Of a DNA stretch of 39,767 bases, positions 1 to 39,767 are shown piece after piece. Origin of the DNA: Candidatus Binatia bacterium (lineage in GTDB: Bacteria > Vulcanimicrobiota > Vulcanimicrobiia > Vulcanimicrobiales > Vulcanimicrobiaceae). How positions within the stretch are numbered: the first letter of the stretch is position 1; each line of letters opens with the position of its first letter. The translations under genes were made by a program, and so were the position numbers. The notes below the pieces were generated by a model, which saw nothing but the letters and a program-made list of their open reading frames with translations, made no database searches and was not told the DNA's origin. The stretch is taken from positions 1-39,767 of the forward strand of contig DATKMJ010000020.1 of the NCBI GenBank assembly GCA_035541935.1, given 5' to 3'.

Positions 1-691
1 CGAGCGTCGTGAGGGCAGGCCGCCGGCTGCGCCGGAGTTGCGTCGAGAGAAAGAGCGACGCGGCGACGAGCGCAAACGCCAGGTTATCGGGCTGCACGTA
101 CGACGAGACCAGCGTCGTCAAAGGAAAGAAGCCCGCGATCGCAACGAGCGCGACGCAGAGCCAGGGCGAGATCCCGACGTTGAGCGCCGTGCGGTAACTG
201 AAATAAAGGCCGATCATCATCAGGAGCACGCAGAGCAGTCTCGCCGCGAAGAAGGTCGCGACGAGCGAGTGCGTGAGCGCGGCTGCGAGTTTCATCCAGA
301 GCGCCTCGAGCGCGTAAAATCCAAAGGGGTACGCCGGCGCGATGAAGCTAATCGGTCCACCGTCGTTCGCCGCAGCCGTCAGGCTCGGGGCGCCGGCATC
401 GATGCGGCGGTAGTACGCGAGCGTGCCGTACCCTGCCGGCACGCGCATCGAGGAGTGAAAGGCGAGGCGAAAGTAATCTGTCGCGCCGAGCAGATAACGC
501 GTATACGGGCTGGCGATCCAAGCGGTCGTGCGCCCCGGCGTCGCGATGAGCCGGCCGGCGCTGAAGATCGTCATCGCGTAATCGAAGTGCGCGGCTTCAT
601 CGGTTGCCTGAAAAATTGGAACGGTGAGAGCCCACGTCGCGCTCAGCGACCCGGCGAGAACGACGATCGTTAGTGCGAGGGCGTTACGCAC
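1..691 (-). CDS. Partial polytopic membrane protein, DUF2142/GT-C-like (3' end outside window)
   Basis: Reading the complement from a GTG at 691 gives an open frame that leaves the window at base 1 after about 230 residues. It starts with a hydrophobic segment. Soon after comes ATDEAAHFDYA, which resembles the acidic first periplasmic loop (PDE-x-x-HF type) of DUF2142 and related GT-C glycosyltransferases that use polyprenyl-phosphate sugars. Further membrane segments follow (for example FFAARLLCVLLMMIGLYF). The GTG overlaps the stop of the upstream gene by 8 bases (GTGCGTAA), so translation is probably coupled. It is the last visible gene of the tad run on this strand. A role in glycosylating a surface component is inferred from context. 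The family call is moderate and the C-terminal half is not visible. Confidence 0.65.
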   Translation of the reverse strand, partial: MRNALALTIVVLAGSLSATWALTVPIFQATDEAAHFDYAMTIFSAGRLIATPGRTTAWIASPYTRYLLGATDYFRLAFHSSMRVPAGYGTLAYYRRIDAGAPSLTAAANDGGPISFIAPAYPFGFYALEALWMKLAAALTHSLVATFFAARLLCVLLMMIGLYFSYRTALNVGISPWLCVALVAIAGFFPLTTLVSSYVQPDNLAFALVAASLFLSTQLRRSRRPALTTL

Positions 692-2042
692 GCGCCGAGA
701 CTCGCGCGAACCGCAGCGCGGCCCAACAGATGCAGAGCAGGCCCGCGTAGACGAGCACGTGCCCGTAGAGCGAGAACGCCGTCGGCGGGAATTGATCGGC
801 GAGCTCTCGCCAGGCGACCTCGGTGAGCGCCGATGGTGGAACCGCCGCGATCGCGGCGATTCCCGGCCGTACCAGCTCGGGCGCTTGCAAGAACCGCAGC
901 AGCGCGCCGGCCGCGATGCTGCTTGCGAGCACGCCCAGAATCGGAACGCCCGCCGTGAAGAGGACGGCGAAGAGGACGAGTCCGGCCAGCATGTCGCCGA
1001 AGCCGATCGACGCCTGCCACGGAATTGCCATGGCGACGAGTGCCAGCCCGGCCCAGGCGAGGACGCTGCGCGTTCGGGCCGCCAGGACGAGCGCGAGCGG
1101 AATCGCGGCGCCGATCTGCGTGACGTGAACGAAGGGTCCGCCGGTAACGGCCAGCGCCATGGGAACCACAACGGCGCTCTCGGGCATCGCTAAACGCAGC
1201 CGCGCGACGAGCCAGAGGCCGGCGAGAACGAACGCGAGGTACTGCGCGTTCGCGATCGCGACCGACGCGCGCTCACCGAGCCCGAACGAGTAGAGAGTCG
1301 CGCTGACGCCGTACTGCTCCGCGTTGCCGATCTCGGAGACGGCGTGCGCCGGAAGCACGCGCGTGACGTACTCCGCGTTGAGTCCTCCGCGTCCCGCGAC
1401 GAGCGAGAGCGAGAGGATCGCCGCCGCGACGAGAGCGAGCCGGCCTCGCATCGGGACGGAGAAGCAGAAGGTGGCGATCAGCACCGGGACGGCGACGTGG
1501 GGCTCGATGCAGGCGGCGCCCTGCAAGACCGCGGCGATGCTCCACGCGCCGCGCTTGAGGGCGAGCGCGGAACAACTCAGCAGGGCGATCGGCGGGAGCG
1601 CGAGACTTCCCACCGCAAGCGACGGCAGCAGCATGCTGACCAGCACGCAGGTCGCGACGAGCAAGAGCGGCAGGTCCGAGAGTTCGACGAGCGTCCAAAT
1701 CAAGAGCAATCCGCTCGCGACGAGAATCATCCACCAGAGCAGCTGCGCGCGGGGATAACCGAGGTGAGAGAACGGTGCGAACGCGGCGATCGCGTAGGGC
1801 GGCAGCGGAACCGGGACGGCGGCGTTTGGCGTGACGGGCCGCAGGTTGCGGCTCTCGCACGAGTGCAGCGGCTCGTAGCGATACGGATCGCCGCCGCCGG
1901 CGAGGATCTCTGCACCGCAATAGAACGCGTTGAAATCCAAGTATGCCGCGGTGATGGGCGGAGGCTTGGCGAGCGCGAATGCGGCGCAGGCCGCGATCGC
2001 CGCCGCTGCAGCCAGCAGCGTTCGCCGGCGGCGGTCAGTCAC
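684..2042 (-). CDS. Polytopic membrane protein, GT87/DUF2029-like putative glycosyltransferase
   Basis: This 452-residue protein is almost entirely hydrophobic, with roughly ten or more membrane segments. After the N-terminal segment it has LDFNAFYCGAEILAGGGDPY. The pattern D-x-x-x-Y/F-x-x-A...G.DPY is the first-loop signature of GT87 (DUF2029) polyprenyl-phosphate mannosyltransferase-like proteins. I chose the GTG at 2042 because its first bases overlap the TGA of the upstream gene (GTGACTGA); an ATG 150 bases further up would lie deep in that gene. It is the middle of three membrane proteins, each overlapping the next. Substrate cannot be told from sequence. Glycosylation of pilin or an envelope polymer is inference. 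Confidence 0.72.
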   Translation of the reverse strand: MTDRRRRTLLAAAAAIAACAAFALAKPPPITAAYLDFNAFYCGAEILAGGGDPYRYEPLHSCESRNLRPVTPNAAVPVPLPPYAIAAFAPFSHLGYPRAQLLWWMILVASGLLLIWTLVELSDLPLLLVATCVLVSMLLPSLAVGSLALPPIALLSCSALALKRGAWSIAAVLQGAACIEPHVAVPVLIATFCFSVPMRGRLALVAAAILSLSLVAGRGGLNAEYVTRVLPAHAVSEIGNAEQYGVSATLYSFGLGERASVAIANAQYLAFVLAGLWLVARLRLAMPESAVVVPMALAVTGGPFVHVTQIGAAIPLALVLAARTRSVLAWAGLALVAMAIPWQASIGFGDMLAGLVLFAVLFTAGVPILGVLASSIAAGALLRFLQAPELVRPGIAAIAAVPPSALTEVAWRELADQFPPTAFSLYGHVLVYAGLLCICWAALRFARVSARA

Positions 2043-3414
2043 GGTGAAAGACGACGTAGGAGGCGTCGTCGTACGTGCGCCCCCAGTGCGGCGTCTTTGC
2101 CAGGGCCCGCGCCAAGCCGCTTCCGCGCTGCGCGACGACGAAATCCACTCCGTCTGCTTTGAGAGGCTCGCTCCAAGCCCTTCGCACCGCAATCGTGGAT
2201 ACGTACTGTTGCCAGACGGGGATCGGATATGCGTCGCAGCGCCCGTCGATGAATACCCGCAATCGAGGATAACCGAGCGCGATGCTGCACCACGTGAAGT
2301 TTTCGCAGAAGATCCGGTGGCCGGCTCGATCGGCGGCGATCGTCGCGACCGCGGCCGTCGGCAGACGCGCCGGTCCGCGCTGCTGCGCTCGAACGAGCGC
2401 GATCGCGGCGAGCGCTACCGCGATCGCGATTCCGGCAAACGCCGCCGGCTCGAGTTCCCGCGCGCGGTCGCCGAGCCGGTAGAGGCGCGGGAAGCGCGCG
2501 CTCAGGCCCTGCGCGGCGAGCGGCGCGGCGACGATCGCGAAGAGCGCGGTGTTGCGGAAGGCGAAGAGCGCCGCGGCGAAGAGAAGCGCCGCAGGAAAGC
2601 TCCGGCGCTTCTCGCGGATCAGCGTAGACGCGCCCCCGAGCAGGATCGCGATCGCAAGCGGCAGCGCGCCGTAGAGAAACGATGCGTCCTGCAGCCCGGG
2701 CGGCTGCCACTCCTGAATGTAGTGGCGGATCGGGCTGCCGATCATCGTGAGGGCAAGGTACGGCAAGCGCCAACCCAACGGCGTGCAGAACGTCGCCACG
2801 ACAACGGCGGGGAGCATCATGAGGTCGCGGCTGACCCGCAGACGGAAGCCGTCGTCAACGATCGTCGCGGCGAGTCTCGTCAGCACGATCGCCGGGGCGA
2901 GCGCCACGCTGGCGTGCACGTTCGCCCAGAGTATCGCCGCCGGGAACGCCGCGTAATACCAGCGATCCCGCCGCTCGATGCAGAGCATGAATAGCGCGAG
3001 CGCGCCCCATCCGAGCACCTGCGCGCGCGCGCCGAACGATTCGAGGAGCGCGATCCCGCAGAAGAGCAGCGCGATGCCGATCGCCTCGAACGACGCATCG
3101 CGACGCGCTCGCAAATATACCGATGCGAGGATCCAGAGCGGAATGAGGCTGATCGCAATGGAGAGCGCAAGAAAGAGGCGGTGATTCCACGCCGCCGCGA
3201 CGGCGAGGCTGAAGAGCCACTCCTGCGGCACCCACGGAGCGCCCGGCGCGGTGAAGGTTTCGGTTCCCAGCGCCACCGGCAACCGATGGGTCAGGAAGAT
3301 AAGATCGCCAAGCCAGCGCTGCCAGTAGAGATCGCCGTCGCCGGGGGCGCCGAGCGGGCCGAGGACGAGATAGAGCGCGCCCCAGAGCAGCAGGGCGAGC
3401 CGGACTACGCTCAG
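2035..3414 (-). CDS. Polytopic membrane protein, GT-C-like (GT39-type topology), probable CTG start
   Basis: A protein of about 459 residues with many membrane segments. The first loop contains WVPQEWLFSL, like the loop seen in large uncharacterised GT-C-like membrane proteins. Near the C-terminus is LRVFIDGRCDAYP, a conserved soluble-tail motif of the same group. No ATG, GTG or TTG lies in frame near the upstream stop, but a CTG at 3414 overlaps that stop as CTGA, the same layout as the ATGA/GTGA overlaps elsewhere in this run. I therefore place the start there. The longer open frame runs back inside the prepilin peptidase gene and looks like a shadow. Function is probably lipid-linked sugar transfer at the outer face of the inner membrane, inferred from topology. 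Confidence 0.65.
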   Translation of the reverse strand: MSVVRLALLLWGALYLVLGPLGAPGDGDLYWQRWLGDLIFLTHRLPVALGTETFTAPGAPWVPQEWLFSLAVAAAWNHRLFLALSIAISLIPLWILASVYLRARRDASFEAIGIALLFCGIALLESFGARAQVLGWGALALFMLCIERRDRWYYAAFPAAILWANVHASVALAPAIVLTRLAATIVDDGFRLRVSRDLMMLPAVVVATFCTPLGWRLPYLALTMIGSPIRHYIQEWQPPGLQDASFLYGALPLAIAILLGGASTLIREKRRSFPAALLFAAALFAFRNTALFAIVAAPLAAQGLSARFPRLYRLGDRARELEPAAFAGIAIAVALAAIALVRAQQRGPARLPTAAVATIAADRAGHRIFCENFTWCSIALGYPRLRVFIDGRCDAYPIPVWQQYVSTIAVRRAWSEPLKADGVDFVVAQRGSGLARALAKTPHWGRTYDDASYVVFHRD

Positions 3415-4019
3415 TGAGCGAAACCGAGCGGCAGCGCGAGGCCGGTCGCCGCGGCGATGTAGGGCGCGAATGCGATCGGCGATCCTCGCGCGCTGCTGAA
3501 GCGGTTGATGATTGCGGCCGCGGCGCAGGCAAGCGCGAGCGCGATGAGCGCGAGCGGAGCGCCGAGCGCGGCGCCCGCAACCGCTGCGAGCTTCGTGTCG
3601 CCCCAGCCCATGCCGTATCCTTTCGAGAAGAACGCGGCGCCGGCAAAGGGCGCGAAGACGACGACCGACGAGAGGACCGTCGCCCAGTCTCGTTGCGCGA
3701 ATGCGAAGAGCAAGAGCAATCCCAGCGGTATGAGCGTGAAGACGTCGGGGACGATTCCGCAGGTCGCGTCGCTGCACCACGATGCAACGAGGGCGAAGAC
3801 GACGATCGCCGCGATGCCGATCTGCAGCGGCAGCGCGCCCGTCGCGACGAGCACTCCTCCGATCAGCGTGCCGGCCGCGACGAGAGCGACGACCGGCGCA
3901 TTGCCGGGCGGCGGTCCGTCGTCCATCGGGGCGACGTCCGCGCAGACGAAGCGGCTAGCCTGCGACGCAATAAAGGCGAGGCAGCCGAAGAAGGCCGCGG
4001 CTGCGACGATCGCGATCAC
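3411..4019 (-). CDS. Prepilin peptidase, A24 family (second copy)
   Basis: A 202-residue integral membrane aspartic protease of the type IV leader peptidase family (A24), which removes the short leader of pilins and pseudopilins on the cytoplasmic side of the membrane. The two catalytic aspartates are visible: D84 in SDATCGIVPD and D141 in the GxGD motif (MGWGDTKL). No N-terminal methylase/zinc domain is present, as is usual for Tad-type enzymes. The start is GTG at 4019 and overlaps the tadC stop (GTGA). It is the second such enzyme in one operon; the other is at 8673-9185. The two differ in length and in sequence around the active sites, so they are not a recent duplication. Division of labour between Flp pilins and TadE/TadG-like substrates is possible but unproven. 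Confidence 0.9.
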   Translation of the reverse strand: MIAIVAAAAFFGCLAFIASQASRFVCADVAPMDDGPPPGNAPVVALVAAGTLIGGVLVATGALPLQIGIAAIVVFALVASWCSDATCGIVPDVFTLIPLGLLLLFAFAQRDWATVLSSVVVFAPFAGAAFFSKGYGMGWGDTKLAAVAGAALGAPLALIALALACAAAAIINRFSSARGSPIAFAPYIAAATGLALPLGFAH

Positions 4020-4876
4020 GGATGCTGCGTGAAATAGTTGACCGCGACGGTGCCGAAGATGATGGTGAAGATCGATGGGATCATGAAGAAGACCATCGGG
4101 AAGACCATTTTCACGGGCAGCTTACCCGCCATCTCTTCGACGAGCATCAGCCGCTGATGGCGCGCGTCCTCGGCTAACTCGGTCAACATCTTCGCGATGT
4201 TGGCGCCGAGTCGCTCGGCTTGCGTCATCACGCGCAACGCGTTGCGCAGCGCCGGCTGGTTCGTCCGGTCGCCCGCGCCCTTGAGCGCATCGGCGCGCGA
4301 GCGGCCCAGGCGGATCTCCGAGAGAGCCTCTTTGATCTCTTCCCCGAGCGGCCCGCGCGCCGCCTCGACGGAGTAGGCGAGCGCGGAGTTCAGCGCGAGC
4401 CCGGCTTGGACGGTTGAGGCCACCATATCCAAGAACTCCGGCAAGGACTTTTGGATCGCGGTGTGGCGCTGCTCGATCGCGCGATTTAGCAGATAGAACG
4501 GCGAGTATGCGCCGCAGAACGTGAATATCGCAAGGAGCGGGACGAGCCACTCGGGCGCGAGGTTCGCGAGCTTCCAGACGAGCAACGCGACGATCGGGCC
4601 GAGGGCGGCGCCGCCGACGACGCGCAGGGCGAACTGCGCGGGCGTCGTCGTATACCAACCCGCTTCGGCCAACTGTCGCACCAAGATGATGCGCCGCTCG
4701 CCCTTGAAGATGCGCTCCGCCAGCGGCGAACTGAGATCGCGTTGGAGCGGGACGTGGGCCTTGAGCTCCTCGATCTGCTCGGCGAGAACGCTCTTCGACG
4801 GCAGCAGCGAGACGGCGAAGAAGAAGACCGAGACGCCGCAGAAGACCGGGATGAGATATGTAAGAAATGATTCCAT
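4016..4876 (-). CDS. tadC: TadC, Tad pilus inner-membrane platform protein
   Basis: A 286-residue protein of the type II secretion F (T2SF/GspF) family. It has an N-terminal membrane segment, a central pair of segments around residues 84-130, a cytoplasmic helical T2SF domain at about 140-250 (with PEFLDMVASTVQAGL and MLTELAEDARHQR) and a C-terminal membrane segment. TadC pairs with TadB as the platform on which the TadA ATPase works to add or extract Flp pilin. The gene follows tadB with one base between stop and ATG and overlaps the next gene by four bases, so it is in the same transcript. Nothing in the sequence looks truncated. Confidence 0.92.
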   Translation of the reverse strand: MESFLTYLIPVFCGVSVFFFAVSLLPSKSVLAEQIEELKAHVPLQRDLSSPLAERIFKGERRIILVRQLAEAGWYTTTPAQFALRVVGGAALGPIVALLVWKLANLAPEWLVPLLAIFTFCGAYSPFYLLNRAIEQRHTAIQKSLPEFLDMVASTVQAGLALNSALAYSVEAARGPLGEEIKEALSEIRLGRSRADALKGAGDRTNQPALRNALRVMTQAERLGANIAKMLTELAEDARHQRLMLVEEMAGKLPVKMVFPMVFFMIPSIFTIIFGTVAVNYFTQHP

Positions 4877-4877
4877 C

Positions 4878-5741
4878 CTAGACGTCCACCTGTAGGATCT
4901 TCCGGACCCAGACGAAGCCGACCACCTCGAAGATCGCGATGATCAGCAGCACGATGTGACCGAGGCCGGTGAAGAAGAGCGCGTGCGACATGTCGGGTTG
5001 CGTGACCCAGATGAAGACGCCGAGGCCGACGGGGATGAGCATGAGCACCCAGGCGCTCAGACGTCCCTCGGCGGTTAGCGTGGCGATCTTCCGGTGCACC
5101 TGACGCCGCCCTTTGATCGTGTCGGCAAGCTGTTCGAGGATTCTCGCGAGGTCGCCGCCGGTCTCCGCTTGGACGCGGAAGACGCGCGCGACCATGAGCG
5201 ACTCGTTGCAGGGCATGCGCACGGCGAGCGTATCGAGGGCATCGAAGATGCTCGCACCGATATTCGCCTGTCCGATGACCCGCTGGAACTCGTAGCGCGC
5301 GGGGTCGGGCAGTTCCTCGACGACGAGGGCGAGGGCTTGGCGTAAGCCCAAGCCGACCCGAACGCTGCTCGCGATCAAGCGTAACGCGCTCTCGAGTTGC
5401 TCGATGAAGGCGTTGAGGCGCCGCGCGATCTTTATTTGGACGAACGTGTAGAAGCCGAAGACGCCGACCGCGGCAACGAGCGGCAGCAGGATGAGGGCCA
5501 TGACGAGCGGCGGATGGAGCAAGAGAACGAGCACGATCCAGACGATCGCGATCGCAGCCGAGAGCGAGAGCACGATCTCTTGCGAGCTCATCTGAATGCC
5601 GGCACGTTCGAGCTGGTCGCCGAGACTGTTGACTCGCGCGGTCGCCCGTTTGTTGACCGATCCCCAGAATGCGAAGAAGAAGAAGAACGCCGTTGCCGAT
5701 ATGCCGACGAAGATGGCGCCGAGAATTAATGTATTTACCAT
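4878..5741 (-). CDS. tadB: TadB, Tad pilus inner-membrane platform protein
   Basis: A 287-residue T2SF-family protein with an N-terminal membrane helix, a pair of helices near residues 60-105, the cytoplasmic T2SF domain at about 115-240 (FIEQLESALRLIASSVRVGL, VQAETGGDLARILEQLADTI) and C-terminal membrane helices near 230-285. It forms the platform complex with TadC. Its ATG lies inside the end of the upstream ATPase gene (7-base overlap), the usual tadA-tadB-tadC coupling. No unusual residues were noted. Confidence 0.92.
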   Translation of the reverse strand: MVNTLILGAIFVGISATAFFFFFAFWGSVNKRATARVNSLGDQLERAGIQMSSQEIVLSLSAAIAIVWIVLVLLLHPPLVMALILLPLVAAVGVFGFYTFVQIKIARRLNAFIEQLESALRLIASSVRVGLGLRQALALVVEELPDPARYEFQRVIGQANIGASIFDALDTLAVRMPCNESLMVARVFRVQAETGGDLARILEQLADTIKGRRQVHRKIATLTAEGRLSAWVLMLIPVGLGVFIWVTQPDMSHALFFTGLGHIVLLIIAIFEVVGFVWVRKILQVDV

Positions 5742-7816
5742 GCGCTTTGCAGCAGCGAGAGCTCGTTGAGCCCACGTGCGTCGTATTGAGTGCCGTACTC
5801 GGCGAACCGCTTGATGCAGACCGGCTGGACGCCGGTGTAGCAGAAGTCGCCGAGGACTTTGTTGTCTTTATCCACGCCGCGCTGCGCGAAACGGACGACC
5901 TCCTGCATCGTCACGATGTCGCCTTCCATGCCGACGACCTCGCTGACGCCGATCACTTTGCGCGTGCCGTCCCGTAAGCGGGCGGTGTGGACGACCAGGT
6001 CGAGCGCGCTCGCGAGTTGCTCGCGAATCGCTCGAACCGGAAGATCGAAGCCGGCCATCATCACCATCGTCTCGACGCGGGAGAGCGCGTCGCGCTGGCT
6101 GTTGGCATGGATCGTCGTCAGCGATCCGTCGTGGCCGGTATTCATGGCCTGGAGCATGTCGAGCGCTTCGGCGCCGCGGCACTCGCCGATGATGATTCGG
6201 TCGGGCCGCATGCGGAGCGCGTTGCGCAAGAGATCGCGGATGCGGATCTCGCCGGCTCCCTCGATGTTGGGAGGCCGCGCTTCGAGACGCACGACGTGCG
6301 ACTGGTTCATGAGGAGTTCCGCGGCGTCTTCGATGGTGACGATACGCTCGCGGTTGGGAAGAAACGACGAGAGAATGTTGAGGAACGTGGTCTTACCGGA
6401 GCCGGTGCCGCCGCTGACAAGGATGTTGAGCCGCGACTCGACGGCCGCCCGGAGAAAGTCTATGACCTGCGGCGGGGCCGCGCCGATCTTCACGAGATCG
6501 TCGGAGGTGAGGCGGCGCTGGCCGAAACGCCGGATCGTCAGCGTCGCGCCGTCGATCGAGACGGGCTCGATGATCGCGTTGACGCGGGAGCCGTCGGGGA
6601 GGCGCGCGTCCACCATCGGCGAGGCTTCGTCAATGCGCCGGCCGAGCGGCGTCAAGATGCGCTCGATCACGAGGCGGAGCTGCCGCTCGCCGCTGAAGCG
6701 CTTCGTCGTCGGCTCGATGACGCCGTGTTTCTCGACGTAGACGGTGTCGGGTCCGTTGACCATGATTTCGGTGACGTCCGGATCGTTGATCAAGTCTTCG
6801 AGCGGGCCGAGGCCGAGCGCTTCGTCGAGCACCTCTTGCCGCAGCCGGGCGAGCTCCTCGGCGGAGGCGACGAATTTGCGCTGCGCGACGAAGTCCGAGG
6901 TTATTGACTCGACGCGTGCCTTGAGCTCGGCGAGCTTCGCGGCGTCGGTCTGCGAGACGCTCGACGAGACGAGGTCGGCCTGGCGAAGCAGCGCTGCCTG
7001 AATCTCTTGTTTGAAGGCGTCCCGCTTGGCGTCTACTTCGCTGCGGTGGCCGCCGCCGCGCCGCTCCGGAACGAACGCCGGCGCGAGGCGGCCATCGGTG
7101 ATGACGGTGCGGCCGCTGCGCGAGTCGCCGCTCTCCGCCGAGGATGGCTGCAGCGTGTCGAGCGGCTCGGCCGGCGGGAGCGCATCGATGTAGCGTTCCA
7201 GCGCCGTAATCGCCTTAGCGTAAATTCGGCTCGCGGTCGTCGGGATCTCGGCGACGATCTTCGCGCCGAGCGCCTCTTCGATCTCGCTGCGCAGGACGAT
7301 GCCGGCCTCGGTGCGAGCGTTGGTGATAAGGTCGATTCGGTTGGGCGGAACGCCGAAGCGCCGCAGGTCGCCGACCATGGACTGCGCGCCGGCGACGCCC
7401 AAAAGCGTCGGCTCGAGCACGATGAAGAAGCGCTTCGCGCGCTCGACAAACGGACGCACCGTCGTAATGAAGGGCTGCGGCGTATCGACGAGCACCGCGT
7501 CGAAGCCTGTGAGGCCCGCCGCGAACTCTTCGACGTCCTGTCTGTCGAGCGTGTAAGCGCCGTCGTAGCGATCCACGAGCTCGGCGATGGTCACGCCGTC
7601 CGCGGTAACGCTGGCGATCGGGAGCGCCGCATGCGCCGCGTCGAGCGCGCGCACGCTCTCGAAGAGGAGCGCGACGCTTCGACTGGCGGTCAGGTCGGCG
7701 TCAATGACCGCTATTTTCCCTTTTTCGCGCATGGCGCGCGCCAGCTCTCGGCAGAGCGTCGTCGTTCCGACGCCGCCCTTTGAGCCGATGAAGAGCAGGA
7801 AGGGAGCTTCGGTCAT
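5735..7816 (-). CDS. TadZ/CpaE-type ParA ATPase fused to TadA/CpaF secretion ATPase
   Basis: One 693-residue open frame carries two proteins that are normally separate. Residues 1 to about 215 are a MinD/ParA-type ATPase with deviant Walker A SKGGVGTTT (12-20), the AVIDAD strand (36-41) and VLVDTP (108-113), as in TadZ/CpaE, which directs Tad machinery to its site in the cell. The receiver-like N-terminal domain common in CpaE is absent. A charged linker follows (about 216-330), then a complete TadA/CpaF hexameric ATPase: Walker A GGTGSGKTT (469-477), Asp box TIEDAAEL (494-501), Walker B RIIIGE (540-545) and His box GHDGSLTTIHAN (561-572). The linker contains no methionine, so an internal restart is unlikely. 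ATG at 7816 overlaps the cpaB stop (ATGA). Confidence 0.93.
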   Translation of the reverse strand: MTEAPFLLFIGSKGGVGTTTLCRELARAMREKGKIAVIDADLTASRSVALLFESVRALDAAHAALPIASVTADGVTIAELVDRYDGAYTLDRQDVEEFAAGLTGFDAVLVDTPQPFITTVRPFVERAKRFFIVLEPTLLGVAGAQSMVGDLRRFGVPPNRIDLITNARTEAGIVLRSEIEEALGAKIVAEIPTTASRIYAKAITALERYIDALPPAEPLDTLQPSSAESGDSRSGRTVITDGRLAPAFVPERRGGGHRSEVDAKRDAFKQEIQAALLRQADLVSSSVSQTDAAKLAELKARVESITSDFVAQRKFVASAEELARLRQEVLDEALGLGPLEDLINDPDVTEIMVNGPDTVYVEKHGVIEPTTKRFSGERQLRLVIERILTPLGRRIDEASPMVDARLPDGSRVNAIIEPVSIDGATLTIRRFGQRRLTSDDLVKIGAAPPQVIDFLRAAVESRLNILVSGGTGSGKTTFLNILSSFLPNRERIVTIEDAAELLMNQSHVVRLEARPPNIEGAGEIRIRDLLRNALRMRPDRIIIGECRGAEALDMLQAMNTGHDGSLTTIHANSQRDALSRVETMVMMAGFDLPVRAIREQLASALDLVVHTARLRDGTRKVIGVSEVVGMEGDIVTMQEVVRFAQRGVDKDNKVLGDFCYTGVQPVCIKRFAEYGTQYDARGLNELSLLQSAW

Positions 7817-8673
7817 CGCGCCGCGCCGGGATCCACGATCTGGTCGCCGATGATCAGTTGAACGGGGCCGCTTCCCACGGAGCCGCGGCCGGACGACGCC
7901 GTTATCGGAGGCGGCGGTCCCATCGCAAACGCGGGAGGCGTCATCGGAACGGGGAGCGACGGCGGGGTGCCGCTCGTGCCGCCCTCGAGGGTTAGGATCT
8001 CGGTCGGCTCCGAACGGATCGGCTCGCGCGGCGAGCGCAGCGCGAGACGGAGGTTTGCGTTGGAGTCGGCCCAGGCCAGCAGATCGGCTTGCTTCGGATT
8101 CACCTCGAGGGTGATCGTAGCAGAAGTCTGCTCGTCGGGCGACGGCGTCGCGGACGCGTTCTCGAGGCTCGTGCCGACGGCGAGGACGCGGATGCCGCGG
8201 AAGATCGTGACGGCCTTATCGGGCGGTCCGTTGCCCTTCTGCGGCGGGATCGCGATGACGTCGACGCGGTCGCCGGGCTGAATCAACCCGGAGACGCCTT
8301 TCACGCGGTCGATCGGGATGCTGACCGCGCGCATTCCCGGCTTCAAGCGAACGGGCAGCGCGGACGGCACGTTCAAGCCGATCTGCGATGCGGTCAGCTG
8401 CGAGCCGGCCGGAATGGTGATGAGGGCGAGCGATCCAACGGCTTGATTCGGATTCGAGAGCGCGTCGGGCTGCAGCGATTGCGCGGAGCGGGTCTCCGTG
8501 CGAATCATTGCCGGCGTGATATGCTCGCGGGCCGGAATGTCTTGGGTGGTGATGAGCACTTGTCGGGGCTCGTTTTCGGCGGGCTTGAGCGACGAGAGAT
8601 ACGTCAGCGTAAGCCAGCCGGTACCAACGGCTAAAACGATCGCGATCAAGAGCGTCGTACGGCGTATGTTCAT
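7813..8673 (-). CDS. cpaB: CpaB/RcpC, Tad pilus assembly periplasmic protein
   Basis: A 286-residue protein with an N-terminal membrane anchor (residues 6-27), an SAF domain at about 38-105 (VLITTQDIPAREHITPAMI) and an RcpC/CpaB domain after it (RAVSIPIDRVKGVSGLIQPG, then LEVNPKQADLLAWADSNANL). The C-terminal tail is rich in proline and glycine. CpaB is a periplasmic partner of the CpaC secretin. The ATG at 8673 overlaps the TAA of the prepilin peptidase (TAATG). The frame stays open for 80 codons upstream, but those lie inside the previous gene and have no family resemblance. Confidence 0.9.
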   Translation of the reverse strand: MNIRRTTLLIAIVLAVGTGWLTLTYLSSLKPAENEPRQVLITTQDIPAREHITPAMIRTETRSAQSLQPDALSNPNQAVGSLALITIPAGSQLTASQIGLNVPSALPVRLKPGMRAVSIPIDRVKGVSGLIQPGDRVDVIAIPPQKGNGPPDKAVTIFRGIRVLAVGTSLENASATPSPDEQTSATITLEVNPKQADLLAWADSNANLRLALRSPREPIRSEPTEILTLEGGTSGTPPSLPVPMTPPAFAMGPPPPITASSGRGSVGSGPVQLIIGDQIVDPGAAR

Positions 8674-9185
8674 TACAGGTTTATCCTCAAGAATGGAGCG
8701 ATGCTCTGCGAGAGAGCGACCAAAATCGCGCCGAATGCGAAGGCAACCGCGTATGGTAAGGTTTCGGCCTTGTCGGGAGCGGGGCCTGGCCCGCCTGCAA
8801 AAGCCATGAGAAAGACGCGAGAGACGCCCGCTCTCGCCTTGCCTCGCATCGCGAGGAAGACGAGCGCGAGAAGACCTCCGCCGATCGCGGTGTAGAGCAA
8901 GAACGGAACGCACAAGGGGTAGCTAAGCAGCCCTGAGGCCACAATGCCGAGCTTGATGTCGCCGCCGCCGATGCCGCCCCGCGAGTAAGCGAGGGTGCCG
9001 GCCACCAGGATGATGGCCATGACTGCGAGGCTCGTGCCCACGGATCGCCATCCTTCGAGTCCGTGAATGACGAGGGCCGCGAGCAAGAGGAGACCCGTCA
9101 GCCAGTTCGGGATCCGCCGGGTGCGTACGTCGCTATAGCTTGCTGCGAGGCAGCCGGCGAGCGTGATTCCTATCGTTAGTGACAT
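8673..9185 (-). CDS. cpaA: Prepilin peptidase CpaA/TadV, A24 family
   Basis: A 170-residue integral membrane protease with the catalytic aspartates D19 (SDVRTRRIPN) and D76 (GIGGGDIKL), the layout of small Tad prepilin peptidases (TadV/CpaA). It should process the Flp pilin encoded just upstream and the TadE-like pseudopilins of the plus-strand operons. It sits between the Flp gene and cpaB. A 155-base spacer with a nested inverted repeat separates it from the Flp gene, so its expression may be set apart from that of the pilin. No strong ribosome binding site is seen before its ATG. Confidence 0.92.
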   Translation of the reverse strand: MSLTIGITLAGCLAASYSDVRTRRIPNWLTGLLLLAALVIHGLEGWRSVGTSLAVMAIILVAGTLAYSRGGIGGGDIKLGIVASGLLSYPLCVPFLLYTAIGGGLLALVFLAMRGKARAGVSRVFLMAFAGGPGPAPDKAETLPYAVAFAFGAILVALSQSIAPFLRINL

Positions 9186-9193
9186 AAGAGTTA

Positions 9194-9251
9194 GGCGCGA
9201 GAGGCTCCAGCGAACTTCTAAAGGAGAGTTCGACTGGTCTGTTCTCGCGCC
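9194..9251 (-). promoter_or_regulatory. Nested inverted repeat in the flp-cpaA spacer
   Basis: Outer arms GGCGCGAGA (9194-9202) and TCTCGCGCC (9243-9251) enclose inner arms CGAACT (9211-9216) and AGTTCG (9227-9232). As RNA on the minus strand this would fold just upstream of the prepilin peptidase start at 9185. It is not followed by a T-run on that strand, so it is better read as an mRNA processing or stability structure between abundant pilin and scarce assembly proteins. That role is inferred. Confidence 0.4.
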
Positions 9252-9340
9252 ATTTTTCAGTGTTCCGCTAAGGCTTAAGGTTCCGAGAGGCGCGAAGCCT
9301 TGTGGATTCCGCGCCCCCGCAACCTTGGGTGGGGTTGGGT

Positions 9341-9502
9341 TTAGACCGATCCGGCGACGCTGCTGAACACGGTGCTCAGGTTCTTTCCGAGCGTCTGAAC
9401 GGCGACCAGAGCGATCATGGCGATAAGGGCGACGAGCAGGCCGTACTCGACCATCGTGGCGCCTTCGTCATCGCGAATCATGGTGATGAGGTTGGTGAGC
9501 AT
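9341..9502 (-). CDS. flp: Flp-type pilin, copy 1
   Basis: A 53-residue prepilin. A short basic leader ends in DDEG, and processing would occur after G14. The mature chain starts ATMVEYGLL, with the obligatory glutamate at +5 followed by tyrosine, then a hydrophobic stretch (VALIAMIALVAVQTLG) and a short tail KNLSTVFSSVAGSV. This is the major-subunit type of Tad pili (Flp family). A good ribosome binding site, AAGGAGA, lies a few bases before the ATG. It is the first gene of the minus-strand tad operon. By my count it is identical to copy 2 at 41 of 53 positions. Confidence 0.93.
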   Translation of the reverse strand: MLTNLITMIRDDEGATMVEYGLLVALIAMIALVAVQTLGKNLSTVFSSVAGSV

Positions 9503-9631
9503 TGGTTCTCCTTGGTTGTGGTTTCGGTGAGTGAGTAGTGGTAGTGGGTCACTGATTCGATTTGAGGGTAGGTAGCGTGCTTTAGACCGAAGTGGGTATG
9601 GTAGAGAACAGATTGGTGACGTCCATCGAAC

Positions 9632-10387
9632 TTACGGCCAGACCCCGTTTTCCATGGCCTCTGCGGGGACCTTAAGGCCTTGGTTCGGTTCCTGGACCAG
9701 GAGCTGCGCGCTTGCCGAGGTGATGCCGGGCAACGAGGTTGCCAGCACGTGAATGAATGTGTCGCGCATATAGTCGGAAGCGATCGGCACTATTGCCTGG
9801 AACCTCCCGTCCTGTCCCGCCGTTAACGTGTGCCGGCTGAGCAGCACATTGGGAAGTTGCGATGAGAGCGTCGCGAGGAGGGTGATCATCACGGGTGCCG
9901 TCGGGGGCGCTGTTCCCGTGACGAGGACCGCCTCTGCTCCCTTGAGTGGGGTTACGTTGAGTACGATCGATCCGCGGAGTTGTTCCACATTGGTGTCGGT
10001 GCGTGCTTGTTGTGCCTCAGCGGCTGCTGCTCTGACGGCTTGCGATACCGCGGCGTCGACCGCCAGCTGCCCTTGCCGTGCGAGATTGATGAGATGATTG
10101 GCAAGCGCCCGTGAGACGTAGATGTCGTTGTTATAGTAATGTGGCACGACCGCGGTCGTTTCTACGCGATCGTTTACTTCGTACAGGTAATCGCCGGGGC
10201 GAATAACCAGCACGATTCCGGGACCACTCAATTGTACCGCTCTCGTCGCCGTAAGCCACTCGTAATCGAGGTGGGCTGATCTGGCGACGCTAGCGAGTGG
10301 CACTCCCTGATCCGACGCCGCCCCGGCATATACTGTCGAGAACAGCGTACAGAACGCGAGAATCACCACCTGACGAAAAGGCCGCAT
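9632..10387 (-). CDS. Secreted protein with copper-amine-oxidase-like stalk domain, unknown function
   Basis: A 251-residue protein with a signal peptide (residues 1 to about 23, ending VYAGA). Residues 29-100 resemble the copper amine oxidase N-terminal (stalk) domain: VPLASVARSAHLDYEW, then VQLSGPGIVLVIRPGDYLYEVN and a late YVSRALANHL. This small beta domain is often found in cell-surface proteins. A helical stretch rich in Ala and Gln (105-135) follows, then a beta-rich region (137-240) that looks Ig-like. A strong AGGAGG precedes the ATG. It lies between the first Flp gene and the divergent secretin gene, so a role in the pilus outer part or its anchoring is plausible. I do not recognise a named family for the whole protein. 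Confidence 0.75.
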   Translation of the reverse strand: MRPFRQVVILAFCTLFSTVYAGAASDQGVPLASVARSAHLDYEWLTATRAVQLSGPGIVLVIRPGDYLYEVNDRVETTAVVPHYYNNDIYVSRALANHLINLARQGQLAVDAAVSQAVRAAAAEAQQARTDTNVEQLRGSIVLNVTPLKGAEAVLVTGTAPPTAPVMITLLATLSSQLPNVLLSRHTLTAGQDGRFQAIVPIASDYMRDTFIHVLATSLPGITSASAQLLVQEPNQGLKVPAEAMENGVWP

Positions 10388-10417
10388 GGCGAACCTCCTA
10401 GCTCCTGGTGCGGTCGT

Positions 10418-10446
10418 ATCATGACACCGAGAGCCGAAGGTTGCAA
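10418..10446 (-). promoter_or_regulatory. Possible sigma-70 promoter of the stalk-domain gene
   Basis: On the minus strand, TTGCAA (10446-10441) and CATGAT (10423-10418) are separated by exactly 17 bases and lie about 30 bases upstream of the ATG at 10387. Each hexamer matches the consensus at four of six positions. Confidence 0.35.
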
Positions 10447-10518
10447 CATAAGCCGCCCCCCGTCTGGGATATTCTAACTCAACGTGGAGGGTTTGTTAAC
10501 GCCTCAACGGGAAAATCC

Positions 10519-10528
10519 GTGGCATAAT
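10519..10528 (+). promoter_or_regulatory. Possible extended -10 promoter of the cpaC operon
   Basis: TGGCATAAT (10520-10528) contains a TGn extension and CATAAT, five of six with the -10 consensus, about 52 bases before the secretin ATG. No convincing -35 is seen at 17 bases. The same nine bases occur in the promoter candidate upstream of the third Flp gene (15945-15953). Confidence 0.4.
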
Positions 10529-10579
10529 CCATGGCAAGGCGGGCGCCTATGAGCGCCTGCATATCCCCATGGAGGGTCG

Positions 10580-12001
10580 ATGTTTTCTATAACTCGCCGT
10601 ATCGTCGCGTCCGCCGTTATCTTTATAATGGCGGCACTCGCCGCTCCGGTCTGCGCCGATCAAGTCTCCCTGATCTCTATTCAGTCGGGGCACTCGATTC
10701 TGCTCAAGGCCGAGGGCCTCACCCGCGTAGCCGTTGGCGATGGACGAATCGCCGGCGTCGTTCCGATTGGGACGTCGCAGGTCGTCGTCAACGCCAAGGC
10801 GCCCGGACACACCACCGTCTTCGTGTGGGCCGGGGGCAAGCGCGTTACCTATGAAGTCACCGTAACCGAGCAGCAGCTCGACGACCTCGCCCAGATGCTC
10901 CGCAGCGCGATCGGCGCTCCGGGCGTCCAGATCGTGACCTTCGACCATTCGATCGTCATACGAGGAAGCGTCACGGACGGAGCCCAGCTCCAGCAGATCA
11001 CGGATATCATGAGCCGCTTCGACCCGATCGCCAAATCGCAGGGCGCGGTTCTCGTCAATGCGGTGACGATCTCCCAGAATCTCGGCATGTTGCAGCGCGC
11101 CATCGCGAATATCCCCGGCGCGACCGACATCCGCGTCGACCCCGACGGTAAGGGGAACGTCATCGTCAGCGGCAACGCGACCGACGCCGTAACCGCCCAA
11201 GCGATCCTCGAGCGGGCGCGCGGCCTGGCAGGTCCGTATCTCTCGGCAACCGGGCAACTCATCGACCGTCTGAACTCGCTGACCAACAGCCAGATCGACA
11301 TCAAGGTCTACGTGCTCGAGGTTGACAAGACGGCCCAATCCGACCTCGGCATCTCGCTCAGCGGCGCCGAGCAGGTCAACGGACAGTCGACGCCCACGCT
11401 CGTGCCGCCGATCTTCCCGTTCCTCGAGTCGCCGTCGCTGCCGGGCTCGGGCCTCGGCTTCACGATCCAGCCCTTCTATAGAACGATCACGCTCGCTCCG
11501 CAGCTCCACTTGCTGATGAGCGAAGGGCACGCAAAGGAACTGTCGAGCCCGGATCTCGTGACGAGCCCCGGCGCGAAGGCGTCGTTCCTCGTCGGCGGCG
11601 AGATACCGGTCGTCACTTCGACCGGCCTCGGCGCGGTCAACGTGCAGTACCAGCCATACGGCGTCCAGTTGAACGTAACGCCGGACATCCTCGGCAACGG
11701 CTCGATCCATGCGGTCATCGCCCCGGAGATCTCCGACCTCGACTACGCCAACGCCGTCGTCGTCTCGGGCTTCACGATCCCCGCCCTCAAAGTCAGCCAG
11801 CTCTCTACCGACGTCATCACGCGGCCCGGCGAGAGCATCCTGATGGGTGGTCTCGTCCGCCGGCTCGAGCAGCGCACGGTATCGAAGATCCCGATCCTCT
11901 CGGCGATCCCGATTCTCGGCAAGCTCTTCACGTCGGTCGCCTATCAGAACGCCCAGTCCGACGTGGTCTTCGTAATGACGCCCGAAGTCATCAACCGGTG
12001 A
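10580..12001 (+). CDS. cpaC: CpaC/RcpA outer-membrane secretin of the Tad pilus
   Basis: A 473-residue protein. A signal peptide (1 to about 26, ending PVCA) is followed by the pilus-secretin N-terminal domain (about 28-97; LLKAEGLTRVAVGD, APGHTTVFVWAGGKRVTYEV) and a BON-like region (about 100-225, IVIRGSVTDGAQLQQI). The C-terminal secretin domain runs from about 235 (DIKVYVLEVDKTAQSDLGI, SPDLVTSPGAKASFLVGGEIPV, VQYQPYGVQLNVTP, PGESILMGGLV). It forms the ring through which the Flp pilus leaves the outer membrane. GGAGGG lies just before the ATG. It is the first gene of a five-gene plus-strand operon; its TGA overlaps the next GTG. Confidence 0.93.
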   Translation: MFSITRRIVASAVIFIMAALAAPVCADQVSLISIQSGHSILLKAEGLTRVAVGDGRIAGVVPIGTSQVVVNAKAPGHTTVFVWAGGKRVTYEVTVTEQQLDDLAQMLRSAIGAPGVQIVTFDHSIVIRGSVTDGAQLQQITDIMSRFDPIAKSQGAVLVNAVTISQNLGMLQRAIANIPGATDIRVDPDGKGNVIVSGNATDAVTAQAILERARGLAGPYLSATGQLIDRLNSLTNSQIDIKVYVLEVDKTAQSDLGISLSGAEQVNGQSTPTLVPPIFPFLESPSLPGSGLGFTIQPFYRTITLAPQLHLLMSEGHAKELSSPDLVTSPGAKASFLVGGEIPVVTSTGLGAVNVQYQPYGVQLNVTPDILGNGSIHAVIAPEISDLDYANAVVVSGFTIPALKVSQLSTDVITRPGESILMGGLVRRLEQRTVSKIPILSAIPILGKLFTSVAYQNAQSDVVFVMTPEVINR

Positions 12002-12453
12002 CCCGGACGGCCGGCCGACTCCATTACGAGCGCGGCGCCAGCATCCCCGAGACGGCAATCGTCATCGGGGTCTTGCTGGCGCTGATTCTCGGGATCATGG
12101 ACTTCGGCCGTGCCATGTATACGTATGCCTTCATCGCCCAGATCACGCGCGAAGGCGCGCGTTGGGCGACGGTGCGGGGATCGCAGTGCGCGCTGCTCGA
12201 CAACTGCAACGCAACGTCGGCGCAGATCCAGACCTACGTGCGCGGCCTCTCCGAGGGTCTGACTACTCCCAGCAACATCAACGTCACCGCGACTTGGCCG
12301 TCGACGAGCTGCCCCGCGGGCAGTTCCGGGAACGCGCCGGGTTGCGCCGTCTCCGTCAATACCACGTATCAGTATAAGTTCACGCTCATTCCGTTCTTGG
12401 CGAGCCTTCCACTCAACATCTCAAGCACTTCACAAATGGTGATCTCGCAATGA
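11998..12453 (+). CDS. TadE-like pseudopilin (type A, first set)
   Basis: A 151-residue protein with a class III prepilin-like N-terminus: ERG followed by ASIPETAI, with glutamate at +5 after the presumed cleavage glycine, then a hydrophobic helix and DFGRAMYTYAFIAQITREGAR, the classic TadE motif. The extracytoplasmic part has four cysteines (CALLDNC, CPAG, GCAVSV) that could form disulphides. It starts at GTG 11998, overlapping the secretin stop. It is clearly paralogous to the protein at 18099-18554, sharing LSEGLTTPS and the DFGRAMYTY block. It is probably a minor pilin or initiation-complex component processed by a prepilin peptidase in this locus. Confidence 0.88.
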   Translation: MTRTAGRLHYERGASIPETAIVIGVLLALILGIMDFGRAMYTYAFIAQITREGARWATVRGSQCALLDNCNATSAQIQTYVRGLSEGLTTPSNINVTATWPSTSCPAGSSGNAPGCAVSVNTTYQYKFTLIPFLASLPLNISSTSQMVISQ

Positions 12454-13646
12454 AGAACAAGAATCAACGAGGACAGGCCCTCCCCCTCATCGCGATATCC
12501 CTCGGAGCCCTCATGGGCTTCGCGGGCATCTCCGTGGACGTCGGGTACCTCGAATACCGCCAGCAGGCGCAGCAATCGGCGACCGATGCCGCCGCCCTCG
12601 GGGGCGCCGAACAGCTCGCTCACGGCGCCTGCACGAACACCGGCAACGCAAAGGCGGCCGCGCTCTCAGACGCGAGCGACAACAGTTTCCCGAACGGCTC
12701 CCAGATCACGGTCACGCCGAATACGCCGCCGTCGAGCGGGCCCTTTGCGGGGAACGCCTGCGCGGTCGACGTTCAGATCGTCACGCAGAACGTGCCGACC
12801 TATTTTTCGCGCATGTTCGGCTTTCCGGCGGGCATGACCGAGTCTACCCACGCGGTCGCCGCAGTGACGACGAACGGCGCGGCCCCCTGCATCTACCTGC
12901 TCAGCCAGACCGTCCAAACCAACTTTAACGGGGCTAACGTCAACTCGCCGCAGTGCTCGATCGCAATCAACGATACGGCGAACTTCAACGGCGTGACGAT
13001 CGGCGCCCCGATGATCGGTTACGCCGGCGCCGCCCCGAACAAGAACGGCGCGAACTTCACGATGGCGACGCCCTCGCCGATGCTGCCGGTCCAAGACCCG
13101 TGCCCGGAGTTCTCAGGCTGCAATTACCTCGCGACCAACCCTCCGTCGACGACGAATTGCACGAGTTTCAACGGCAACGGTTACTCCGGCACGCTCGCCG
13201 CCGGCTGCTACAGTTACCTCAATCTCAACGGCGCCAACGTGACGCTGCAATCGGGCGGAACCTACGTCCTCAGCGGCACCTCGAACTTCAACGGCGCCCA
13301 CGTCACGGGAACCGGCGTCACGCTCTACGTCCCCGCGACGGGAACGCCGCCGAACTTCAACGGCGCGAGCGTCAGCCTCTCGCCGCCGACGAGCGGAAAT
13401 CAGGTCGGCACGCTCTATTATCAGGTGCCGTCGAACACGCAGAGCCCGAACTTCAACGGCACCTCGAACTGGTATAGCGGCTTGATCTACTGCCCCGGCG
13501 CCACTGCCGTGAACTTCAACGGCTCGGGCGGCGGCTACGTCGTGCTCGTCTTCGGCGCGTGGAACGTCAACGGCGCCGGCGTCTACGATTTTGCAACACC
13601 CTCTCCCGGGCAAGCACTTAGCCCAAAGGCGGTAATCGTTCAATGA
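12450..13646 (+). CDS. TadG-like protein with NFNG repeats (first set)
   Basis: A 398-residue protein. The N-terminus (QRGQALPLIAI..., residues 6-58) is the TadG/TadE-like membrane anchor, including VDVGYLEYRQQAQQSATDAAA. The usual +5 glutamate is leucine, so it may not be cleaved like a pilin. From about 155 onward, the exported domain carries nine or ten copies of an FNG-type motif: NFNGA near 158, NFNGV near 178, FNGN near 240, LNGA near 259, NFNGA near 279 and 302, NFNGT near 334, NFNGS near 355 and NVNGA near 371. Spacings of about 20-30 residues suggest a beta-solenoid with stacked asparagines. The paralogue at 16511-17689 keeps the overall shape but has lost most FNG copies. A pilus-tip or adhesion role is inferred. 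Confidence 0.87.
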   Translation: MKNKNQRGQALPLIAISLGALMGFAGISVDVGYLEYRQQAQQSATDAAALGGAEQLAHGACTNTGNAKAAALSDASDNSFPNGSQITVTPNTPPSSGPFAGNACAVDVQIVTQNVPTYFSRMFGFPAGMTESTHAVAAVTTNGAAPCIYLLSQTVQTNFNGANVNSPQCSIAINDTANFNGVTIGAPMIGYAGAAPNKNGANFTMATPSPMLPVQDPCPEFSGCNYLATNPPSTTNCTSFNGNGYSGTLAAGCYSYLNLNGANVTLQSGGTYVLSGTSNFNGAHVTGTGVTLYVPATGTPPNFNGASVSLSPPTSGNQVGTLYYQVPSNTQSPNFNGTSNWYSGLIYCPGATAVNFNGSGGGYVVLVFGAWNVNGAGVYDFATPSPGQALSPKAVIVQ

Positions 13647-14086
13647 AGCAGCTCCAAGAGAACGAGAGCGGAACGAGCGTCGTGGAACTGGCCGTCGTTC
13701 TGCCCATGCTTGCGTTTCTACTGATCGGCCTGGTCGAGATCGGCCGCTACACCTACTTCGGCATCGTCGCCGCGCACGCGGCGCGCGCGGGCGTGCAGTA
13801 CGGCGGCCAGACGCTCGTTACGGCCCTCGATACCACGGGGATGACGACGGCGGCCTCGAAGGACGCGCAGAGTCTCTCGAACTGGACCGTGACCCCGTCG
13901 CACGTCTGCACCTCCTCGGGCAGCGTCGTGAGTTGCCCGAACGGCTCGGGAGCCTCGATTCCAGGCGTCGTCTACTACGTTCAGGTCCAAGTGAAAGGCA
14001 CGTTTGCGACCCTCATGAACTACCCGGGGATCCCGAACAACATCCCCGTTACCGCTACCGCGATGATGCGGATAGGCAATCAATAG
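13643..14086 (+). CDS. TadE-like pseudopilin (type B, first set)
   Basis: A 147-residue protein. The leader ends in NESG, followed by TSVVELAVVLPML with glutamate at +5, then the hydrophobic helix and IGRYTYFGIVAAHAARAGVQYG. The exported part contains DTTGMT, also present in the paralogue at 17689-18102. Two cysteines (CTSS and SCPN) are close together. ATG at 13643 overlaps the upstream TGA (ATGA). It belongs to the TadE/TadF minor-pilin group and is probably processed by the A24 peptidases of this locus. Confidence 0.88.
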   Translation: MKQLQENESGTSVVELAVVLPMLAFLLIGLVEIGRYTYFGIVAAHAARAGVQYGGQTLVTALDTTGMTTAASKDAQSLSNWTVTPSHVCTSSGSVVSCPNGSGASIPGVVYYVQVQVKGTFATLMNYPGIPNNIPVTATAMMRIGNQ

Positions 14087-14087
14087 G

Positions 14088-15470
14088 GTGAACGCCCTCG
14101 CGCTGCGGCCCGCGCGCATTCCGGCGCGCCGAAACGGATCCGCCACGGCGTTGCAGACGCCGGTCGGCGGCGTTTCGGCGATCTTCGCGCTGGAAGGCTT
14201 CGACCGGCGCCGCGGCGTCGCGACGTACTCGCTACGCGTGATGAACTACTCGCGTTCGCAGCTCGTCTGCCGCACCTGGATCATCTCGCGCGCCGGGGAC
14301 GCCGCGCCCGCCCATCCGATGCTCCTCGAGGTCGCGCCGCGATCGACGGCTGCGACGCAAATTCCGGTCTGGCCGGGCGATTTCGCCTCGTTCGACCGCG
14401 CGATCGCGGAAGTCGCAGGCGACGGCGTGCACTGCCTCGTCGAAGCGCCGGCTCCCCGCATCTCCAAGCTGCACCGCGCGTACACGTTTGCGGCGGCGAG
14501 CCTCGTCGCCGGAATCCTCGCGATCGTCACGGCCGGCGCGCTGCGTTCGGCAGTGCCGCGGATCGCCGCCTTCGCCGTGCCGCCCGAGGCGCTCGCCGGC
14601 ACGACCGTGCGCGCCGAGTACGGCGCGGAGGGCGCCGGCAACCTCTCGTACTACGTCCAGGCACCCGACGGAAGCCGCATCGCGGGCGGCACGCTCTCGC
14701 AGATGTCGGGCTCGATTCCGATCGCGATTCCGGCTTCGGATCAGCCCGGCGCGTACACGCTGCAGATGACGATGGCCGGACCGCTCGGCACGACGAGCGA
14801 GACCCGCGTCCTCAACACGCTCGTCATGCGCCCCCACTCGAAGGCGCAGATCGCGGCGATCTCCGTGAACCCGGTCGTTGCGCGGCCGGGCGAGACGGTC
14901 GAAGTCGCGTACTCTGCCGCCGGCGACGAGGGCTACGTTCGCCTCATGGGTACCGATGGAACGATCTGGGGGCAGCAGCCGTTCTCGCGCACCGGGCAGA
15001 CGCACTTCGTCGTTCCGCCGTTCGCCAATCCCGGCGAACTGCGCGTGTTGCTCCACGTTACGAAAGGTAACTCGACGGCGCAATCCATGGCAGGCATCGT
15101 CGTGGCGGCGGCGCATGCGCCCGCGGCCGCTCCGGCCGCCGCAGCGCCGGCGATTCTGAGCGACGACGATCCGGCATCGGCTGCGACGATGAGCAGCGAC
15201 GCAAACGGCACGTTCGAGCTCGCAGCAAAGACGGTTCGCAGCGGCGGTTCGATAGCCGTGAAGATTATCTCGCCGCGAAACGGCATGCGGATCGCGCTCG
15301 TGGATCTCCAATCGCACGAGGTCCAAGGCGTAGACGTCGGAGCGAGTGACGACGTCGTGACGCTGCACGCGCCGACCGTGCAAGCTGCGACGCGCTACGT
15401 CGTGCAGGCAAGTTTCACCGACGGCTTCGGCCAGGAGAGCGTCGTAGCGCCGGTGACGGTCGTCCCTTAG
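14088..15470 (+). CDS. Membrane-anchored protein with Ig-like extracytoplasmic repeats, unknown
   Basis: A 460-residue protein starting with GTG one base after the TadE stop. Residues 1 to about 130 form an N-terminal beta-rich domain (GFDRRRGVATYSLRVMNYS) with two or more cysteines. A membrane helix lies at about 133-153. The C-terminal half has at least three Ig-like beta sandwiches (about 160-250, 255-342, 365-460), broken by an Ala/Pro linker at 340-355. The domains contain repeated G-x-Y-x-L and ARPGETVEV patterns. It matches no named Tad component that I recognise. Its place as the last gene before a terminator suggests it works with the pilus, perhaps as scaffold or periplasmic brace. 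That is inference. Confidence 0.75.
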   Translation: MNALALRPARIPARRNGSATALQTPVGGVSAIFALEGFDRRRGVATYSLRVMNYSRSQLVCRTWIISRAGDAAPAHPMLLEVAPRSTAATQIPVWPGDFASFDRAIAEVAGDGVHCLVEAPAPRISKLHRAYTFAAASLVAGILAIVTAGALRSAVPRIAAFAVPPEALAGTTVRAEYGAEGAGNLSYYVQAPDGSRIAGGTLSQMSGSIPIAIPASDQPGAYTLQMTMAGPLGTTSETRVLNTLVMRPHSKAQIAAISVNPVVARPGETVEVAYSAAGDEGYVRLMGTDGTIWGQQPFSRTGQTHFVVPPFANPGELRVLLHVTKGNSTAQSMAGIVVAAAHAPAAAPAAAAPAILSDDDPASAATMSSDANGTFELAAKTVRSGGSIAVKIISPRNGMRIALVDLQSHEVQGVDVGASDDVVTLHAPTVQAATRYVVQASFTDGFGQESVVAPVTVVP

Positions 15471-15493
15471 CGGTCTGTAGGCAAGGGGAAAGA

Positions 15494-15525
15494 GAAGGGC
15501 GCCACCGCAAGCGGTGACGCCCTTT
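15494..15525. terminator. Bidirectional Rho-independent terminator
   Basis: A hairpin AAGGGCG-c-CACCGC / GCGGTG-a-CGCCCTT with a two-base AA loop and one mismatch, followed by TTTT on the plus strand. It lies between the convergent ends of the Ig-like gene (plus, ends 15470) and the second Flp gene (minus, ends 15543), so it can stop both. Confidence 0.8.
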
Positions 15526-15542
15526 TCATCTCTGTTCTGAGT

Positions 15543-15704
15543 CTAGACCGAGGTGGCGACGGTGCTGAAGAGCGAGCTCAGGTTCTTACCGAGCGTCGTA
15601 ACGGCAATGAGGGCCACCATGGCGATCAGGGCGACGAGCAGGCCGTACTCCACCATCGTGGCGCCTTCCTCATCGCGGATCATTTTCTTGAGAGTCTTAA
15701 GCAT
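15543..15704 (-). CDS. flp: Flp-type pilin, copy 2
   Basis: A 53-residue prepilin, leader MLKTLKKMIRDEEG, mature start ATMVEYGLL with E at +5 and Y at +6, then hydrophobic VALIAMVALIAVTTLG and tail KNLSSLFSTVATSV. A strong AAGGAGA precedes the ATG at 15704. It is a single-gene unit on the minus strand, ending at the bidirectional terminator. It closely resembles copy 1 and differs more from copy 3. It could be an alternative major subunit expressed under different conditions. Confidence 0.93.
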   Translation of the reverse strand: MLKTLKKMIRDEEGATMVEYGLLVALIAMVALIAVTTLGKNLSSLFSTVATSV

Positions 15705-16120
15705 GCTATCTCCTTCGGTGGGCGAGTATTTGCTTCGGTTTCTTCCAAAGAACGTTCCCGAACGCGATAACGTCCCGGCGTCTCACAAAATGATTGACGC
15801 CGGCCGGTTACAGCCCCGGAACAAGCGAGCCTCCGCCCGCCTAAGCGGCCGCTGCTCGCGTTGCCCCTTCGCCTTCCGAGGGGGTATCCTCCTGCCGAAA
15901 ATGTTTTGTTTCCGTTGACCCACGTTGACGGGTGGACGGAATGCTGGCATAATGCTCCGGCGGGCGTCTGGTAGATCGAGGCAGGTTGGGTTCTATAACC
16001 TCCCGCGATTTTCGTCGTTTGTGGTACAATAGAGCACGGATGGGTAGGCAGAAACCTTTGCCTCGCCCTCTACGTTCTAAGAACAAGCGACAAAAGACGC
16101 ATGCGCACTAAGGAGAACCT
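15705..16120. other. 416-base divergent intergenic region between Flp copies 2 and 3
   Basis: No convincing gene lies here. It carries the ribosome binding site of copy 2, a good plus-strand promoter (15925-15953), a second -10-like TACAAT at 16025-16030 without a clear -35, and AAGGAG just before the third Flp gene. The 170 bases between the plus promoter and the gene could form a long leader. No clear minus-strand promoter for copy 2 was found. Confidence 0.6.
15925..15953 (+). promoter_or_regulatory. Sigma-70 promoter for the flp3-tadG2 operon
   Basis: TTGACG (15925-15930, five of six with consensus) and CATAAT (15948-15953, five of six) are separated by exactly 17 bases, with a TG extension before the -10. 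It is the best housekeeping promoter in the window and faces the third Flp gene at 16121. Confidence 0.6.
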
Positions 16121-16282
16121 ATGATTACTACTCTGAAAGCCCTACTGCGCGATGAAAGCGGCGCGGAGCTGGTCGAGTACGGGCTCCTGGCGAGCCTGAT
16201 CGCCATCGTGGCGATGGTCGCCGTCCAGGCCCTCGGAAAGAACGTCAGCACGCTCTACGCCAACGCAGCCACCTCGATTTAG
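16121..16282 (+). CDS. flp: Flp-type pilin, copy 3
   Basis: A 53-residue prepilin: leader MITTLKALLRDESG, then AELVEYGLL with E at +5, hydrophobic ASLIAIVAMVAVQALG and tail KNVSTLYANAATSI. AAGGAG is well placed before the ATG. This is the most diverged of the three Flp pilins, and it leads the second TadG/TadE set. It may be the partner of those minor pilins, whereas copy 1 belongs with the assembly operon. Confidence 0.93.
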   Translation: MITTLKALLRDESGAELVEYGLLASLIAIVAMVAVQALGKNVSTLYANAATSI

Positions 16283-16294
16283 ATCCTCTCCCCT

Positions 16295-16323
16295 GGGCAG
16301 GACCGAAGAGCGGTCACTTGCCC
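16295..16323 (+). promoter_or_regulatory. Imperfect hairpin after flp copy 3
   Basis: GGGCA-g-GACCG-aagag-CGGTC-act-TGCCC lies 13 bases after the pilin stop. No T-run follows directly. It may be a leaky terminator or a 3'-end stabiliser that keeps pilin mRNA above the downstream tadG/tadE message; this is inferred from place and shape. Confidence 0.4.
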
Positions 16324-16462
16324 TGCTGCGGCGTTGATTTTTGTTGACGGATTATCGGCGGCGGGGGAGAAACCAGGGGGAAGGGTCGGGCACTCGGTGG
16401 CCGGCCTAGCGACGAGGGACCCGGGTTTAGCCAGGCTCCCCGTAACGATGCAGCGACTTTTG

Positions 16463-16487
16463 AGTAGTGAGTAGCAAGTAGTGAGTA
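16463..16487 (+). repeat. Short direct repeat before tadG2
   Basis: AGTAGTGAGTA occurs at 16463-16473 and again at 16477-16487, 14 bases apart. It includes a GTG that could be mistaken for a start. No function is apparent. Confidence 0.45.
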
Positions 16488-16510
16488 AACGAGATGAGGA
16501 GGGACTAGAA

Positions 16511-17689
16511 ATGTTGAGACGCCACGAAAAGGGGCAGATCATACCCCTGGTCGCGATTTCTCTCACCGTACTAATGGGATTCGGCGGCCTTGCCGTCGAC
16601 CACGGCTACTGGGAATACACGCTTCGCCAGCAGCAAAACGCGGCCGACAGCGCCGCGATCGGCGGCGCCCAAGCGCTGGCCAACGCGGGATGCCCCGCCT
16701 CGAGCGCGGCTCAGACGGCGGCGCTCGCGGATGCGGCGAGCAACGGCTACGGCAGCACCGGCATCACGGTCAGCAACCCGCCGACGACCGGCGCATACTC
16801 CGGCAACAACTGCGCGGTCATGGTTTCGATCGCCAATCAGAAGAAGCCGTCGTTCTTTAGCCGGGTGCTCGGCTACAACCAGATGTATGAGTCGACCACG
16901 GCGACGGCCCAGCTCGTCGCCAACAACCCGACCTGCATGTACATGTTGAGCACGACGGGTACGACGCAGTTCAATGGCGCGAACATCACGGCGACCGGCT
17001 GCGGAATCTCGGTGAACGGCACGTTCACCTGCGGTTCCAACACGATCACCGCGAGCTCGATCGGCTACGCCGGCTCGGCGCCGAGCTGCGGCAGCGCGAA
17101 GTTCTCGGCAGCGACGCCTGCACCGCAGGTCGCCCAGACGAATCCGTGCCCGGAGATCGCCGGGTGCGCTTACCTCGCATCCAACCCCCCGCCCGTGACG
17201 AACTGCAAGACCCTCAACGCGAACATGAACGACTCGATCAGCCCGGGATGCTACAACGCGCTGACGGTCGGCACGTGCGGAACGGTTACGCTCCAGCCGG
17301 GTCTCTATGTCCTCAACGGGACCAGCGACTTCAGCAACACGAACTTCGTCGGCAACGGCGTGACGTTCTACGTCACGAACAGCGGAACGCCGCCGGACTT
17401 CAGCCAGTCGGGCACGGCGACGTTGACGCCGCCGACGACCGGAAACTACAAGAACGTCCTGTACTATCAGGTCCCGACGAACACCAAAGCACCGAACTTC
17501 AGCGGCCCGATGAACTTCAGCGGCCTCGTCTACGCTCCGTCCGCTACGGGCGTGGCCTTCGACGGCGCCAAGGGCACCTATAGCGTCGTGGTCTTCGGAT
17601 CGGCGAAGCTGAACTCGACGACGGCCTACACGTTCGCGTCGCCGCCGCCGAGCGCAACCATCGTCAAGTCCGTGGTGCTCGGACAATAA
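16511..17689 (+). CDS. TadG-like protein (second set)
   Basis: A 392-residue protein starting at ATG 16511, chosen because GAGGAGGG (16496-16503) lies seven bases upstream; a GTG at 16481 in the same frame has no such site. The N-terminus (EKGQIIPLVAISLTVLMGFGGLAVDHGYWEY) matches the first-set TadG, again without the +5 glutamate. The exported region aligns with the first copy: CYNALTVG, GLYVLNGTSDF, VTFYVTNSGTPPDF and YYQVPTNTKAPNFSG. FNG motifs, however, are mostly replaced by FSG or FSQ. Several cysteines are conserved. It is a paralogue of 12450-13646. Its TAA overlaps the next ATG. Confidence 0.87.
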   Translation: MLRRHEKGQIIPLVAISLTVLMGFGGLAVDHGYWEYTLRQQQNAADSAAIGGAQALANAGCPASSAAQTAALADAASNGYGSTGITVSNPPTTGAYSGNNCAVMVSIANQKKPSFFSRVLGYNQMYESTTATAQLVANNPTCMYMLSTTGTTQFNGANITATGCGISVNGTFTCGSNTITASSIGYAGSAPSCGSAKFSAATPAPQVAQTNPCPEIAGCAYLASNPPPVTNCKTLNANMNDSISPGCYNALTVGTCGTVTLQPGLYVLNGTSDFSNTNFVGNGVTFYVTNSGTPPDFSQSGTATLTPPTTGNYKNVLYYQVPTNTKAPNFSGPMNFSGLVYAPSATGVAFDGAKGTYSVVVFGSAKLNSTTAYTFASPPPSATIVKSVVLGQ

Positions 17690-18102
17690 TGCGCGCGCTG
17701 AAAGGCTCCGATTCGGGAGCCGCGCTCGTCGAGTTCGCAGTCGTGGCGCCGATGCTGGCTCTGCTGCTCATCGGACTCATCGACTTCGGGCGCTACACGT
17801 TCGACGCCATGGTGGCGTCGAACGCGGCGCGGGCCGGCGCTCTGTACGGAGCGCAGAACCTGATCACCGCGAAGGATACGACCGGCATGACCAACGCGGC
17901 CCTCGCGGATGCCCAGAACCTACCGAACCTGACGATCAGCAACGCAAGCTACTACTGCCAGAGCCCGTGTTCGTCTACGGCTCCGGTCTACTACGTCACG
18001 GTAACAGCCTCGGGCACGTTCACGCCGATCATTCAATACCCCGGCCTTGCGTCGTCGATCAAGGTAAACGAAACTTCAACGCAACGGGTACAAAACCAAT
18101 GA
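17689..18102 (+). CDS. TadE-like pseudopilin (type B, second set)
   Basis: A 137-residue protein. The leader ends in SDSG; the mature start AALVEFAVVAPML has glutamate at +5. It is followed by DFGRYTFDAMVASNAARAGALYG. It shares the DTTGMT block and layout of the protein at 13643-14086, so it is a type B paralogue. Two cysteines sit close together (CQSPC). It overlaps its neighbours by one base upstream (TAATG) and four bases downstream (ATGA). Confidence 0.87.
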   Translation: MRALKGSDSGAALVEFAVVAPMLALLLIGLIDFGRYTFDAMVASNAARAGALYGAQNLITAKDTTGMTNAALADAQNLPNLTISNASYYCQSPCSSTAPVYYVTVTASGTFTPIIQYPGLASSIKVNETSTQRVQNQ

Positions 18103-18554
18103 AGCGGCACGCACAACGCGGCAGCAGTCTTCCCGAAATGGCCATCGCGGCCGGATGCCTGCTGCTCCTCATGTTCGGCATCGTCGACTTCGGTCGAGCG
18201 ATGTATACCTACGGGTTCGTCGCGCAGCTAGCGCGTCAGGGGGCTCGTTACTGGATCGTTCGGGGCACGACGTCCTGCACGAACAGCAACAGCCAGCTGC
18301 CGAACTGCAACGCTTCGGCCGCCCAAGTTACGTCCTACGTCCAGAGCCTCTCCGAGGGATTGACGACCCCCAGCAGCATCACGGTTACCCCCACGAAAGT
18401 CAGTTGTCCGAACTCCGGCGGCGCGCTCCCGACGGCCGCGCCCGGATGCACGATCTCGGTCACGGTCAGCTATCCATTCAAGTTCATGACAGGCATCCTA
18501 CCAAGCGCCGCGATCACGATGTCGAGCACGTCGACAATGGTGGTGGCACAATAA
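18099..18554 (+). CDS. TadE-like pseudopilin (type A, second set)
   Basis: A 151-residue protein starting at ATG 18099, which overlaps the upstream TGA. The N-terminus is QRG then SSLPEMAIAAG with E at +5; DFGRAMYTYGFVAQLARQGARY follows. It is the same length as the protein at 11998-12453 and shares its motifs, including LSEGLTTPS, so it is a type A paralogue. Here it is last in the set, where the first set has its type A member at the front. A strong terminator follows. Confidence 0.87.
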   Translation: MKRHAQRGSSLPEMAIAAGCLLLLMFGIVDFGRAMYTYGFVAQLARQGARYWIVRGTTSCTNSNSQLPNCNASAAQVTSYVQSLSEGLTTPSSITVTPTKVSCPNSGGALPTAAPGCTISVTVSYPFKFMTGILPSAAITMSSTSTMVVAQ

Positions 18555-18581
18555 CACGCTAACTCTCGAGACTCACTACAG

Positions 18582-20072
18582 CTACTCAGCGGCGGCCATA
18601 ACGGCCGCCGCTCTTTTTTTCGGCCTAATCAAGAAGACGAGCGGCGTCGAGAGGACGAAGACGACGGCCGTGACGCGGAAGAGATAGTTGTAGGCGATCA
18701 TCGCAGACTGCTGCGCGACCATCTGCGTGAGCTGGCCGACGGGATAGCCGTGCGTCTGCGTTACGCCCGACGCGAGCACGTTCCACGCAACGGCGGTCTG
18801 GTGCGTGAGCATCGTCGTCAGGATCGCGATGCCGAGGCTTCCGCCGAGCTGGCGAAGCAGCGTGAAGACGCCGGTCGCGCCGGCGAGCTCGGGCACGGGC
18901 ACGTCGCCGAGCGAGATCGTCGTGAGCGGAACGAAGAGGAAGCCGAGGGCGAAGCCTTGGACGAGGCGCGGCCAGAAGACGTCCCAATACCCCGCCTGCA
19001 CGCTGAGCCCGCCGAGGAGCCACGAGGACCATGCGAAGAGCAGCGTGCCGAAGACTATCGACCAGCGCCCGTCGATCCGGTTGAGCAGACGTCCGATGAT
19101 CAGCATCGAAACGGCCGTCGCAAAGGCACCGGGCATGAGCGCCATGCCGGTATCGAACGCGGTGAAGCCGAGGGTCGATTGAAAGAAGAGCGGCAGAATA
19201 AGCGCCGTTCCGAAGAGCCCGAAGCCCATGATGATGCCGAGAAACGAGCCGACCGAGAACGAGCGGAATCGAAAGACGCTCAGATCCACGATCGGATGCT
19301 TGTCGCGCAGCGCCTTCATCACGAACGCGACGAGCGCGCTGACGGCGATGGCGGAGAAGAGCAGAATCGTCTGCGACTGGAACCAGTCGTCGCGCTCGCC
19401 CTGTTCGAGCACGAACTGCAGCGAGGCCAATCCCGCCGTCAGTAGGCCGAGGCCGATCCAGTCGATGCCCCCCTTGGGCTTCTCGATGTACTTCGGATTC
19501 GGGATGAAGGCGAGCGTCATCAGAAACGCGGCGATGCCGATTGGAATGTTGATGTAGAAGATCAGCGGCCAGCTGGCGTTGTCGACGATCCATCCGCCGA
19601 GCGTCGGCCCGATCGCGGGTCCGACCATCGCGCCCATGCCGAAGATCGCCATCGCCGCACCCCGCCGCTCGATCGGAAACGTCTCGAAGAGGATCGCCTG
19701 CGCCGTCGGTTGGAGCGCGCCGCCGCCGATGCCCTGGACGATGCGATAGAAGACGAGCACCCAGATCGAGCGCGCCGTGCCGCAGAAGAGCGACGCGACG
19801 GTGAAGAGCGCCAGCGACGCGGCGTAGAACGCCTTGCGCCCGAGCAGCGCCGTCAGCCAGCCGTTGAGCGGCATCACGACGACGTTCGCGAGAATGTAGC
19901 CGGTGGCGACCCACGCGACTTCGTCGACCGTCGCGCCGAGGTTGCCGCCGATCGTGCTGATCGCGACGTTTACGATCGTGCTGTCGATGATCGCCATGAT
20001 CAGCCCGAGCATCACGGTGATCGTGATGAGGGCGACCGGCGCGCCGTGACGGTGTCGAAGCGGATTTTTCAT
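18582..20072 (-). CDS. DHA2-family (EmrB/QacA type) MFS drug exporter
   Basis: A 496-residue, probably 14-helix proton-linked exporter. Motifs seen: MAIIDSTIVNVA in helix 1, the motif A region GWLTALLGRKAF, and motif C AMVGPAIGPTLGGWIVDNASWPLIFYINIPIG split over residues 130-165, which marks drug:H+ antiporters. The ATG at 20072 (MKNPLRHRHG) gives a normal N-terminus; the long open frame upstream is a shadow of the divergent gene. No HlyD-type partner or TetR regulator is adjacent in the window. The last ten codons encode a lysine- and alanine-rich tail (KKRAAAVMAAAE) that is also the terminator of the opposing operon. Confidence 0.9.
   Translation of the reverse strand: MKNPLRHRHGAPVALITITVMLGLIMAIIDSTIVNVAISTIGGNLGATVDEVAWVATGYILANVVVMPLNGWLTALLGRKAFYAASLALFTVASLFCGTARSIWVLVFYRIVQGIGGGALQPTAQAILFETFPIERRGAAMAIFGMGAMVGPAIGPTLGGWIVDNASWPLIFYINIPIGIAAFLMTLAFIPNPKYIEKPKGGIDWIGLGLLTAGLASLQFVLEQGERDDWFQSQTILLFSAIAVSALVAFVMKALRDKHPIVDLSVFRFRSFSVGSFLGIIMGFGLFGTALILPLFFQSTLGFTAFDTGMALMPGAFATAVSMLIIGRLLNRIDGRWSIVFGTLLFAWSSWLLGGLSVQAGYWDVFWPRLVQGFALGFLFVPLTTISLGDVPVPELAGATGVFTLLRQLGGSLGIAILTTMLTHQTAVAWNVLASGVTQTHGYPVGQLTQMVAQQSAMIAYNYLFRVTAVVFVLSTPLVFLIRPKKRAAAVMAAAE
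18588..18620 (+). terminator. Rho-independent terminator of the flp3-tadE operon, inside the MFS gene
   Basis: A perfect 10-base-pair stem AGCGGCGGCC / GGCCGCCGCT with loop ATAAC is followed by C and seven T residues. It stops the plus-strand operon that ends at 18554. The same bases encode the C-terminal Ala-rich residues of the convergent exporter. Confidence 0.85.
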
Positions 20073-20123
20073 CAGGCTAAAGGCTAAAGGCTTCGGACCC
20101 GCTCTCGACCAACGGGGGTTGCG

Positions 20124-22829
20124 GTGAGAACGGCCACTCTTCTTGCCGTCGCCCTCGCGATATTTGCCGTGGTGGACGCCGTCGCGTTCAGGACGAGCCT
20201 CTACCGCAGCATCCTCGACCCGAACTCGAGCACCGGCAGCTTCGAGGCTGCGATCGATCAACTTCGAGCGCTGCGGGCCGACCCGCGAACCGACGTGCTC
20301 GTGCTCGGCGATTCGCGAATCTACTCGGGCCTCGATTCGAAGGCCGCGAGCGTGGCGAGCGGCGGCTTGCGCTTCCTCAACGGGGGCGTGCCCGGAACGA
20401 CGCCGCGCTGCTGGCCGTTCTTCGCGCGCGCCATCGATCCGAATGCCGGCCGGCTGCGTGCCGTCGTCATTCCGGTCGATACGTACGCTGACGACGACTC
20501 CGCGATCGGCAGCCTCGACGGCGACGATCGGCCGATGGACCTGCGCTACATCGTCTTTCAGACGCGCGTCGCCGATCTTCCGAAACTGGCGGGATCGTTC
20601 TCCGATCCGCGCGAGCGCGTCGAGTATGGAATAGATCTCTTCTGGCGTGCGGCCGAGCTGCGCGACGATTTTCAGGAGCTCGCGGCAAATCCAGCCGCGC
20701 GTTTCGCGCTGCTCGCGCACGCGCCGTCGCGGTCGCCATACGACCCGCTGGCGGCGCATCCCCGAACGGAGTCGCTCGTAGGGCTGCGCGTGAACTTTGC
20801 GACCAACGCAATCGAGTATCCGCCGGGCATGAGTGACGACGAGCGAGCCGCGATCGCGACGCAGGTGCTGCGCGTCCCCAAGCCGAGCCCGTCGTACGCG
20901 ACCTATAGGCTCCAGTGGCTCGCGCCGATCGCCGCCCGGTATCGCGCCGCGGGCGTTCCCGTGATCTTCGTGCGCATCCCGACGCGACCGGCGCATCGCA
21001 AAGCCGACGAGAGCCCGAGCGGATCGCTCCTGACGATCGGCCGCGTTGACGGCGCGCGCTTTCTGCCCGCAGCGCCGTATCTCGCGCTCGAGCAGCCGCA
21101 ACTCTTTGCCGACGAAGACCACCTTAATCGCGAAGGAAGTCTGCGCTTCAGCCGCCTGCTCGGCGCCGACGTCGCCCGCACGCTAACGACGGCGTCATGC
21201 CCGTCGTGTCATTCCCGGAATGTCACGCGCAGCGGCATCGAACGGCATGTCACCCTGAGCGGAGTCGAACAGCATGTCATCCTGAGCGTAGTCGAAGGGC
21301 TGAGCGTAGTCGAACGGCGCAGCGGAGTCGAAGGGCGCTCCTGGGAAGCGCGCTACGCGGGCCTCAACGGACCGTACGATCTCTCGTGGTTCGAAGCGGC
21401 CGCGGGAATCGGGATCCCGCTGCGCTTTCAGTCGTACGAGTTCTGGCTCTTCGTGGCGATCGTCGCCGCGCTGTTCTACCTGCTCCCGCGGCGGTACGGC
21501 AAGTGGGTGCTGCTGCTTACGAGTTACTACTTCTACGCGCGCTGGAACGCGAAGTACGTGCTCTTCCTCTGGATCCTTACCGCGAGCGACTACGCGATCG
21601 CGATCGCGCTGGAGAAGCAGCGCGAGGTCGCGCGCCGCGATCCGCGGTTGCTCCTCGGGCTGGGCGTCGCCGCAAACCTGGCCTTTCTCGGAACGTTCAA
21701 GTACCTCAACTTCGCGAGCGGCACCGTCGCGGCGCTGCTCGGAATGCACGAGAACCCCTGGCTCGTCAACCTGTTCGTGCCGATCGGCATCAGTTTTCAC
21801 ACGTTCCAGAGCATCTCGTACCTCGTCGACGTCTATCGCGGCCGCATGACGGCGATTCGCAAGCCGCTCGACTACGCGCTCTACCTCGCGTTCTTCCCGC
21901 AACTGCTCGCGGGGCCGATCGTGCGGGCGGGACTCTTCTTCGGCGAATTGTTCTCGTGGCGGCCGCCTACTCCGGCGGACGTTAGTTATGGCTTGGCCCG
22001 CGCGGGCTTCGGGATGGTGAAGAAGACGGCGATTGCCGATCAGTTCGCGCCGGCCGCGAACGCATACTTCGGCTCGATCGCGAGTCATCCGGGCGCGCCG
22101 GCGGCGTGGAGCGCGGTCTTTGCGTTCGGCATGCAGATCTACTTCGATTTCTCGGGCTATAGCGACATCGCGATCGGCTGCGCGCGGCTCTTCGGCTTCG
22201 TCTTCCCCGAGAACTTCGCAATGCCGTATCTCGCGACGAGCGTCACCGATTTCTGGCATCGCTGGCATATCACGCTCTCGACGTGGCTGCGCGATTACGT
22301 CTACATACCGCTCGGCGGCAGCCGCGACGGCAAGCTCGATACGCTCCGCAACCTCATGCTGACGATGCTGATCGGCGGGCTCTGGCACGGCGCGCAGTGG
22401 ACGTTCGTTGCCTGGGGCGCCTTTCACGGCATCGCGCTCTGCCTGGAGCGGGTGCTCGGCATCGGCCACGAGCGCACGGCGCCGCGCGGCATCGTCGCGC
22501 TTGTTCGTATCGCGATCACGTTCGCGATCGTCACGCTCGCGTGGGTGCTCTTCCGCGCGCCGACCTTCGGAGCGGCCGCTGCAACCTATCGCGCGCTCTT
22601 TATCGGCGGAGCCGGGACGTCGATGCTCGCCGGATGGCCGGCGGTGCTCGCCGCGGGCGTCGTCGCGTTCGGCGCGGCGCGGCTGCTCTTCGATCGGTGG
22701 AACCTGCGTCTCGCGTGGGACCAACTGCGCCCGCTCTCGCAGGCGGGTGCGCTCGCCGGAGTGTTGCTCGCGCTCGCGCTGCTCTCGTGGCCGGGGCTAT
22801 CCCCAACGTTTATCTACTTCAAGTTCTAA
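20124..22829 (+). CDS. SGNH-hydrolase-like domain fused to MBOAT O-acyltransferase
   Basis: A 901-residue protein from GTG 20124. An N-terminal anchor (5-22) precedes an AlgJ/AlgX/DltD-like SGNH domain: GDSRIYSG (62-69, presumed nucleophile S64) and DEDHLNREG (330-338, presumed Asp and His). Residues about 356-407 are encoded by tandem repeat DNA. The MBOAT part starts near 433 (FQSYEFWLF) and includes YYFYARWN (468-475), FFPQLLAGPI (590-599), DFWHRWHITLS (709-719) and GGLWHGAQW (751-759) with invariant H755. The pairing resembles alginate-type acetylation (AlgI plus AlgJ/X), where the MBOAT passes acetyl across the membrane and the SGNH domain transfers it to a polymer. Such partners are normally separate genes. 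The target polymer is unknown. Confidence 0.88.
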   Translation: MRTATLLAVALAIFAVVDAVAFRTSLYRSILDPNSSTGSFEAAIDQLRALRADPRTDVLVLGDSRIYSGLDSKAASVASGGLRFLNGGVPGTTPRCWPFFARAIDPNAGRLRAVVIPVDTYADDDSAIGSLDGDDRPMDLRYIVFQTRVADLPKLAGSFSDPRERVEYGIDLFWRAAELRDDFQELAANPAARFALLAHAPSRSPYDPLAAHPRTESLVGLRVNFATNAIEYPPGMSDDERAAIATQVLRVPKPSPSYATYRLQWLAPIAARYRAAGVPVIFVRIPTRPAHRKADESPSGSLLTIGRVDGARFLPAAPYLALEQPQLFADEDHLNREGSLRFSRLLGADVARTLTTASCPSCHSRNVTRSGIERHVTLSGVEQHVILSVVEGLSVVERRSGVEGRSWEARYAGLNGPYDLSWFEAAAGIGIPLRFQSYEFWLFVAIVAALFYLLPRRYGKWVLLLTSYYFYARWNAKYVLFLWILTASDYAIAIALEKQREVARRDPRLLLGLGVAANLAFLGTFKYLNFASGTVAALLGMHENPWLVNLFVPIGISFHTFQSISYLVDVYRGRMTAIRKPLDYALYLAFFPQLLAGPIVRAGLFFGELFSWRPPTPADVSYGLARAGFGMVKKTAIADQFAPAANAYFGSIASHPGAPAAWSAVFAFGMQIYFDFSGYSDIAIGCARLFGFVFPENFAMPYLATSVTDFWHRWHITLSTWLRDYVYIPLGGSRDGKLDTLRNLMLTMLIGGLWHGAQWTFVAWGAFHGIALCLERVLGIGHERTAPRGIVALVRIAITFAIVTLAWVLFRAPTFGAAAATYRALFIGGAGTSMLAGWPAVLAAGVVAFGAARLLFDRWNLRLAWDQLRPLSQAGALAGVLLALALLSWPGLSPTFIYFKF
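21206..21336 (+). repeat. Tandem repeat array inside the SGNH-MBOAT gene
   Basis: Units starting TGTCA at 21221, 21248 and 21275 are 27 bases apart, so in frame (nine codons). Each contains a GAGCG/CAGCG-x-x-GTCGAA core. Shorter partial units follow to 21336. The third unit includes CATCCTGAGCGTAGTCGAAG, the core of a dispersed family also seen at 23804, 28001 and 30504. Confidence 0.8.
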
Positions 22830-22875
22830 GGCGCGGCGGGGGCCTTTGGCCGAGGGAATCCAGTTTGAGCTACGG

Positions 22876-23763
22876 CTAGCCGGAGCTTGGTGAGGGCGGC
22901 GCGGATTTCGGAAAGGCGCGAATGCGGTCGATCGTCTCGAGGATCGCCAGCGCGAACTTTCCAAGCGTCGGGATGACGCGCGGCCGCAACAACCGCTGAT
23001 CGAAGGCGGCCATGTAGCGATCGTTCTCCTCGACGCAGGCGCGCAGGAACGCCGTCGGCGTCAAGCCGGAGAGAACTTCGCCGAAGAGATCGATGCGCAT
23101 ATCTTCCGGTTGCTCGTTCTTGGGGGCGCTGCCGGCCATCTCGCTGCCGCCCTTGACGCGCCGGGTGACGGCGCTGCCGTAGCAGAGGAGCGCCGGTATC
23201 GCCTGCATGAGCGGTCCGCGCAGGCCTCGCCGGGTTCGGTCCCACGCGACCCAGTTGACGAAGAAGACGATGTGGCGCGCCTCTTCGACGAGCACGCGCG
23301 AGAAGAGCGAGGTCAGCGACTCGGGCAGGATGCGCGCGTCGCGCGCGAGCCGGAAGATGCCGAAGCCCGCGAACGAGTCGACGCACTCGTCATAGCCGAA
23401 GCCGATGAAGGCGTCCCGCGTTGGTTCCTTTCCCTTTGACTCGGGCGTCACTTTGAGTCCGTAGCGATCGATCATGCACTGGAGTATGCGGCCGTGCCGG
23501 GCTTCCTCGTATCCTTGCAGCGCGAGCGCCTCGCGCACGATCGGATCGCCCTCGGTCTTTGCGTAGCCCTCGAGCATGACGCCTGCGTCTTGCTCGACCT
23601 CGAGCGCCATCGTCCAAATCGGAATCGCGCGCAGCCGCGCGAGCGAGAGATCGTCGAGCTCGGGCCACGGCCAGTCTTTCGGGTCGTAGGCGCGGTGCGA
23701 TTCCACGAAGGTCCGGCAGAAGAGTTCCTTGTGTTCGTTTGAGCCGATACGCAACTCGATCAC
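22876..23763 (-). CDS. Di-iron ferritin-like protein, function unknown
   Basis: About 295 residues from GTG 23763. An alternative ATG at 23838 would add 25 residues, but it overlaps the divergent start and a degenerate repeat copy, so I prefer the shorter form. Two EEARH motifs are visible (86-90 and 160-164), along with acidic residues in a first helix (EVEQD near 55-59), the four-helix-bundle di-iron pattern of ferritin-like oxidases. The C-terminus ends KSAPPSPSSG. It is divergent from the prenyl-synthase/IDI/hpn run. Whether it oxidises a lipid or stores or senses iron is not shown by sequence. Confidence 0.78.
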   Translation of the reverse strand: MIELRIGSNEHKELFCRTFVESHRAYDPKDWPWPELDDLSLARLRAIPIWTMALEVEQDAGVMLEGYAKTEGDPIVREALALQGYEEARHGRILQCMIDRYGLKVTPESKGKEPTRDAFIGFGYDECVDSFAGFGIFRLARDARILPESLTSLFSRVLVEEARHIVFFVNWVAWDRTRRGLRGPLMQAIPALLCYGSAVTRRVKGGSEMAGSAPKNEQPEDMRIDLFGEVLSGLTPTAFLRACVEENDRYMAAFDQRLLRPRVIPTLGKFALAILETIDRIRAFPKSAPPSPSSG

Positions 23764-23803
23764 TCCATCGTCAAAGGTGAGGCTTGAGGCCCGGGGAGGC
23801 AAC

Positions 23804-23824
23804 CATGCCGAGCGCGGTCGAAGG
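23804..23824 (+). repeat. Degenerate dispersed-repeat copy
   Basis: Starting at CATGCCGAGCG and ending GTCGAAGG, it matches the core of the dispersed repeat at 17 of 21 positions by my count. It lies in the short divergent spacer before the prenyl-synthase-like gene. Confidence 0.5.
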
Positions 23825-23836
23825 TGCCCTCTAGCC

Positions 23837-24535
23837 ATGACCGCGCCCCCGCAATCGCTCCCGTTAAGCAATCATCGCGCTCGCCTTGAGCGGTACCTTC
23901 GAGGAATCGCTCTTTCGACCGGCTCGGTCGCGGGGCAGATAATCGAGGAGCGCCGCTCGGCGCGCTACGAGCCGGACCCGATGCGCCCGTGCCTCGTGCT
24001 CTGGGCGTGTGCCGCCGGGAACGGCGATCTCGACGACGCGCTGCCGGTGGCGGCCGCGTTCGACCTCTTCGACCGTTTTCTGCTGTTGCACGACGAGCTC
24101 GACGGCGACTCGCCGGCGGCCGACGTATGGGGCCTCGGCCAGAGCCTCAACGCGGGCGACGCGCTCTTCGCGCTCGGCTTTCGTACGCTTGCAAGCGACG
24201 TCTCCCATCCGGCCCGGCGGCTCGAGGCGGCCCGGCTGGTGGCTGAAGCAGTCCTCGAGGCGATCGAGCGCAGCGGCGACGAGGCGGCCCGCAGCGCGCT
24301 GTTGACCGGCGCCGCGATGCGCGCCGGCGCCGTGATCGCCGGGCTGCCCGAGAACGTCGCGCTCGAGTTCTCGCGCGCGGGGCGGCTGCTTGGGGCCGCC
24401 GCCTTGGATGGCGACGCGCGCTCCGCGGAGAGCACCGCCGCGCAGGCGCTTGCAGCGTTGGCGGAGTGCACGGCGAGCGCCGATCGCGAAGCCCTCGAAG
24501 AAGTGGCCCGTTACGTTGCGCAACGAGCGGCCTGA
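23837..24535 (+). CDS. Degenerate polyprenyl-synthase-like protein, probable pseudoenzyme
   Basis: A 232-residue protein, shorter than the usual 300-350. It keeps the fold signature of isoprenyl diphosphate synthases: MRPCLVLWACAAG (49-61), LLLHDELDGD (82-91) where the first DDxxD should be, then WGLGQSLNAGDALFALGF (98-115). The second motif, normally FQxxDDxxD, is AALDGDARSAE (187-198), which lacks the needed aspartates. Both metal sites are therefore altered. It is followed by IDI-2 with a 20-base overlap and leads the hopanoid run. Either it is a non-catalytic partner subunit of a true synthase coded elsewhere, or a divergent enzyme. The ATG at 23837 is the first plausible start after the repeat copy. 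Confidence 0.75.
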   Translation: MTAPPQSLPLSNHRARLERYLRGIALSTGSVAGQIIEERRSARYEPDPMRPCLVLWACAAGNGDLDDALPVAAAFDLFDRFLLLHDELDGDSPAADVWGLGQSLNAGDALFALGFRTLASDVSHPARRLEAARLVAEAVLEAIERSGDEAARSALLTGAAMRAGAVIAGLPENVALEFSRAGRLLGAAALDGDARSAESTAAQALAALAECTASADREALEEVARYVAQRAA

Positions 24536-25541
24536 GCCCGCGACGCCGTCGCGAAAGGCGGACCATCTCCGGATCAACATCGAGCGCGACGTCGCGGCCA
24601 AGGGCGTCGAGGCCGGCTTCGATGCGTTCCGCCTTCGTCATCGGGCGCTGCCCGAGATGGATCTCGCCGACGTCAATACGTCGGTCGAGATCTTCGGACG
24701 CAGGCTCGGCGCGCCGCTGCTCATCTCGTGCATGACCGGCGGAACCGAGGACGCGCGACGCATCAACCGGCGTCTCGCCCTCGTCGCGCACGAGCACGGA
24801 TTCGCGATGGGTCTCGGCTCCGGGCGAGCGCTGATAGAATCGCCCGAATCGCTCGATACGTTCGACGTCCGCGGCGAAGCGCCGGAGATCGCGCTCCTCG
24901 CGAACCTCGGCGCGGTTCAGTTGAATAAAGGATACGGCGAGGCGGAGTGCCGGCGGCTCGTCGAGTTGCTGCGCGCCGACGCGCTCGTGCTTCATCTCAA
25001 CCCGCTCCAGGAGGCGCTGCAGCCCGAAGGCGACACGTGCTTTGCGGGATTGCTCGCGCGGATCGAAGCGCTGTGCGCTCGCGTCGACTTTCCCGTTCTC
25101 GTCAAGGAAGTCGGCTGGGGAATCGCAGCGCGCGACGTTCGCGCGCTCTTCGACGCGGGCGTGGCCGCAATCGATCTCGCCGGCGCGGGCGGCACGTCGT
25201 GGAGCGAGGTCGAGCGCTACCGAATCGCGGAGCCGTGGCGCGCGAGGGTCGCCGGAAACTTCGCCGGCTGGGGAATTCCCACGGCGCAGTGCCTGATCGA
25301 GGCTCGCAAGGTCGCACCGACCGAGACGCTGATTGCAAGCGGCGGGATTCGCGGCGGACTCGACGTTCCGAAGGCGCTCGCGCTCGGCGCCGATCTCGTC
25401 GGCATCGCCGGGCCGTTTCTGCGCGCGGCCGACGAGAGTCTCGATGCGGCAAACTCGCTAGCGAAGGAGCTCGTCGAGACGCTGCGCGTCGCGATGTTCT
25501 GCGCCGCGGCGCGTACGCCGGCGGACCTGCGCGTCGAGTAG
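24516..25541 (+). CDS. fni: Type 2 isopentenyl-diphosphate isomerase (FMN-dependent)
   Basis: A 341-residue protein from TTG 24516, the only in-frame start that gives a normal length; it overlaps the upstream gene by 20 bases. Motifs: SRKADHLRI (12-20), SCMTGGT (71-77), MGLGSGRAL, ANLGAVQLN, LHLNPLQEALQPEGD, VKEVGWGI, DLAGAGGTSW and the FMN/phosphate loop SGGIRGGLDVPKALALGADL. It converts IPP to DMAPP using reduced FMN. GSGR replaces the more usual GSQR. Its place ahead of hpnC/hpnD links precursor supply to squalene formation. The stop is directly followed by the hpnC ATG. Confidence 0.9.
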   Translation: MRNERPEPATPSRKADHLRINIERDVAAKGVEAGFDAFRLRHRALPEMDLADVNTSVEIFGRRLGAPLLISCMTGGTEDARRINRRLALVAHEHGFAMGLGSGRALIESPESLDTFDVRGEAPEIALLANLGAVQLNKGYGEAECRRLVELLRADALVLHLNPLQEALQPEGDTCFAGLLARIEALCARVDFPVLVKEVGWGIAARDVRALFDAGVAAIDLAGAGGTSWSEVERYRIAEPWRARVAGNFAGWGIPTAQCLIEARKVAPTETLIASGGIRGGLDVPKALALGADLVGIAGPFLRAADESLDAANSLAKELVETLRVAMFCAAARTPADLRVE

Positions 25542-26369
25542 ATGGCGCTCAACCTCGAAGCCGCGGATGCCTACTGCCGGATGCTCACGCAACGGCACTA
25601 CGAGAACTTCAGCGTCGCGTCGCGCTTCGTTGACGCGGAGACGCGGCTCGACCTCGCGCGCATCTACGCGTACTGCCGCACGACCGACGACTTGGGCGAC
25701 GAGAGCCCCGGCGGTCAGGCCGAGGCGCGGCTGGAGCGATGGCGCACCGAGGTCGAGTGGCTCTTCGCGGGCGTCACGCCCGTCCATCCGGTGCTCTTCG
25801 CGCTCGCGCAGACCGTCGAACGGCACGCGATGGCGGCGCAGCCGTTTCTCGACCTGATTGCGGCAAACGTGCAGGACCAGCGGGTGACGCGGTATCGCAC
25901 GTGGGACGAGTTGATTGGCTACTGCCGGCTCTCCGCCGCCCCGGTCGGGCGCATGGTGCTGCGCGTCTTCGGCGTCGACGACGCCGAGTCGGAACGGCTC
26001 TCCGACGACGTCTGCATCGGCCTGCAGTTGGCCAACCACGCGCAGGACGTCAGCCGGGACGCCGAAATCGGGCGCCGCTACCTTGTGGATAGCGACGTCG
26101 ACGCCAGGGGAATCGCGGGCGCCGCGCAAGCCATGGTGGAGCGGGCTCGCGGGCTCCTGGCGTCGGGCGAAGCGCTCGAGCGCCGGGTCCCGAAGGCGCT
26201 CCGGCTCCAGCTCTCACTCTACCGGATGGGAGGCTTGGCCATTTGCGACGCGATTCAGGCCACCGGCTATGAGACGGAACACCAACGGCCAAGCGTTTCG
26301 CCGTCCACGAAGGTATCGCTCGTGGTCCGCGCCGCATTAGAGAGTTTTTTGCGAGGCCGTCCTGCTTAG
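25542..26369 (+). CDS. hpnC: Hydroxysqualene synthase HpnC
   Basis: A 275-residue squalene/phytoene-synthase family protein. HYENFSVASR (19-28) is typical of HpnC. The first aspartate motif is TTDDLGDE (47-54) and the second is NHAQDVSRD (165-173), which bind Mg-diphosphate. In the three-step bacterial route, HpnC turns presqualene diphosphate into hydroxysqualene. It starts immediately after the idi stop and is directly followed by hpnD. No missing key residue was noted. Confidence 0.93.
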   Translation: MALNLEAADAYCRMLTQRHYENFSVASRFVDAETRLDLARIYAYCRTTDDLGDESPGGQAEARLERWRTEVEWLFAGVTPVHPVLFALAQTVERHAMAAQPFLDLIAANVQDQRVTRYRTWDELIGYCRLSAAPVGRMVLRVFGVDDAESERLSDDVCIGLQLANHAQDVSRDAEIGRRYLVDSDVDARGIAGAAQAMVERARGLLASGEALERRVPKALRLQLSLYRMGGLAICDAIQATGYETEHQRPSVSPSTKVSLVVRAALESFLRGRPA

Positions 26370-27260
26370 ATGATCAACCTCCAGCGCGCGTTGCGCATTT
26401 CGATTCCCGCGTCGGAGCGCCAACGGGCCGAGCGGTTCAACCGCGACATGGCAAAGCGCGAAGCCGGCAACTTCTACTGGGGCTTCATCTCGCTCGGCTA
26501 TCACGAGCGGATGGCGATCTACGCGCTCTATAACCTCGCCCGCCAGGTAGACGACGAGGCCGATCGGGTCGGCGTCGAAAACCTCCCGGCGCGGCTGCAG
26601 GTGCACCGGGAGCGGATCTCACGCTGCGCGCGCGGCGACGTCGGCGACGATCCGATCCTGCAGGTGCTCTCCGAGGCGATGGAGCGCTACTCGATTCCGG
26701 AGTCCGAGCTGCAGATGCTCGTGGACGGCGTCGAGATGGACTTCACCCGCTCGCGCTATGAGAACTTCGAAGAGCTGCGCAGCTACTGCAATCTCGTCGC
26801 ATCGGTCGTCGGCCGGATGTGCGTGCGAATCTTTGGCTTCAGCGATCCGATCGCACTCGAGCGCGCCGACGATCTCGGCCTCGCCCTCCAACTGACGAAT
26901 ATCTTGCGCGACGTGCGCGAGGACGCCGTGGACATGAAGCGGATCTATCTGCCGCAGGACGAGTTGCGGCGCTACGGCATTCCCGAGTCCGCGCTGGCCG
27001 CCGGCGAGATCCATCCGGGCTGGAACGAACTGATCGCGCAGAGCGTCGAGCGCGCCCGCATCTACTTTGCATCGGGCTACGAGGTGTTGCAGTACATCCC
27101 GCGCCGGCCCGCCGCGTGCGTGGGAACGATGGCCGGTATCTACGAGGAGCTGCTGAAGAAGATCGAGCGCGATCCCGCGCTTCCGCTGCGAGCGCGCGCC
27201 GCGCTCTCGAAGACTGAAAAGTTGCGCGTCGTCGTGCGTTCGTGGCTCTCGAGCGCGTAG
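26370..27260 (+). CDS. hpnD: Presqualene diphosphate synthase HpnD
   Basis: A 296-residue squalene/phytoene-synthase family protein. It has NFYWGFISL (34-42), DDEAD (61-65), the DFTRSRY region (124-130) and NILRDVREDA (177-186) with the second Asp pair. HpnD joins two farnesyl diphosphates into presqualene diphosphate. Its ATG directly follows the hpnC stop. It is probably co-transcribed with the following fusion gene; a GTG of that gene overlaps its end, although I place the next start 50 bases downstream. Confidence 0.93.
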   Translation: MINLQRALRISIPASERQRAERFNRDMAKREAGNFYWGFISLGYHERMAIYALYNLARQVDDEADRVGVENLPARLQVHRERISRCARGDVGDDPILQVLSEAMERYSIPESELQMLVDGVEMDFTRSRYENFEELRSYCNLVASVVGRMCVRIFGFSDPIALERADDLGLALQLTNILRDVREDAVDMKRIYLPQDELRRYGIPESALAAGEIHPGWNELIAQSVERARIYFASGYEVLQYIPRRPAACVGTMAGIYEELLKKIERDPALPLRARAALSKTEKLRVVVRSWLSSA

Positions 27261-27310
27261 CCGTCGGTCGCCTGTCGCCCGTCCTGGACTCCGGCGACAC
27301 TCGGCCGTCC

Positions 27311-30300
27311 ATGGCCGTCGTCGGCGGAGGGCTCGCCGGTCTCGCGGCGGCGCTCCGTCTAAAGGACGCCGGCGCGCGCGTCGAGCTCTTCGAGCGCAGC
27401 CGGCTGCTCGGCGGGCGCGCCACCTCTTTCGAGATCGACGGCGTCGAGGTCGACAACGGGCAGCACGTCTTTCTCGCGTGCTGCACGGAGTTTATGGATT
27501 TCGCGCGGCGAGTCGGCATGGAAGACGATCTTCGGCTTCAAGATCGCTTTGAAGCGCGGATTCTCTCGCGCGACGGAACCACCGGGAGGCTGCGTGCCGG
27601 CGCGCTGCCGGCGCCGCTGCATCTCGTCGAGTCGTTTCTCGCCTATCGCCAACTAACGCCCGCGCAGAAACTGCGCATCGCGCGAACGCTGCTCCGCTGC
27701 GCGCCCGCGCTCGACGGCGAGACGTTCGAAGCGTGGCTCCAACGCAACGGCCAAGGCGCGGGCGAGCGGCGGGCGTTCTGGGACCCGTTCTTCATTCCCG
27801 CGCTCAACGCGCCGTTCGATCGCGTCTCGGCCGCCGATGCGCTCTTCGTGCTGCAGACCGCGTTCTTGCGCGATGCGAGCGCGGCGCGCTTCGGTTTCTC
27901 GCGGGTTCCGCTCGCGCATCTCGCCGGCGCCGCTGCGCGGCAGCTCGACGCCGTGCATACCTCGACGGCAGTGCTCGGCGTGGAGCCGGGCGGCGGCCGC
28001 GTCACTCTGAGCCTGTCGAAGGGGGAAAATGCAACCTTCGATGCGGTCGTCCTCGCGGTGCCGCCGAAGCAGGTCGAGCGAATCGTGGCCGATCCGGAGC
28101 GCTACGGGATCGCCGACCTCGATGCGTACGACGCCTTTCCGATCGTCGACGTACACCTGTGGCACGACGGCGGTGCGAGCGGTCTCGATTTCGCCGCCGC
28201 GCTCGAATCGCCGCTCCAATGGATTTTCGAAAAAGCGCCGGGCTATCTCTGCTGCAGCATGAGCGCCGCGGACGAGCACCTGACGCTTCCGACGCAAGAG
28301 TTGGAGGCGCTCGCGTGGCGCGAGATTCAGGCGTTTCTCCCGGCGTTGCGCGAGGCGAAGCTGCTGCGCAGCGCGGTCACGCGCAATCCCGAGGCGACGT
28401 GGCTCCCACGCGCCGGACGCGCGCGCACCGAACAGCGTACCAAGCATCCCGCGATCGCGATCGCAGGCGGCTGGACGAATACCGGCTGGCCCGACACGAT
28501 GGAGGCGGCGGTTCGCAGCGGAAACGCCGCGGCGGAGCACCTGCTCTCGCCGCTGGCAGACGCGCGGCGCGCCGCATCGCGGAACGGCTCGCCGCGACCG
28601 GAGCACGAGCACGCGCTCCATCGTTCGATCGGATGGCTGCTGCAGACGCAGTCGACCGAAGGCTGGTGGTCGGGAGAGCTGGAGACGAACGTCACGATGA
28701 CGGCCGAGCACGTGCTTCTCTTCCGCTTCTTAGGCTTGCCGCTCGACGAGTTTCGGATCGGCGCGATCGCCCATATCCTCAACAATCAGCGCGCCGACGG
28801 TTCCTGGGCGCTCTACTACGATGGGCCGGCCGACCTCAGCACGACGATCGAGGCGTACGTCGCGCTGCGCGTGCTCGGCGTCGAGCGCGATCGAGAGGAG
28901 ATGCGCCGGGCGCTCGACGTCATTCTGCGTTTCGGCGGCGTCGTGCGGGCGCGCGTCTTCACGAAGATCTGGCTCGCGCTCTTCGGCGTCTATCCGTGGT
29001 CGGGCGTGCCGTCGCTTCCGCCCGAGATCGTCTACTTTCCGCTCTGGATGCCCTTCAATCTCTACGACTTCGCCTGCTGGGCGCGCGGCACGGTCGCACC
29101 GCTGACGATCGTCGTCTCGAAGAAGCCGGTGCGCGAGCTCGGCGTGGACGTAAGCGAGATCGTCGCGCCGGGAACCGAGCGCGAGATGCGGCGGGTCACG
29201 GGCAAGCGCCACTGGCTGATGTACGTCGAGAGACTCCAGAAGCTCTACGAGCGGCTTCCGGTGCAGCCGTTTCGCGGCGACGCGCAGCGGCGAATCGCGG
29301 AGTGGGTGATCGAGCGGCAAGAGGCCGACGGCAGTTGGGGTGGGATTCAACCGCCCTGGGTCTACTCGCTCATCGCGCTCGACCTCATGGGGTATTCGCT
29401 CGACCATCCGGTGATGCGCAAAGGCATCGAGGGGATGCGCCGCTTCACGATCGACGACGCGCAAGGCTGGCGTTTTCTCGCGTGCATGTCGCCGGTCTGG
29501 GATACGGCCTGGGCGGTGCGCGTGCTCGCGCTCGCCGGCTTCGATTCGTCGCACCCGGCGATGCGCCGGGCCGTCGAATGGCTTTTGCGCGAGCAGATCC
29601 CCGACGACGCACCGGGCGATTGGCGAATGAAGTGCAAGAACGGGCGCGGCAACGGCTGGGCCTTCGAGTTCGACAACGACGCCTATCCCGACATCGACGA
29701 CACGACGATCGTCGTGCTCGCGCTCCTCGAGGGCGGCGATCGTGGCGCGGTCGCATCCTCGGTGGAACGGGCGCGCCGCTGGACGCTGGCGATGGACTGC
29801 CGCAACGGCGCCTGGGCGGCGTTCGATCGCGATAACACGCGCTCGTTGCTCTACGACATGCCGTTCTCGGATTTCGGCGCGATGATCGACCCGCCGACCG
29901 AAGACGTCACCGCGCACGTGCTCGAGATGCTCGCCGCCTTCGGCTACGACACGTCGAACCGCTACGTGGCCCGCGGCTTGCAGTATCTGCGCGAAACGCA
30001 AAAGCCTTCGGGATCGTGGTTCGGCCGGTGGGGCGTCAATCACGTCTACGGAACGTGGTGCGTGATCTCGGCGCTCGCCGCGCTGCGCACCGGCGAGGAC
30101 ATGATCGAACGCGCCGCGGCGTGGCTGATCTCGATGCAAAACGACGACGGCGGATGGGGCGAGAGCTGTCATTCCTACGCCGACGAATCGTTCGCTGGAA
30201 TCGGCCGGAGCACGCCGTCGCAGACGGCCTGGGCGGTGCTCGGGCTTCAACTCGCGGGTTTAGCGCAACATCCGGCGGTCGATCGGGGTCTTGCCTTCCT

Positions 30301-30598
30301 GTGCGAACGCCAGCGCCCCGACGGAACGTGGGACGAGCCCGAATGCACCGGAACGGGCTTTCCGCGCGACTTTTATATCAACTACCATCTTTATCGCCAT
30401 CTCTTCCCAGCAATGGCTCTCGCCGAAGCCCAGCGCGCGCATCATCCTGAACCATCCCGGCGTCAACCTGAACCATCCCGGCGTCAACCTGAATCACCCC
30501 CGTGTCATCCTGAGCCTGTCGAAGGATCGCGCTCCGCGCAGGCTTCAGCACAGGACGAAAGCACGGAAACCCTGAAGGAAGCGACCATACAATCATGA
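27311..30598 (+). CDS. HpnE (hydroxysqualene dehydroxylase) fused to squalene-hopene cyclase
   Basis: One 1095-residue frame from ATG 27311, which puts the FAD-binding VVGGGLAGLAAALRL at the N-terminus; a GTG at 27242 would add 23 residues. Residues 1 to about 412 are HpnE, an amine-oxidase-like flavoprotein reducing hydroxysqualene to squalene (ERSRLLGGRATSF; C-terminal AGGWTNTGWPDTMEAAVRSG). A short linker follows. From about 434 the squalene-hopene cyclase begins: QW motifs QRADGSW (493), QEADGSW (670), QKPSGSW (897), QNDDGGW (943), QRPDGTW (1001) and the catalytic acid motif DIDD (794-797). The last 54 residues are encoded partly by 21-base tandem repeats. The two are normally separate proteins. 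Residues 232-238 (TLSLSKG) are encoded by a repeat copy. Confidence 0.92.
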   Translation: MAVVGGGLAGLAAALRLKDAGARVELFERSRLLGGRATSFEIDGVEVDNGQHVFLACCTEFMDFARRVGMEDDLRLQDRFEARILSRDGTTGRLRAGALPAPLHLVESFLAYRQLTPAQKLRIARTLLRCAPALDGETFEAWLQRNGQGAGERRAFWDPFFIPALNAPFDRVSAADALFVLQTAFLRDASAARFGFSRVPLAHLAGAAARQLDAVHTSTAVLGVEPGGGRVTLSLSKGENATFDAVVLAVPPKQVERIVADPERYGIADLDAYDAFPIVDVHLWHDGGASGLDFAAALESPLQWIFEKAPGYLCCSMSAADEHLTLPTQELEALAWREIQAFLPALREAKLLRSAVTRNPEATWLPRAGRARTEQRTKHPAIAIAGGWTNTGWPDTMEAAVRSGNAAAEHLLSPLADARRAASRNGSPRPEHEHALHRSIGWLLQTQSTEGWWSGELETNVTMTAEHVLLFRFLGLPLDEFRIGAIAHILNNQRADGSWALYYDGPADLSTTIEAYVALRVLGVERDREEMRRALDVILRFGGVVRARVFTKIWLALFGVYPWSGVPSLPPEIVYFPLWMPFNLYDFACWARGTVAPLTIVVSKKPVRELGVDVSEIVAPGTEREMRRVTGKRHWLMYVERLQKLYERLPVQPFRGDAQRRIAEWVIERQEADGSWGGIQPPWVYSLIALDLMGYSLDHPVMRKGIEGMRRFTIDDAQGWRFLACMSPVWDTAWAVRVLALAGFDSSHPAMRRAVEWLLREQIPDDAPGDWRMKCKNGRGNGWAFEFDNDAYPDIDDTTIVVLALLEGGDRGAVASSVERARRWTLAMDCRNGAWAAFDRDNTRSLLYDMPFSDFGAMIDPPTEDVTAHVLEMLAAFGYDTSNRYVARGLQYLRETQKPSGSWFGRWGVNHVYGTWCVISALAALRTGEDMIERAAAWLISMQNDDGGWGESCHSYADESFAGIGRSTPSQTAWAVLGLQLAGLAQHPAVDRGLAFLCERQRPDGTWDEPECTGTGFPRDFYINYHLYRHLFPAMALAEAQRAHHPEPSRRQPEPSRRQPESPPCHPEPVEGSRSAQASAQDESTETLKEATIQS
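28001..28022 (+). repeat. Dispersed repeat copy inside the HpnE domain
   Basis: GTCACTCTGAGCCTGTCGAA followed by GG; 20 of 22 bases match the copy at 30504-30525. It is in frame and encodes VTLSLSKG in a loop before a beta strand. Confidence 0.75.
30440..30525 (+). repeat. 21-base tandem repeats at the 3' end of the HpnE-SHC gene
   Basis: Units start at 30440, 30461, 30482 and 30503, each 21 bases (seven codons). They share a C-x-T-C-A-x-C-C-T-G-A-A/G core and encode HHPEPSR, RQPEPSR and RQPESPP, then CHPEPVEG. The last unit is a full dispersed-repeat copy (GTCATCCTGAGCCTGTCGAA, then GG). They lie after the folded cyclase domain. Confidence 0.8.
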
Positions 30599-31602
30599 GC
30601 ATGCCAGTTCAACAGAAGCTTGCGGTCGCAAAGTACATCGCCGGCAAGAAATTTCGAGGCGAAGAGAAGTATCCGCTCGTTCTCGAGCTCGAGCCGCTGC
30701 TGCAATGCAACCTGGCCTGTGCCGGCTGCGGCAAGATCCAGCACCCCGACGAGATCCTGCGCCAGCGTTTGAGCGTGGAAGAGTGCATCGCAGCGGTCGA
30801 AGAGTGCGGCGCGCCGATGATCTCGATCGCGGGCGGCGAACCACTCGTGCACGAGCAGATGCCGCAGATCGTCGAGGAGCTGGTCAAGCGGAAGAAGTTT
30901 GTCTTTCTCTGCACGAACGCGCTGCTGCTCAAGAAGAAGATTCACCTCTTCAAGCCGTCGGTCTACTTCGTCTGGATGATCCATCTCGACGGGATGCGTT
31001 CGCGCCACGACCAGTCCGTCTGTCGCGAGGGCGTCTTCGACAAGGCGATCGAGGCGATCAAAGACGCGAAGGCGCGCGGTTTCCGCGTCTACACGAACAC
31101 GACGTTCTTCGATCAGGATGGCCCCGAGGCAGTTCGCGAGGTGCTCGACTACCTCAACGACGATCTCAAGGTCGACATGATGCAGATCTCGCCCGCATAC
31201 GCCTACGAGAAGGCGCCCGACCAGGAGCACTTCCTCGGCGTCAAGCGCACGCGCGAGATCTTCAGTCAAGTCTTCGCCGACGGCAAGCGGAAGAAGTGGC
31301 GCCTCAACCACAGCCCGCTCTACCTCGACTTCCTCGAAGGCAAGGTGGATTTCGAGTGCACGCCGTGGGGCATCCCGTGCTACACGGTCTTCGGCTGGCA
31401 GCGCCCGTGCTACCTCATGAGCAAAGAGGGCTACGCGAAAACGTACAAAGAGTTGCTCGAGGAGACCGACTGGTCGAAATACGGCCGCGGGAAGCACGAG
31501 TCGTGCGAGAACTGCATGGCCCACTGCGGGTACGAACCGACCGCGGTGTTGCGCACGACGGGTTCGTTCAAGGAATCGCTGCGAGCGGCAGTCGGCAGTT
31601 AG
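30595..31602 (+). CDS. hpnH: HpnH, radical SAM adenosylhopane synthase
   Basis: A 335-residue radical SAM protein with the iron-sulphur motif QCNLACAGC (C38, C42, C45), IAGGEPLVH (glycine-rich SAM contact), LDGMRSRHDQSVC and a C-terminal cysteine set (SCENCMAHCGYEP), as in HpnH. It adds a 5'-deoxyadenosyl group to diploptene, forming the C35 side chain. The ATG overlaps the fusion gene stop (ATGA). A second in-frame ATG is two codons later. It is the last gene of the compact idi-hpnC-hpnD-hpnE/SHC-hpnH run. Confidence 0.95.
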   Translation: MSMPVQQKLAVAKYIAGKKFRGEEKYPLVLELEPLLQCNLACAGCGKIQHPDEILRQRLSVEECIAAVEECGAPMISIAGGEPLVHEQMPQIVEELVKRKKFVFLCTNALLLKKKIHLFKPSVYFVWMIHLDGMRSRHDQSVCREGVFDKAIEAIKDAKARGFRVYTNTTFFDQDGPEAVREVLDYLNDDLKVDMMQISPAYAYEKAPDQEHFLGVKRTREIFSQVFADGKRKKWRLNHSPLYLDFLEGKVDFECTPWGIPCYTVFGWQRPCYLMSKEGYAKTYKELLEETDWSKYGRGKHESCENCMAHCGYEPTAVLRTTGSFKESLRAAVGS

Positions 31603-31637
31603 TCAGTACGCAGCCTCGTGACCTTTCGGTCGCGGCG

Positions 31638-31862
31638 CTAGCGGTGGAAAAGAATGGTTAGGGTCGTGGCGATCTGCGTCGAGATCGTCGTCACCCAGGC
31701 CGCGACGATCGTGCCGATCACCCAGTTGAATCGCCCATCGACGGCATTGAACCGTGCCTCGATCGTGTCGAGCCGGCGGTCGATGCTGCCGAGGCGCTCG
31801 TTGACCTGATCGAAGCCCTCTTCAACGTGCGCGATGCGGGCTTCCAGCGGTTGTGCGTGCAT
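31638..31862 (-). CDS. Small coiled-coil protein with C-terminal membrane helix
   Basis: A 74-residue protein from ATG 31862: a charged heptad stretch (ARIAHVEEGFDQVNERLGSI, then DRRLDTIEARFNAVDGRF) followed by a membrane helix (VIGTIVAAWVTTISTQIATTL). It has no catalytic motif and is probably a membrane-bound coiled coil. It shares FNAVDGR with the small protein at 33455-33658. Function is unknown. Confidence 0.6.
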   Translation of the reverse strand: MHAQPLEARIAHVEEGFDQVNERLGSIDRRLDTIEARFNAVDGRFNWVIGTIVAAWVTTISTQIATTLTILFHR

Positions 31863-31930
31863 GGGCTGTTCTCTCGAGCATACGACGCTGGCCAATCACG
31901 CACCCGCGCCCAGTCGGCAACCGTAAGCCG

Positions 31931-32935
31931 TTAGGCGTTTTGCGCGTGCAGGCGCTGGTCTAGCGCGCGGATTCCCTCTTGCGGTCCGGCGGCAACGAGC
32001 TCGTCGCGCGCTTCGAGCGGCGTCTGCGGCGCCGGGCGGAAGCGCATCGCGCCGTCGCGCTTCAACGCGAGGATCACGCACTCGTCGGGAGCGAGTGTGG
32101 AGAGCGCCCGGCCGGCCCACGGCGAGCCCTCGGGAATCGTGAAATCTTCGAGCACGAGTTGGTTGTTCTTGGCGTAGAGCACGGTGTCGACGAGCTCGAC
32201 GGCCGTCGGCCGGGCCGCGAGGCTCGCCATCCGGCGCCCGCCGATTTGGTACGGCGAGATGATCCGGCTCGCGCCCGCGAGGCGCAGTTTCGACTCCGCA
32301 TCGTGCCGGTTCGCGCGCGCGATGATGAACAGGTTGGGATTGAGCACGCGCGCAGAGAGCGTTACGTAGATGTTCGCCTCGTCGTTGTCCATCGCGGCGA
32401 GCAAACCGCGCGCTCGCTCGACGCCGGCGGTACGAAGCGTCTCGGCGTTTGCCGCGTCGCCGTTGACGGTCACGAAGCCCGCGGCGGCCGCGCGTTCGAG
32501 CGATTCGGCGTTGATGTCGACGATCGCGAACGCGATGCCTTCTTGCGTGAGGATGCGCGCGATCTCGCCGCCGACGCGGCCGAATCCGCAGAGAATGAAG
32601 TGGTCGGTCATCTTCCTTACCCGCCGGCGTGTTCGCCGTTCCCAGACGGCGCTCCCCAGGCGTCCTTCGAGCGTATAGGTGAGCAGCCGCAGCAGCGTAT
32701 AGGTCAGCACGCCGAAACCGATCGCCACGACGCCGATCGTCCACCAGCGGCCGGCCACGTCCATCGGTGCCGGCTCGCCGCTGCCGATCGTCGTGATCGT
32801 CGTAACCGTCATGTAGAAGGCGTCGAACCACGACCAGTGCTCGAGCCAGACGTAGCCGGCCGTGCCGACGAGAACGACCGCCGCCAGCAGCACCATGGCG
32901 ACGCCGAGACTCTGCGAGAGGCGCGGCGCGGGCAC
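31931..32935 (-). CDS. Two-helix K+ channel with RCK (TrkA-N/TrkA-C) domains, atypical filter
   Basis: A 334-residue protein. Two membrane helices (about 9-29 and 66-86) flank a pore loop. The filter reads TTITTIGSGE (45-54) instead of the canonical TVGYGD: Y becomes S and D becomes E. The RCK N-domain starts at HFILCGFGRVGGEIARIL (112-129) with acidic VDIN after it, and an RCK C-domain follows from about 240 (PEGSPWAGRALSTL). Topology is that of MthK-like channels gated by a cytosolic ring. The start is GTG 32935, after a possible tiny upstream frame. Ion selectivity cannot be assumed to be K+ with this filter. Confidence 0.85.
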   Translation of the reverse strand: MPAPRLSQSLGVAMVLLAAVVLVGTAGYVWLEHWSWFDAFYMTVTTITTIGSGEPAPMDVAGRWWTIGVVAIGFGVLTYTLLRLLTYTLEGRLGSAVWERRTRRRVRKMTDHFILCGFGRVGGEIARILTQEGIAFAIVDINAESLERAAAAGFVTVNGDAANAETLRTAGVERARGLLAAMDNDEANIYVTLSARVLNPNLFIIARANRHDAESKLRLAGASRIISPYQIGGRRMASLAARPTAVELVDTVLYAKNNQLVLEDFTIPEGSPWAGRALSTLAPDECVILALKRDGAMRFRPAPQTPLEARDELVAAGPQEGIRALDQRLHAQNA

Positions 32936-32941
32936 GATCCC

Positions 32942-33028
32942 TCAGTCGCCCGTCGGAACGATGCCGAGCGATTCGACCATCAGCACGACCGAACGCTGCG
33001 GGGAAACCGGCCGGTGAAGGACGATCAT
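32942..33028 (-). CDS. Possible 28-residue small protein upstream of the channel gene
   Basis: ATG 33028 opens MIVLHRPVSPQRSVVLMVES and ends with TGA seven bases before the channel GTG, with a GAGGG-like site between. The spacing fits translational coupling. There is no family resemblance and it may be chance. Confidence 0.25.
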   Translation of the reverse strand: MIVLHRPVSPQRSVVLMVESLGIVPTGD

Positions 33029-33066
33029 GCGGACGGATTCGTTTGCGGAGCGCCGAAAGCCCGCGC

Positions 33067-33447
33067 ATGACGTTCGCCTTCTACCTCGGCTGGGCCGTCG
33101 CCGCCGTGCTCGTCTTCGTCGGGCTCTACGCGCTCGCCGTGCCGGGCGCGCTGGCGGACGGATACGGCGTCCGCAGCGACGGCCACACGTCGTCGGGCTA
33201 CGTTCGCGCGACCGGCGTTCGCGATGTGGCGCTCGGCGTCGTGCTCGCGGCGACGGCATACTTCCACTCGCTGCCGCTGCTGGTCGTTTTCTCGATTGCG
33301 GGCATCGCCGTCTCCGTTACCGACCTCGCGATCGTCTGGCATCACGGCGAGCACAAGCGCTTCCATCCCGCGCACGCCATCCACGCGACCGGCATCGTCG
33401 CGTTCGTACTCATCATCGCGATGGCGCTCTTCGCCGTTGGCCGCTGA
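33067..33447 (+). CDS. DUF4267-like four-helix membrane protein
   Basis: A 126-residue protein from ATG 33067 with four predicted membrane helices. The segment ATGVRDVALGVVLAATAYF resembles the DUF4267 core (R-G-x-R-D-x-x-L-G), and a later D in SVTDLAIVWHH agrees. Function of the family is unknown. It is divergent from the channel operon and followed seven bases later by a small coiled-coil gene. Confidence 0.65.
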   Translation: MTFAFYLGWAVAAVLVFVGLYALAVPGALADGYGVRSDGHTSSGYVRATGVRDVALGVVLAATAYFHSLPLLVVFSIAGIAVSVTDLAIVWHHGEHKRFHPAHAIHATGIVAFVLIIAMALFAVGR

Positions 33448-33454
33448 AGCGGTT

Positions 33455-33658
33455 ATGATAGACGGAGATGCAATCCTCGCAGCGGTGCTCTCGCTACGCG
33501 AGGCAACCGAAATGGGTTTCAACGCAGTTGACGGCCGCTTGGGCTCCCTGGAGACTCGTGTATCGGCGCTGGAAACTCGTACGATGCGTTTCGAAGGCAA
33601 CGTGATGGAACGCTTCGATCGGCTCGACACGCGGCTTGCGGCGGTCGAAACGCGGTAG
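33455..33658 (+). CDS. Small coiled-coil protein
   Basis: A 67-residue protein from ATG 33455. After a short start it is a continuous heptad pattern: MGFNAVDGRLGSLETRVSAL, then ETRTMRFEGN and MERFDRLDTRLAAVETR. No membrane helix is present. It shares FNAVDGR with the membrane-bound protein at 31638-31862, so the two may be relatives or may pair. Its stop directly abuts the end of the convergent GNAT gene. Confidence 0.55.
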   Translation: MIDGDAILAAVLSLREATEMGFNAVDGRLGSLETRVSALETRTMRFEGNVMERFDRLDTRLAAVETR

Positions 33659-34252
33659 CTACAGAATCGGAACGTGCGGCGCTGCGTCGCGGCGCGTGAG
33701 ACCCAGGTAGCGCGGGTCGTCGAACACCTCAACCGCTCGCCGATACGGCAGCAGACCCGACCGCTGGTAGAAGGCCAATGCGTTGGGGTGATCGAGCGTG
33801 CACGTATGCAGCCAGAAGCGATCGATCGGATGCGACCAGGCGGTTTCGATCGCGAAGTTCATCAAGAATCTTCCGGCGCCGGTTCCGACCAACGACGCTG
33901 CGACGCCAAAGAGCGCGACCTCGCATTCGCGCTCGACGCGAAAGTCGAGTTCGAGCAACCCGCAATCACCATCGCCGGTCACCAGCACGTACGGCTCGTA
34001 GCGCGCATCGCCCAACAGTTTGCGCACTTCGTCTTGCGGCATCTGCAGCCGCAGCGTCCACAGATGCTCGTCGCCGACGCGATGGAAGAGCGCGTAATAG
34101 CGGCGCAGGTCGCCGGGGTCGATGCGCTCGATGCGCCACGACGCCTCGACGCGATCCGGCCGCGGAGCCGCACGTTCCCGCATCTCTAAGAACGTCTGCG
34201 TTGCGGCGAGTTTGCCCGGGGGAACCGGATGGTAACCGTCGGTGAGTTCCAT
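33659..34252 (-). CDS. GNAT-family N-acetyltransferase
   Basis: A 197-residue protein. The acetyl-CoA loop region ALFGVAASLVGTGAGRFLMN and the later DHPNALAFYQRSGLLPYRRA (residues about 150-170) are typical of GNAT enzymes. The N-terminal part (about 1-80) contains no other known domain. The ATG at 34252 is 50 bases from the divergent hpnA start. Substrate is unknown. Confidence 0.82.
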   Translation of the reverse strand: MELTDGYHPVPPGKLAATQTFLEMRERAAPRPDRVEASWRIERIDPGDLRRYYALFHRVGDEHLWTLRLQMPQDEVRKLLGDARYEPYVLVTGDGDCGLLELDFRVERECEVALFGVAASLVGTGAGRFLMNFAIETAWSHPIDRFWLHTCTLDHPNALAFYQRSGLLPYRRAVEVFDDPRYLGLTRRDAAPHVPIL

Positions 34253-34302
34253 GGCCGTCCCGTTCGCCGGAGCGGCAGCGACCCCGGTCGAAAGGCTCGA
34301 CG

Positions 34303-35247
34303 GTGGCAGATAGCGTCTTCCTCACCGGGGCGACGGGCTTCGTCGGGTCGCACATTCTGCGCGAACTGGTCGCCGCGGGCTACACCGTGCGCGCCCTGCG
34401 CCGCAGTCGTGCCGCGCGTGACGATGGCGTCGAATGGATCGAGGGGGATCTGCGCGAGGTCGGCGCCTTCGCGCGCTCGCTGTACGGCTGCCGCTACGCC
34501 GTGCACTGCGGCGCGCTCTACTCGTTCGCGCCGCGCGATCGCGCGATCATCCACGCCGTCAACGTCGAGGGGACGGCGAGCCTCATGGCCGCGGCCGACC
34601 TCGCCGGCGTCGAGCGCGTCGTGCTCACCTCGAGCACCGCAACGCTGCACGATCTGCCCGGCGAGTACCACCGCTCGAAGCTCGAGCAGGAGCGCGCCGC
34701 CTTTGCCGGCCGAGCGCCGGTCATCGCGTTGCTTCCCTCCGCGCCGATCGGTCCGGGCGATCGCAAACCGACGCCAACCGGAAAAATGGTGCTCGACTTC
34801 GCGCGCGGCAAGATCGTCGCCAAAGCGCCCGGCCACGGCGGCATGAACCTCGTCGCCGTCGAGGACGTCGCGGCGGCGCACGTCGCGGCGCTCGAGCGAG
34901 GACGCATCGGCGAACGCTACGCAATCGGCGGCGAGAACCTCACGATGGACGAGATTTGGGAGATGCTGGCGGAGATAACGGGCAAGCCGATGCCGTCGTT
35001 CCGCGCGCCCTACGCGCTCGCGCTGCTCGCCGGCTACTTCGACGAAGCGCGCTGCCGGATCGCCGGCGGCGACCCCGACGTGCCGCTCGAGGGCGTGCGC
35101 CTATCGCGCGAGCAGATGTACGCGGACTCGTCGAAGGCGCAGCGGGAACTCGGCTACCGCCCGACGGCCGTGCGCGCCGCGCTCGAGCGCGCCGTCGCGT
35201 GGTTCTCCGCCAACGGCTACCTGGACGGCGCGCCGGCTAGGAGTTGA
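34303..35247 (+). CDS. hpnA: HpnA, hopanoid-associated sugar epimerase/reductase family
   Basis: A 314-residue short-chain dehydrogenase of the extended NAD-dependent epimerase type, starting at GTG 34303. TGATGFVGS (8-16) binds NAD; YHRSK (122-126) is the catalytic YxxxK pair; PSAPIGPGDRKPTPTGKM and MNLVAVEDVAAAHVAALERG are typical of HpnA proteins. In hopanoid clusters HpnA is thought to act on the sugar-like side chain, but its exact reaction is not settled. It lies next to other hpn genes here, which supports the call. Its end overlaps the convergent ferritin-like gene by 11 bases. Confidence 0.88.
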   Translation: MADSVFLTGATGFVGSHILRELVAAGYTVRALRRSRAARDDGVEWIEGDLREVGAFARSLYGCRYAVHCGALYSFAPRDRAIIHAVNVEGTASLMAAADLAGVERVVLTSSTATLHDLPGEYHRSKLEQERAAFAGRAPVIALLPSAPIGPGDRKPTPTGKMVLDFARGKIVAKAPGHGGMNLVAVEDVAAAHVAALERGRIGERYAIGGENLTMDEIWEMLAEITGKPMPSFRAPYALALLAGYFDEARCRIAGGDPDVPLEGVRLSREQMYADSSKAQRELGYRPTAVRAALERAVAWFSANGYLDGAPARS

Positions 35248-35800
35248 GGAAGGGCCGTCCCTCGTGCGCGACGAGCAGGTCGTGCATATCGTTGGCGTGG
35301 TCCTCTTCGTCGGCGAGAATGCCTTCGAGCATCACGCGCGTCGTGGGATCCTTGTCGGCGAAGAAGCGGATGAGGTCGCGATAGTGCTCGACTGCGATCC
35401 GCTCCGCGACGAGATTCTCTTTGATCATGTCGATGAGCTTGACCGCGTTGCCGTACTCGGTCGCCGAGCGCGAGTGCAGGCCTTCCGGATCGAAGTTCGG
35501 CGTACCGCCGAGCTGGTTGATGCGGTTGGCGAGCTTCTCCATGTGGCCGTACTCGTCGCGGGCGTGCTCGGCGAACTCGGCCTTGACGCTCTCGCTGTCG
35601 ATGCCGACCGCCGCGATGTTATGCATCGTATAGCGTAGGACGCAGACGATCTCGGTCGCGAGCGCGGTCTGCAGCAGGTCGATCGTCTGTTTCGCGTCGC
35701 CGCCGTAGTTGTCGGTTAGAGCGCCGCGGTCGAGGTGCTCTTTGGCACGGCGGCGCAGCTCGGTGACGTCGGAGAGAAATGGTTGGCTCGTCGCGCTCAT
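35237..35800 (-). CDS. Bacterioferritin/Dps-like di-iron protein
   Basis: A 187-residue ferritin-superfamily protein from ATG 35800, with AGAGGAA upstream. Iron ligands in a four-helix bundle: E50 (ALATEIVCVLRY), E83 and H86 (DEYGHMEKL), E133 (VAERIAVEHY) and E165 with H168 (ADEEDHANDM). There is no obvious haem methionine, so Dps-like or non-haem bacterioferritin is likely. The role is probably iron storage or oxidative protection. It lies on the opposite strand between hpnA and hpnG, where it may be unrelated to hopanoids. Confidence 0.85.
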   Translation of the reverse strand: MSATSQPFLSDVTELRRRAKEHLDRGALTDNYGGDAKQTIDLLQTALATEIVCVLRYTMHNIAAVGIDSESVKAEFAEHARDEYGHMEKLANRINQLGGTPNFDPEGLHSRSATEYGNAVKLIDMIKENLVAERIAVEHYRDLIRFFADKDPTTRVMLEGILADEEDHANDMHDLLVAHEGRPFLNS

Positions 35801-35868
35801 CGTACGGTTCCTCTTTCGTTTTTGCGTTGGGGGCATGAGCTTACGACCGTAGGCGAAAGAAACCCTAC

Positions 35869-36477
35869 GTGGATTCGAGAGCCTGGGGCGACGTGACGTT
35901 CGTCGCCGCGACCTCGCTAGAGTGCGCTGCCTTGCGCCGCGAGCTGCACGATGCGCGCATCGTTCAAAGCGGGATCGCATTTGAAGCGCTCGAGGACGAG
36001 TTGGGCGACGTCGTCGTGAGTTGCGGCCTCGCCGGCGGGCTGCGCGCGGGCCTTCCGACGGGAACGGTGCTCGTGCCGCGCGAGGTCCTCCGCCCCGACG
36101 GAAGCCGGCTCGCCTGCGACCTGCAACTCGTCGAAGCGTTCGCAGAGAGCGCTCGCGGCCTCGGCCTCGAGCCGATCTTGGACCCGATGCTAACGGCCGG
36201 GGCGATCGTCAACGGCGAAGCGCGGTCGGAGTGGGCGGCGCGCGGTTACGCGGCTGTGGATATGGAGACCGGTCTGATCTCGGCGGCGCGCATCGCGGCG
36301 GTCCGCGTCGTGCTCGACACGCCGGAGCGCGAGCTTTCGGCCGAGTGGCGCACGCCGCTGCGCGCGATGCTGGATCCGCGGAACTGGCCGCAAGCGGTCT
36401 GGCTGGCGCGCGAGGCGCCGCGCGCCGCGGCGCTGGCGGCGCGCGTCGTCGCCCAGGCGCAGGGCATCGGCGCGTAG
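35869..36477 (+). CDS. hpnG: HpnG, hopanoid-associated nucleoside phosphorylase
   Basis: A 202-residue phosphorylase/nucleosidase superfamily protein from GTG 35869. The motifs CGLAGGLRAGLPTGTVLVP (52-70), RPDGSRLACD (75-84) and AVDMETG (129-135, ribose/nucleobase site) match the HpnG type, which removes adenine from adenosylhopane. This is the next step after HpnH. Its stop is followed directly by the dxs start region. Moderate uncertainty remains between HpnG and MTA/SAH-nucleosidase relatives, but context favours HpnG. Confidence 0.85.
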   Translation: MDSRAWGDVTFVAATSLECAALRRELHDARIVQSGIAFEALEDELGDVVVSCGLAGGLRAGLPTGTVLVPREVLRPDGSRLACDLQLVEAFAESARGLGLEPILDPMLTAGAIVNGEARSEWAARGYAAVDMETGLISAARIAAVRVVLDTPERELSAEWRTPLRAMLDPRNWPQAVWLAREAPRAAALAARVVAQAQGIGA

Positions 36478-36495
36478 GTGCGTATAACGGGGCCA

Positions 36496-38424
36496 ATGGT
36501 GATCGAGCGCATCGACTCTCCGGAAGACGTCAAGCGGCTGCAACGAGATGAGATCGACGTCCTGGCGAGTGAGATACGCGATTTGCTCGTCCGGACGTGT
36601 GCCGTTAACGGCGGACACCTCGCGCCGAACCTCGGCGTCGTCGAACTGACCCTGGCGCTCCATCGCGTGCTCGATCTGCCCGGCGACAGGCTCGTCTGGG
36701 ACGTCAGCCACCAGACCTACGTCCATAAGATTCTCACCGGCAGGCGCGAGCGCTTCGGAACGATCCGCAAGGGCGGCGGGATCTCCGGCTTCGCGATGCG
36801 CAGCGAGTCGCCGTACGATCCCTTCGGCGCCGGCCACGCCAGCACGTCCGTCGCGGCGGCGCTCGGGATGGCGCTCGCCCGAGATCTCGCCGGCGGCGAC
36901 GAGATGGTCGTGGCGGTGCTCGGCGACGGCGCGCTGACCGGCGGCCTCGCCTACGAGGCGTTGAACAACGCGGGCGCGTTGCGCAGCCAGTTCTTGGTGA
37001 TTCTCAACGACAACGAGATGTCGATCGCGCCGAACGTGGGATCGATCGCTTCGTATCTCTCCGTTCTGCGCAGCAAACCGCTCGCGAACTTCGTTCGCAA
37101 GACGGGTAAGGAGATGCTCAAGCGCATCCCGCTCGGCGGCGCGGCGAAGCGCGCGATCGAAGGCGCCGAGATCGGCGCGATGCACTTCATCGGACCGGCG
37201 GAGAAAACCGCGGTGATCTTCGAGGAACTCGGCTTCCGTTACATCGGGCCGATCGACGGGCACAACTACGATGCCGTCGTGGACGGGCTGTTGACGGCAA
37301 AGGAGATCGACCGGCCGGTTCTGCTCCACGTCCGCACGGTCAAAGGCAAAGGCTACGAGCCGGCCGAGCGCGACTCGCGGACCTTCCACGGCATCGGAGC
37401 AAACGCGTTCGAGCCGAGCAACGGGGCGAAGAAGAGCGCTCCGGGCGGGCGGCCGAAGTTCCAGGACGTCTTCGGCGACGCGATGATTGCGGTCGCCGAG
37501 AAAGACCCGCGCGTCGTCGGGATTACCGCCGCGATGCCGGACGGCACCGGTCTCGCGAAGTTCGGCAAGCGCTTTCCGGAACGCTACTTCGACGTCGGCA
37601 TCGCCGAGGCGCACGCGGTCTGCTTCGCCGCCGGCCTCGCGACGAGCGGCCTGCGTCCGGTCTGCGCGATCTACTCGACGTTTCTGCAGCGCGCCTACGA
37701 TCAGATCGTGCACGACGTGGTCGTGCAGAATCTTCCCGTGATCTTCTGCATGGATCGCGCGGGCTTCGTCGGCGACGACGGCCCGACGCACATGGGACTC
37801 TACGATATCGCCTATCTGCGCACGCTGCCGAACATCACGCTGATGGCGCCGCGAAACGAGGCCGAGCTGCAGCCGATGCTGGAGCACGCGCTCTCGCTCC
37901 ACTCTCCCGCGGGGATTCGCTACCCGCGCGGATCGAGCAGCGGGCGCCACGAGGAGCCGCTCGCGCCGCTCGCGCACGGCAAGGCCGAGGTGCTCCGCCG
38001 CGGACGCGACGTTGCGCTGATCGGTTACGGGACGAGCGTGGACGTCGCGCTGGATGCGGCCGACGCGCTGGGGCCCGACACGGTTACCGTCATCAACGCG
38101 CGTTTTGCGAAGCCGCTCGACGAGGCGCTGCTCATCGAATTGGAGCGGGACCACTCGCACGTGATCACGCTCGAGGAGCACTCCCTGGCAGGCGGCTTCG
38201 GATCGGCGGTCGCGGAGTTCGTCTCGGATCGCGGCCTGAAACTACGGGTCGAGCGGATCGGCGTACCGAGCGTTCTCGTGCATCACGACTCGCAGGATAA
38301 ACAACGAGCGCTCTTCGGCCTCAACGGCGAGGCGCTCGCGGCCCGCGTCAAGCAGATACTTGGGGGCGACCTTCTGCGATCCGGCGCAGTTCGAGCATCC
38401 ATCGCATCTGGCCGAGGATCGTGA
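36496..38424 (+). CDS. dxs: 1-deoxy-D-xylulose-5-phosphate synthase
   Basis: A 642-residue thiamine-diphosphate enzyme, first step of the MEP pathway (pyruvate plus glyceraldehyde-3-phosphate). I use ATG 36496 (MVIERIDSPEDVKRL), which gives the normal N-terminus; a GTG at 36478 directly after the hpnG stop would add six residues. Motifs: GGHLAPNLGVVELTLALH, VWDVSHQTYVHKIL, GDGALTGGLAYEALNNAG with ILNDNEMSI (TPP site), FDVGIAEAHAV (the usual DxGIAEQH) and DRAGFVGDDGPTHMG. The 77 bases at its 3' end overlap the convergent membrane-protein gene. The last 20 or so residues extend past the usual C-terminus. It supplies precursor for the hopanoid genes nearby. Confidence 0.94.
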   Translation: MVIERIDSPEDVKRLQRDEIDVLASEIRDLLVRTCAVNGGHLAPNLGVVELTLALHRVLDLPGDRLVWDVSHQTYVHKILTGRRERFGTIRKGGGISGFAMRSESPYDPFGAGHASTSVAAALGMALARDLAGGDEMVVAVLGDGALTGGLAYEALNNAGALRSQFLVILNDNEMSIAPNVGSIASYLSVLRSKPLANFVRKTGKEMLKRIPLGGAAKRAIEGAEIGAMHFIGPAEKTAVIFEELGFRYIGPIDGHNYDAVVDGLLTAKEIDRPVLLHVRTVKGKGYEPAERDSRTFHGIGANAFEPSNGAKKSAPGGRPKFQDVFGDAMIAVAEKDPRVVGITAAMPDGTGLAKFGKRFPERYFDVGIAEAHAVCFAAGLATSGLRPVCAIYSTFLQRAYDQIVHDVVVQNLPVIFCMDRAGFVGDDGPTHMGLYDIAYLRTLPNITLMAPRNEAELQPMLEHALSLHSPAGIRYPRGSSSGRHEEPLAPLAHGKAEVLRRGRDVALIGYGTSVDVALDAADALGPDTVTVINARFAKPLDEALLIELERDHSHVITLEEHSLAGGFGSAVAEFVSDRGLKLRVERIGVPSVLVHHDSQDKQRALFGLNGEALAARVKQILGGDLLRSGAVRASIASGRGS

Positions 38425-39052
38425 CGTGATAGGTGAAGACGTAGCCGAGGAAGGCGATCGGTCCTAACACGACGCCGGCGAGCGGCGCGAAGAGCTCGAT
38501 GAAGATCGGGATTCCGAGGACGACGATCATCGCGACCACCACGGCGATCGTCAGCAAGAAGAAGAAGCCGAAGGTCTCCCAAAAGTGTCCCGTCGTCATC
38601 TCCCACGATTCGCCAAACGGATTCTTTCCGTCGCTCAAGAGATAGGTCCAGGTTGACTGCGAGAGCTTCACGCCGACCCAGACGCCCGGCACGATCAGGA
38701 GAAAGAGGCCGATCTCGGTCGCGATGCCGACGACGAGGCCGATGCCGACGAGACCGAGGATCAGAAGAAACGTCAGTTTGAACTCCGGCCGCACCGTTCG
38801 GGCCGCGGCGGGAATGATGAAGAACGATGCGATCGCGCCGCAAAGATCGACCGGCTGGATCGCCGCCTCAATCCGCGCCCCCATCTGGGTTGAAGCATCG
38901 AGGGTGTTGAGGTACCAAAGCGTCGCGAGGACGACGAGCGCGCAGACGGCCGCGAGGATCCAGTAGACCGTCATTCGCGAGCGCATCAGGGGCCAGGCGT
39001 CTTCAACCGCGCCCTGGATGACGCCGAAGATATCGGGTTGCTCTGTCGTCAT
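38348..39052 (-). CDS. Polytopic membrane protein, unknown (glycerophosphodiesterase-membrane-domain-like)
   Basis: A 234-residue protein with about six membrane helices and the segment WTYLLSDGKNPFGESWEMT between helices. The DGKNPFGESWEMT loop resembles the S-x-x-L-x-x-G/W pattern of DUF975/GdpM-type domains, but the match is weak. ATG 39052. Its last 77 bases overlap the end of dxs on the other strand. Function is unknown. Confidence 0.7.
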   Translation of the reverse strand: MTTEQPDIFGVIQGAVEDAWPLMRSRMTVYWILAAVCALVVLATLWYLNTLDASTQMGARIEAAIQPVDLCGAIASFFIIPAAARTVRPEFKLTFLLILGLVGIGLVVGIATEIGLFLLIVPGVWVGVKLSQSTWTYLLSDGKNPFGESWEMTTGHFWETFGFFFLLTIAVVVAMIVVLGIPIFIELFAPLAGVVLGPIAFLGYVFTYHVTILGQMRWMLELRRIAEGRPQVSA

Positions 39053-39056
39053 GTTG

Positions 39057-39401
39057 TTAGGCTCCGCAGAAGTGGCACTTTACGTACGAACCGACGCGGC
39101 TCTCGGGGTGGCTCTGGGACCTCAGCTGCGTAGACCATTCGTGGTAGAGGGCGCACTCCATGAGGTACGCTTCGTCGGGCGAGTTCGCGTAGGCGTAGAC
39201 GAAATGCGTGAAGGAGCCCGCCTGGCGGCGGAGCTGCTCGGCGAGGTCGTCGTCCGACCGGCCGGCGTACCGGGCGATCAGCGCGCCCTGGGGGTGGAGC
39301 TCGCCAAGGACGTAGACGCCGGCCCGGCGTCGCTTGACGGTCGCGCCGACGCTCTTGGCGTCGAGCGTGAAGGGGCCGTCCAGGTCGAATCCTAGCGCCA
39401 T
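39057..39401 (-). CDS. Small GIY-YIG-like protein with a C-terminal CxxC
   Basis: A 114-residue protein from ATG 39401. GVYVLG (28-33) and ARYAGRSDDDLAEQL (43-57) mirror the GIY...YIG core. E82 (LMEC) sits where the metal-binding glutamate would be. H87, H98 and the C-terminal CHFCGA (C109, C112) could bind zinc. This suggests a small nuclease-like or inactive GIY-YIG protein. The role is not known. It lies four bases upstream of the membrane-protein gene on the same strand. Confidence 0.6.
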   Translation of the reverse strand: MALGFDLDGPFTLDAKSVGATVKRRRAGVYVLGELHPQGALIARYAGRSDDDLAEQLRRQAGSFTHFVYAYANSPDEAYLMECALYHEWSTQLRSQSHPESRVGSYVKCHFCGA

Positions 39402-39478
39402 TAGCCTATCCTACCATGCCCTTGCCGCGCGGCGCCCTTGCGACCTTAGTCGGGGATTTAATACCGACCCACGACCCA

Positions 39479-39527
39479 CCAAGCAGGGGATTATATATTT
39501 GACAAACAGGGCTGCTTGGGTTAAGAC
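39479..39527 (+). promoter_or_regulatory. Possible promoter with flanking inverted repeat
   Basis: TTGACA (39499-39504) is a perfect -35; TAAGAC lies 17 bases after it as a weak -10 (three of six). Perfect arms CCAAGCAG (39479-39486) and CTGCTTGG (39512-39519) flank the -35 with centres 33 bases apart, about three helical turns, as in a possible operator. Confidence 0.4.
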
Positions 39528-39548
39528 TAATGTCTGACAGGGCGACGC

Positions 39549-39767
39549 GTGAGCGGCTGGAACGCGTTTCTGGAGATGTTCGGGCGGGTGCTTCTTGCCT
39601 GCGTCAGATTATGGCTGGTGGCCTATATCCTGTTATTTGGCGTCCCGGCGACGATGCTGTATGTTTGGTTTCGCCTAAACCCGCGGCCATACTGCGGCGT
39701 GTTGGCTCCGCGGCTGGGACTGTTGGTTTCCGGCGGCGCTCTCGATGCTTTGGAGGGCGATTTGTAA
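39549..39767 (+). CDS. Small membrane protein, unknown
   Basis: A 72-residue protein from GTG 39549 to TAA at the last base of the window. One long hydrophobic stretch (LLACVRLWLVAYILLFGVPA plus TMLYVW) is followed by a short polar tail (RLNPRPYCGVLAPRLG). The codons use more T and A than the neighbours, so it may have a different origin. I recognise no family. An upstream TTGACA suggests it has its own promoter. Confidence 0.55.
   Translation: MSGWNAFLEMFGRVLLACVRLWLVAYILLFGVPATMLYVWFRLNPRPYCGVLAPRLGLLVSGGALDALEGDL

Follow-up and report, generated by a model that had tools for sequence, protein, structure and literature searches.

Bacteria use Tad pili to hold on to surfaces and to prey. 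The window analysed here, a stretch of 39,767 nucleotides from an assembly of Candidatus Binatia bacterium, encodes a TadG-like minor pilin, P0001 (ORF 12450-13646, + strand; 398 amino acids), whose C-terminal part returns to the same short FNG-type motif again and again; this raises the question of where in the protein these motifs lie, how they came to be alike, and what a row of them might do at the end of a pilus. Computation established the repeat, the surrounding Tad locus, the predicted fold with its corner register, and the uniformity of the motif within proteins.

P0001 is encoded in a full Tad locus as one of two TadE/TadG sets, and the locus also holds three Flp genes. In the first set, the TadG-like gene is flanked by TadE-like minor pilins at 11998-12453 (+; PF07811, E 2e-10; with the cleavage-type motif G|ASIPE) and 13643-14086 (+; PF07811, E 1.1e-8; G|TSVVE); the second set comprises a second TadG-like minor pilin, the paralogue P0002 (16511-17689, +), and TadE-like minor pilins at 17689-18102 (+; PF07811, E 1.4e-12) and 18099-18554 (+; PF07811, E 1.9e-10), the start of the latter being placed at the ATG that precedes its TadE domain. 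A secretin (RcpA/CpaC-like; 10580-12001, +; PF00263, E 1.1e-37) precedes the first set, and the reverse strand carries a Flp pilin (9341-9502; PF04964, E 2.5e-15), a prepilin peptidase (8673-9185; PF01478, E 2.9e-15), RcpC/CpaB (7813-8913; PF16976, E 4e-30), a TadZ-TadA fusion (5735-7816; PF00437, E 3e-65; PF01656, E 1.1e-8), and T2SSF proteins of the TadB (4878-5741) and TadC (4016-4876) types. The fusion is a single 693-residue ORF that unites a ParA/MinD-type domain (TadZ-like) and a T2SSE ATPase (TadA-like). Between the two tip sets lie a 460-residue protein without a family assignment (14088-15470, +), with one apparent membrane span and several beta-type domains as judged by eye, and two Flp-like pilins recognised by their motifs (15543-15704, -, GATMVEYGLL; 16121-16282, +, GAELVEYGLL).

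The N-terminus of P0001 matched PF13400 (Tad) with 33.3 bits, above the gathering score of 22.3 (E 6.2e-8); Tad_C (PF09977) reached 17.1 bits, under its gathering score of 22.1, and DUF7305 (PF23981; gathering score 27) reached 14.8 bits on P0001 and 22.9 bits on P0002, and at E<=1 it matched 13 of the 21 members of the alignment, the best of them at 3e-10. A search of the open-licence literature for DUF7305 returned nothing, an absence that counts for little. A PDB sequence search gave an antibody match only (E 0.51) for P0001 and none for its profile; no relatives of P0001 were found in viral contigs, and no Rfam matches within the window. The eight cysteines of P0001 (residues 61, 104, 147, 169, 218, 224, 237 and 253) are in each case invariant or conserved to 90% or more in a 23-row alignment (A1), which suggests disulphides in the tip protein.

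A reading of the sequence alone had counted nine or ten FNG-type motifs, and the repeat is real: ten xNG sites were located, with N at 160, 180, 199, 241, 260, 281, 304, 336, 357 and 374, plus an additional overlapping xNG with N at 243, all within a ladder region of residues 158-377 (12921-13580, +). Residues 150-398 contain seven exact FNG, where 50,000 composition-preserving shuffles gave 0.18 on average and never more than 3; for NG the count is 11, with a shuffle average of 4.1 and a highest value of 13. The spacing, put at 20-30 residues in that reading, has to be lowered to 17-23 for most steps and keeps two longer gaps of 42 and 32 residues (in order 20, 19, 42, 19, 21, 23, 32, 21 and 17).

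An AlphaFold2 model of P0001, built with 21 sequences (mean pLDDT 84.8, pTM 0.69), starts with a helix (residues 10-58), continues with a small alpha-beta part (64-139) and has a beta-solenoid at residues 144-385 (12879-13604, +); the protein is likely a pilin, with a Tad N-terminal helix and a small pilin-like beta domain, that bears a C-terminal solenoid. The best-scored stretch is 221-340, with pLDDT mostly above 90. A short helix (222-229) follows the first three motif sites, and a final strand (394-396) after the solenoid could reflect an arrangement like that of ComZ, whose solenoid is set between the two closing strands of the pilin fold. In the structure comparison with VIA-align 2, DUF3494-type ice-binding proteins occupied 23 of the best 24 rows, the other being ComZ, and the next row dropped to Z 7.9; FfIBP (7ehk) aligned with 181 of 216 residues at an rmsd of 3.2 A (Z 12.4), and ComZ with 308 residues at 8.0 A (Z 11.8; residues 23-398 onto 4-518). 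A second AlphaFold2 model was made for L035, from an Acidobacteriaceae record and about 30% identical to P0001 in the alignment (pLDDT 86.7); it aligned with FfIBP (4nu2) over 188 of 216 residues at 3.2 A (Z 14.7) and with ComZ over 223 residues at 4.0 A (Z 12.9), and the first family other than DUF3494 or ComZ came at Z 11.2. By these Z scores, both predicted models have the DUF3494 fold, and the closest structures for both are triangular right-handed beta-solenoids, in agreement with the right-handed solenoid that had been proposed. Foldseek with the P0001 model returned nothing at E<=0.001 (best 0.15), nor did a search of BFVD, in which a DUF3494-named protein came first (E 0.029).

PF11999 was not listed at E<=1 for any of the 21 members, and sequence homology to DUF3494 was rejected by hhalign: a comparison of 63 C-terminal TadG rows with 24 DUF3494 domains had a probability of 6.8 (E 0.0053; controls 0.12 for the reversed profile and 0.22-0.65 for five shuffles). 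The link between TadG and DUF3494 is therefore one of fold only. No sequence similarity between P0001 and ComZ was detectable. A DUF3494 gene is absent from the genome of the window and present in 16 of 60 genomes searched.

In the model, each of the ten motifs of P0001 stands at the point where a strand gives way to a tight turn, about one per coil: counted from the motif N, position -2 falls in a strand at ten of ten sites, +1 at one, and +4 at nine. In the L035 model, whose motif is TGS, the residue at -1 from the T is in a strand at 12 of 12 sites, those at +2 and +3 at none, and that at +6 at 11. From this strand-turn-strand register, the motif marks one corner of the coil in both models, and the placement at strand ends supports the idea of a solenoid with a ladder; the scattered loops that would have spoken against it did not appear, every FNG standing at a strand end before a short turn. 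From register and fold we infer that the side chains of the motif row stack in the modelled protein, with offsets -2 and 0 facing outward; offset -1, which is hydrophobic in P0001, probably points inward.

A search of 41 genomes with P0001 had matches in 17, counting its own genome, and ten of the 27 proteins kept carry seven to nine FNG. A related genome (G005) has two copies with nine and eight FNG, and L066, from another genus, has eight. FNG is the property of a clade, and other clades carry motifs of their own: TGS in L035 (12 times), NGS in L052 (11 times), NS in L031/L054 (13 times), [TS]GG corners in L075, QxNG in L071 (Q at -2 in nine of ten sites), S at offset 0 in L026 (eight of ten sites), and [ND]S-type corners in L132, L147 and L149. 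Two neighbouring TadG-like genes of L037 (7980-9254 and 9381-10619) carry NGN and SGN, each uniformly, and many TadG-like rows have no clear repeat. A ladder specific to asparagine and to a single copy, as had been foreseen, finds no support: the residue is N, S, T or Q from protein to protein, and uniform within many. In L145 and L146, from genomes of the family of L035, hydrophobic corner runs of the GLLS and AVLS types were seen where relatives have NG or TG. L032 and L033, from records named Eremiobacterota or Eremiobacteria, match genomes placed in the window's family at 100% identity over about 4.2 kb, so that the window most likely belongs to that phylum; L031 (record named Deltaproteobacteria palsa_1115) is 85-89% identical over 4.1 kb to a genome placed in this family, and the organism name of its record is probably wrong, to judge from this match.

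P0002 is 45% identical to P0001 and has the same domain with a mixed corner motif. Its ten aligned sites read QFNGA, TCGSN, SCGSA, TLNAN, TVGTC, DFSNT, DFSQS, NFSGP, AFDGA and KLNST, so that FSG or FSQ, said earlier to prevail there, has to give way to FS- in three of ten sites and a mixture otherwise. Restriction of the repeat to one copy is true of this genome only, given the ten FNG-bearing proteins above and the two copies in G005.

Uniformity was measured by comparing residues between the rungs of one protein, at ten sites defined on P0001 and aligned to it; the null was a column permutation in which the residues of each site were dealt anew among proteins, which does not fully remove relatedness, and rows with fewer than six aligned sites were dropped. 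In the 41 of 70 rows that are under 50% identity, the five offsets from -2 to +2 scored z values of 13.7, 7.6, 18.8, 15.5 and 10.0, and the remaining 15 that were tried lay between -2.4 and 4.0. With an earlier set of 35 rows the five values were 16.3, 7.9, 16.7, 12.7 and 11.8, and the 29 rows under 43% identity to P0001, without the FNG clade, still gave 10.6, 3.0, 13.5, 11.1 and 10.5. All rungs contributed except that at 241, the one at 304 weakly. In an alignment-free test, a repeated tripeptide (p<0.01) was found in 19 of 70 TadG-like domains, the other 51 failing, and in none of 24 DUF3494 domains and none of 14 Beta_helix proteins of related genomes. On a quick tree of the 70 rows, made without the motif columns, the majority residue changed at least five times at offset 0 (38 labelled rows) and at least four times at -2 (27 labelled rows). 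As to the rows themselves, L022 (the same protein as L006) and L025 were dropped, L018 gave no row, and only rows with a full C-terminal domain were tested from L031-L052, L031, L032 and L033 being represented by L054, L053 and L057; 49 later ORF matches comprised ten already included, 28 partial and 11 new ones. Partial rows (the second ORFs of L056 and L075, the first of L036) were dropped, the long divergent rows L138, L162 and L166 were left out of the tripeptide, tree, permutation and rung-distance tests, and a bactofilin control was set aside for having one match only.

The reading that we favour, with some confidence, is that a uniform row of side chains displayed at the pilus tip stabilises the solenoid corner and probably also meets a repetitive surface. 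P0001, as a TadG/KilN-type minor pilin, would be displayed with its two TadE-type partners at the end of the Tad pilus, with the N-terminal helix and small beta domain anchoring it in the tip and the C-terminal 240 residues folding as a triangular right-handed beta-solenoid of the ice-binding-protein-1 (DUF3494)/ComZ type. NFNGA would form the same corner of each coil, with the outward N(-2) and N(0) and the G-A turn lining one edge, one step per coil. Two reasons are proposed why the row would be uniform within a protein and swapped as a set from lineage to lineage: neighbours in a stack fit best if they are alike, and the row as a whole probably contacts a repetitive surface. This surface would be crystal-like, a polysaccharide or cell wall, and tip copies that offer differing rows would amount to interchangeable tips.

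Nearest to this stands a purely structural account, in which like residues stack at a tight corner for neighbour fit and the ladder has no ligand role; we hold it to be quite possible, if short of probable. It draws on the position of the uniform residues at strand end and turn, and on a weak fall of agreement with rung distance in the DUF3494 coil order (1-6-5-4-3-2, with coil 1 beside the last coil; PMC5673226): Spearman -0.36 at p 0.014, and -0.30 at p 0.07 without rung 241, p-values that are only nominal because the pairs are not independent. This fall fits neighbour stacking and is only a hint; in sequence order there is none (Spearman 0.16), and far rungs agree about as well as near ones in most pairs. 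Against the account also speak the lower uniformity at -1 (z 3.0 once the FNG clade is left out) than at -2 (10.6) and 0 (13.5) and the want of repeated tripeptides in the DUF3494 and Beta_helix proteins.

An origin of the repeats by DNA copying, through gene conversion between rungs or their recent duplication, is improbable. The P0001 gene does hold eight 25-nt copies of the motif region, seven of them 68-84% identical to the reference copy, and its FNG codons agree more than expected (0.71/1.00/0.71 against 0.52/0.74/0.55), as the motif codons of L010 and L052 are likewise somewhat more alike than background, so that copying of DNA may have had a share. However, no tandem repeat was found in the gene, coil lengths differ, similarity is confined to about -2 to +2, and synonymous codons vary about like background in L035, L066, L024, L037 and L071. 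Across 12 proteins, the codons of the motif are for the most part as varied as those used for these amino acids in the rest of the gene (in L035, identity of 0.47/0.30/0.29 against 0.47/0.32/0.32 expected), which makes selection on the protein the likelier cause. Composition is a very improbable source, for although N (31) and G (33) are abundant among the 249 residues 150-398, as expected if Asn/Gly-rich, low-complexity exported domains repeat motifs by chance, it is contradicted by the shuffles with their three FNG at most, by a signal that is nearly gone a few residues off the motif in the same proteins, and by motifs at one kind of place in two models.

The favoured tip display rests on analogy with known Tad systems. 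In Myxococcus, TadE/F/G-type pilins are described as exchangeable tips with the variable end on a large TadG-type subunit, and a Flp gene beside one tip set as an adapter working with that set (PMC12075869); in Caulobacter, CpaL, whose orthologue is named TadG, is predicted at the Tad tip and has a vWA domain (PMC12607857). From these accounts we infer the tip location, and display of P0001 at the tip with TadE/TadF-type partners is probable. The KilN/TadG tips of the Myxococcus Kil pilus resemble P0001 in the large TadG-type pilin with a variable C-terminal domain, the two smaller TadE/TadF-type pilins alongside, several sets per genome, and richness in disulphides (PMC12075869); the variable domain of P0001 differs in being a DUF3494/ComZ-like solenoid with a uniform corner motif, and for the extra domain of KilN4 the paper describes no structural homologue among PDB entries.

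ComZ of Thermus thermophilus (6qvi) likewise combines a pilin-like module with a large beta-solenoid, to which its authors found FfIBP closest, and is argued to sit at a pilus tip (PMC6561018). It differs in belonging to a competence pilus, in DNA binding, and in a longer and irregular solenoid; a uniform motif such as that of P0001 is absent from what the consulted parts of that paper report. DUF3494 proteins (FfIBP 4nu2, TisAFP, IBPv) share the triangular right-handed solenoid with a helix part-way; this helix is long and lies along one face in that family, whereas in P0001 it is much shorter, the solenoid is part of a pilin, and PF11999 does not match. The ice-binding sites of DUF3494 proteins are described as having no repetitive sequence, unlike the corner row of P0001, and region IV of MpAFP of Marinomonas primoryensis as repeating a Thr-Gly-Asn/Asp motif (PMC7966756); MpAFP is an ice adhesin (PMC3492233). 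A uniform row on a tip solenoid resembles such repeated ice-binding motifs of other antifreeze proteins: P0001 and MpAFP share a uniform short motif in successive repeats, and MpAFP, a surface protein, adheres to a repetitive surface, whereas the MpAFP motif belongs to part of a 1.5-MDa adhesin and not to a pilin. The solenoid of MpAFP is not known to be related to that of P0001.

By this analogy, ice is a possible ligand of the tip solenoid; the motif residues (N, S, T and Q, with G) would equally suit polysaccharide contact or pure corner stabilisation. The open-licence literature, in which absence is weak evidence, held nothing joining DUF3494, ice-binding and a pilus, no report of such ladders in pilins among the first 10 of 149 matches listed, and, for TadG with beta-helix, one paper, listed as a biofilm-matrix survey. 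A wider reading, which we consider rather unlikely, is that of a Tad-tip family in which an ice-binding-like solenoid scaffolds a comb of one residue type, exchanged whole between lineages and neighbouring copies, each tip recognising another periodic surface such as ice, crystalline polysaccharide, mineral or cell wall; if so, the motif of each protein would be a readable code for its surface. Should the row be the contact surface, tips could be sorted by likely target from their sequence alone, and nature would have done the experiment wherever orthologues differ by a swapped row. The coordinated replacement of about ten dispersed sites, with codons mostly varied, is an unusual case of protein-wide constraint.

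Elsewhere in the window, a hopanoid cluster (25542-31602, +) was seen, with two squalene/phytoene-synthase-like genes, an 1118-residue ORF in which a complete squalene-hopene cyclase is fused to a domain of the flavin amine oxidase type and which we take to be an HpnE-HpnF-like fusion, and next a radical SAM DUF3463 protein.

Follow-up and report, generated by a model that had tools for sequence, protein, structure and literature searches.

The fused gene and its two domains

The window analyzed here, a stretch of 39,767 nucleotides, belongs to a genome of 2.4 Mb (G000) that is related to assemblies of Candidatus Eremiobacterota. It contains a gene in which both halves of a probable cell-surface acetylating enzyme of a soil bacterium are merged into a single protein. 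General features of the gene are summarized in Table 1. The frame has no internal stop and has 19 fused orthologues, in agreement with the original prediction of a one-frame fusion. Its signature motifs are GDSR (from residue 62, including S64), DEDH (from residue 330, including D330, D332, and H333), and GLWHG (from residue 752, including H755); both the domain order and key residues of these motifs are conserved among homologues. The locus is the same throughout the genus: the fused gene has an MFS gene on one side and a cluster of isoprenoid/hopanoid genes on the other.

Table 1. Features of the SGNH-MBOAT gene (positions refer to the window)
Feature	Position	Strand	Details and basis
Single-chain SGNH-MBOAT acyltransferase gene	20124..22829	+	901 aa, GTG start, TAA stop; open frame and 19 one-frame orthologues
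N-terminal membrane anchor helix, residues 2-23	20127..20192	+	Predicted helix; hydrophobic sequence
Putative SGNH hydrolase-fold domain, about residues 57-355	20292..21188	+	Motif conservation, model, weak Foldseek matches
Putative SGNH catalytic residues	S64 20313-20315; D330 21111-21113; H333 21120-21122	+	
Interdomain linker	21192..21416	+	Residues 357-419 predicted disordered, pLDDT below 50
Repeat array	21216..21336	+	TRF; unit spacing; matches elsewhere in genome
MBOAT domain	21417..22826	+	His755 at 22386-22388; Pfam PF03062, DltB matches
C-terminal acyl-shuttle motif FIYFKF (FXYXXF)	22809..22826	+	Tyr898 at 22815-22817

The identity of the C-terminal half as an MBOAT protein is unambiguous: it matches Pfam PF03062 (E 1.3e-29), and H755 is invariant in the aligned homologues. 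This match, to PF03062 and not to AT3 (PF01757), also excludes the protein from the class of AT3-SGNH fusions. The closest solved relative is DltB (PDB chains, 4.5e-36), which is likewise the first Foldseek match (TM 0.72-0.75 by target); of the AlgI-like MBOAT originally proposed, the MBOAT assignment stands, with DltB as its nearest solved structure. The domain does not qualify as DltB proper, since the TIGR04091 DltB profile matches at 5e-47 with 160.9 bits, below its curated cut-off of 375. At the C-terminus, F896, Y898, and F901 are invariant in an alignment of 11 sequences (A1) and form the FXYXXF acyl-shuttle motif defined for DltX and PatA (PMC12148441).

The N-terminal half can be assigned tentatively to the SGNH fold, on motif conservation together with weak fold matches. 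G62, D63, S64, D330, and H333 are invariant in 19 sequences, giving a GDS block and a DxxH block, and this half is modeled with a pLDDT of 89.8. The top Foldseek matches are SGNH enzymes, DltD first, at weak scores (best E 3.6e-3, low TM). A Pfam search of the SGNH half returned no significant match in this protein; the same half of one relative matches Lipase_GDSL_2 at 0.0075. Among the catalytic residues first put forward, S64, H333, and H755 are retained, and the acid is reassigned: D332 is substituted in acidobacterial homologues, whereas D330, of the DxxH block, is kept. The label AlgJ/X-like was given up, there being no AlgJ or AlgX match in Pfam, a best fold match to DltD, and a neighborhood of an MFS transporter and isoprenoid/hopanoid genes rather than an alginate context.

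Age of the fusion

Searching 60 genomes for the fused gene (the window's own and 59 relatives) recovered 19 fused orthologues, 14 from the same genus and five from other genera of the family, all of them uninterrupted single frames. In a separate collection, whose genomes partly overlap with the first set, all 16 Eremiobacterota-type records are fused. The nearest unfused homologues are found in the Acidobacteria, as two genes in the same order, SGNH then MBOAT. Stop and start codons overlap by 1 nt (TAATG or TGATG) in four of six acidobacterial pairs (L089, L091, L092, and L093); the L090 pair has a 12-nt gap and the L095 pair a damaged SGNH frame, and L094, which contains runs of N, was left out of this count. 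The contig of L093 is titled as a Bordetella parapertussis MAG and carries an acidobacterial-type pair; it probably belongs to a mislabelled bin.

According to the original prediction, the repeat array in the linker may have given rise to the fusion by taking the place of a stop codon and a spacer between two genes. The array is indeed repeat DNA of an intergenic type placed exactly between the two domains, but it is missing from the linkers of all 19 fused orthologues, and two of these come from genomes in which the repeat is undetected altogether (G020 and G029). The causal reading fails because fused relatives carry no such array; moreover, because the closest gene pairs mostly overlap at the stop/start, no spacer was available for replacement. 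We regard a repeat-made fusion as extremely improbable, with cause and order reversed: as judged from sequence comparison, the fusion is ancestral and the array arrived later. A repeat at a domain junction thus need not be the cause of the fusion, and relatives need checking. The fusion would have arisen once, before the diversification of this family of Eremiobacterota, most simply when an overlapping SGNH-MBOAT gene pair, such as those that persist in the Acidobacteria, lost its intervening stop codon.

It might also be argued that the frame is fused in name only and yields two proteins, the MBOAT part having its own start or being released from the chain. The PatAB, Alg, and Dlt systems as a rule use separate genes (PMC12148441), and the linkers of some relatives contain in-frame GTG, TTG, or ATG codons. 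The linkers of G000, G014, and G001, however, have no such codon in frame between the SGNH and MBOAT domains, and every relative keeps the frame despite changes in length (282 nt between aligned anchors in G000 versus 138-228 nt in relatives). Separate production of the MBOAT part is, in our view, very unlikely, although the chain may be cut by proteolysis.

A dispersed repeat in the linker and in other genes

The tandem array noticed at the outset is real: TRF reports a period of 27 in 3.1 copies (21216-21300), followed by a period of 18 in 3.1 copies (21282-21336). Four scored 27-nt units start at 21247, 21274, 21292, and 21310, with spacings of 27, 18, and 18, and are preceded by a degenerate unit. 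The core CCTGAGCGNAGTCGAAGG, allowing up to three mismatches, occurs six times in the window, four of them in the array, against 0.27 expected. These units belong to a family with the consensus TGTCAYCCTGAGCGKAGTCGAAGGGC, for which the genome contains 81-99 matches, although copy number may be collapsed in this draft assembly. Of about 41 clusters elsewhere in the genome, most fall between genes, and many are found at the ends of contigs; intergenic and coding counts are approximate, as they come from a simple codon-score gene-finder script applied to the stretches around repeat matches. The suggestion that intergenic-type DNA has here become coding is borne out by this distribution. The repeat was detected in 20 of 34 genomes of the family and in none of 44 others of the phylum. 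An Rfam search of the whole window gave no match, and a literature search found no paper on the repeat sequence itself.

Since 18 of 29 arrays with at least three cores in this genome possess at least one open frame, the openness of an array is no evidence of coding by itself; that the frame spanning the array is coding follows from its orthologues being fused in one frame. Spacing in multiples of three is likewise a weak sign of frame selection, as 61% of spacings genome-wide are such multiples. The array has no strong inverted repeat, and this, together with a host in the Eremiobacterota, sets it apart from Rickettsia palindromic elements proper. In our interpretation, a dispersed repeat restricted to this bacterial family was inserted late into a linker that already existed.

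Other repeat or palindromic inserts are present in the linkers of four other species (G004, G002, G006, and G009), with the frame kept in all. The G004 linker contains an inverted copy of the TGTCAYCCTGAGCGKAGTCGAAGGGC family, scoring 21.7 with the PWM versus -5.1 for the best match elsewhere in that locus. The G002 linker holds a hairpin (12-bp arms) bordered by TGTCATCC and GTCGAAGGACC, with weak matches elsewhere. The hairpins of the G002, G006, and G009 linkers are stronger than all control windows of their genes. A second palindromic family, GGGGTGTGCCGGCC...AGGTTAACCGCTCGGCCGGCACACCCC, is common to the G006 and G009 linkers (L022 and L024) and has copies scattered over at least seven of the genus's genomes, including G001, G002, G009, G012, and G014. 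Since close relatives of G006 and of G009 in the tree are without this element, more than one gain or loss must have occurred. The inserts of G000 and G004 could descend from one insertion, and a common origin may extend to the G002 insert.

The TGTCAYCCTGAGCGKAGTCGAAGGGC repeat is also found in frame in other genes of G000. A MetH-like cobalamin-dependent methionine synthase (L064:1678-5175, contig C15) carries the insert APFDSAQDDKRGSAAPFDSAQGDT in an interdomain linker, between the pterin-binding and B12-binding_2 domains; repeat-like inserts occur at this position in G002, G011, and G017, and the other orthologues compared, by eye, are without one. A VPS10/sortilin-like protein (L057:1879-4758, contig C6) has an in-frame insert of about 40-50 aa, present only in G000 among the orthologues compared. 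Further in-frame copies lie in an alpha-2-macroglobulin-like protein, a NUDIX protein, and a membrane protein, and the repeat makes up C-terminal tails of RsfS-like (L046:131-736), FabI-like (L067:4920-5732), and GH20-like (L052:3265-5226) proteins. Of the six frames, gene inserts use two, VILSxVEG and PFDxAQxD. All nine scored clusters of G010 and G013 lie between genes, so that invasion of genes is not a genus-wide trait. Within the window, an HpnE-like amine oxidase is fused to a squalene-hopene cyclase in one 1095-aa frame (27311-30595), and the C-terminal tail of this protein (array 30442-30513, HHPEPSRRQPEPSRRQPE...CHPEPVEG) also appears repeat-derived.

That at least five species carry inserts in this linker, and that array periods are multiples of three, could be taken to mean that the linker repeats are adaptive, with copy number tuning the tether between MBOAT and SGNH domains, perhaps by fast switching. 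Multiples of three, however, already make up 61% of spacings genome-wide; insert-free linkers in relatives stay at 138-228 nt; and the presence of the same repeats in MetH, the VPS10-like protein, and C-terminal tails suggests a general tolerance. An adaptive role consequently seems to us improbable, and the inserts are probably neutral, the linker tolerating them because only length and flexibility would be needed, although a longer linker may bring some advantage.

The TGTCAYCCTGAGCGKAGTCGAAGGGC family has the properties of a protein-invading repeat: it is dispersed, mostly intergenic, and in some genes in frame where orthologues are without copies. Whether the whole picture holds, in which a family-restricted repeat of Eremiobacterota recurrently invades genes in frame at linkers and tails and has as a recurrent target an apparently undescribed single-chain SGNH-MBOAT enzyme, with a tether replacing docking, we judge to be an even bet.

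Proposed mechanism and comparison with known systems

Taken together, we consider it highly probable that the gene product is an envelope O-acyltransferase in one chain, resembling PatA plus PatB or DltB plus DltD, that the fusion occurred once, early in the family, and that the repeat came later into a tolerant linker. The MBOAT domain would use His755 to load an acyl group (probably the acetyl of acetyl-CoA) onto Tyr898 at the outer face of the membrane, and the tethered SGNH domain (S64-D330-H333) would collect it from Tyr898 and hand it to an envelope polymer. The isoprenoid/hopanoid genes nearby do not point to a particular acceptor. The N-terminus of PatA is predicted to be periplasmic (PMC12148441), and an extracytoplasmic SGNH domain and linker preceding the MBOAT domain are therefore topologically consistent. 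An open-frame copy of the dispersed repeat later landed in the G000 linker and grew to at least four units by multiples of three.

In published systems, MBOAT and SGNH are separate proteins, and SGNH fusions are known only with AT3; we found no description of a fused MBOAT-SGNH protein in the open-access literature. The PatA/PatB system (PMC12148441) shares with this protein the catalytic His and C-terminal FXYXXF of the MBOAT, the Ser-Asp-His of the SGNH partner, and an outward MBOAT N-terminus that fits an extracytoplasmic linker. It differs in consisting of separate proteins, whereas here there is one chain with SGNH first, and in having peptidoglycan as its acceptor, the candidate acceptor here being an envelope polymer. 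DltB and DltD, of teichoic acid D-alanylation, are the best solved-structure matches for the two halves, but are also separate proteins, and in the Dlt system the shuttle motif is on DltX rather than at the MBOAT C-terminus. The AT3-SGNH fusions (OatA, OafA/OafB; PMC9558356) similarly combine a membrane acyltransferase and an SGNH domain in one chain; their membrane domain, however, is AT3 instead of MBOAT, and their SGNH domain is C-terminal instead of N-terminal. With a natural one-chain SGNH-MBOAT enzyme, the acyl hand-over between membrane and outer sites would become open to study with both partners in a fixed ratio.

Rickettsia palindromic elements and intragenic REPs (PMC10969869, PMC3733652) resemble the TGTCAYCCTGAGCGKAGTCGAAGGGC family: they too are short dispersed repeats inserted into functional genes without breaking the frame, often at linkers, loops, or tails. 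The Rickettsia element is a palindrome of ~150 bp, whereas the family described here has another sequence, forms mainly direct-repeat arrays in G000, and occurs in another phylum. A 2024 review considered in-frame protein-invading repeats outside Rickettsia conceivable among prokaryotes (PMC10969869), and intragenic REPs, including some in linkers, are already on record (PMC3733652); the invasion described here takes in-frame protein-invading DNA into another phylum. With these precedents the repeat is ordinary in kind, and it is the architecture of the enzyme that appears to be new.
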